Below are positions 1 to 40,489 of a stretch of DNA of 40,489 bases, in pieces. The position numbers were made by a program, and so were the translations under genes. The notes beneath the pieces were generated by a model. It was not told where the DNA came from, did no database searches, and saw nothing but the letters and a program-made list of their open reading frames with translations. The stretch is from a virus: IMG/VR virus record IMGVR_UViG_3300030116_003141, positions 2,488 to 42,976 of that record. One strand, given 5' to 3'. The stretch's first letter is position 1; every line of letters starts with the position of its first letter.

Positions 1-3000
1 GTTGTATCATATTCAAAAACTATTGTCATTGTAACACCATAACGTGCTACACTATCTGTTCGTCTTATTGCTATAGCTTCACCTTTACTAAACGTCCAAT
101 CAGCAGGACAATCTTCTGTAAATTTTCTATTAAAAGCAGCTGTTGTCATGTCACTACCTCTTTGGTCGGTAGTTAAATTAGAATCATCACCATCTATATA
201 TACTTCAAATGTGCTTGTACCTGATGCATTGTTTTGATGAAAAGAACTTATTCTTAATATTTTGCCATCAAAAGGTGCAACATACATTAATGTATATGAT
301 GCAGTAGATAAAGAACTATTTTCAGATGTACTAGAACCACTTAATGTTATATAAAACCCACTTGTAGAACTACTCCAATACGCAGCAGTTTTAGTGTCTA
401 TTAACTTGTTTGTAGTAGCTATAGTGTTTCCTTCTATTGTAACTGTCCCAGCCGCACTCCTTGCTATAGTAGTATCACTTGCGTGACCCAATTCTATAGT
501 ACCAAGCTCTACTGCTGTAGATGTAGATGCTACAAGGTTGGTCGCAGTAGTTGCGGTAGTTGCAGTAGCAGCGTTACCTGTACAAGAACCAGATGAACCA
601 GATACATTACCTGTTACATCTCCTGTAACACCCCCAGAAGCAGTAATAGCTCCTGCAAAATAACTATTTCCAGCAGCAACGTAAAGAGACCAGGGATTAG
701 TAATAGTTTGATTAGTTCCCACTACTGGAGCCCCCTTTATATAAACTGTGCTAGCATTTGTGGTTGTTACAGATGAATTTGAAGCTAGTAGTCTAGGGTT
801 TTCAAAAGTTATATGATTGTATATAGCAGCTGTTCCAGACGCAGAAGTGTTATTGTCTGTTACATCCATAGCATCAACATGTAACGCTACACCGTCACCG
901 CTAGGTGTAACTGATACGTTAGCATCTACTATAAGACCTTTTGATGTTACCGAACCAGCTATAGTTTTATTACCTGCTGTTAAATTTGTAGCTGTTGTCG
1001 CATTACCTGTAGTATCTTGATTACCTGCAGTATTTACTCCTGGTAAATCTATATTAGCAGAACCATTAAAAGATACACCACCTATATTTCTTGCAGTATG
1101 TAAAGTTGTTGCAGTGGCTGCTTGTAAGTTTGCTACTGCTGTAGTAGAAGATACTGTAAATGGTGCTGTGCCTGTAGCTACATCAGATGTAAAAGTTTGA
1201 GCTTTAAAATCATAAGAACCTATATCTAAATCTGATGCTGCATTTAATGCTGAAACACCAGTATCAATAAATGTCATTAATACTTCATCATTCTGGTCTA
1301 AAATATGACTAGAGTCTGCATCAAATCTAATAGAGTCACCGTTGTCCCCTTGAATATCTAATTTTTTAGCAACGTTTAATTCTCCTGTTATATTTATAAC
1401 AGAACCCGTAGTACTACCTAGTGTAAGGTTAACTTTATCTTCAGTATTACCACTTTCTATTATAAGACCATTAACTATTTCTCCATCATGGGATGCTACA
1501 GCAAAAGCTAATTTACCTTCTTCAGCAGCATTAGACGCGTCTTTTACTACTCCTCGTATTCTAGCAAATAAAGTTTGTTGCTGTGCGGAGTCATCTGCAT
1601 AAAATTCAATCTGTCCTGATACATCATTGTCAGCACCTGCAGCACCTTTATTTTTTACAAATCGAAGAATAGAACCATCCGCATTATTTCCAGTATTTAT
1701 AATTTGAATTTTATTTTGGCTAGAAGAACTAACATCAAACTCACTAGCTTGAAATAAAACATTAGCACCATTATTAAATGTTAAATCACCACCATCCATA
1801 TCTAAAGTTCTATTGCTAGTAAACGTTAAATCAGTGTTAGCGATGTTTGTATTAGTATCTGTATAATTATTACTATGTACAGTACCAGCACCATCAACAG
1901 TCAAATCAGGCGAAGCAGTTGCACCAGTGGCTATACCATCTAACTTTGTTTTGTCACCATTAGCAAAAGCTCCTTCTGAAAGTATCGGCTGCTTAGTAGC
2001 AATATTATTTGTAACTGTAGTAGAAAAGTTTTCATCATCACCTAAAGCTGCGGCTAATTCATTTAATGTATTTAATGTACCTGGCGCAGAATCAACTATA
2101 CCTGCAACTTCATTATCTACATAAGCTTTGATAGATTCAGCTGATGCTATATTACTAGATGACGCGCCACTCATTGTGTCTGAATCTATGAGAGTAGGAA
2201 CAGTTGGTATTGTAGTGTTACCCTCTAAAGCAGTACCTGCTGTTGTTCCAAAACCAGGAAAAGAAGTTTTAGAGTTATTAGTAGCTACATTAGACTCAAT
2301 TGTATCTAAATTAACAGGTTGTGTTACAGTTATGTAAGCCATTTTTAACTGCTGTGCAGTTGTTGTAGTCAATGCAGTATTTACATCTACACCGTCTACA
2401 GTTCCAGAAATAGTAATGTTACCTGTAATATCTAAATTACCTGATAGCGTTGTATTACCTGACTCATCTATAACTAAAAGATTTGAGCCTCCAGCATTTT
2501 GAAATCTAAAATGGCATACATCAGGATTGCTTGTTTGGTCACTATCACACACAAATATCAAATCATTGTGCGACTGTATATAAAATATATCATCAGCAGG
2601 TCCTCTCAAATATCCAGGACTTTCACCGTCTATTGTCATACCAACTGCGTGTACAATACCACCTAATACAACATTATCTTGTATTTCTTGACCTGTTATA
2701 GTCTTGTCAAGTATCTTTGCTTTTGTAATAGCATTTTCTGCTACCTTAATTGTAGTTATTGAACCGTCTGCAAATTTTTCTGACGTTAACTCTAAATCAT
2801 TTATAAGTTCTTTAACTATTGTACCGTCTACAATGTGTTCTGCTCCAACAGAATTGTCTGCTAATTTTGTGCCATCGACTGCATCATTAGATATTTTACT
2901 TCTTGTAACTGCGCCAGTACCAATTTTAGCTGATGTAATTTGTTGAGCGCCTATATCATTTGTGCTTATAGTAAAGTTTTGTATTTGCGCAGAAGTTATA

Positions 3001-3212
3001 GTTCCGTCTAATATTTCTGTACTAGTTACAGAATCACTACCAATAGCAGCAGTACCAGGTATACCTTGGTCACCTTTTTCTCCAGTTGCTACAAAAGTAA
3101 CTATAGGACTAGAAGCATCTGAAGTAATAATTTTTTTTGCTTCATCTCCTATTTGTAAATTTATTGTAGGAGTCGATTTAGACTTTAATGATATGTTTAA
3201 TTCATTAGACAC
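1..3212 (-). CDS. Long tail fibre protein, C-terminus off the window
   Basis: The frame is open from a GTG at 3212 to the window edge (1070 codons). An in-frame TGA sits two codons upstream of the GTG, and no ATG follows for well over 150 codons, so GTG is the likely start. The GTG shares one base with the TAG of the preceding gene. Residues 44-53 form a short collagen-like stretch (GEKGDQGIPG). Residues ~58-180 hold imperfect 10-11-residue repeats of the S-x-K-I/DGTI type, followed by Gly/Ser/Thr/Asn-rich beta sequence. One stretch, AYVDNEVAGIVDSAPGTLN, is of a kind common in marine phage fibres. Near the window edge a compact module begins at MYVAPFDGKILRISSFHQ, which looks like a receptor-binding or trimerisation tip, so the true end is probably close. 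A distal receptor-binding fibre is inferred from composition, repeats and last position in the operon. Confidence 0.8.
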   Translation of the reverse strand, partial: MSNELNISLKSKSTPTINLQIGDEAKKIITSDASSPIVTFVATGEKGDQGIPGTAAIGSDSVTSTEILDGTITSAQIQNFTISTNDIGAQQITSAKIGTGAVTRSKISNDAVDGTKLADNSVGAEHIVDGTIVKELINDLELTSEKFADGSITTIKVAENAITKAKILDKTITGQEIQDNVVLGGIVHAVGMTIDGESPGYLRGPADDIFYIQSHNDLIFVCDSDQTSNPDVCHFRFQNAGGSNLLVIDESGNTTLSGNLDITGNITISGTVDGVDVNTALTTTTAQQLKMAYITVTQPVNLDTIESNVATNNSKTSFPGFGTTAGTALEGNTTIPTVPTLIDSDTMSGASSSNIASAESIKAYVDNEVAGIVDSAPGTLNTLNELAAALGDDENFSTTVTNNIATKQPILSEGAFANGDKTKLDGIATGATASPDLTVDGAGTVHSNNYTDTNTNIANTDLTFTSNRTLDMDGGDLTFNNGANVLFQASEFDVSSSSQNKIQIINTGNNADGSILRFVKNKGAAGADNDVSGQIEFYADDSAQQQTLFARIRGVVKDASNAAEEGKLAFAVASHDGEIVNGLIIESGNTEDKVNLTLGSTTGSVINITGELNVAKKLDIQGDNGDSIRFDADSSHILDQNDEVLMTFIDTGVSALNAASDLDIGSYDFKAQTFTSDVATGTAPFTVSSTTAVANLQAATATTLHTARNIGGVSFNGSANIDLPGVNTAGNQDTTGNATTATNLTAGNKTIAGSVTSKGLIVDANVSVTPSGDGVALHVDAMDVTDNNTSASGTAAIYNHITFENPRLLASNSSVTTTNASTVYIKGAPVVGTNQTITNPWSLYVAAGNSYFAGAITASGGVTGDVTGNVSGSSGSCTGNAATATTATTATNLVASTSTAVELGTIELGHASDTTIARSAAGTVTIEGNTIATTNKLIDTKTAAYWSSSTSGFYITLSGSSTSENSSLSTASYTLMYVAPFDGKILRISSFHQNNASGTSTFEVYIDGDDSNLTTDQRGSDMTTAAFNRKFTEDCPADWTFSKGEAIAIRRTDSVARYGVTMTIVFEYDT

Positions 3213-3640
3213 TAATCAATAACTTTAAATTTACCATGAAGTATTGTGTGTGTTTCTGTGCTTGATATTATTTTAAGCGTGTAAGTGTAGCTACCTACCT
3301 GTATGTTCATGTTATCATAAGAAACATCACTTACGCCATCTGTATTAACTGTAACTGATGGAACGTTAATAGATATTACTCCATTAGTAGGAGTTGCTAC
3401 AGTTATTGTTGCAGGTTTTAATGTTTCTGTAGTTCCTGTTGCTGCTGTTCCAGTTTTTGTAAACTTTTTTACTTCTATATCGCTAGAATTTAAAATAGAA
3501 AAATTTATAGTTGTAAAATTTGTTAAATCAAAAGCAGTTGAATCGCTGTTAGTTACGGTTGCTTCTAAAAAAAACGAATCATTTTTTCTAGCAGTTATAT
3601 CAACATTAGTTGATATGTCAGAAGATATTTTAGTAGCCAT
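3212..3640 (-). CDS. Small tail-fibre adaptor, BppU-N-like
   Basis: A 142-aa, beta-rich protein without membrane segments. It begins with the motif ITARKNDSF at residues 15-23 and ends with G-S-Y-T-Y-T-L-K-I ... L-H-G-K-F-K-V. The same layout (ITAR+NDSF early, G-x-Y-x-Y-x-L near the end, then a G-x-F strand) is seen in the 191-aa protein at 11650-12225, so the two look paralogous. Such domains occur at the base of phage fibres and in BppU-type upper baseplate proteins; I infer an adaptor linking the long fibre to the tail. It overlaps the fibre gene by one base (TAGTG) and its own ATG overlaps the stop of the tiny gene upstream (TAATG), so translation is probably coupled. Confidence 0.6.
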   Translation of the reverse strand: MATKISSDISTNVDITARKNDSFFLEATVTNSDSTAFDLTNFTTINFSILNSSDIEVKKFTKTGTAATGTTETLKPATITVATPTNGVISINVPSVTVNTDGVSDVSYDNMNIQVGSYTYTLKIISSTETHTILHGKFKVID

Positions 3641-3750
3641 TATATTTTAGTTGTTATTTGTGTTTTTGTTTTAGCTTCAACAACTTGCGATTTAACGACA
3701 AGCTTAATCTTTAAGGTTTTTTTAGATGCAGATACTTTTAATGTTGACAT
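3640..3750 (-). CDS. 36-aa basic small protein, unknown
   Basis: A small open frame fills the space between the 281-aa gene and the 142-aa adaptor gene. It starts at ATG 3750, eleven bases after the upstream stop, and ends with a TAA that shares a base with the next ATG, the same coupling seen elsewhere in this operon. The product is Lys-, Thr- and Val-rich, starts MSTLKVSASKKTLKIKLVVK, and has no cysteine, signal peptide or clear membrane segment. The alternation of hydrophobic and Lys/Thr residues suggests a beta hairpin. The exact fit is the main support for it being real; its function is unknown. A TAnnTTTG element lies three bases before its ATG, so it may be translated from upstream mRNA only. 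Confidence 0.55.
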   Translation of the reverse strand: MSTLKVSASKKTLKIKLVVKSQVVEAKTKTQITTKI

Positions 3751-3751
3751 A

Positions 3752-3765
3752 TACAAAAATACTAA
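3752..3765 (-). promoter_or_regulatory. Candidate promoter element TTAGTATTTTTGTA
   Basis: The minus strand reads TTAGTATTTTTGTA, which contains the Bacteroidetes -7 consensus TAnnTTTG. It begins at the stop codon of the 281-aa gene. It matches the element at 12239-12252 in 13 of 14 bases and fits the shared pattern TTA[AG]TATnTTTGT[AG]. I see no TTG at the -33 position. It would serve the 142-aa adaptor and the long fibre. Confidence 0.35.
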
Positions 3766-4607
3766 AATTTATTAAAAGCTAAACCTAGCGTAAAACCACT
3801 TATAGTGTGTATATACTTATCTCCAAACTGACCCACATTAAGACCTGTTTCAAAAGTTGGGTTAATTTGTTGTAAATTTTCAGAATTAAATAGATATAGT
3901 CTATATGTTTCACCTGCTGTTAAGCCTGGTTTACTTGTGTCTAACGCATCATTTCCTAATACTGGTAGCTGTAAACCTTTAAATAAAGAATTAAGTCTAA
4001 TAGATTTTTGATTTAAAAATATTTTTGCTTCTCCTAAAATTATAAAGTTGGTTGAATTTGTTACAACTATAACGTGTTCTTTATATACATTTCTAATAAG
4101 CTCGCATGCCTGGTCTTCTGCTATGTATTGTTCTTGTCTTGCTTTAGTAAAATAAGCATCAACTTCTTGTATAAATTTATTAATAAACACATCTTGTCTA
4201 ATAAAAAACTTTAAAGGAACAACAGGAATTGGGTCGTCATATGCAGGTTTTTTTAGTTTACTATCTAATACTTCTTGCTCTGAACCATTTAATACTTCTA
4301 TAAAAAAATGTAATAAAAAATGCTTAAAGTCAACTCTAAGAGGTTCAAAAATTGATTCTAACAAAATTCTATACTTAACTGCAGTAGAAAAATTTGCAGA
4401 AGAAGACATTACTAAATTAAATAAAATAGAGCTTGAAAAACCTACATTCATTTGTGTATCATTAGACTCAGCTACATTTTCTACACTTACTTGTTGAACA
4501 GCTTCCTGTGATACAACAGTTTCTTCTACTAATTCTTCTTGTGCAACAATTTGTAGTTTTGGTTTATTCCTAGTAAGGTTTTGTGTTTTAAATCTTATTT
4601 TTGTCAT
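3762..4607 (-). CDS. 281-aa tail-module protein, unknown function
   Basis: I do not recognise this protein. The first ~55 residues are polar and likely flexible (Gln/Glu/Val-rich). Residues ~55-170 look helical with several amphipathic stretches, and the last third is beta-rich, ending with GLAFNKF. No catalytic motif or signal peptide is evident. The ATG overlaps the stop of the 485-aa gene by four bases (ATGA), so the two are probably translated together. It lies among fibre and adaptor genes, which suggests a structural tail or fibre-assembly (chaperone-like) role, but nothing in the sequence proves that. Confidence 0.7.
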   Translation of the reverse strand: MTKIRFKTQNLTRNKPKLQIVAQEELVEETVVSQEAVQQVSVENVAESNDTQMNVGFSSSILFNLVMSSSANFSTAVKYRILLESIFEPLRVDFKHFLLHFFIEVLNGSEQEVLDSKLKKPAYDDPIPVVPLKFFIRQDVFINKFIQEVDAYFTKARQEQYIAEDQACELIRNVYKEHVIVVTNSTNFIILGEAKIFLNQKSIRLNSLFKGLQLPVLGNDALDTSKPGLTAGETYRLYLFNSENLQQINPTFETGLNVGQFGDKYIHTISGFTLGLAFNKF

Positions 4608-6061
4608 ATATTTGCTCTTACTTGATAACCTTCTCCTGGTTGTAAATCTCCAATACCATTAAAATAATATTCTGGCCAATAAACTTCAGCACTATAATTT
4701 TTAACAATTTGAAGTTGGTTATTATTTGTCATTTCTCCAAACCATTGTACTGCATCAAAAGGCTCTAAACACGGATAAGCTATTATATTCCAACCATCAA
4801 GAAAATTTATTCCTACATCAGAAGAACCACCATATTCTGGGTCAAATAATTTATCACCTTTATATTTAAATGTAACAGGAACTGAAGTTCTCATTTGGTA
4901 TCCTTCCATTTGTACATAATTACCTATACCATTAAAATCAAATTCAACAAAAAAAACTTCAGCAGCATTGTTTTTAAACATTTGTAATACGTTTTTAAAA
5001 GCAGTATCACCGCTCTTATAGTACAAAGGTTGTGTATCTTCAGGAAATTCATACAAATGGTTTCTTAAAAAATCTACTACGTCAAACGTAGTATCAGTAG
5101 TTCTAGATAATTCTGTAGGGTTTGCACCAAAGTTTTTTTGTAAAGTTAAAATATCTAAAGGGCAAGACATTATACTCCATCCTGCAGGATAAGTATACAT
5201 TACTTCTATCGTATTATCTGTAACTGTATTTACAGCCTCTATAGGTTCGATTGTAAAATTTATTACAGAATTAGATACAGGAAAGTCTGCTCCTTGTTCT
5301 AAGTCATGTATTACAGCTACAGCGCCAGTTGATATATCAAATATTCCAATTGAACTAAAAGAATGTTTTAACTGTGTATAATTTGCAGGAGTAACAACAC
5401 CTCTAAAAGCTCCTGAGCTACCTTGGTCTTCAGTTATAACTGGGTTCATCCAAGAAGGTGTGGTTGAAAAACGAATAAATAAACTATAAGTTACAGTACC
5501 TGTTACCACACTATTAGATGGTAAATAAAAATTAAAATCTATATCAGTAGATACAGTGCCAGAATTTAAATTAGTTATTTCTATAGATTGCTCTAAAGTA
5601 TATGCACTTGCAAAACCAGTACTTCCTCCTGTTGGTATAAGTGTAATTACTAAATATGTAGTATTTAAAGGGTAAGAATTTCCAAAATGACTTGTTTCTA
5701 AAGATGCAGTAAATCTATGTGGGTTTTCATTTGTAAGACTTAATGTTTGCGCACATTTTAAATTAACCGTTTGTACTCCGTTTACTCCTGTTAAATAAAT
5801 ATTAGCTCTATTACCTAAACCTATTAAACTAACGGCGTGGTAACCTTGAAAAATATCTCCATCAAAAAAACCTATTATTGTTTCATCTGAATCTTGTAAA
5901 TTATTAAAAACAAAATTAGGATAAACACCAGCAACAGTTCCTACATTATTAATTAATGAGTTTTGTACAAATAATTGATTAAACCCCCACGCGTTTCCAC
6001 TTATGAATGTATCATTATTATTTGCTTCAGCAAAAGTTGAATCTGTTATTATATTAGACAT
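4604..6061 (-). CDS. Tail/adhesin protein with duplicated GWN-NGIGD repeat
   Basis: A 485-aa, beta-rich protein. The N-terminal ~290 residues are Asn/Thr/Ser-rich and resemble fibre or adhesin domains. The C-terminal third holds two copies of one domain. Copy 1 runs from GWSIMSCPLD (294) through KNNAAEVFF and FNGIGNYVQMEGYQMR (to 391). Copy 2 runs from GWNIIAYPCLEP (423) through KNYSAEVYWPEYYFNGIGD to GEGYQVRANI at the C-terminus. Copy 2 fits best the GWN..P / VKN..G..Y.PE..FNGIGD...G.GYQ pattern I associate with secreted marine Bacteroidetes proteins. I infer a host-surface-recognition component carrying a host-like module. Its ATG overlaps the upstream stop (TGATG). Confidence 0.7.
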   Translation of the reverse strand: MSNIITDSTFAEANNNDTFISGNAWGFNQLFVQNSLINNVGTVAGVYPNFVFNNLQDSDETIIGFFDGDIFQGYHAVSLIGLGNRANIYLTGVNGVQTVNLKCAQTLSLTNENPHRFTASLETSHFGNSYPLNTTYLVITLIPTGGSTGFASAYTLEQSIEITNLNSGTVSTDIDFNFYLPSNSVVTGTVTYSLFIRFSTTPSWMNPVITEDQGSSGAFRGVVTPANYTQLKHSFSSIGIFDISTGAVAVIHDLEQGADFPVSNSVINFTIEPIEAVNTVTDNTIEVMYTYPAGWSIMSCPLDILTLQKNFGANPTELSRTTDTTFDVVDFLRNHLYEFPEDTQPLYYKSGDTAFKNVLQMFKNNAAEVFFVEFDFNGIGNYVQMEGYQMRTSVPVTFKYKGDKLFDPEYGGSSDVGINFLDGWNIIAYPCLEPFDAVQWFGEMTNNNQLQIVKNYSAEVYWPEYYFNGIGDLQPGEGYQVRANI

Positions 6062-6846
6062 CAGAATAGCTCTATAGATTGACCTTCAAGTTCAATACCT
6101 TCAATGGAAAAAATATTTGGTGTAGCAGTTTTATCCATTTCTGAAAATGTAGTATTTAATTTATCTAATGTTAAATGAATTACTGTGTTTTTATTAACAA
6201 TATTGTTTCCATCTGGTCCGTCATAATTAATTACTATTTTACCGTTATACGTTCCTGGAAATTTAGGAAAGCATCCTAATATAAATTCTATGGTATCTTG
6301 TGAAGAGTCAAAAGGTTCTAACACAGTTTGTTTATAAAAAGGTCCTATTCTATAATAATCGTATACTGACAAACCAAAAAGTTTTGGAGCTTGATTAGGA
6401 AAAAAATAATATTGTGGATGAGTAATTCCTGGACCTTGATAATATTGATACCAAATTGTGTTAGGACTAAAAATAGTACCTATTTGTCCTGATGGAACAG
6501 GATGCGCTAAAGGAACTTGAAATATTGAATTAGGATGGTCAGGAAAAATTTCCATACCAGGAACCGAAATATTACCTAATTGAACTGTTCCTATTCCTGA
6601 AGCATTAAAATTTGTAAAAGGTTCTGTATTATTATAAACTATTGTATTTGGAAAAAAAATCCACGGATGTAAATAATGATAAAATAAATTAGGGTTTAAA
6701 TTATGGTTTCCAATCTCACCTGAAAGGTATCCATTATCATTTAATATAAAAACTTTATTAACCGTAAGGGGCGAACCCCCTACGTTTTTTATAAATAGTT
6801 TTTCTATTTTACCTGATAAACCATTCCAAGTATAATCTAGTACCAT
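6061..6846 (-). CDS. 261-aa Ig-like (ASH/HYDIN-type) tail protein
   Basis: A 261-aa protein rich in Pro, Asn, Tyr and Phe. Residues 18-34 (FIKNVGGSPLTVNKVFI) match the way ASH/HYDIN-type and choice-of-anchor Ig-like domains begin: a strand, N-x-G, then P-L-x-V. Later it has further strands (EFILGCFPKFPGTYNGKIVI), as in an Ig sandwich. The middle (~60-170) is unusually aromatic and proline-rich. It sits between the 1371-aa protein, which has a similar stretch near its N-terminus, and the GWN-repeat protein, so a structural or adhesive tail role is likely. The gap to the upstream gene is nine bases, and its stop shares a base with the next ATG. Confidence 0.65.
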   Translation of the reverse strand: MVLDYTWNGLSGKIEKLFIKNVGGSPLTVNKVFILNDNGYLSGEIGNHNLNPNLFYHYLHPWIFFPNTIVYNNTEPFTNFNASGIGTVQLGNISVPGMEIFPDHPNSIFQVPLAHPVPSGQIGTIFSPNTIWYQYYQGPGITHPQYYFFPNQAPKLFGLSVYDYYRIGPFYKQTVLEPFDSSQDTIEFILGCFPKFPGTYNGKIVINYDGPDGNNIVNKNTVIHLTLDKLNTTFSEMDKTATPNIFSIEGIELEGQSIELF

Positions 6847-6855
6847 AAAAATATA

Positions 6856-9800
6856 TCATCCTGTTTGAAGCGTTCCAAAGTCTATAGTACTTTCATTTAC
6901 ATTAGTGTTGCTTTCTAAGTCTGAAATTACTGCTTCTGCACTTAAGTTAGCAAAATCTACTTTAACTAAATAAGTATCTTCATAAACGTGTTGGTGTTCT
7001 ATATGACTAGCAATAGTTTTTCCATTTGTAGTTGAATTTGTTAAAAATTCTTGATTTGTTCCGTATTTTTCTAACTTATCATGAATTATATATCTTACTC
7101 TTAATCTATTCATATAGATACCAGTAGATAATTCATTGTTTGTTGTACCAGTTAAAGCATTATTATCTAACGCAAAATATATTCTAGGTCTTTTACTAGA
7201 ACTATTAGTTTCATAATTTGCATACAATGTATTTGTATCAAAACCATCTACTACAGTATCTACTTTACCTGAAAGAGTTCCTATAGGGTTAGGTGTAACA
7301 TTAAAAGTACCTTCAACTGCACCTGCACCAATTGATAAAAAGTCTGTATTATAATAATTTCTTGTAGGTTTATTTCCATGTGCAGAACTTACACCTTCAC
7401 CAGTAGATACTGCAGCTTTAGCCCATGACGTTAATGCGTTAGCTCCCTCTTCTTTTTTATCAACAATATCCCATATAACATAATCAGGTTGTGGGTAGTC
7501 TAACAATACATCAACTGTACCAGAACCCTCACTAAACGTTTCTGGAGTTATACCATCATCTTCTACCAATTTCATTGTAGTACCATTATAAACACTTAAT
7601 CTAGCGCCTGCAGGTATAGTAATACCACTTGCGTCGCCTGGCGCAACTGTAATTTTCATATTATCTATAATGTTTGCATTAGCAGCGTGAGTTGCCGTAG
7701 TAGCACTTGTAAGAACTAATGTAACTGCTAATTGAGGACTATCTCCACCACCTACATGAGGAGCAGACCATTTATATCTATTTTGTTCTGTGTGTAAAGC
7801 TGTTTTATATATTCCATTAGCTGAACTACCTGATATATATCTAGGGTCACCATATGTACCAGCACCTGCGTCACCTACCTTATTTTCTAAATCTATAGAC
7901 ACTAACTGACAAGCAAAATCATTTTCATTTTTAAGATTAAATCCTATAAAAGCTTCATATCTTGCTTTACTTGCATTAATTACACTAGTAGATGCAATTA
8001 AAACACCTTTATTGTCATTTGCAGTTATATCCATATCTTTCATTCTAGTAGGTGTTGTACCACTAAAAACACCTTCTGCTAAAGGACCAGGCAAGGTACC
8101 AGTTTTAGCAGTTGTATTTAAAGTTTCTATAAAACCATTCTTAAAGTACTTTTCGTATTTAAAAGAAGCTGGTCCATTAATAGGATATTTTGCATAATAA
8201 TAATTATCACCAGCTGTTGCACTAGCATACTCATGCAATACTCCAAAACCACTATTAGTTAAAGATGTGTTACTAGTTTGTGGCTGACAAGAAGATGTTA
8301 ATATATCATTAGTCCATGTAGCTCTATCATCTGCGCTTAAAGAATGCGTACCAAAAGTGTTATCAGCAGGATAAGTTGTTACATATAAAGTAGGCGTGCT
8401 TGGAGCATTTGTAATTCCAGTATCACCAGTTATTCTTAACCCTTTCCATTTTCTATTTCTAGTTTTTGCTGTAAACTTAAAATCTAATGTTTCAAAAAAG
8501 TTACCACCAACAAACTTTTTGCTAAAAGAACCAAATTTACTTGCTAAATCTATACATGCTTGACTTATTTTTACAGTTGCTGAATCTTCAGAACGACCTA
8601 TATGGTCACAAGCTTTTTCTGAACCTGCCGTAGGTACTGGGTTTCCGCCAGTATAAAGAGCTTGACAATCTTCATAAGCCATGTTTGGAGAAGTGTATGT
8701 TAACTGTAATAATATTTGTTTATATTTTGCATTAGCTGGATATTGATTTCCACTATAAGTGGACCACGGTATTGTTGCTGTATCTCTTTGAAAAATATTT
8801 TCAATAGTACTGTCGGTTGTTTGTGCGTTTTCACTTGAAGTATCAGTAATACCAGCTGGGGTAAATGTTCCTCCACCACCTGCAACTCCTTCAGTAACAC
8901 TAATTTCAACTCCTTTTTTAGTAAAATTTGTACTTTCAGCATCAGAATTATAAGGCTGGTGGTCAGTATTTACGTTACCATTCCAATCAAAGTTACCTAC
9001 AAAAAAATGATTTAAACCAGAAATGTTATTAAACTGTAAATTTATATCTGATAAAGTATCTGTATTACCACCTTGTGTAAGACCAAAAGTAAAATAATCA
9101 AATATATGTTTGTGTTTTGTTATACTTACTTTACCATCAGACGCACTAGAAGCAGTAATATTTAAAGGCGCTCCAGTCATGTTAGCAGCATTCTTTTTTA
9201 CAGTCATTGCTGAATAACCTGAAGATGTTATACCATGTATACTTTTTGTTATATGACTATCAGTAAATCTGTCTAAGTCAAAAGCATTAGCGTGTGAACC
9301 ATTTAATTCTGCTAACTCTGTAGCGTCTGCTATATAATTAGTATATTTAGATAAGGTATTAACATTTGTAGACCAAGCGTAATAATCACCTACTACAAAA
9401 TATAAAGTATCTTGTTCTGTTGTTTCTCCATTTCCACCATTTTCTGCTGCTGATGCATCACTAATCCAAAATGGGTTATAGAACATAGGTAGACCCATTG
9501 CGTAAACTCTTCTATTTTTTGCAGTTCCAGCTGCGTTAAAATGAGTTGTTACTTGAGGATGTAAGTATTGATTTCTGTATGTTACATTATCATAGTCTGT
9601 TCCTGTATATCTAATTCTTGCATAAATAGATTGACCTGCTGATAATTTATAGTATCGTTCACCAGATACGCCATCATCAGCTAAAGTTATATCAGCATTG
9701 ATATCATCTGCAGGAGTTCTTAACCAATAAAGTGCGTAGTCATCTAGAGGAACAGTATCATATACAAAATTATCTGTGTTAGCTTGATTTGTTGTAGTTA

Positions 9801-10971
9801 CAGAAAGCTTTACTAATTTATCAGGAACAGCTGTTCCAGTAGTTATAAGCCTTACACCACCAGTTTGTGGAGTTTTATCAAATACTCTAACATACATATC
9901 TTTATAATCTATGTCAGAATCTGGTGTTTCACCACTTGCTACTGTGTGACCTTTTTGTGAAGCCTTATAGCCATATGGCATTTGTAAACCACTTACATGA
10001 TTATCTACTGTTTCATCATTATCATGTTTCATTAGTCTACTAAAATTTGTTGATACAGATGGTACGTTTGGGTCTTGGTCAGCTTCTTCACCTGCAGCTA
10101 CTACAACCCAAGGAACTGATTGCGTGTTAACACTAGAAGTTTTAGCAGTTACAATACTACCTATGTTATTAGTGCTAAATGTTCCAGTATCTGTATTCCA
10201 AAAACCTTGTTCGTAATCTAATGCACCTCTTCTATAAGATGTTACATGTAAATCAAAACATATATCTTGTATTTCAGAATTAGTAAACGAAACACATAAT
10301 TTAGAGTTGTTTGTTATATCCATTTCACCTATAGGTGCGCATTTTACAACAAAAGCTGCATATTCTGGATAAGTTACACCACTAATTTCAGTTGCAGAAA
10401 CAGCGTTTCCTACAACGCCATGAGCTCTTAATCCATGTGGGTCACCATTTTCATTTTTTGGATTATAAACTGGAATATATTTTACATTAGTATCGTCAAA
10501 ACTACCCGACACAACATCTCCACTAGTTTGATTTAACGCTATATAAGCTATAGGGTTTATACCTGTATTTAATTTGTTATTAGTTTCACTAGAAGGCCCA
10601 TCTAAATCGTCAAATTGGCTTGGGCTAAGAACATCTGAATTAAATGCATTAGCATGAAAGTCACTAAGTTGTGTTACAAGGCTAAAAGGGTTTGCAATAG
10701 CCCCGTTATTAAAAGTTATTTCAACATCGTCTATAACTAATTCACTGTCGGCAGCACCCATATTCTTAATTATAAGAACGGAATACGCCTGTACTGGTGC
10801 GTCATCATCTGTTGTGTCTGTGCTAAATTGATATACATCAAACTCAGTATCTGCATTAGCAAAAACACTAAGATTAGATGAGTTGTGTATGTAATAATAT
10901 GGGTTTGCGTTATTTGTAACACTACCATATGTTGCTACATCTGAAAAAGCTAAAGGAAATTTACCTGCCAT
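6856..10971 (-). CDS. 1371-aa beta-rich structural tail/adhesion protein
   Basis: A very large Asn/Thr/Ser/Gly-rich protein with almost no long helices predicted by eye. Near the N-terminus (67-85) it has IIKNMGAADSELVIDDVEI, an Ig-like strand pattern similar to the start of the 261-aa protein. The rest is a series of beta segments with many aromatic residues. There is no transmembrane segment, signal peptide or recognisable catalytic motif. Its size, composition and place between the 225-aa fibre-like gene and other tail genes suggest an elongated tail appendage or adhesin. It starts one base after the preceding stop. I do not recognise the family. Confidence 0.75.
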   Translation of the reverse strand: MAGKFPLAFSDVATYGSVTNNANPYYYIHNSSNLSVFANADTEFDVYQFSTDTTDDDAPVQAYSVLIIKNMGAADSELVIDDVEITFNNGAIANPFSLVTQLSDFHANAFNSDVLSPSQFDDLDGPSSETNNKLNTGINPIAYIALNQTSGDVVSGSFDDTNVKYIPVYNPKNENGDPHGLRAHGVVGNAVSATEISGVTYPEYAAFVVKCAPIGEMDITNNSKLCVSFTNSEIQDICFDLHVTSYRRGALDYEQGFWNTDTGTFSTNNIGSIVTAKTSSVNTQSVPWVVVAAGEEADQDPNVPSVSTNFSRLMKHDNDETVDNHVSGLQMPYGYKASQKGHTVASGETPDSDIDYKDMYVRVFDKTPQTGGVRLITTGTAVPDKLVKLSVTTTNQANTDNFVYDTVPLDDYALYWLRTPADDINADITLADDGVSGERYYKLSAGQSIYARIRYTGTDYDNVTYRNQYLHPQVTTHFNAAGTAKNRRVYAMGLPMFYNPFWISDASAAENGGNGETTEQDTLYFVVGDYYAWSTNVNTLSKYTNYIADATELAELNGSHANAFDLDRFTDSHITKSIHGITSSGYSAMTVKKNAANMTGAPLNITASSASDGKVSITKHKHIFDYFTFGLTQGGNTDTLSDINLQFNNISGLNHFFVGNFDWNGNVNTDHQPYNSDAESTNFTKKGVEISVTEGVAGGGGTFTPAGITDTSSENAQTTDSTIENIFQRDTATIPWSTYSGNQYPANAKYKQILLQLTYTSPNMAYEDCQALYTGGNPVPTAGSEKACDHIGRSEDSATVKISQACIDLASKFGSFSKKFVGGNFFETLDFKFTAKTRNRKWKGLRITGDTGITNAPSTPTLYVTTYPADNTFGTHSLSADDRATWTNDILTSSCQPQTSNTSLTNSGFGVLHEYASATAGDNYYYAKYPINGPASFKYEKYFKNGFIETLNTTAKTGTLPGPLAEGVFSGTTPTRMKDMDITANDNKGVLIASTSVINASKARYEAFIGFNLKNENDFACQLVSIDLENKVGDAGAGTYGDPRYISGSSANGIYKTALHTEQNRYKWSAPHVGGGDSPQLAVTLVLTSATTATHAANANIIDNMKITVAPGDASGITIPAGARLSVYNGTTMKLVEDDGITPETFSEGSGTVDVLLDYPQPDYVIWDIVDKKEEGANALTSWAKAAVSTGEGVSSAHGNKPTRNYYNTDFLSIGAGAVEGTFNVTPNPIGTLSGKVDTVVDGFDTNTLYANYETNSSSKRPRIYFALDNNALTGTTNNELSTGIYMNRLRVRYIIHDKLEKYGTNQEFLTNSTTNGKTIASHIEHQHVYEDTYLVKVDFANLSAEAVISDLESNTNVNESTIDFGTLQTG

Positions 10972-10972
10972 T

Positions 10973-11650
10973 TTATACTAATTTAAGATAGGTTGAGTCT
11001 GGCTCAAACCAAATTATTTTTTTATTTTCTTTATTAGGTATGCAAAAGCCTAAGCTTCTTACCCAATTACCGCCACCTGTTGCGGGAACTATATCTAATA
11101 TGTTATTGTTATTTAAATATAAAGTAGAACCAACAGACCAGTTGTTTATTTTACTATCAGGTATTTCTAAATAACCTTTATGCATGACTTTTAATGTAGT
11201 TCCTATATATGATATAAAAACAAACAAGTTATTAAAAGCACCTTTTGATGTGTTATTAACGTCTGCTTTATTTAACGCAGCGTTGTATTCGTTAGAGCTG
11301 TGATTAAAATAAACTAAATCACCATACTCAAAAGTACCACTTAAAGTAAAATCTTCAAACGTGTATTGAAAAGCATTTAAAAGCTGTGGTACTAAACTAT
11401 TTGTCTGCATACCTACTTGCAACTCTACTGTTTGCTGAAACGTTATACCACCAATAGCTGTTGATGGTGTATCAGCAGCAGTAGTAAAAAAGCTAGGGCC
11501 TATAGGGTTTAATATAGCTTCGTTTACAGGACTTGGGGTAAAAACATTACTAGATACAGTTGAAACATTAGGAGGTACTACCGCACTAGGTGTTGCAGTA
11601 ATATCCATTTTAGCTTGAGCTGTTGCTATTCCTATTGTAGCTTCATGCAT
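10973..11650 (-). CDS. 225-aa fibre-like protein with phage tip motif
   Basis: The first ~75 residues are Ala/Thr/Pro/Val-rich and low in complexity, like a flexible or shaft segment. The C-terminal 130 residues contain GDLVYFN, a Gly-hinge, and the ending WVRSLGFCIPNKENKKIIWFEPDSTYLKL. A terminal R-x-[LV]-G-[FY]-C-[IV] ... I-x-F-x-P-D-S-T pattern recurs in small phage fibre and baseplate-appendage proteins in my experience. The ATG shares one base with the stop of the 191-aa adaptor gene (TAATG), so adaptor and fibre are likely made in step, mirroring the adaptor and long-fibre pair at the left end. A short fibre or spike attached through the adaptor is inferred. Confidence 0.6.
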   Translation of the reverse strand: MHEATIGIATAQAKMDITATPSAVVPPNVSTVSSNVFTPSPVNEAILNPIGPSFFTTAADTPSTAIGGITFQQTVELQVGMQTNSLVPQLLNAFQYTFEDFTLSGTFEYGDLVYFNHSSNEYNAALNKADVNNTSKGAFNNLFVFISYIGTTLKVMHKGYLEIPDSKINNWSVGSTLYLNNNNILDIVPATGGGNWVRSLGFCIPNKENKKIIWFEPDSTYLKLV

Positions 11651-12225
11651 TACAGTTGTGTTATATCAGCTTTAAGGGTAAAAGTACCATATAGCCAAGT
11701 AGTATACTCAGTGGTTACAGTAGTGCTTGTACGTTTTCTAATTTGTAAATCGTAATTATAAACACCAGGGTCAAAATTCATATATGTATATGGAGCGCTT
11801 ATTACTATTCTATTACTTGCAGTATCATTTACCATTGCTCTAAAATCTATACCACCACCAACATCAGGTGTACCAGTATTATCAGTTACTTCTTCAGAAG
11901 TTCCATAATAATTTCCTTCTGTAGTAGGCGTTCCAGGAGAACTAGTAGGGTCAGAGTCTACTTCTGTATCATCACCTGTCCATCTTGCTGAATATATATT
12001 AAGTTTAACATCACCTGATGATGCATCAACTATAGACATTTTGCCTTGATATATATTAGAGTCAGTATCATTAGTAATAGGACCCACCATAACTAAACTA
12101 AGGTTGCCGTCAGTCCCCGCATTATTAGGGTCTGTTACTGCTAACTCAAATTTAAAACTATCGTTTCTTCTTGCAGTTATATTTAGCTCTGCTGCTATAT
12201 CTGTGGTTACTGTTGAAGCTGCCAT
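11650..12225 (-). CDS. 191-aa tail-fibre adaptor, BppU-N-like (paralogue of the 142-aa protein)
   Basis: A beta-rich protein with ITARRNDSF at 16-24 and a C-terminal G-V-Y-N-Y-D-L-Q-I ... W-L-Y-G-T-F-T-L segment. Both ends match the 142-aa protein at 3212-3640, while the middle carries an extra ~50-residue Asp/Thr/Gly-rich insertion. The Y-D-L-Q strand followed by a G-[TK]-F strand is typical of BppU-like N-terminal domains. It is the first gene after the giant gene, behind a 23-base gap containing a promoter-like element, and so opens the fibre module. I infer a protein that docks a fibre to the tail tip. Confidence 0.65.
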   Translation of the reverse strand: MAASTVTTDIAAELNITARRNDSFKFELAVTDPNNAGTDGNLSLVMVGPITNDTDSNIYQGKMSIVDASSGDVKLNIYSARWTGDDTEVDSDPTSSPGTPTTEGNYYGTSEEVTDNTGTPDVGGGIDFRAMVNDTASNRIVISAPYTYMNFDPGVYNYDLQIRKRTSTTVTTEYTTWLYGTFTLKADITQL

Positions 12226-12238
12226 TATATTAGATTTT

Positions 12239-12252
12239 TACAAATATACTAA
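12239..12252 (-). promoter_or_regulatory. Candidate promoter TTAGTATATTTGTA before the fibre module
   Basis: The minus strand reads TTAGTATATTTGTA across the TAG stop of the giant gene. It contains TATATTTG, a perfect TAnnTTTG -7 box, fifteen bases before the ATG at 12225. No TTG is visible at the expected -33 position. The same 14-base pattern lies in the gaps at 3752 and 40366. It would let the fibre module be transcribed separately from the 12-kb giant gene. Confidence 0.5.
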
Positions 12253-15200
12253 TTTCTTCCGTATCTATTTTTTCTTTCTCTTTTCTTTCTTTTAAACTTT
12301 CTAATGGTTTGCCCTCGTTTAGCAGGAGCACCCCATAAAAATGTTTTTAGATTTTCATCATCTGGACTTCCAAATGGATTACTTAAATTAGGTGTTAATG
12401 CAGCAGCCCATCGTTTCCATTTAGGGTCACCTTTTAAGCCATACTTACTATCTCGCTTATATTCTTCTTGTGTAATTAAGGTTATTACTAAATAATACAA
12501 GTTTAAGAAAGTAGAAAAAGCAGGCATGATAATCATGTTTTTAAGTTTTTCTGCATTAGTAATTAAGGCCATATCTGCTAAAAGTTTCTTTATTCTTTCA
12601 TCATCTCCTGATGCAGCTAACAAACCTGCAACTAAAAGCAGTCCTGTCATACCCCTGTGCAATCTTTGTAATGCCTGCGTTTGTGCTAATGTAAGTCCGT
12701 CTTTTTGATATTGATTATTAGACTTTGCAGAAGGATTCCATAAATTAGGGTCTAAATAAAACTTAGTATAATGTAGTGGGTCTACATATTTTTTTAATTT
12801 AATCTTGCCATCTTCAGTAGCAAACGCTTTTAAAGTACCTGTGTAGATTTCACCAAAATCGTCTATATAATCTATGTAATTTCCTTTACCTAATCTTTCT
12901 GATAAGAATGTTGGGAACCATCTTTTAAATTGTAGTACGGCAGAACCAACAACATATGTTTGCATCATACGCTGGTCAATAGCAGAATAACCACGACCTT
13001 GCATGTTTTGTACCTTACGTTGTTTTCTTGCTACATCATCAATAGATAATACATTTTTAGGGTCTACAACTATTAAGTTATTGTTTTCATCTAAGTCGTA
13101 AGCATTCCATTGTTCATCAGTAAGCTCTCCTAAAAACTGAACTTCTTGTATAAAACGTTCAGCAGATACCATTGGGTAAAATAATATTTTATCTAAATAT
13201 GTATCAAACTTAGCACCTTCTAACTGTTCTTCAGGTCTATAAGTAAGTATACCAAACTCCTCTAATAGTAATCTTGTTTTTCTAGATTGACTAGCAGAAA
13301 AAGCGCCTGTCACATTACTTATACCCATCCATCTCATGTGAGCTTTAGCAAACTTTACAGTACCTTGACTTCTCCAAGCGTTGTACTTACCTATTAAGAC
13401 GTTGTACATAGCTGCGGTAGTGTTAATACCCAAACCTACTCTCATTGTAAGGTTTACAAAAAAGTTAACAAAACTTCTTTCTAACTCTGGAAAAGGCGAT
13501 ATTGTTTGCTTTGGTCTTTGCATTACAAAAGCTTCAAGCATAGTTTCTTTCATATACCTAACAGCATTATTACTAATCTTGTTAGGATTCTTTTCTAAGT
13601 AAGTCATACCAGCACCTATTTCAAACTTATAAGCCTCAAATCCTCCAAAGTTAGGTACTGCATACCTTTGTCTTAGTTCGTCTGCCATGTTATATCTTTT
13701 GTTTTTAGCTTTTCTTGCTAACTCTTTAGAAGACATTGTACTTGCAGAGTTTAATAATAATAACCTACTTTCTCTTTTCTTATTAGTAGAGTTTTTGTTT
13801 ATAAAGAATTCTATTCTATTGTATCTACTACCGTCAAAAAATTCTGTACCATGTTGGAACACCATTGTTTTAACATAGTTATACATAGCATACTGCAGGT
13901 TACCACTAGCTAAATACTCAGCTCTATGAGAACGTTCAGACAAGTATCTGTTCATTGTTTTAGATTCTGTAGTAATAACTTGGTTTGCACCTTCTTCTGA
14001 TACTATTTCGTTACCTAACACATCTCTACCTTGATTAAGATAACCTTTAGCTAAAGATGTAAGCTGTGCAGTTTTTAAAATTCTATTAGATTGTGTAAAG
14101 TCACTTAATTTAACAACGCTTTCTAAATGTGGGTTATTAGTTAAAAACTCTTTAACCTCTTCTTTAGTTGCACTATATATAGATAAAAAGTCTTTTAATG
14201 GTTTTACCTCTTCTTTTCCAGACAAAGGATTGTATGCTCTTATTTTTACCATACTAGCATCACCTGCTCTACCTGCAAACTTATAATAAACTCCATATAT
14301 ACCACGCTTACGAAGAACTTCGTAATAACTTGAATCAGCAAGAGGAGAATAATACTTTCTATCTTTTGTATATAAACCTTTTGACTTTGCAAGTTGATTA
14401 TAAAATTGTGTATATCGAGATACTACACCAGCATAAGCTGCTTCTTCTTTAGATAGCAAACCATCTTTAATCATTTTTGTTACAGCAGCACTTTTAATAC
14501 TATTGTCTGCATTAAATATAGCGCTGTTAAGTCTATGTACTGATTCGTGTTTTATAGATTCTTCTTTACCTTCTACAAATCTTTTAATTCTACTTTTTCT
14601 TACAAGTATGTTTTCAAATAACTTATCACTAACAGACTCTGTAGATTTTAAAAGCCTCAAAACAGGCATACGAGAAACAAATTTTGTTGGAATTGTAAGT
14701 AATCCATACTTACTTTTATATAAATTGTTGTAAGCCTCGTTAAGTTCTTCTGTCATTCTTTTTAAATCTCTGTGCATAAGTTGGTTACCACGCTCTAAGT
14801 TTCTTCTTACAGAAGCTATAGTAGGGTGGTACTGACCCATATCACCAGGACTCATAAACATTTCTACAACAGATATATCACTAAACCTTTGTTCTGTTGT
14901 TGCTTTATCCATAAGAGCTCTACCTGCTGGAGTTTTTCTCCAATAAGTTTCTTGTTCATTACTTCTAGCAGCACCATATAAATATTGTATTTCTTGAGCT
15001 AAATTGTTTTTAGCTAAAGGATGTAAGTCAACTAATCTATTAAAGTAATCAGTTAATGTAGACAATTGTTTGTTTGCAAACATTAAATTTTGAGCAGTAG
15101 TAAATGGTATTTGATTACCTTCATCATCTTTTTCTTCTCTAAATACATTACTATCTTTATATAGCTGTTCTCTAATGTCTTTTACTTTAGATATACTTAT

Positions 15201-18200
15201 AGACCATTCGTCATAATCTTTTTTAAATCTTGTATAAGCTTCTGGATTGTCTACCTGTAAATCTCCTAACGTTTTAAAAGAGCTTATATAACCTCTCTCT
15301 TTTGCAAAAGCTTCTTCGCTAAACATAATATCGTTATCAAAAGCAAAAGAGCTTTGGTCTTCAGATTTTAAATAAAAAGTTCCTTCGTTTTTAAGTTTAT
15401 TATAATTAGATTGTATTGCACCACTATAAGTAAGTATAGCATCAAGTTCATTAAGCTTGTTGTCGCCTTTTATTATATGAGATTCGTTTGTAATTTTAGT
15501 TTTACCTGACTCGTCTTGTTCAAAAATTTTATATGATATTTTAAATAATACTTTACCTTTAGTTTGTATTGGGTTAATTTTAGATTCTGCTTTTGCTTCT
15601 TTTTCTGTAAGTTTAGAAATTATAGGAGATTGTAGTTGATAAGATGTTTTTGTTCCGTTTTCATTATACTTAACATATGTATTATTAGCCATGGGTTTAG
15701 TATAACCAGAAAAAGAATTTAAAGCATCCATAAATTTATTTACAGAAAAAGACTTTAATATTTCTGCCATTCTAAATAATACAAGAGTTTCGTCTTTTAT
15801 ATCTCCATCTATTTTGTCTACAAACTCTTCAGTAAAAAACTTATATCCACCAGTAAATAATTCATTGGCATGATACATTTCTTTTTGTATATTGTTTTTA
15901 GTCTTGTTCTTTTCTATAAAGTCAGAAGCTCTTTTAACTTCACTTCTTACATTTTTAGGTAAGAACATTAAAAATGTATTACCAGTTCCAGCGCCAAATT
16001 TATTATTGTAAAACTCGTATGTAATAAAATAGTTTTGTAACTCAACTGGTAACTTTAAAAATTCTTCACGAACAAGTTTAATGTTTTCATCTGTCTGTAT
16101 AGCATTGTACATTTGTTTGTCAACATTAATACTGTTATAATATTTAACAATTTCTCTGTTGTCGCCTTTATATCTTCTAAATACTTTTCTGTCTTTTCTT
16201 ACTTTAAGTAACTGTATAAAACCGTTATCAGAATGTTGACTTATAAGATTATACGCATTGTCGTTTATTTCTTTAAGTAATTCTTCTAATTGTTGTCTAC
16301 CTTTATACAGCTTTTTAATTTCTTCAAATCTTTCATTAGTAAGAGTACTATAGTTAAATAGCAAGTCTTGGAATGTTAAACCTTTATGTAAGCCATCATT
16401 AGCTTGTAGAGCGTCTGGCTTTAAATACACAGCCATTTTGTTGTAACGCAAAGCATTGTATAAAAACTGCACATTTTTTGGTTCAGAAAAATCAAATGTA
16501 TCTTTTGTATTATTATATATAATAGATGCGTCAGACTCTGTTATAATAGATTCTTCTAACTTACTATTCATATAAGTTTTAAAAGCTTTGCTTTGACTCA
16601 TTAAGTCCCCGTTAGACATAAACTTTCTTGCTATGTCTACTTGGTTAGCCATTACCTCGTCAACTTGTCTTGATAATACATAAGCCTCAAAATAATTAGC
16701 AGGTAACTTTTGGTCAAGAGATGCAAATTGTTGTAGTATTCTCATTTCTTTACCAAAAGAATCAAGAGCAACAATTAATGATGTAAATCCATTTAAATTA
16801 CTTTCTAATCCTTCTAACAGATTTAAACTAAAACCAGATGTAACAGTTTCTACGCTTCTATCTATATTGTCAAACATTGTAACTTTAGATAGTGCTTGAC
16901 TTTTACTCATACCAGAAGCAAACGCTTCCATGTATTGAACATATAATGGGTCGTACATTACATCTAAAACAGTTTCTAAAGATAGACCCATACGAAGCAT
17001 AAAAGCAAAATGATTAGCGCTTTCTTCCTGCATTCTAAATTTAGCTCTATTACCAAACTTACCATCATCAATAATAAAGTTTAAGAACTGTGCGTAGCTT
17101 AACCATATTTTGTCTTTGTTATCTGACAAGTTAGATACAACGCCAAGAAACTCTTGTTTACCTTTCATATTGATAATACCCATATTAATAGGTTTACCTT
17201 CTTTGTATCTAATTGTAGTTTGGTTTGTACTTCTAATAGCTCCAAGACCTGATGCAAAATAATTAAACGACCTGTTTAAAGATGCAACAATACCAAGCAT
17301 TACACTATTACCTATAAACCTGTCTTGTATATCTTGCTCATCCATAATAAGCAAGTCATCTTTTATTCTATCAAATTCCTTACGTTCTTTTTCTGTAAGG
17401 TGAACATTTCGTATATGGTCTAAACCTTTTTTAGTAATGTTTTCGTTAAACTCTACTTCTTGTAATATAAGGTCTTGGACTTCAGGTTGTTGGTAAAGCT
17501 CAAATAATAAATTTAAAAATTCATTTTTTAAGTTTTCCGACTTACTAAGGTTTGACTTCTTATTTAATACAGCAATGTGTAATTGGTCACCATCTTTATC
17601 CGAACCAATTAACGCACCATGAACAGAAGGTATAATTACTGCATTACCTTCTCTGTTAGACATTATCTCTTTAACTTGAAATACAAGTCCATCACCTATT
17701 TTTGAGTTAGGTATACGAGCTGCAAACACCATATCACCAACCTTAACATTATGTTCTTTAGCTAATGATTTTGATATTACTATTTCTGCAACTTTTATAA
17801 CACCATCTTCTTCTCTGTATGTTTTTAAGTCACCACTTGTTTTTGTGTTTTCTTCACCAATCTTATAATTGTAAGCTATATCTGTCATTTCAGTAGACAG
17901 TGTACCAGCAAACCTTGTTTGGAAAATATTTTTCTTTACATAACTAGCAACTACATTATTATAGAATTGCTCATTACCCATAAAGTGTGGTCCAAATTCT
18001 TCTACAGCTTTGCCGTCAATCCAACTGTACAAGCCTTCAACCCTTTCATTGTATATATTTTCAAACGATTTTTGTACAAACTTTTCCTCTACTTGCGCAG
18101 CTTTAATTTCACCTAATAAATTGTTAAGCCTAGCCAACACACCTTCACCAGTAGAGTTCATGCCTTTAATGCTACCTACTGTATTTAAAACCATAAGGTT

Positions 18201-21200
18201 AGACATGTATTGTTTAGACATTATAGAAGACTTATTTCTATTGTCTAATTTGTTTTGTATACCAAAGTTGTCTCCGTCAAAACCATATTGCACTATACCA
18301 TCTTCGTCTACAAACTTATATAAGTCATCTTGTTTGTTATTGAATAAATCACCAGTAGGCTCATTATTATTTATCTTTTCAGATATTTCTTTTATTTGCT
18401 CTATAGTGTAAGACATTTTATCCATTTGACTTGGAAGTAAACCACCTTTAATAGAGCTATCAAAGTAAACTACAGGTATAACATTTGGTCCTAATATAGC
18501 TGCTCTGTACTTTAATACATCTTGTATGTATTTTAAGTTTTTATGTTTATTAGCAGCCTGACCTGTAAGAGCGTGTGTATGCGTTTTAAAATACAATGGT
18601 ATACGATTAGCACCCATTGCAGATTCAAACGTTGTATTATCTAAATTTTGACCGTAGTATAAAGTTTTTAAGTTAGCACCTATATCATCAAACTCACCAT
18701 ATTGTATCTTCATCATTCTAACATGTTGAGGTAACATATATGATGCAGAGTCTGCTAATTGTACTCCATCTATTCTAGGGTCTTTTATTATAATAGGTTC
18801 TATTCTTTTACCATGTAAACTAACTAACGGTGATGATATACCTTTAACACGTTTAGATAAATCTTCTATAAAGTTTTTAACTTTTCCTTTACTATCTACA
18901 TCATATGCAGTTTGTGCATTTACTCTATTGTAGTATAGGTCAGAAAAATAAAACTTATTAATATAATTAATCTTTACAGCTTTTGTAACAGCATCAGCCA
19001 TAGCTTGAGTAACTTCTGTTATATGACCAGCCTTTACCAGTTGAGCAAACAATCTTTCTGCATTACTTTTAATATCCGCTTTTTTACCTAAAGTTCTTTG
19101 TATGCTATCCATAGCAGACTCTATATTTGCATCACTCCATAAAGGAGCATTACCTATATAGTATTGTCTACTTGAATCTCCTAACTGACCTATAAAATGG
19201 TTATAAGAATCGCTATTATTTCTGATGCTATCTATTAAGTGCATCATTCTTGCATTAGTTAATTCTTGCGCAGTAAGTTGAGAGTTCTTTTTACCTTTTG
19301 CTTGTCCTTCGTTGTAAAGACCTAAGCTTATAACAAGTTCAGGTGCATATCTACCACCAGTACCTTGTTCTCTCATTAACCTAGCAATTGCATTATCACC
19401 AAACAATTTGTCAAATCTTTCTTGACTCATTGTAGGTAATATTCTCATTAAGTTTTCTATGTTTTTGTGTACATAAGAAGTCTTATTAAATAACTCAACA
19501 GTATCACCTGCTGCGTTTTTAGTCATACCAGACAGAGCATTGTACCCTGCAAAATAATACATAGTATTATAAAGCTCTGTATACAAACCTCTATATAAAG
19601 ATGCAAAATTGTTTTTATTTGATTTTATAAAAGATTTTGGTGTATAATTGTTTTCTTTTGTTCCTTTTATGTAAAATATACTAGCTTTATTTTCTTTAGA
19701 TTTTTGTTGTTCTTCTGGTAATTGTTTCCAATTTTCAAAATCTCTTGTTATCGCAGCTTTTAATCTATCTTTAAGAACTAAACTATTTTTAATTGTAGAA
19801 CTACTATTTAATATAAAGTTTAATTGGCTTTGTAAATATTTTTGAGCATACTCTGTTTGTTTGCCGTTTGCAAAATATTTTGACCAATTAATATTTAATA
19901 AAGCAGATTGTAATTCATTAATTTTTTCTTCCGTAAAATAATTACTTATTTTCTTCCCTTCTATTCTTAAATCTTTTATCTCATCATAAGTAACAATTTT
20001 ATTAATCCATTCGTTGTGGAATTTTTGTAAAAAACCAACAATAGCTTGTTTACGAGTAGAAGGTTCTCTCATGCTTTCTAAAAGCACTAAAACATTTAAG
20101 TTGTCTTGAAAACTTTCTCCATTTATAAGTTTTTCTATAGCACCTTGTGTATAGTTTCTGACAGACCTTGCATCTCTAATAGGAATGCTTTGTTGTAAAG
20201 AAACCTTACCGTCTGCACCTACCACCCATTGGTTTGCTTTTTCTAATGTGAAAGAACGGAAGTAATTCCACATAGAACGAGTCACATCACCAGGGTGTCT
20301 CATATTGTTCTCTGCGTATATAATAAACTCTGCAAGTAATTCGTCTGTAGTTAAATCTGCATCTTCTTTTTTATTCTTTCTTGCATTATCTACAACTAAC
20401 TCTATTCTGTTTTTAAATAAGTCAAAATCATATTTAGTGCCACGCAATGCTTTTTCTAAAGCTTCGTATACATGACCTTTAGTTCTAATAGATTTACCTG
20501 TTTTACCTACATTGTATTCTTCAGTTAAAAACTCGTTAACCAAGTTGGCAACTCTTTCGTTTACCTTTCTACTAAAGTCTTCAGATATTATTTTACCAAA
20601 AGCAGTTTCTGTTTCTTCTTGGAATTGACCTAACTCTTCTTCGTCAATTTCACCATACTCAAACTTATCTTGTATGATTTCATTCAACGCTTCTAAATAA
20701 AAACCACCAAGAAGATTGTCTACATCTGCAGCATTTTTATTATAGTATTCGTCAATTAACGCTTTTTGTTCTTCGTCAAGACCTGTTTTAGAGTCAGCTA
20801 ATATTTTTGATAAAAATGATGCTTTATTAGAAAACAAATTTTCTATCATTTCTTGCTGGTCATAAACGTCTGGCCTTTGAACCCTGCCAAGTAAAAAGTT
20901 ATTGACTACTTGTTCTACCCTAGAATTAATTGCATCATTATTTGCAACTAAAGATTGTTCTATACTACTTTTAGCAAACGATTGTTCTGCAGTTTTTAGA
21001 TAAAACGGAGCAGTAATTCTTTTATAAGATTCATAACTTCTCTGTTTGTCTGGTCTTGAAAATTCTTCTCTTGCAGAATTTAACATGTCACCAAAGTCAT
21101 TACTAAACAATGAAGGGAAGTTTTCCTGCATCATATTGTTTGCTGACTTTTTACTAATAGAAGATTTTATAAGTTTCCAGGCATCTTTCATTTTCGTCTG

Positions 21201-24200
21201 AAACTTAGACTCGCCTTTTCCTACTCTAAAAAATTCTGTATTAGAGGCATCTTGTATACCACCTGCAGTAGCTAACGCTTCGTTTTGTATAGCATCTTGT
21301 TTGCTATCTGCTAATTGTTTGTAACCTTTTTCTTTTAACAATGGTGCTACATAATTCATGTAAGCAATATTTGCAGCATCTCCACTTTGTTTAAAACCGC
21401 TATCTATTTTCCATTGTTCAAAAGTTTTAATACTAGGGTTGTCAAATAGTATTTGACCTAACATACTTACAACACCATTTTTAGAATATTTTATTTTTAC
21501 ATGGTGTTCATTTTTTACTTTATTATAAACAGGCTGTTTTATAACTTCTTTTAATAAAGCTTTTATTTCTTTACTGCCTGCAAATAATTGTTGATAAGTG
21601 TGCCATTTTTCATGAACAAATACTTCTTGAGTTGCTAAATCAGGATTTATAAACATAGATAAACCTATAGCTTGACCTGCTGCACCTTTACCATGCTCAT
21701 CTGTAATATTATTATCCCAAAATACTGCTGATTCAGGATTTTCTTTTCTAAACTCATCAGCCCATACTTTACGCTGACCTCTTGTTAAAGCTTCTCTACC
21801 ATACTTATCTTTACCAAAAAACATTTTAGCTTTTTTAAGCCTTCTTGCTTCTGCTGCTTTTTGTATTTCTTCTTTAGTTTTTGGTTTAGATTCTTTGTCT
21901 TTCTTTTCTTGTCGTTCTTCTTTTTCTTTTTGTCTTTGAGCTTTTATCTTATCGTAAGTACCTTGGTTGTCTGCTTTTATTTTCTTTTCTTCTTCTGTAA
22001 GCGCAGTTTTATCTTCTTCTTTATTAAGTATGTCTTCTACTGCAAGTATATTGTTTTGACGAGCTTCTAAGGTTTTTTCAGAATTTTTTATAAGGTCTAC
22101 CGTAGTGTGCTTGGTAGTTTTCATGTTACCATTCTCATCAATCCTTACCTCTTCGTAAACTCTAAACTTACCGTCTGGTTTTAATTCACGTTGATATATA
22201 ATATCATTGTTACCTTCTTCTACATTTTTAATGTATTTATGCTTACTGGTAACCATTCTATCTGCTTTCCTTCTTCTTTCTTCTTTTTTAAGTTTATCAT
22301 AAACTTCTTGATTTTCAGAAACCAGTTTAGAATCTTCTTCATTTAATGGTTGGTTTTGCTCTTGCTTTGCTAATACATCTTTTAATAAAGGAACAACTTC
22401 TTTTTGTATTCTTTCATTTTGACGACGTTTAGCGCTTTCAGTCATTATATTATCAACTTCAGACTTTGTGTTTTGTTGTAACGACTTCCAGCTTTGTTCT
22501 AAATTATCAAGCTCATTATCTAAACCTGCAACTTGTTTCTTTTTTGCAGCTAAACTTAAATCATTAGATTCGTCTATTTTAGCTTTTTCACTTTCTAATT
22601 TTTCTTTTTGTCTTTCGTATTCTTTTTTGTTTTCGTTTTTATTAAAAAGAATTTCTAATAACCGAGAAGATTCGTTAGCATTTAAACCAAAATCAGGCGC
22701 AAGCTTTTTAACTTCTTCTAATTCTTTTACAGAATTTAAATATGTATCAAGTTCGGCTTTTGTCATTTTGCCTTCTTGTTGTTTTTGAGTCAAAAAGTCT
22801 TTAATGTAGTCGCCTTTGTTTTGTGCAACACGTCTAATCATGTATGCAAAAAATTGATTGCTTTTCATAGCTCTTAACTCTTGAGCTGCACTTTTAGCTG
22901 TTGCTCTTTCAGGAGTGTCACGCTGACCTTGCATGTCGTAATCTTCTACCTCTTGGTCTAATATATCTAACCTTTCTTGGAATAAACCATCAGCAGCCAT
23001 TTCTTCTTGAAATAACTTTTTTCTTTCAGCTGAAACGTCTAATGCTGTTTTACCACCAGTAACCACCAAAGAAGATGTAAATGCAATCACACGCGTCGGT
23101 AAAGCTTCTTGGCTTAAAAAGTAATCTAAATAATTACCTACGTTTTCAGAAAATGTACCTCTTTCGTAATCTGTGTTTTGTTCTGCTATTCTGGTTTTCA
23201 TAGCCCAGTCTTGATACACTTCTTGAAATTGTTCAAGCATTGCATCAGTTAAAGCATAACCTGTAACTTGCGACATTTGTTGCACAAATCTTTTCATACC
23301 AGGCGCTTTCATTCTTAAAGCACCTTTTGATAATCCTTTTAAAATATTACCTGTACCAGTAAATATTCCTAATTGCGCACCATCTACTGCAAACCAATAT
23401 AAGTTATCTCTAAACACATCTGCTGCAGCCACAGAAGCTTGTTCTAATGGTACACCTTGTTCTAATGCATCATTAAGAGTTTGACCCGCTATAATAGCAC
23501 CTTCTGACATGTTACCTGCAAGACCACCACCTAAAAATGTAGTTGCCGTTCTTGCTATTTTAGAACCTTTTTCTGCTCCAACAAGTCCTGTAGCAGCTAA
23601 AGCTCTACCTGCTCTAAAACTTTTTTCACCTTTAGAAAGCATAGACAACCCCTTGTATAAATAGTTAGCACCTCTTGCACCAGCTATACCAGGAATAAAA
23701 AACGAAAGTGTAAAGGGAAGCGCTCTTGCAAAGTGTGTTGTCCAAAATTCTGGCTCTAACATACTTGACCAAGTAACTCCTGACATATCTTCTAAACCAG
23801 GTACTCTATCGCCAAATGATTGTAAATCTGCACCAGCTTCATGAAACCAATCAGAAAGAGGTTTGTTTAAATCTTCACCATATAATTCTTTATATAGCTC
23901 TGATTCCATTACTCTTGTATCAGGGGTGTCATCTATAAAATCTATAGCATCACCTATACCATCAAATACATCACCAAGACCAGCTAAAAGAGAACGACCA
24001 GCTTTTTCAACACCAGACATATCATAGTCTACTTGAGCTTCTTTTTCTTTTTGTTTAGCTAACGCTTCATTATATGCATCTAATTCTTGTTGCTCTTCAG
24101 GACTAAACCCTATACCAAATAAATCAGTAGCACTCGAAGAAGTTTGCTCTGGTATGTTTGTAATATTAGATGTATCTATTGTATCTGATGAACCCTGAGG

Positions 24201-24278
24201 TTCTGTTGGTGTGTTAGACAAAAAACCTAAATCGTATTTTTTGATGTCTTCACCTGGTTTACCTACTCCGTTTGACAT
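12249..24278 (-). CDS. Giant 4009-aa virion protein with RNA-polymerase-like and zincin-like motifs
   Basis: One unbroken 12-kb frame. Visible parts in order: hydrophobic LPFTLSFFIPGIAG (~186-200); Lys/Glu-rich coiled coil (~540-870) with an internal repeat (627-671 and 742-786); HEKWH at 889-893 with a possible third ligand E1000, as in zinc metallopeptidases; ADSASYMLP around 1843 and FKTHTH with K1898; DNFGIQNK near 2004-2010; R-I-P at 2188-2190, then GSDKDGDQLHI with the Asp triad at 2227/2229/2231; QFKRWFPTFL near 3782; hydrophobic segment ~3880-3892; strongly basic C-terminus. In bacterial beta-prime, R-x-P precedes DFDGD by 35 residues; here the distance is 39. I infer a virion-packaged polymerase related to crAss-like phage proteins, injected with the DNA. 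A giant phage polyprotein with 'large polyvalent' domains is the alternative and is not exclusive. It follows muralytic ejection-like genes with TAATG coupling. Confidence 0.6.
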   Translation of the reverse strand: MSNGVGKPGEDIKKYDLGFLSNTPTEPQGSSDTIDTSNITNIPEQTSSSATDLFGIGFSPEEQQELDAYNEALAKQKEKEAQVDYDMSGVEKAGRSLLAGLGDVFDGIGDAIDFIDDTPDTRVMESELYKELYGEDLNKPLSDWFHEAGADLQSFGDRVPGLEDMSGVTWSSMLEPEFWTTHFARALPFTLSFFIPGIAGARGANYLYKGLSMLSKGEKSFRAGRALAATGLVGAEKGSKIARTATTFLGGGLAGNMSEGAIIAGQTLNDALEQGVPLEQASVAAADVFRDNLYWFAVDGAQLGIFTGTGNILKGLSKGALRMKAPGMKRFVQQMSQVTGYALTDAMLEQFQEVYQDWAMKTRIAEQNTDYERGTFSENVGNYLDYFLSQEALPTRVIAFTSSLVVTGGKTALDVSAERKKLFQEEMAADGLFQERLDILDQEVEDYDMQGQRDTPERATAKSAAQELRAMKSNQFFAYMIRRVAQNKGDYIKDFLTQKQQEGKMTKAELDTYLNSVKELEEVKKLAPDFGLNANESSRLLEILFNKNENKKEYERQKEKLESEKAKIDESNDLSLAAKKKQVAGLDNELDNLEQSWKSLQQNTKSEVDNIMTESAKRRQNERIQKEVVPLLKDVLAKQEQNQPLNEEDSKLVSENQEVYDKLKKEERRRKADRMVTSKHKYIKNVEEGNNDIIYQRELKPDGKFRVYEEVRIDENGNMKTTKHTTVDLIKNSEKTLEARQNNILAVEDILNKEEDKTALTEEEKKIKADNQGTYDKIKAQRQKEKEERQEKKDKESKPKTKEEIQKAAEARRLKKAKMFFGKDKYGREALTRGQRKVWADEFRKENPESAVFWDNNITDEHGKGAAGQAIGLSMFINPDLATQEVFVHEKWHTYQQLFAGSKEIKALLKEVIKQPVYNKVKNEHHVKIKYSKNGVVSMLGQILFDNPSIKTFEQWKIDSGFKQSGDAANIAYMNYVAPLLKEKGYKQLADSKQDAIQNEALATAGGIQDASNTEFFRVGKGESKFQTKMKDAWKLIKSSISKKSANNMMQENFPSLFSNDFGDMLNSAREEFSRPDKQRSYESYKRITAPFYLKTAEQSFAKSSIEQSLVANNDAINSRVEQVVNNFLLGRVQRPDVYDQQEMIENLFSNKASFLSKILADSKTGLDEEQKALIDEYYNKNAADVDNLLGGFYLEALNEIIQDKFEYGEIDEEELGQFQEETETAFGKIISEDFSRKVNERVANLVNEFLTEEYNVGKTGKSIRTKGHVYEALEKALRGTKYDFDLFKNRIELVVDNARKNKKEDADLTTDELLAEFIIYAENNMRHPGDVTRSMWNYFRSFTLEKANQWVVGADGKVSLQQSIPIRDARSVRNYTQGAIEKLINGESFQDNLNVLVLLESMREPSTRKQAIVGFLQKFHNEWINKIVTYDEIKDLRIEGKKISNYFTEEKINELQSALLNINWSKYFANGKQTEYAQKYLQSQLNFILNSSSTIKNSLVLKDRLKAAITRDFENWKQLPEEQQKSKENKASIFYIKGTKENNYTPKSFIKSNKNNFASLYRGLYTELYNTMYYFAGYNALSGMTKNAAGDTVELFNKTSYVHKNIENLMRILPTMSQERFDKLFGDNAIARLMREQGTGGRYAPELVISLGLYNEGQAKGKKNSQLTAQELTNARMMHLIDSIRNNSDSYNHFIGQLGDSSRQYYIGNAPLWSDANIESAMDSIQRTLGKKADIKSNAERLFAQLVKAGHITEVTQAMADAVTKAVKINYINKFYFSDLYYNRVNAQTAYDVDSKGKVKNFIEDLSKRVKGISSPLVSLHGKRIEPIIIKDPRIDGVQLADSASYMLPQHVRMMKIQYGEFDDIGANLKTLYYGQNLDNTTFESAMGANRIPLYFKTHTHALTGQAANKHKNLKYIQDVLKYRAAILGPNVIPVVYFDSSIKGGLLPSQMDKMSYTIEQIKEISEKINNNEPTGDLFNNKQDDLYKFVDEDGIVQYGFDGDNFGIQNKLDNRNKSSIMSKQYMSNLMVLNTVGSIKGMNSTGEGVLARLNNLLGEIKAAQVEEKFVQKSFENIYNERVEGLYSWIDGKAVEEFGPHFMGNEQFYNNVVASYVKKNIFQTRFAGTLSTEMTDIAYNYKIGEENTKTSGDLKTYREEDGVIKVAEIVISKSLAKEHNVKVGDMVFAARIPNSKIGDGLVFQVKEIMSNREGNAVIIPSVHGALIGSDKDGDQLHIAVLNKKSNLSKSENLKNEFLNLLFELYQQPEVQDLILQEVEFNENITKKGLDHIRNVHLTEKERKEFDRIKDDLLIMDEQDIQDRFIGNSVMLGIVASLNRSFNYFASGLGAIRSTNQTTIRYKEGKPINMGIINMKGKQEFLGVVSNLSDNKDKIWLSYAQFLNFIIDDGKFGNRAKFRMQEESANHFAFMLRMGLSLETVLDVMYDPLYVQYMEAFASGMSKSQALSKVTMFDNIDRSVETVTSGFSLNLLEGLESNLNGFTSLIVALDSFGKEMRILQQFASLDQKLPANYFEAYVLSRQVDEVMANQVDIARKFMSNGDLMSQSKAFKTYMNSKLEESIITESDASIIYNNTKDTFDFSEPKNVQFLYNALRYNKMAVYLKPDALQANDGLHKGLTFQDLLFNYSTLTNERFEEIKKLYKGRQQLEELLKEINDNAYNLISQHSDNGFIQLLKVRKDRKVFRRYKGDNREIVKYYNSINVDKQMYNAIQTDENIKLVREEFLKLPVELQNYFITYEFYNNKFGAGTGNTFLMFLPKNVRSEVKRASDFIEKNKTKNNIQKEMYHANELFTGGYKFFTEEFVDKIDGDIKDETLVLFRMAEILKSFSVNKFMDALNSFSGYTKPMANNTYVKYNENGTKTSYQLQSPIISKLTEKEAKAESKINPIQTKGKVLFKISYKIFEQDESGKTKITNESHIIKGDNKLNELDAILTYSGAIQSNYNKLKNEGTFYLKSEDQSSFAFDNDIMFSEEAFAKERGYISSFKTLGDLQVDNPEAYTRFKKDYDEWSISISKVKDIREQLYKDSNVFREEKDDEGNQIPFTTAQNLMFANKQLSTLTDYFNRLVDLHPLAKNNLAQEIQYLYGAARSNEQETYWRKTPAGRALMDKATTEQRFSDISVVEMFMSPGDMGQYHPTIASVRRNLERGNQLMHRDLKRMTEELNEAYNNLYKSKYGLLTIPTKFVSRMPVLRLLKSTESVSDKLFENILVRKSRIKRFVEGKEESIKHESVHRLNSAIFNADNSIKSAAVTKMIKDGLLSKEEAAYAGVVSRYTQFYNQLAKSKGLYTKDRKYYSPLADSSYYEVLRKRGIYGVYYKFAGRAGDASMVKIRAYNPLSGKEEVKPLKDFLSIYSATKEEVKEFLTNNPHLESVVKLSDFTQSNRILKTAQLTSLAKGYLNQGRDVLGNEIVSEEGANQVITTESKTMNRYLSERSHRAEYLASGNLQYAMYNYVKTMVFQHGTEFFDGSRYNRIEFFINKNSTNKKRESRLLLLNSASTMSSKELARKAKNKRYNMADELRQRYAVPNFGGFEAYKFEIGAGMTYLEKNPNKISNNAVRYMKETMLEAFVMQRPKQTISPFPELERSFVNFFVNLTMRVGLGINTTAAMYNVLIGKYNAWRSQGTVKFAKAHMRWMGISNVTGAFSASQSRKTRLLLEEFGILTYRPEEQLEGAKFDTYLDKILFYPMVSAERFIQEVQFLGELTDEQWNAYDLDENNNLIVVDPKNVLSIDDVARKQRKVQNMQGRGYSAIDQRMMQTYVVGSAVLQFKRWFPTFLSERLGKGNYIDYIDDFGEIYTGTLKAFATEDGKIKLKKYVDPLHYTKFYLDPNLWNPSAKSNNQYQKDGLTLAQTQALQRLHRGMTGLLLVAGLLAASGDDERIKKLLADMALITNAEKLKNMIIMPAFSTFLNLYYLVITLITQEEYKRDSKYGLKGDPKWKRWAAALTPNLSNPFGSPDDENLKTFLWGAPAKRGQTIRKFKRKKRERKNRYGRN

Positions 24279-26095
24279 TATCTATTTTTTAAAGAGTCAA
24301 ATATTTTTCCGCTTATTTCTGATGCTTGTTTTATAGCCAGAGGGTCAAAACCTTGAGCTGCAAATACATCAGAGAATGCTTGTGCTAATAATTTTTCGTC
24401 ACCTGATAATAAAGCAGCGTTTAAAGATTGATTAATAGCTGCGCTAAAATTATGAGGCATATTTTCTATAAAAGCTTGTGGGTTTTTTGTTGATAAAGCT
24501 ATCCCTAAAAGTAAAGATTTAACTTTAGTGTTACCTTTTACTCCTAACGCTTCTAAACTTTTATTTAAATCTTGCATATAATAAGAAGAATATTCTCTAT
24601 ATCTTTCTGGGCTAGAATTTAATTTTATATCAGCAAAAGTAACATTTTTACCTGACTCTTTTGCTACAATACCTTCTTCAGCAAGATTTGTTTCATATTG
24701 CTCTTGGTCCATTGCTAACAATTTATTTAATCTTTCTGCTTTTATTGAGTCAGTAAAATCAATTTCTTTATAGAATATTTGGTCACCGTCACCACCAAAT
24801 ATTTCAGCTACATCAGATAAGAAGCCTTCATTGTTTTGTAACATAACAACTACAGTAGGCTCTAAATAATCATCCATACCGCTTGTATCTTCATCTTGCA
24901 TTATAAGTCTTCCATCAGGAGTTTTAAATGCTAACATTGCACCATTTACATAATACTCATCGCCTACGTCAGGAGCAGTCATCATTTGACCACCGTCTTC
25001 ATTAAACAACAAACTACCATCAGTACTCATAATTTTACCAAGCGCTATAGGCTCTCCACCATTTTCTTCCGAACCAAGTGGTACACCAATTTGAGAAAAA
25101 TCATTAGCACTTAAATCAAAGTACGCCTCTACTAATTGTGTAAGGTTTTCATTAAACATTTCTTTACCTTCAACGTTACTTTCTAATAAAGGATTGTCAG
25201 ATAAATATCCTAATTCTTTTAAAGGTGTAAGTTTCTTTTTAAACAATGGGTCGTTGAAGTAACCTTTAAGTGTAGATGCTTTAAGTTGACCTATACCTAT
25301 TAAGCCTTCTGATAAGTTTTTAGCTATTTTACCTTTTGCTGTTTTATCTGTACCTTGTATAGTAGCGTAATCTCCTTTAGCTCCTACATATGCACTTGCA
25401 TATTCTTCTATCATTTCTATTGTAACATCTTGCATTTGCTCAGGTGTCCTTTTATTTTCTCTAGCGTAGTTTTGAGTGGCTACCATTAAATTGTTTTTAT
25501 ACGCTAACACAGCTTCAACTCTTGGTTTTCCTATAAAATCATTCATATAACCTTGAGGTGGATTTTCAAAAGGAATCATTTCTAAACCAAATTCAAAATT
25601 ATCTATAGCCCCACTTCTAAAAGCATACTCTTCGTTTATCTGCCTTTCAAACATTGGCTTATTGTCATTACGAGCTTTTACAAATTTTTCATATTCTGCT
25701 ACGTTTCTAGACATTGCTTTTATTTCTGGGTCGTTAAACAACTCTAATGAAATGTTAGTCATGTACTCAGGTCCTATAGAATTATAGAAATGAGTTAGGT
25801 TACCACCGTAGTTGTTTTTTATTTCGTCTTGTATTTTATTACTTACACCCTGAACTTTTTCTGTAATAGTTGCTATATCTTTATCTCTTACCCCTAACCT
25901 TGTAGCAACATCTTTAATGTTTTGAGCAGATTGCATCATACCTTGAAAAGCTTGTAACTCTTCCTCGCGGTCTTGTCTCTTTAAATCACGAATTAACAAT
26001 GCCTGTTGTATTCCGTATTTATTATTTTGTCTAGCAGTAGGAGAATTGCTGAACGTAGTCATAGCTCCTGCTATTTTTGAAAAATCTAATGCCAT
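24278..26095 (-). CDS. 605-aa putative internal/ejection protein, unknown
   Basis: The protein is mostly helical, acidic in the middle and without cysteine-rich or membrane segments. The start, MALDFSKIAGAMTTFSNSP, is followed by a helical stretch (~25-75) that could form a coiled coil. Later there is an Asp/Gly-rich region around residues 340-440 (GDEYYVNGAMLAFKTPDGR) that looks like a small beta domain. I recognise no family. It lies between a lysozyme-like gene and the giant gene; its TAA shares a base with the giant ATG, and it begins one base after the previous stop. This tight coupling suggests the products are made and packaged together, so cargo/ejection protein is the best guess. Confidence 0.65.
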   Translation of the reverse strand: MALDFSKIAGAMTTFSNSPTARQNNKYGIQQALLIRDLKRQDREEELQAFQGMMQSAQNIKDVATRLGVRDKDIATITEKVQGVSNKIQDEIKNNYGGNLTHFYNSIGPEYMTNISLELFNDPEIKAMSRNVAEYEKFVKARNDNKPMFERQINEEYAFRSGAIDNFEFGLEMIPFENPPQGYMNDFIGKPRVEAVLAYKNNLMVATQNYARENKRTPEQMQDVTIEMIEEYASAYVGAKGDYATIQGTDKTAKGKIAKNLSEGLIGIGQLKASTLKGYFNDPLFKKKLTPLKELGYLSDNPLLESNVEGKEMFNENLTQLVEAYFDLSANDFSQIGVPLGSEENGGEPIALGKIMSTDGSLLFNEDGGQMMTAPDVGDEYYVNGAMLAFKTPDGRLIMQDEDTSGMDDYLEPTVVVMLQNNEGFLSDVAEIFGGDGDQIFYKEIDFTDSIKAERLNKLLAMDQEQYETNLAEEGIVAKESGKNVTFADIKLNSSPERYREYSSYYMQDLNKSLEALGVKGNTKVKSLLLGIALSTKNPQAFIENMPHNFSAAINQSLNAALLSGDEKLLAQAFSDVFAAQGFDPLAIKQASEISGKIFDSLKNR

Positions 26096-26096
26096 G

Positions 26097-28100
26097 TTAA
26101 TTTAAATTTCCTGTTGTGTCTTTTGTGTCTGTACTATCTTTACCAATGTTTTGTAATATACCTGACAATGCAGACATTGCATACTGGTTTGATTCGCTAG
26201 TTTTATTGTAATCACCTATTGCATCTATAAGAGCTTGATTGTTTTCTTGGTCTTTAAAGTTTCTATTAAACTCCATAGCTTGTTCATACAAAGATATACC
26301 CTGCTTAGATATTCTATCTTTTCTTGCTTGGTCTAAACTTTTTTGTAATTTTTCATTACCCATATCTGCAGTTAGTTTTGCTTGTGTATAATCACCAACT
26401 GCTTGTTGATACATCTTCATTCCGTCCATTCTCATAGCTGCACTTTTTCCCGCAAGGTCTACAAGAGCATTTACTCTTGATGCGTCTACAGCACCCATAT
26501 TAGCTAAAGCCATACCACGTTGCCCACCTGATATAGCCATTACATTTTTCATAGCACCTGAATAAGCTTGATTTAAATCTTTAATAGCAGCCATTTTTTC
26601 CTCATAAGGCATACCTGTTTCAGATATTTCTTCTGCTTTTCTTATAGCTTCTAACATTAAAGGGGATACTCTTGCTTTATTTACCTTGTCTTTTTTTTGC
26701 GCTTCATACAAAGATAACAATCCTGCACCAGCACGCAAAGCATTAGAAACACTTTCACCATTAATTCCTAAATTCCTTAAACCTTCACCTATTTTTTGAC
26801 CAGCTAATTTTAAACCAGCAAATTTTATAGGTTCAGAAGCAGGAACATCTAACATGCTTTGTCTTGTAGGAGTCACATTCATTTCATTAGGAATAGATTT
26901 TATTCCTTTAACGTCTAATGAAATAGTTTCTACTTCTTCTCTAGTTTGTGGTTGAACTGGTTGAGTAGGCGTAGTAGGCGTAGCAGGCGTAGTAGGTGTT
27001 TCTGTTTTAACAGGTTCTGGAACAGTCGAATCAAATCTAGATAAAAAATTAGAAATGTCTTCTTCACTATAACTAGGTATATCCATACCATATGTATCCC
27101 TGATACTAGTGCTTGCTGGTCTTTTTAAAGAAGTTAAATATTTATCAGCTAAATCTCTATCTTCAAAACTTAAAGACGAATCTTCTTTTAATCTATTTAA
27201 TTTAGATATTCTAGAATTTTTAACATCAGATAAATGTTGACTATATAAACCACTAAGACTTACATTTCGAGTTCTTCTTAAGTCGTTTATATTTTCAGCA
27301 TCTAAAACTTCAGCAAAAGATTTAGCTTTTAATATATTTTTTTCTTCTTCATTGTAGTCTGTATCTGCATCAATCCTAGAAACTATATCATTATAAACAG
27401 TTGTTTGACTTTTATTTAATTTAGAAGTATCAACTACAGAAGGTTTTTTTGTAGGTTTTTTTGTTTCTACAGGTGGTTTTTCAGCAGCTAACTTATCTTT
27501 TATACCTCTTTGTACTTGAGATGCTCTTTCTATAACTGCTTCATACTCAGGGTTTTCAGAAACAAGACTTAAAGGAAAAACACCATCTTTGTCAAAAAGA
27601 GCCATTTTTTCCTGATACATTCTTGGGAACATTTGCTCTAAAGATTCGTCTGGAGCATATTTAGAATTTATTCTTTCCCCCTCTAAAGCCTCTGAAATCT
27701 CTAACTCACTTGTAGTAGTATCACTAAGAAGAGGTTCGTAACCAGGCATTCCTGTTGTAAAAGTTTCCCATAAATCACTTCTATTAAGAGCTTCGTAATT
27801 ACCTGTAGAAACTTCATCAAGAACTCCACGCATATCTAACAAGGCTAACATTGCAGCTTCTTGGTCCGCAGCATTAGGACTCCAAGCATCTATTCCGTAT
27901 TTAGCTAAAACATCATTTCTTGTGTCTGTAGTAAATTGACCTGCACCAAAAGCTGTGCTATTACCAGATGACCTATTAAAACCACCTAAATTATTTGCAC
28001 CTGATTTTGTTTTATCAGCCTCGTATCTATAAACATAGGTAACAAACTTTTGTAAATATTTGTTTGTCTTTAATAGATTTATAAATTTTTGCTTATCCAT
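26097..28100 (-). CDS. 667-aa protein with N-terminal lambda-lysozyme-like domain
   Basis: Residues ~15-125 resemble the phage lambda endolysin (transglycosylase) fold: a Y-R-Y-E with candidate catalytic E27, then NSTAFGAGQF (48-56), Y-G-I-D-A-W-S-P near 68-75, A-x-D-Q-E-A-A, and a G-N-Y-E-A-L-N ... W segment like the G-D-x-x-x-A-L-x-x-x-x-x-x-W of that family. A Pro/Thr linker (~365-385, TPTTPATPTTPTQP) separates an acidic helical region from the C-terminal half, which is Ala/Met-rich and helical with a cluster of short Gly-rich stretches. The modular, long form suggests a virion-borne muralytic ejection protein rather than a lysis enzyme. It overlaps the previous gene by eight bases and reaches to within one base of the next. 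Confidence 0.65.
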   Translation of the reverse strand: MDKQKFINLLKTNKYLQKFVTYVYRYEADKTKSGANNLGGFNRSSGNSTAFGAGQFTTDTRNDVLAKYGIDAWSPNAADQEAAMLALLDMRGVLDEVSTGNYEALNRSDLWETFTTGMPGYEPLLSDTTTSELEISEALEGERINSKYAPDESLEQMFPRMYQEKMALFDKDGVFPLSLVSENPEYEAVIERASQVQRGIKDKLAAEKPPVETKKPTKKPSVVDTSKLNKSQTTVYNDIVSRIDADTDYNEEEKNILKAKSFAEVLDAENINDLRRTRNVSLSGLYSQHLSDVKNSRISKLNRLKEDSSLSFEDRDLADKYLTSLKRPASTSIRDTYGMDIPSYSEEDISNFLSRFDSTVPEPVKTETPTTPATPTTPTQPVQPQTREEVETISLDVKGIKSIPNEMNVTPTRQSMLDVPASEPIKFAGLKLAGQKIGEGLRNLGINGESVSNALRAGAGLLSLYEAQKKDKVNKARVSPLMLEAIRKAEEISETGMPYEEKMAAIKDLNQAYSGAMKNVMAISGGQRGMALANMGAVDASRVNALVDLAGKSAAMRMDGMKMYQQAVGDYTQAKLTADMGNEKLQKSLDQARKDRISKQGISLYEQAMEFNRNFKDQENNQALIDAIGDYNKTSESNQYAMSALSGILQNIGKDSTDTKDTTGNLN
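26965..27000 (-). repeat. Four tandem 9-bp units coding a Thr-Pro linker
   Basis: The plus strand shows four consecutive copies of a 9-bp unit, gtaggcgta, with small changes in units 3 and 4. On the coding strand they give the T-P-T/T-P-A linker of the lysozyme-like protein. Repeats of this kind can change length by slippage, which would alter linker length without breaking the frame. Confidence 0.8.
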
Positions 28101-29568
28101 ACATATTCATTTTTGCGCCAGGAAATGGATTTTTACCTCCTGCGTCTGCGTTAATCTTTGATGCTATTTGTCTATTAGTACCTGTTATTGTTTTTACTTT
28201 GTTATCATCTATAGCAGATTTTTTAACAATAAATTCTCCACCTTCTACTTCTATAGGAATACCGCCTTCAGCATGAGAAGGGCCATATAACATACCTCCT
28301 AATTCTGCATAAGCAATTTTACCTGTGTCTGTAAGGCCAGATATATATTCAGATATTTGTTTTGCTTGCTTTTCTTTATAAGCTTCATAAGAAGCTTTGC
28401 TTTCTTCTCCTTGTAGATAAGTCATATGCTCAAACTGTTGTTTTCTCATATGCCTTTTTGCCTTTCTTCCAACACCAAAAAGTTTACTAAAAGCTTCTGC
28501 TCCAAATTCTGCAATATTACCTATAAGCCTACCTGCTGCAACATTACCACCAGTTAAAATAGTACCAAGAGCAAAACCAACACCTTCTGCTGCGGCACCA
28601 TACTTTTGAGCTCTTGCTTCTTTTAACATAGTTGTTTGAGATTTTTTGTCGTAAGCTATGTCATCAGGACTATCTTTATAAAAGTCTTTATACCCTCTAA
28701 CACCAGATGAATAGTCGCTAACCATTTCCATACCCGTCATGGCAACAGCAGCTACATCAGCCACCTTTCCCAATGCACTACCACCTGCTTGCTCTCCTAC
28801 CTGTTCTTGAGCGCTTGTACCTACAGCATCTAAATTTATTTGTGTACCCATTTGTGCTGCAGAGTCAGAAAAAGGACCATAATAATTACCCGTTGTCGTA
28901 AGAACATTAGAATTTATTTGATTTGCATCAATTTGATATAAATCATCAGGAGTAATAACATTACCTCCACTTTGATATTTTTTCATACCACTTCTATCTT
29001 GCCATTTTTTAAATTCCATATCTTTATGTTCTTTAGTCATGTTATCAAAACTTACCATTGTATTTTTAGTACCTGGCACTTTAAATTTTTTTTTATGATG
29101 CTTACCCCATACTTCAAAAACTTGTTCAGAAGTAGGTTTATCATCACCGTATATTAAATTTTGATAATCTTTAGCAGAATCTCCATACATCATATCAGCA
29201 ATAAAAACTGCATCTTGAGTTCCTGGTTGTAAATAAGAAACATTAGGTTGAGCTTGTTTACTTACCTGATAAAAAGTTTTGTCTTTTGGTTTTGTATCAA
29301 AATTTGCATTTATAAAATTTGTTAATCTATTAGTAGCTGTTTTAGCGTGATTACTTGCGCCCATCTCCATTTGATATGCACCTCTTGCAGGTCCACCATC
29401 TTTTTGTGATGCAGCATAATTACCACCACTTTCCATATTACGAATAGCCTCTGATATTATATTTACAGACGTAGTATCTGCACCCCTACTTAATAATTCA
29501 TCATACATAGCAGTACGCATAGGGTTGTACTTTTTTGCTGGGTCTATGTGATTTTTATTATGAGGCAT
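28093..29568 (-). CDS. 491-aa protein with N-terminal SLT-like domain and GGIPIEVEGGE motif
   Basis: Residues ~35-130 look like a soluble lytic transglycosylase domain: I-I-S-E-A-I-R-N-M-E-S-G-G with candidate catalytic E46, followed by DGGPARGAYQME (57-68). Around 300-370 there are Gly/Ala-rich hydrophobic segments (GFALGTILTGGNVAAGRLIG) that could enter a membrane. Near the C-terminus (428-450) is YGPSHAEGGIPIEVEGGEF, a motif I know from phage tail-internal and tape-measure-like proteins. Together this suggests an ejected protein that opens peptidoglycan and perhaps helps form a channel. It starts at the ATG sharing a base with the stop of the 1538-aa gene (TAATG). Confidence 0.65.
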   Translation of the reverse strand: MPHNKNHIDPAKKYNPMRTAMYDELLSRGADTTSVNIISEAIRNMESGGNYAASQKDGGPARGAYQMEMGASNHAKTATNRLTNFINANFDTKPKDKTFYQVSKQAQPNVSYLQPGTQDAVFIADMMYGDSAKDYQNLIYGDDKPTSEQVFEVWGKHHKKKFKVPGTKNTMVSFDNMTKEHKDMEFKKWQDRSGMKKYQSGGNVITPDDLYQIDANQINSNVLTTTGNYYGPFSDSAAQMGTQINLDAVGTSAQEQVGEQAGGSALGKVADVAAVAMTGMEMVSDYSSGVRGYKDFYKDSPDDIAYDKKSQTTMLKEARAQKYGAAAEGVGFALGTILTGGNVAAGRLIGNIAEFGAEAFSKLFGVGRKAKRHMRKQQFEHMTYLQGEESKASYEAYKEKQAKQISEYISGLTDTGKIAYAELGGMLYGPSHAEGGIPIEVEGGEFIVKKSAIDDNKVKTITGTNRQIASKINADAGGKNPFPGAKMNMYG

Positions 29569-32500
29569 TATATAATATTTTTTCTATAATGAGTTGTTGC
29601 TGAAAATACATTTATTGCGTTAGCTGTATTAGCCGCTTCAGTCATTTTTATTTTAACATAGTTTCCTTTAAACCTACCAGATGTTTTATGTATAGGAACT
29701 ATTTGTTTACCTACAACTACTTTATCAATATCTGTTGCAGTTAAATCTAAAGTAGCTGCATCATCCACATTTGTGTTGTATACAAATGTACTAAAAATAC
29801 CTGTACCTGGACTTCCATCAAAAGATATAGAAACTTTATCAAAAACTTTTAAAGAACCTACCTCTTCATTATTTACAAATTCAACGTATGGAGCTAATAA
29901 AGTTTCTCCATAAAATTCATTATATGTTGTTGCTGTACTATCGTGAGAATAAACTGTATACCTTAAAGCAGAGCCACTAGGTACTGGAGTTCCATGCTTA
30001 TGACCTACACTATATAAATATTCCTTGTGAGCAGTATTAATTAAAGTATTGTAACTTCTTTTAGAAGTAAAAGCTCCAATAGCTTCATCATAACATATAT
30101 TAAGATAATTTAAAGCTCCAGAGTCATAATAACTAATACTAAACATTACTTCATTAAAAAAAGGATTATAAGATATGTTTATACCTCCGGAATTATAAGT
30201 AGATAACAATAAAGGGTTATCACTTAATCTTATTTTTCTTAATGGAGTTAATGCATTAGAACAACTTTTTACAGTAGATAAATCTACCACCATTTTAGGG
30301 CTTTTAGCATCTACTTCACATATAGTGTTATTATCATTGTCATACCAATATAAACCTAAGTCAGTCGCTAAAGCATTCATTCTGTGCCTGCTTCCGTATT
30401 TAGTGCTTATGTAATCATTTCTTTCTATTACGTTACCAGCTCCTAATGCTGACTGAATAGCAATAGCAGAACCGTCTTCACTTTGTATTAAAGCTCTAGA
30501 ATTTATAGAAAGAATAGAAACTGCTTTTTCTTGTATAGCGTATATGTTATTTCTAAAGTTTATTATATTATTTACACCGCCATGATTTGCATCTACTTCA
30601 AAATTTTCATTAGCATCAAATTTAGAAAAAGCATCTTGTGTTTGTCCAGCTACTTTTATATTAGATATAGCTATTACATTTTTATATTCATTAACTATAG
30701 GTATTGCAGATTGTTTTGCTGGAAAGCTTTTTAAATTATTTTCAGCACCATATGCTGTGTTTAAAACAAATTCATCTTCTTTATCTAATTGAGGTAAATT
30801 TTTACCAAAATAAACGCCTGAACGCATATCAGTATTTATAGAAGACTCAACTGGAAAAACCACACCTTCAGTCCATAAAGCTGTTGTGTCGCTAGGAAAA
30901 CTAGGTCTAAAGCATTTACTAAGCGAGAACATGTTTAAGTATGTATCACCACCAAATACAGGTAAAATCATTTCATCACTAGTTATATCGTCCCCGTGTA
31001 AAGAAGCTCCTGTGCTAATCCATCTTGTAGTTTCAAAATTAGTTAATGAATTACCACCATATTGACCAGAGTTTACAGTAATTTGTCTAATAATTTTACC
31101 ATATGGTTTACATGCAGCGTAATTTTCACCCTCTACAAGTGGTGTATTTAAAGCTACTGAAGCGCTACTCATGGTAAAATAACTACCGTCATTTTGTGCT
31201 AACATTAAAGTTCTATTACTATGCATGTTAACCTTTTGTCCATCTGCTTGTATAAGAGCAGCACTTGTGTGTAAATAACTAATTGTATCAGAACTATCAG
31301 TATAATGCCTACAAGCATTTACATAGTCTTTAGTTTTATTATCAAGTAAAGCTGAATTTACAACCTCAAAAGGACCTACATTCTGACCATAATGTATTGC
31401 TTTTGTCCAATGACCTTTTTCATCATAATCGTGAATAGGTATATTACCTTCTTGGCAATAGTATCTTGTATAGTAAGAATTTCTTCTATTGTCATCACGC
31501 GCGTTAGTATCAGTTAAAGTTACAACAGATTCATTATCTGTATGTATAGCATAATGATGGTCAATATCTCCTGAAACTCCGCGAACATCAGTTTTATTAC
31601 CTGCGTTAGATTTTAACACATTACTACCACCACCGTCAGGCAAATCTGCATCAGCAATATAATGACAATTAAATTTACATTCTATCTTTATAAAATCATT
31701 TGCGCTATGAGTGTAACTATGAAGGCCAAATAAAACATCTGGAGAATCTAATGTGTATATTTCTGAGTATGAGGCGTTTGGACCAAAAGAGCTGTCACCT
31801 GTTACTTGAGTAAAAAGATTTAACTTTTCATTTGCGTATCTATTTTTTAAACTTCCATTAACAGAAGAATTATTCATTTCTAAAGTTTGATTTAACAAAC
31901 CTGCACATACAACTCTTTTGTCAGTATCATTTCTTTCTGCTCTTACAATACTAAAACCTGATATTTTATCTCTAACAGCAGAACTAAGTCTTACTCTAAA
32001 TTCTGGATACAATATAAAACCTCTACCTGATTCATCACATAACACATATTCCGTAGGAGTTCCTGCGCCTCCTTCTGTTACGCTATAATCACCAACAGTT
32101 GTTCCTAAATATCTATATTTATCTCCTGCTGAAGGAAACCTTATATCACCTATAGGGTATGAAAATGTTTGATTACCATCTTTATCATAAAACTGAATAC
32201 CAAAACGATATATTTCGTCTCTCATGTATCCTACATATTTATTTGCAAATACAGGGTTTTTATAATTATTGTAATAACCATCTTCACCATTTCTAGCTAT
32301 AGGTCCAAAAAATGGAGCTCTTGCGTAACCTGTGTTATTACCATCTGCATTTGTAAAATTATGGTAGTAATCTATTTTATCTAAATCACATTCTTTTAAT
32401 TTAAAAGTAACATACACCCCATTTACATCTCCACCTGAATGATAACCAGGAGTGCTGGCTCCAAACATAGGTATAGTATTTGAAGTTTTTCCTTCAGCAT

Positions 32501-34184
32501 ATCTAAAAAAAGTTTCATCAGTATGAGTTTTTTTATAAACATCAGCTTGATACAAACTTGTACTATGATATTCGCTGTCAGCTACATATGCACCACTAGC
32601 AGGTGAGGTCATAAAAGAAGCAAAATTACTAGCATCATCATGCTTGTAAGTTTTTACCCTAAATGTAGTATTGTCCGTAATTAAATTTCCTACTGTGTTT
32701 TTTAAATTTGCTGCTAATAACCTGTTGTCTTTTACTGCTAAATCTTGAGCAATATCCCAAGTATTTTTTTTAGAAAGAACTTCTTCGGCAGTAATAACAG
32801 TTGTATTTTCATTTCCTGAATGTGTAATTCTAATTAAAGATTCAGATATAACTTCATCTTTTAATAAGAAAAAAGCAGCAGAACCTATTTCATCTAAATA
32901 TTGTATACCTATGAGTTGTATTCTGCTATATATTGTTGAAGGATTGCTTACTTTTAAAGTAACAGATTTACCTGAAGATTCTGCTACTGTACCTCCTACA
33001 GCTTGAGAATACTCTGAACCTTTTGATGATTTAAATAAAGGAGTTGGATTAGTTATTGGGGATGTTACAGATAGTTTACCATCTGAAGTTACTAACCTAT
33101 AACAATAAGACCAACTACCGCAATTAATGCTTCCACTATCTTGTACAGTTTCTATTTCTAATGGAAGTAATGGCGATTTTGCAAAAAGATTAAAATCATC
33201 AGCAGAAGTAAACGTAGAGTAGTAATCACCAGTAGCATTTAAATTAACTGTTTTAATTGGGTTTACACCATCTGTCCAATACAACCTATTGTAATGCTCA
33301 TTTTCTTCTATTTTTTGAGCTTGTATTGACGATGTTTCTGTTAAACCAAAGTCACCCATAACAACTGGTGTTACGCCAAAAAACAATCCATCTTCATCTG
33401 TAGTAAACTTTACTACAGCTTGTAAATTAGCCGTGTAATAACAAACTGCTGCAATGTAATCAGAAAAAGAAGTTAACGATATAGGTTTTAATTTTATTTT
33501 AGTTTCTCCAACAAAAGAAGTAAAAGTTACACCATCGTTAACGCTATCGGTAGTGGAATTTGAAAATGTAGTTATAAAACTAATATTCTGGACATCCACA
33601 CCTTGAGTTATAGGAAAAAACCATAACTCTTGTGAATTCCCTTTTGGTAAAGGAGAAACATCACTTCTAGTACCTATCATTACTTGCATAACTGAAGTAA
33701 AGTTAGGGTCACTTATCATTTGGTCGTAAACATGTCCTAAAACTTTGTCAGCATTTGAATTTGTAGTGTCAGGTGCTGGTGACCAATTTGTACCAGATGA
33801 AAAATCTACATCATAATAATTTTGGTTAGAACTTCCGTCGTTAAATTGATAATTTGCAGTTGCTGCATCTGTAAAAGCAAATCTTATATTTGTTATTGCA
33901 TTTGGGTTTACTGCTCCTCCGTCTACCCACCAGTTTTGAGTAGTAGGTCTAAATCTCCAACCTGTAAGTTGTATAATACCTGCTGCTTTATTAGATTGTA
34001 AATTTTGTAAGGCACCTAAATCGCCATCTTTATTGTTGATTCTTACATTTAAACCATCAGTATATTGGTCGTTACCAATAAGATGCTCATCTGTATCGGT
34101 ATTCATACCTTTATAAAATACATTAGCTTTTTTACCACCAACAAGCGCAGAAAGCTGTTTTTTTAATGAAGATTCTTTAGCCAT
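29568..34184 (-). CDS. 1538-aa tail stabilisation/muzzle-like protein
   Basis: A large, mostly beta protein without membrane segments. Near the N-terminus it has F-Y-K-G-M-N-T-D-T-D-E-H-L-I ... Y-T-D-G-L-N-V-R-I, a pattern (KGxNxDxDxxLL...Y.D.xNxR) that I associate with the big tail 'stabilisation' or muzzle proteins of crAss-like and other Bacteroidetes short-tailed phages. The remainder alternates strands and Asn/Asp/Ser loops, with NNIINFRNNIYAIQEKAVSI and LYWYDNDNNTICEV resembling propeller-like blades. It comes directly after the connector proteins, where a tail-tube or muzzle gene is expected. Both ends share a base with their neighbours (TAATG on each side). The role is assigned by motif, length and position. 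Confidence 0.6.
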   Translation of the reverse strand: MAKESSLKKQLSALVGGKKANVFYKGMNTDTDEHLIGNDQYTDGLNVRINNKDGDLGALQNLQSNKAAGIIQLTGWRFRPTTQNWWVDGGAVNPNAITNIRFAFTDAATANYQFNDGSSNQNYYDVDFSSGTNWSPAPDTTNSNADKVLGHVYDQMISDPNFTSVMQVMIGTRSDVSPLPKGNSQELWFFPITQGVDVQNISFITTFSNSTTDSVNDGVTFTSFVGETKIKLKPISLTSFSDYIAAVCYYTANLQAVVKFTTDEDGLFFGVTPVVMGDFGLTETSSIQAQKIEENEHYNRLYWTDGVNPIKTVNLNATGDYYSTFTSADDFNLFAKSPLLPLEIETVQDSGSINCGSWSYCYRLVTSDGKLSVTSPITNPTPLFKSSKGSEYSQAVGGTVAESSGKSVTLKVSNPSTIYSRIQLIGIQYLDEIGSAAFFLLKDEVISESLIRITHSGNENTTVITAEEVLSKKNTWDIAQDLAVKDNRLLAANLKNTVGNLITDNTTFRVKTYKHDDASNFASFMTSPASGAYVADSEYHSTSLYQADVYKKTHTDETFFRYAEGKTSNTIPMFGASTPGYHSGGDVNGVYVTFKLKECDLDKIDYYHNFTNADGNNTGYARAPFFGPIARNGEDGYYNNYKNPVFANKYVGYMRDEIYRFGIQFYDKDGNQTFSYPIGDIRFPSAGDKYRYLGTTVGDYSVTEGGAGTPTEYVLCDESGRGFILYPEFRVRLSSAVRDKISGFSIVRAERNDTDKRVVCAGLLNQTLEMNNSSVNGSLKNRYANEKLNLFTQVTGDSSFGPNASYSEIYTLDSPDVLFGLHSYTHSANDFIKIECKFNCHYIADADLPDGGGSNVLKSNAGNKTDVRGVSGDIDHHYAIHTDNESVVTLTDTNARDDNRRNSYYTRYYCQEGNIPIHDYDEKGHWTKAIHYGQNVGPFEVVNSALLDNKTKDYVNACRHYTDSSDTISYLHTSAALIQADGQKVNMHSNRTLMLAQNDGSYFTMSSASVALNTPLVEGENYAACKPYGKIIRQITVNSGQYGGNSLTNFETTRWISTGASLHGDDITSDEMILPVFGGDTYLNMFSLSKCFRPSFPSDTTALWTEGVVFPVESSINTDMRSGVYFGKNLPQLDKEDEFVLNTAYGAENNLKSFPAKQSAIPIVNEYKNVIAISNIKVAGQTQDAFSKFDANENFEVDANHGGVNNIINFRNNIYAIQEKAVSILSINSRALIQSEDGSAIAIQSALGAGNVIERNDYISTKYGSRHRMNALATDLGLYWYDNDNNTICEVDAKSPKMVVDLSTVKSCSNALTPLRKIRLSDNPLLLSTYNSGGINISYNPFFNEVMFSISYYDSGALNYLNICYDEAIGAFTSKRSYNTLINTAHKEYLYSVGHKHGTPVPSGSALRYTVYSHDSTATTYNEFYGETLLAPYVEFVNNEEVGSLKVFDKVSISFDGSPGTGIFSTFVYNTNVDDAATLDLTATDIDKVVVGKQIVPIHKTSGRFKGNYVKIKMTEAANTANAINVFSATTHYRKNII

Positions 34185-34825
34185 TATATATCAAGATTTG
34201 AATAACCAGAATGTATAGGGATTAAACTATTCCATATTTTATAAATATTTCTCATTTGGTTTTTGTTAGGCATGTTATCATTACCTCTAGCCTGAGCACA
34301 TAATCTATTCCATTCTTGTTTCATATCCATATAAATAAATCTTGGCAACTTTTGATTATAATAATCTCTAGCTTTATATTTATACATTATATAATGAGAT
34401 ACAGCATCTTCGTGATTAGCCTCTATAGTAGGGTAACCATCGTCGTCTGTTTCTAATGCAATATAACTGATTTGTATTTCAGAGTCAGGAACAATAGAAA
34501 ATTGTATAAAGCCACTACTTAAATAATATTTATAATTTAAATCTTGGCTATTAGATGTTTTAAATGATTTTATTTGTGGTTGATAATATATATCATTTGA
34601 ATTTTTTACATCTATAACTTCTATTAAATCTGTAGGTAAAGCAGCTTGTTTATTTGTAATAGAAAGAGTTACTTCTTTATTTACAAATGTTTTAAATGTA
34701 CCTATCTTCTTTTCTGCTTCAAAAGCCCACTCTACAAAGGTATTAAATTCTCTAGCCGCATCTTGTACGTCTAAATTTCTAATAACTGCTGCTACTACTT
34801 GTTTAACACTAATTCGTGGTTGCAT
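34184..34825 (-). CDS. 213-aa head-tail connector / tail hub-like protein
   Basis: The N-terminus is helical and contains FNTFVEWAFEAEKKIGTF, then strands with L-S-I-T-N-K-Q-A-A-L-P-T-D-L-I-E-V-I-D-V. Further on, ISYIALETDDDGYPTIEANHE leads to a helix (AVSHYIMYKYKARDYY). The combination of 'AEKKIG', 'A-x-LP-x-DL-x-x-I-x-V', and 'I-x-Y-x-x-x-x-x-D-x-DG-x-P-x-I' recurs in connector and hub proteins of Bacteroidetes phages as I remember them. It begins one base after the 140-aa gene and shares a base with the muzzle-like gene. Connector or hub is inferred; which ring position it occupies cannot be told. Confidence 0.55.
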   Translation of the reverse strand: MQPRISVKQVVAAVIRNLDVQDAAREFNTFVEWAFEAEKKIGTFKTFVNKEVTLSITNKQAALPTDLIEVIDVKNSNDIYYQPQIKSFKTSNSQDLNYKYYLSSGFIQFSIVPDSEIQISYIALETDDDGYPTIEANHEDAVSHYIMYKYKARDYYNQKLPRFIYMDMKQEWNRLCAQARGNDNMPNKNQMRNIYKIWNSLIPIHSGYSNLDI

Positions 34826-34826
34826 A

Positions 34827-35249
34827 CTAATATTCTTTTACAGTATTAATTAACTCTTTAAATCTTCTTAAAGGTAATATCTTATACCTTTTATATTGTG
34901 ATGCCCTTTCCCAAACCAACTTATTATAGTAATCATTCAATATAGGCACTTTATATTTAACTATTTTTCCTGTCTTTTCAGATTCATTTACATCTATCTG
35001 TACATGAAAAGGTCGTTTATGTAATTCTTTTTTTATATATACTTGCCCCATCTTTTTAGGCATTTGTATTTTTTCTTTTTCTTTTGCTACCTGTTTTATA
35101 AATTCTGTTAAAAACAATATTATAATGTTAAAGTAAACAGAATAAGACATTTGTTTATTATTAAATATAAGGCCTTTTCGAATTGTTCTGTATATATCTT
35201 TAAGGCTAACATATTTATCTTTGTACTTCTTTAGATTGAGTTTTTTCAT
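34827..35249 (-). CDS. 140-aa basic protein in the connector cluster, unknown
   Basis: A Lys/Arg/Tyr-rich protein with one hydrophobic stretch around residues 36-54 (SYSVYFNIIILFLTEFIKQV), which may be an amphipathic helix rather than a membrane span. It is followed by Q-M-P-K-K-M-G-Q-V-Y-I-K-K, K-Y-K-V-P-I-L-N-D-Y-Y and a C-terminal W-E-R-A-S-Q-Y-K-R-Y-K-I-L-P-L-R-R. The P-x-x-M-G-x-[VI]-x-I-x-K pattern looks conserved, but I cannot name a family. The ATG at 35249 lies 35 bases inside the previous gene. The next internal ATG would remove the first ~33 residues, so the early start is preferred. Position suggests a head-tail joining role. Confidence 0.6.
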   Translation of the reverse strand: MKKLNLKKYKDKYVSLKDIYRTIRKGLIFNNKQMSYSVYFNIIILFLTEFIKQVAKEKEKIQMPKKMGQVYIKKELHKRPFHVQIDVNESEKTGKIVKYKVPILNDYYNKLVWERASQYKRYKILPLRRFKELINTVKEY

Positions 35250-35865
35250 CTGTTTGGTTATTTGGAGTGTTAGCAGATAGATTGTAAAGCATTACAACTT
35301 CTTTTCCAATAATCTCTTGAGTTAACACACTTAATAATTCTTCTGGCATTGGATAATCTGTTGTATCATCATCTACATAAGAACTAACTTCAGTAGGGTT
35401 AGAAAATACAGCTTTAATTTCTAATCTACCACCAGAACTAACAGAGTCGCCTTCAAAAACAAATATTTTAGTATCTGCTAATGAAGCATACTTTCTAGAT
35501 ACACTACTCATAAATCTTGACGATTGAGCAAACATTCTATCATGGTCTTGCACGATAGGTAATAACTCCATAGAAGCATCTACAGCAGACGAATCTCTAA
35601 AAGCTATACTTCTTATAGCCCTGTTGTTATTAAAGCCTACTAACGGCTTTAAAGCTGCTCCTGCAGAAGAAGGAGTTAAAACATCTATTTGATAACAAGC
35701 TTCAGATGTCTTTCTACCATTGTCTGTATACTTTAATAATAATTCTGCTCTTTTAACATGAATCATATATTTAATTTGACGTAATGATAAATTAGAATCA
35801 TCAGAACCTACACCGCCTTCTACGATGTTTTTAATGTTGTACGCTATTTCATTTAATGTTGCCAT
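35215..35865 (-). CDS. 216-aa ring/connector-like protein
   Basis: The N-terminus reads MATLNEIAYNIKNIVEGG, then S-D-D-S-N-L-S-L-R-Q-I-K-Y-M-I-H-V-K-R-A-E-L-L. The order 'NEIAYN ... D-[DE] ... LS-x-RQI-x-x-x-I-x-x-x-RA' is one I recall from ring proteins below the portal in crAss-like phages. The C-terminal part holds Y-P-M-P-E-E-L-L-S-V-L-T-Q-E-I-I-G-K-E, typical of the helix that ends these adaptors. It opens right after a terminator hairpin, so its transcripts either read through or start from a promoter I cannot see. The stop lies 35 bases inside the next gene. Confidence 0.55.
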   Translation of the reverse strand: MATLNEIAYNIKNIVEGGVGSDDSNLSLRQIKYMIHVKRAELLLKYTDNGRKTSEACYQIDVLTPSSAGAALKPLVGFNNNRAIRSIAFRDSSAVDASMELLPIVQDHDRMFAQSSRFMSSVSRKYASLADTKIFVFEGDSVSSGGRLEIKAVFSNPTEVSSYVDDDTTDYPMPEELLSVLTQEIIGKEVVMLYNLSANTPNNQTDEKTQSKEVQR

Positions 35866-35877
35866 ATCTTATTTTTT

Positions 35878-35920
35878 TAAAAAGAAAGAGCGGTGCAGTG
35901 AACACCACAGCCGCTCTTTC
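35878..35920 (-). terminator. Intrinsic terminator with 10-bp stem
   Basis: The perfect inverted repeat GAAAGAGCGG / CCGCTCTTTC (35884-35893 with 35911-35920) encloses a 17-base loop. On the minus strand it is followed at once by TTTTT. It fills most of the 79-base gap after the 214-aa gene. The loop is larger than usual, and the U-run is followed by A's. Confidence 0.65.
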
Positions 35921-35944
35921 AAAGCAAGGGAGCAAAAAGCACCG

Positions 35945-36589
35945 TTATTTGCTACGTTTAGGACTACCACCACCTAAAACCGTATTTCTTTCAAGAACCT
36001 CTGCTTGCATAAGCTGGTATCTTGGGTCTCCTAGCGTTTGTAATATTTTTCTCGCAGCAATTTGAGCTATTTCTTCATATGTATGACCTGGCAAATCTGT
36101 GTAATCGTTAGAATACTGCAAATATGTCAAGTCAATAGAAGTTGTTGATGTTAATCCTAATACTTTTAAACTACCACCTTCTTCATAAATAACAGGATTG
36201 TTATTGTCTGCTTTATTAAAAGGGTCGTTTAAATAAGCTGAATAATCAGCTATCTGTATAATTTTTACAGAAGTAGTAGGTGAATTAGTAAGCCTAGCCG
36301 AAAGTAATCTATAATAAATTGGGTCAGTTTCTGAACTATTTAAAGTAGAAACAGCTACAGTAAATGGTGAAGCAAACGAAACCGTTTCTGTTCTAACCAT
36401 TTTTTCCAATTTATCTCTTGCATCTTGACTGGCTTCAAATATAGTATAATATTGTTGTAGGAATTCATCTACAGCCATTTCTATATACTCATTTAACTGG
36501 TCATTAGAAAAATATGCAGTATCCTCTCGGTCTACAATAGTTCTAATTCTATTTTGAAAATCAGTATCTGATGCAATTCCTAAAGCCAT
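35945..36589 (-). CDS. 214-aa head-completion/connector-like protein
   Basis: Starts with A-S-D-T-D-F-Q-N-R-I-R-T-I-V-D and continues F-S-N-D-Q-L-N-E-Y-I-E-M-A-V-D-E-F-L-Q-Q-Y-Y, the two-helix beginning common to adaptor (gp6/Gp10-like) connector proteins. A beta section follows (ETVSFASPFTVAVSTL ... SIDLTYLQYSNDYTDLP) and a last helix (EEIAQIAARKILQTLGD) before a short basic tail. Its place after the capsid genes and before other ring-like genes fits a protein attached to the portal. It starts three bases after the 226-aa gene and is followed by a strong hairpin terminator, so it ends a transcription unit. Confidence 0.5.
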   Translation of the reverse strand: MALGIASDTDFQNRIRTIVDREDTAYFSNDQLNEYIEMAVDEFLQQYYTIFEASQDARDKLEKMVRTETVSFASPFTVAVSTLNSSETDPIYYRLLSARLTNSPTTSVKIIQIADYSAYLNDPFNKADNNNPVIYEEGGSLKVLGLTSTTSIDLTYLQYSNDYTDLPGHTYEEIAQIAARKILQTLGDPRYQLMQAEVLERNTVLGGGSPKRSK

Positions 36590-36592
36590 TTA

Positions 36593-37273
36593 TTATGCTT
36601 TTACTTTAGTTTTTTTACTAGTTTTCTTAGGCTCTTCACCTCTTAATTCATGCTTAATTAACGCAAAAATATCTTTGTGTTCTTTAAGCCAAACAATAAC
36701 TTGCTCCTCGTTTGTCCCTATTGCTTCCTTACCGTACATAAAAGTACTATTTTTATAACTAAGATTTTTTGACTTAAGTGCGTCTACAATAAATACTCTG
36801 TAGTCTTTTTCTGGGTCAAAATGCACAGACATAAATTGTTCTGGGTTATCTTGTGCCATCTTAATTATTTTTGCTCTTAAAACTTCTGTATTAGACCTTA
36901 TATTCATCTTGCTTAACTTAGCAAAGTCTACAACATCTTTTACATTCATTTTAGCAGCTTCAATTACAGCTTGAGCAGCATCTAAAGTATTTTTAGTATC
37001 CAACTCTTCTTTTTGCTGCATGTCAGTTCTTGTCCAATGAGCAATTATTTCAGGGTGATTTTTTAACCAACTATCTGTTAGCATGTCACCTTCTATAGAT
37101 TTATTTAAAATAAAAGAAGCTTGATTTGTAACAAATGTAGTATTTAAACCATTTACATCTTTTAATTGATGTAGTTTACCAGTATTGTCTTTGTACTGAG
37201 TACCAAAATTAAAGTTGCTAATTCTGTTAAATTTATTGTGCTTGTACACAATTAAGTTTTTTGTAATCTCCAT
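36593..37273 (-). CDS. 226-aa structural-region protein, unknown
   Basis: The N-terminal third appears beta-rich (KNLIVYKHNKFNRISNFNFG), followed by T-D-S-W-L-K-N-H-P-E-I-I-A-H-W, and then long Ala/Lys/Glu-rich helices (DTKNTLDAAQAVIEAAKMNV). The C-terminus is basic and low in complexity (KKTSKKTKVKA), which could bind DNA or capsid surfaces. I do not recognise the family. It lies between the capsid terminator and the first connector-like gene, so a head-completion or auxiliary capsid role is plausible. The sequence before its ATG, AAAAAGCAAAATGG, is identical to that before the scaffold gene at 40345. Confidence 0.6.
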   Translation of the reverse strand: MEITKNLIVYKHNKFNRISNFNFGTQYKDNTGKLHQLKDVNGLNTTFVTNQASFILNKSIEGDMLTDSWLKNHPEIIAHWTRTDMQQKEELDTKNTLDAAQAVIEAAKMNVKDVVDFAKLSKMNIRSNTEVLRAKIIKMAQDNPEQFMSVHFDPEKDYRVFIVDALKSKNLSYKNSTFMYGKEAIGTNEEQVIVWLKEHKDIFALIKHELRGEEPKKTSKKTKVKA

Positions 37274-37296
37274 TTTGCTTTTTATTTAATTTAAGT

Positions 37297-37321
37297 TAAA
37301 AACACCCCCTCCGAAGAGGGG
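37297..37321 (-). terminator. Intrinsic terminator with UUCG tetraloop after the capsid genes
   Basis: The minus strand reads CCCCTC-TTCG-GAGGGG followed by GTGTTTTT. The 6-bp GC-rich stem closed by a C(UUCG)G loop is among the most stable hairpins known, and the T-run follows two to three bases later. It stands 26 bases after the stop of the decoration-like gene, in an otherwise AT-rich gap, and would limit capsid transcripts to scaffold, capsid and decoration genes. Confidence 0.8.
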
Positions 37322-37347
37322 ATGAATATTTTTATAATTATTTCTAA

Positions 37348-37806
37348 TTATGCATCTTGTGCTGTAACAGCAGCATCAGTCAAGAATGAACCTGATACAA
37401 TCCATTTTGTACCATTACTTATGCATTTAAATCGGTCACCGACTACAATTTTACTTGCAACTAATGTAATTGAAGCAGTAGCATCAGCTAAATCAGTAAC
37501 TGCGCCAGCGTCTAATACAAAACCATCAAATAAACCAGCAATTACTATATCGTGAGCGCCACTGTCTGCTGTGCAAACAAAGTCAAACTCAAGACCTGCA
37601 GCTTGAGCAGGCATAGTAATCGTAGATGCAGCACCGGTTCCGTTTAAGAAAACAGTAGAACCAGAATCTTCATCTTTTAATGTTAAATCAGTAACAGAAG
37701 CAGTACCAGTAAAAGTAATGCAATTTTGTTTCACACCTCTGTGTGATACTAAGTAATTTCCTAAAGCGGACTTACTATACGACTTTAAGTATTTTTCTTC
37801 AGCCAT
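37348..37806 (-). CDS. 152-aa capsid decoration/head-fibre-like protein
   Basis: A small beta protein after the major capsid gene. A short basic start (MAEEKYLKSYSKSALGNYL) is followed by strand-rich, Gly/Ala/Thr/Asp-rich sequence: L-T-L-K-D-E-D-S-G-S-T-V-F-L-N, S-T-I-T-M-P-A-Q-A-A-G-L-E-F-D-F, and a closing V-G-D-R-F-K-C-I-S-N-G-T-K-W-I-V-S-G. The D-S-G ... T-I-x-x-P ... G-L-x-F-x-F ... G-D-x-x-x-x-x-S-x-G-x-x-W-x-V-x-G layout is frequent in phage decoration and head-fibre proteins. Position, size and composition agree with an outer capsid protein. It is the last gene before the UUCG terminator, which groups it with the capsid protein. Confidence 0.6.
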   Translation of the reverse strand: MAEEKYLKSYSKSALGNYLVSHRGVKQNCITFTGTASVTDLTLKDEDSGSTVFLNGTGAASTITMPAQAAGLEFDFVCTADSGAHDIVIAGLFDGFVLDAGAVTDLADATASITLVASKIVVGDRFKCISNGTKWIVSGSFLTDAAVTAQDA

Positions 37807-37836
37807 TATTTCTATTTATTTATAAGTTTATTAAAA

Positions 37837-39282
37837 TTAAATTGTTAATCCAGCAGGCTTAATTACACCGCAAGATTGTGGGTTACGAACGATTACACCA
37901 GACTCAGATAAGATGTGACATTCGAAAGTATCATTCCCATTTGCAGCCATCATAGAAGATGGGTCGTTAGGGTTAATCATACCAGGAACATATTTCTTAA
38001 CATAGTTTCTGTTATATCCTTCAGCACCTTTAGCAATAAGCTCAACGTTACCTACACCATCTTGAACTGACATATCCATAAATACCATCAATCCAGAAAG
38101 TTGTGCAGTATTAAATCCTCCAATAGAAGTTCCGTTTTTAGAACTCATTGTTGCTACGTTAGGGTCATCAAAACATGGGTTGTGTACTAACTTAATGTTA
38201 TTACCTAATGCAGAGTAAGAAGTAAAGTTACTACCTACAGATACACCTTCACCTGATTTAGATGCAATTAAATTAGAAGCAGCACCCATAGTTGCTAAGT
38301 GAGCTTGCATAGCTTGTTGGAATTGAATCATACCTTGCATACCAGTAAATACTACATATTCGTTACCAGTTGCTTTTAATGAATTCAATGATAAGTGACC
38401 GATAAATTTCAATAACTCACCTTCTGTAATTCCAACACCTGCAGTAGATAATTGGTTAGCAGAAGCAATTTGAGCTAAGATACCATCACCCATAACAGGT
38501 AATGAAGAAGCAGCAGAACCAGCATCACCAGGGAATGAAATATCACCAGCAGCGATAGAACGCTTACCAAACCAACGATTTAATTCAAGTTCGTACATGA
38601 ATTGGTCAGTCATTTGTTGCTCTTTAGTAAAGTACCATAGTCTGTGACCATTGTGCTCTACCCAAGTAACATCGTGTAAGTCAATACCGTTAATTTTACA
38701 CTTTCTACGAGAAAGAGTTAAGTGATTACGGTGAGTTTCTGGGTAAGCATACCCTTCACCAACTTCATCACCTAAAGAACCTTGACCATAAGCAGAACCA
38801 ATTACAGCAACTACTTGTGCAGCAGCAGCATTTGTTGAGCTAAAATCAAAAGCATCAATGTGCTTAATTTCTACACTAGTGTTACCTGCAGATTGAATAG
38901 TACCAACAGATGTTACTAATGCAGTAGCACCGCATTCAAAACGAATTACATCGTTATTAGCAAGCATACAAAACTCTCCATCAGCCTCTGTTGAGCGGAT
39001 AGATAAAGTTCCTGTAGTACCAACAGATGCATTAGTTGCATAAGCAGTCTCCAATACAGCAGGAGCTTTGTAACGTTGCATTACTTTCCATTCGAAAGAA
39101 CTTCCTCCGATTACTTTTTCACTAGCTCCGAAACCAAGTCGTTCTAGTAAGTACGTCATAGAGTAGCGAGGATACAATTCAATAATTTTCTTCGCAATCT
39201 CAGGGTACTTTAGCATATTATTCACGAGTGAATTATCAGCCGTGTTATACGCAGGGTCATATTTCGCACTATAAACCTTCAT
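37837..39282 (-). CDS. Major capsid protein (HK97-like fold likely)
   Basis: A 481-aa protein whose length, position after an acidic scaffold-like gene, and sequence fit a major capsid protein. Near the N-terminus Y-P-E-I-A-K-K-I-I-E-L-Y-P-R-Y is followed by Y-L-L-E-R-L-G-F-G-A-S-E-K and S-S-F-E-W-K-V-M-Q-R (61-70), a sequence layout I associate with capsid proteins of crAss-like and other Bacteroidetes phages. The central part has N-R-W-F-G-K-R and an Ala/Gly/Ser-rich domain, and the last part ends GVIVRNPQSCGVIKPAGLTI. Codon use is noticeably more even and the local GC higher than in neighbouring genes, as expected for a highly expressed protein. There is a 46-base gap upstream with a possible promoter. 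Confidence 0.75.
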   Translation of the reverse strand: MKVYSAKYDPAYNTADNSLVNNMLKYPEIAKKIIELYPRYSMTYLLERLGFGASEKVIGGSSFEWKVMQRYKAPAVLETAYATNASVGTTGTLSIRSTEADGEFCMLANNDVIRFECGATALVTSVGTIQSAGNTSVEIKHIDAFDFSSTNAAAAQVVAVIGSAYGQGSLGDEVGEGYAYPETHRNHLTLSRRKCKINGIDLHDVTWVEHNGHRLWYFTKEQQMTDQFMYELELNRWFGKRSIAAGDISFPGDAGSAASSLPVMGDGILAQIASANQLSTAGVGITEGELLKFIGHLSLNSLKATGNEYVVFTGMQGMIQFQQAMQAHLATMGAASNLIASKSGEGVSVGSNFTSYSALGNNIKLVHNPCFDDPNVATMSSKNGTSIGGFNTAQLSGLMVFMDMSVQDGVGNVELIAKGAEGYNRNYVKKYVPGMINPNDPSSMMAANGNDTFECHILSESGVIVRNPQSCGVIKPAGLTI

Positions 39283-39298
39283 TTTTTCTTATTTTTTA

Positions 39299-39328
39299 TA
39301 AAATTAATTTAACTAATTAATTATACAA
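39299..39328 (-). promoter_or_regulatory. Possible promoter before the capsid gene (TTG-N19-TAATTTTA)
   Basis: On the minus strand a TTG (39326-39328) lies 19 bases before TAATTTTA (39299-39306), close to the Bacteroidetes -33 TTG / -7 TAnnTTTG arrangement, with the last base of the -7 box different. It is 16 bases before the capsid ATG. The region is very AT-rich, so chance is a real possibility. Confidence 0.3.
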
Positions 39329-40345
39329 TTATGATAAGAACGCTTTAGGGTCGAATCCTTCTGACTTTGTCTCGAATGAATTACTACTACGCGTATTCTT
39401 GCTTGGAGCTGTTATATTATCAAGAATAGCCGACTTTCCTTGTTCAACGCCTCGCGTTTTCATCATTTTAAAAATCTTATCCTTGTTTTTCCAAAGAAAC
39501 GCTGCCTCTGCTACGTTGGCATGAGTTTCAAATATTTCTTTAGAAAAATCTCCTTTTGTTATATAACTATATAATTCTTTTTTATCTGCGTTAGACACTT
39601 TACCACCAAAAAATTGTTTTTTGTTTTTAATGTGACTTTGTAAGTCTTTTCTGGCTTTTTCTTGACTAGCGCGTTGTTCTTGTTCAGATTTAATTTTAGC
39701 ATTTCTCAGCTTTTCTCTTTCTGAACGTATATAATTGTTTAACTGTTGACGTATTTGTGTTGCTTCTCGTTTTAACAAGCCAGCATCATTTAATCTAGCA
39801 ACAGTGTCTTCAATATATTCATCATCATAGTTGGCAGCTTTTAAATCAGCTTTTACCAAATCTAAATCATCATTTTTTAAGAACTCTTGCAAGTTGTTGA
39901 TGGTATCATTATCCTTTACAGGGTTTTCCATCATATGTTTAACTTGCGAAACAAATTCTTCTTTTGTTTTTGCTTGTACTCCTAACTCTTGACCAACTTC
40001 ATTCCAATCGAAGCTTTGTGTAGTTTTTTCTACTACGTCCCAGTCTTCATCTACTGGTTTTGACTCCTCAGAGCTATCATTTTCTTCAGACTTCGACTCA
40101 ACTTCAACTTCACCCCAGTCAAATCCATCTGTATCCTCTTTTTCAACTTCATTGCTCTCTGTTGTTTCTGTTTGCGCTTGTTCGGCAGTATTTTCTGCTT
40201 CAACTTGCACTTCTTCAGATACTGGACTTTCTTCAATAGACTGTACTTCTTTAGCTGTGTCAGAGGAAATAAATGCAGTAGCATCAAAGCCACTTTCTTT
40301 ATTTTGCCCTTCTATTTGTTCAATAATGTTGTTTTCGCTTGCCAT
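39329..40345 (-). CDS. Putative scaffold protein
   Basis: A 338-aa protein directly upstream of the capsid gene. The first ~120 residues are very acidic and disordered-looking. Residues ~150-260 are charged helices (RSEREKLRNAKIKSEQEQ) likely to form a coiled coil, and the C-terminus is basic with FDPKAFLS at the end. The acidic start, coiled-coil centre and basic tail next to the capsid gene are the usual traits of a scaffold. Three short motifs, FDWGEV (75-80), EDWDVV (100-105) and FDWNEV (112-117), repeat in the acidic part. GFDATAFIS (19-27) near the N-terminus is echoed by GFDPKAFLS at the C-terminus. No protease motif is apparent. A promoter-like element lies 22 bases before the ATG. 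Confidence 0.6.
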   Translation of the reverse strand: MASENNIIEQIEGQNKESGFDATAFISSDTAKEVQSIEESPVSEEVQVEAENTAEQAQTETTESNEVEKEDTDGFDWGEVEVESKSEENDSSEESKPVDEDWDVVEKTTQSFDWNEVGQELGVQAKTKEEFVSQVKHMMENPVKDNDTINNLQEFLKNDDLDLVKADLKAANYDDEYIEDTVARLNDAGLLKREATQIRQQLNNYIRSEREKLRNAKIKSEQEQRASQEKARKDLQSHIKNKKQFFGGKVSNADKKELYSYITKGDFSKEIFETHANVAEAAFLWKNKDKIFKMMKTRGVEQGKSAILDNITAPSKNTRSSNSFETKSEGFDPKAFLS

Positions 40346-40365
40346 TTTGCTTTTTGTTTATAAAA

Positions 40366-40379
40366 CACAAAGATATTAA
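40366..40379 (-). promoter_or_regulatory. Candidate promoter TTAATATCTTTGTG before the capsid block
   Basis: The minus strand reads TTAATATCTTTGTG with a perfect TAnnTTTG (TATCTTTG) box at 40368-40375, 22 bases before the scaffold ATG and just after the stop of the upstream gene. It fits the 14-base pattern shared with the gaps at 12239 and 3752. I see no TTG at -33. Confidence 0.5.
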
Positions 40380-40380
40380 T

Positions 40381-40489
40381 TTATTTCTTTATGTTTTGTT
40401 GATTACTATTACGTTTATACTCGTTTTCATTCATCTGTTCTTGTAAGTCTGCTTTTGCAGCTTCAAGCCTTACTTTATTTTGCTCTTTT
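40381..40489 (-). CDS. C-terminal end of an unidentified upstream gene
   Basis: An open frame enters from the right edge and stops with TAA at 40381-40383. The visible 35 residues are charged and helical: Lys/Glu/Gln-rich, then QMNENEYKRNSNQQNIKK. In phages of this layout the gene before the scaffold is often the portal or another head gene, and portals often end in charged helices, but the fragment is too short to name. Confidence 0.6.
   Translation of the reverse strand, partial: KEQNKVRLEAAKADLQEQMNENEYKRNSNQQNIKK

Follow-up and report, generated by a model that had tools for sequence, protein, structure and literature searches.

A zincin-like HExxH site ahead of the virion RNA polymerase in the giant cargo protein of an uncultured crAss-like phage

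The virion RNA polymerases of N4-like phages are always fused to an MPTase-type HExxH domain (Iyer et al. 2017, PMC5512222), and in the N4 polymerase itself, gp50, the C1 HExxH domain has been placed in the zincin superfamily (PMC5512222, PMC12633501). In the metallopeptidases of polyvalent proteins, alternation between HExxH and HExxxH has been described (PMC5512222). Among crAss-like phages, gp47, gp49 and gp50 of crAss001 are virion components, and a model of ejection by unfolding has been put forward (PMC10172136), and gp76, gp77 and gp78 of phi14:2 are virion proteins by MS/MS. A virion RNA polymerase fused to the tape measure, gp96, is described from the Thermus phage P23-45 (PMC10770324).

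The window analysed here is a stretch of 40,489 nucleotides from a 42,976-base viral record, with coding almost wholly on the minus strand. Its landmarks are as follows.

37837-39282: major capsid protein, matching crAss-like capsid proteins (best E 2e-17)
34184-34825: tail tubular protein
29568-34184: muzzle-like protein, matching a PHROG virion structural protein (E 1.9e-71)
12249..24278, minus strand: giant cargo / virion RNA polymerase protein, 4009 aa in a single ORF

Three cargo-size ORFs lie between the muzzle-like ORF and the 4009-aa ORF, and the resulting order of tail tubular, muzzle-like, cargo and giant genes is that of Suoliviridae cr50_1 and cr113_1. The window has both the crAss-type major capsid protein and the tail tubular/muzzle/cargo gene order that mark the order Crassvirales, and the phage is crAss-like and uncultured. 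A contig search of the genomes with the polymerase found no relatives, so there is no clue to the host from that side. Elsewhere in the window, two small ORFs at 3212-3640 and 11650-12225 have similar N-termini (ITAR[KR]NDSF) and are probably paralogous fibre-associated proteins. The N-termini of the ORFs at 26097-28100 and 28093-29568 look lysozyme- or transglycosylase-like by eye (GAGQF, GAYQME), a reading that found no database support and was dropped.

The giant protein is divided as follows.

23019..24278, minus strand: N-terminal module, residues 1-420, with an HMM match to residues 155-351 of phi14:2 gp78 (E 2e-12)
21129..21881, minus strand: HExxH zincin-like domain, approximately residues 800-1050, recognised by conservation in alignments A2 and A6
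16599..19481, minus strand: virion RNA polymerase core, residues 1600-2560, recognised by AlphaFold, Foldseek and HMM
17586..17600, minus strand: DKDGD, the polymerase catalytic Asp motif, residues 2227-2231, with D2227, D2229, G2230 and D2231 invariant
12252..14081, minus strand: C-terminal module, residues 3400-4009, with HMM matches to phi14:2 gp76 (2.2e-15) and crAss001 gp49 (5.2e-11)

AlphaFold was used to predict the structure of residues 1600-2560 (pLDDT 82.9, pTM 0.80), and Foldseek returned the phi14:2 virion RNA polymerase as the best PDB match (6vr4_A; E 3.8e-20, probability 1.00, TMq 0.65), with QDE-1 type RNA polymerases next and P23-45 gp96 further down the ranking. An HMM of the same residues matches phi14:2 gp77 and crAss001 gp50, and the counterpart of DKDGD in crAss polymerases is SDFDID or SDFDVD. 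On the evidence of the model, this region is a double-psi-barrel crAss-like virion RNA polymerase of the phi14:2 type, with its DxDxD in one chain; the structure comparison confirms what the initial annotation had called a polymerase-like region.

The 4009-aa protein consists of the fused counterparts of three separate phi14:2 virion proteins, gp78, gp77 (the virion RNA polymerase) and gp76, in the same order. It shares its homologous polymerase core and terminal modules with phi14:2 gp78-gp77-gp76 and crAss001 gp47-gp49-gp50, and it is one ORF in every complete relative. The extent of fusion differs among these phages: all three modules are in one chain here, the Suoliviridae examined have the HExxH domain and the polymerase fused, with the third module as the next gene, and in the Steigviridae none are fused. 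Across 32 near-complete giants, 36 of the 4009 columns are invariant. The HExxH domain is flanked by the N-terminal module on one side and the polymerase, the second module, on the other, and residues 1001-1600, like a linker, have no invariant residue.

The residues of the HExxH site, and a second match to the motif, are located as follows.

21600..21614, minus strand: HEKWH, residues 889-893, with H889 and H893 as predicted metal ligands and E890 as predicted general base
21297..21299, minus strand: Q994, six residues before E1000, invariant in 33/33 sequences
21279..21281, minus strand: E1000, predicted third metal ligand, in a predicted helix and invariant in 33/33 sequences
14535..14549, minus strand: HESVH, residues 3244-3248, a second HExxH, judged a chance match

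E1000 belongs to the segment NEALATA (residues 999-1005, window 21264-21284), and the whole site falls within window positions 21237-21640, which encode residues 880-1014. The HESVH at 3244 was considered as a real site; it appears as HETIH in L019 but is missing from L001 and other relatives, and was set aside as chance.

The domain was aligned across 33 sequences with a median pairwise identity of 17% (alignment A6). Its sole invariant residues are H889, E890, H893, Q994 and E1000, and the 32 near-complete giants have only these same five between E353 and G1653; the predicted site accounts for four of the five. The Lys/Glu-rich segment ahead of the motif has no invariant residue. The initial annotation had placed HEKWH and the candidate E1000 correctly, as the ORF translation bears out, and it had singled out H889, H893 and E1000 with a single sequence to go on and no alignment yet made, so finding these three among only five invariant residues means that a genuine prediction was passed.

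Relatives were also sought with patterns in which HExxH had no part, and all 17 of the loci so found have the motif at the same place. When the polymerase served as the seed, the search brought up 44 loci. The distinct giants, that of the window included, number 36, and 34 of them have the region complete. HExxH or HExxxH is present in 34/34 of the latter, at residues 859-1138 and ahead of DxDGD by 1201-1661 residues, so the loss in close relatives that had been named as counting against the site was not seen. The HExxxH variants are HEYGGH (L057), HEYTGH (L059), HEFTGH (L060) and HELTGH (L062), and this lineage keeps H, E, H and the distal Glu. In the polymerase tree the four share one branch with L070 and L071, which have HEFGH, and because the branch includes these two, the switch from HExxH to HExxxH appears to be either a single event that was later reversed or a repeated one.

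AlphaFold was also used to predict residues 800-1110, from a 16-sequence alignment (pLDDT 64). The model places HEKWH in a helix spanning its residues 85-99, as expected of a zincin, and the conserved Glu in the following helix (model residues 196-212). The model shows an N-terminal helix and the site helices; at a threshold of E<=0.001, Foldseek matched it to nothing in PDB or BFVD. The stretch before HExxH, where the three-stranded zincin sheet is expected, is mostly below pLDDT 50; given this and an alignment of only 16 sequences, the missing zincin fold does not refute the assignment. Of the metallopeptidase first suggested here, the site formed by HExxH and the distal Glu has proved genuine, and the fold is unconfirmed.

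Profile searches did not name a family either. The giant and the members of the domain alignment had no significant zincin match in Pfam, PHROGs or NCBIfam, and the weak zincin-family hits (Tox-MPTase2 0.0021, M54 0.073, SprT 0.078) were too isolated to use. A sequence search of the PDB gave no significant match, the best relevant one being ADAMTS4 at E 1.9 through the motif only, and tblastn of the domain against annotated phages gave no match. As a control, the N4 domain likewise found no zincin in Pfam, so the silence of Pfam is weak evidence. With hhalign, the domain scored above 150/150 shuffles against the N4 and gut crAss HExxH domains, but when the HExxH columns were masked the N4 score dropped into the null and the gut crAss score aligned elsewhere. 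The similarity is that of the motif alone, and because the masked control failed, homology to the N4 domain is not claimed, nor is homology to the gut crAss domains. Since no profile homology to a known family was found, no family name is assigned; its pattern of conserved residues gives good support for a domain that works like a zincin.

In its arrangement, the giant resembles N4 gp50 and the polyvalent-protein MPTases, in which HExxH with a distal Glu, or HExxxH, occurs in a giant injected protein with a virion polymerase. As in N4, the insert between the site helices is variable, with 68-84 residues from the first His to the candidate Glu in N4-like proteins and 84-156 here. Unlike here, where the polymerase is a crAss-type double-psi barrel and the HExxH domain precedes it, N4 has a T7-like single-subunit polymerase with the HExxH domain after it. 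P23-45 gp96 (L114, 1-13296), likewise an injected giant, combines a DxDGD polymerase with a peptidase domain in a single chain, but it belongs to a long-tailed phage, its polymerase is N-terminal and its peptidase is M23, not HExxH.

Among crAss-like phages, the Suoliviridae giants cr50_1, cr4_1 and cr113_1 (4,328-4,774 aa) have HExxH ahead of DxDxD in one chain. These proteins (L111, 15826-30150; L112, 8524-21999; L113, 11392-24378) have HExxH and the SDFDID polymerase motif; they are labelled 'DNA helicase', 'hypothetical' or 'DprA-like', labels that look wrong, and the cr4_1 and cr113_1 frames have many stops, consistent with stop reassignment. In crAss001, gp47 has HEAFH 184 residues before its C-terminal end and the polymerase is separate. 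In phi14:2, gp78, the counterpart of the HExxH-bearing half, has no HExxH and a C-terminus that is weakly GNAT-like (L034, 10911-11630; three GNAT families below cut-off, 0.014), where an enzyme-domain swap is possible. Third-module proteins have matches of their own: phi14:2 gp76 (L034, 98-4363) has HEIMH with HEFISEV downstream, and that of L112 (22001-27412) has HEILH, so by their motifs some crAss-like cassettes seem to have a second HExxH domain there.

The fusion of an HExxH domain to a virion polymerase is not unique, since N4 is a published precedent (PMC5512222, PMC12633501) and the gut Suoliviridae giants have it too; calling the combination unusual, as was done from this sequence alone, was an overstatement. 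A literature search, not exhaustive, found no paper naming a zincin in crAss polymerase proteins.

We propose that residues ~800-1050 are a zincin-like metallopeptidase domain (HExxH...E, gluzincin-type) which is packed in the virion, injected with the polymerase and cuts protein in the host, and we put the probability of this reading at roughly 0.65. The metal would be held by H889, H893 and E1000, with a water activated by E890. By analogy with its relatives, the fused cargo chain would be packed in the virion, then pass out through the tail largely unfolded and refold in the host, where the polymerase would transcribe early genes and the peptidase would cut protein. Zinc binding, proteolysis and the substrate are all predicted. 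Because a strictly conserved zinc-protease-type site precedes a polymerase that related phages carry in their virions, these phages probably inject protease and polymerase as one chain.

What the peptidase would cut is a closer question. It may cut its own chain near the boundary of the N-terminal module and the polymerase, at maturation or after injection, and so free the polymerase. The position of the domain between modules that are separate proteins in phi14:2 and crAss001 fits this, as do the linker-like residues that follow it and the P1 protein DdrB, which has such a domain and is cleaved before packaging (PMC5512222). Against it, no conserved cleavage site was seen, phi14:2 gp78 has no HExxH domain, the N4 polymerase is packaged unprocessed (PMC5512222), and the domain stays on crAss001 gp47 despite the separate polymerase. 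Self-processing is possible but somewhat doubtful. Since gp47 retains the domain with the polymerase a separate gene product, we lean slightly towards a target in the host or in trans, rather than towards the polymerase being cut free of its own chain; since gp78 does without HExxH, not every crAss-like phage needs the domain.

Other readings change what the domain is. Proteins other than peptidases also have HExxH, the zincin fold was not recovered in the model, and in discussing their domain the N4 authors mention HExxH proteins associated with radical SAM (PMC12633501), so the site could belong to a different enzyme, such as an alpha-ketoglutarate/iron HExxH fold or another metal hydrolase; this seems unlikely, as both the HExxxH variation and the invariant distal Glu in the next helix agree with the zincin pattern described for polyvalent proteins (PMC5512222). 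A cell-wall endopeptidase that opens peptidoglycan at ejection, as the M23 domain of P23-45 presumably does, is a still poorer fit. P23-45 gp96 links its DFDGD polymerase to Peptidase_M23 (E 1.4e-21), so a peptidase of the wall-hydrolase type can ride on an injected polymerase, but M23 peptidases form an unrelated class, and the examined part of gp96 has no HExxH. We know of no N4-type HExxH domain that is a wall hydrolase. That the motif is a chance match or a decayed structural remnant is very improbable: it has no database match, composition predicts 0.037 HExxH at this length and at least one arises in 3.2% of shuffled sequences, but H, E, H and E are strictly conserved at very low overall identity, and the 123,350 residues that lie outside the region contain 3 HExxH matches, an expectation of ~0.01 per 400 residues.

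crAss-like phages rank with the most abundant phages known, and the protein cargo that works in their hosts is of megadalton size. Two polymerase folds are concerned here, T7-like in N4-like phages and the double-psi barrel in crAss-like phages, and as a tentative idea, an HExxH peptidase may have been tied in cis to an injected polymerase at least twice, on unrelated folds, to give a coupled entry module in which early transcription would depend on proteolysis for its start or its protection. From the single-chain giant one can also see which virion proteins form a functional group. The conserved protease-type site beside its polymerase offers a residue-level handle, E890, with counterparts in crAss001 gp47 and N4 gp50, by which one can ask whether early infection needs proteolysis.
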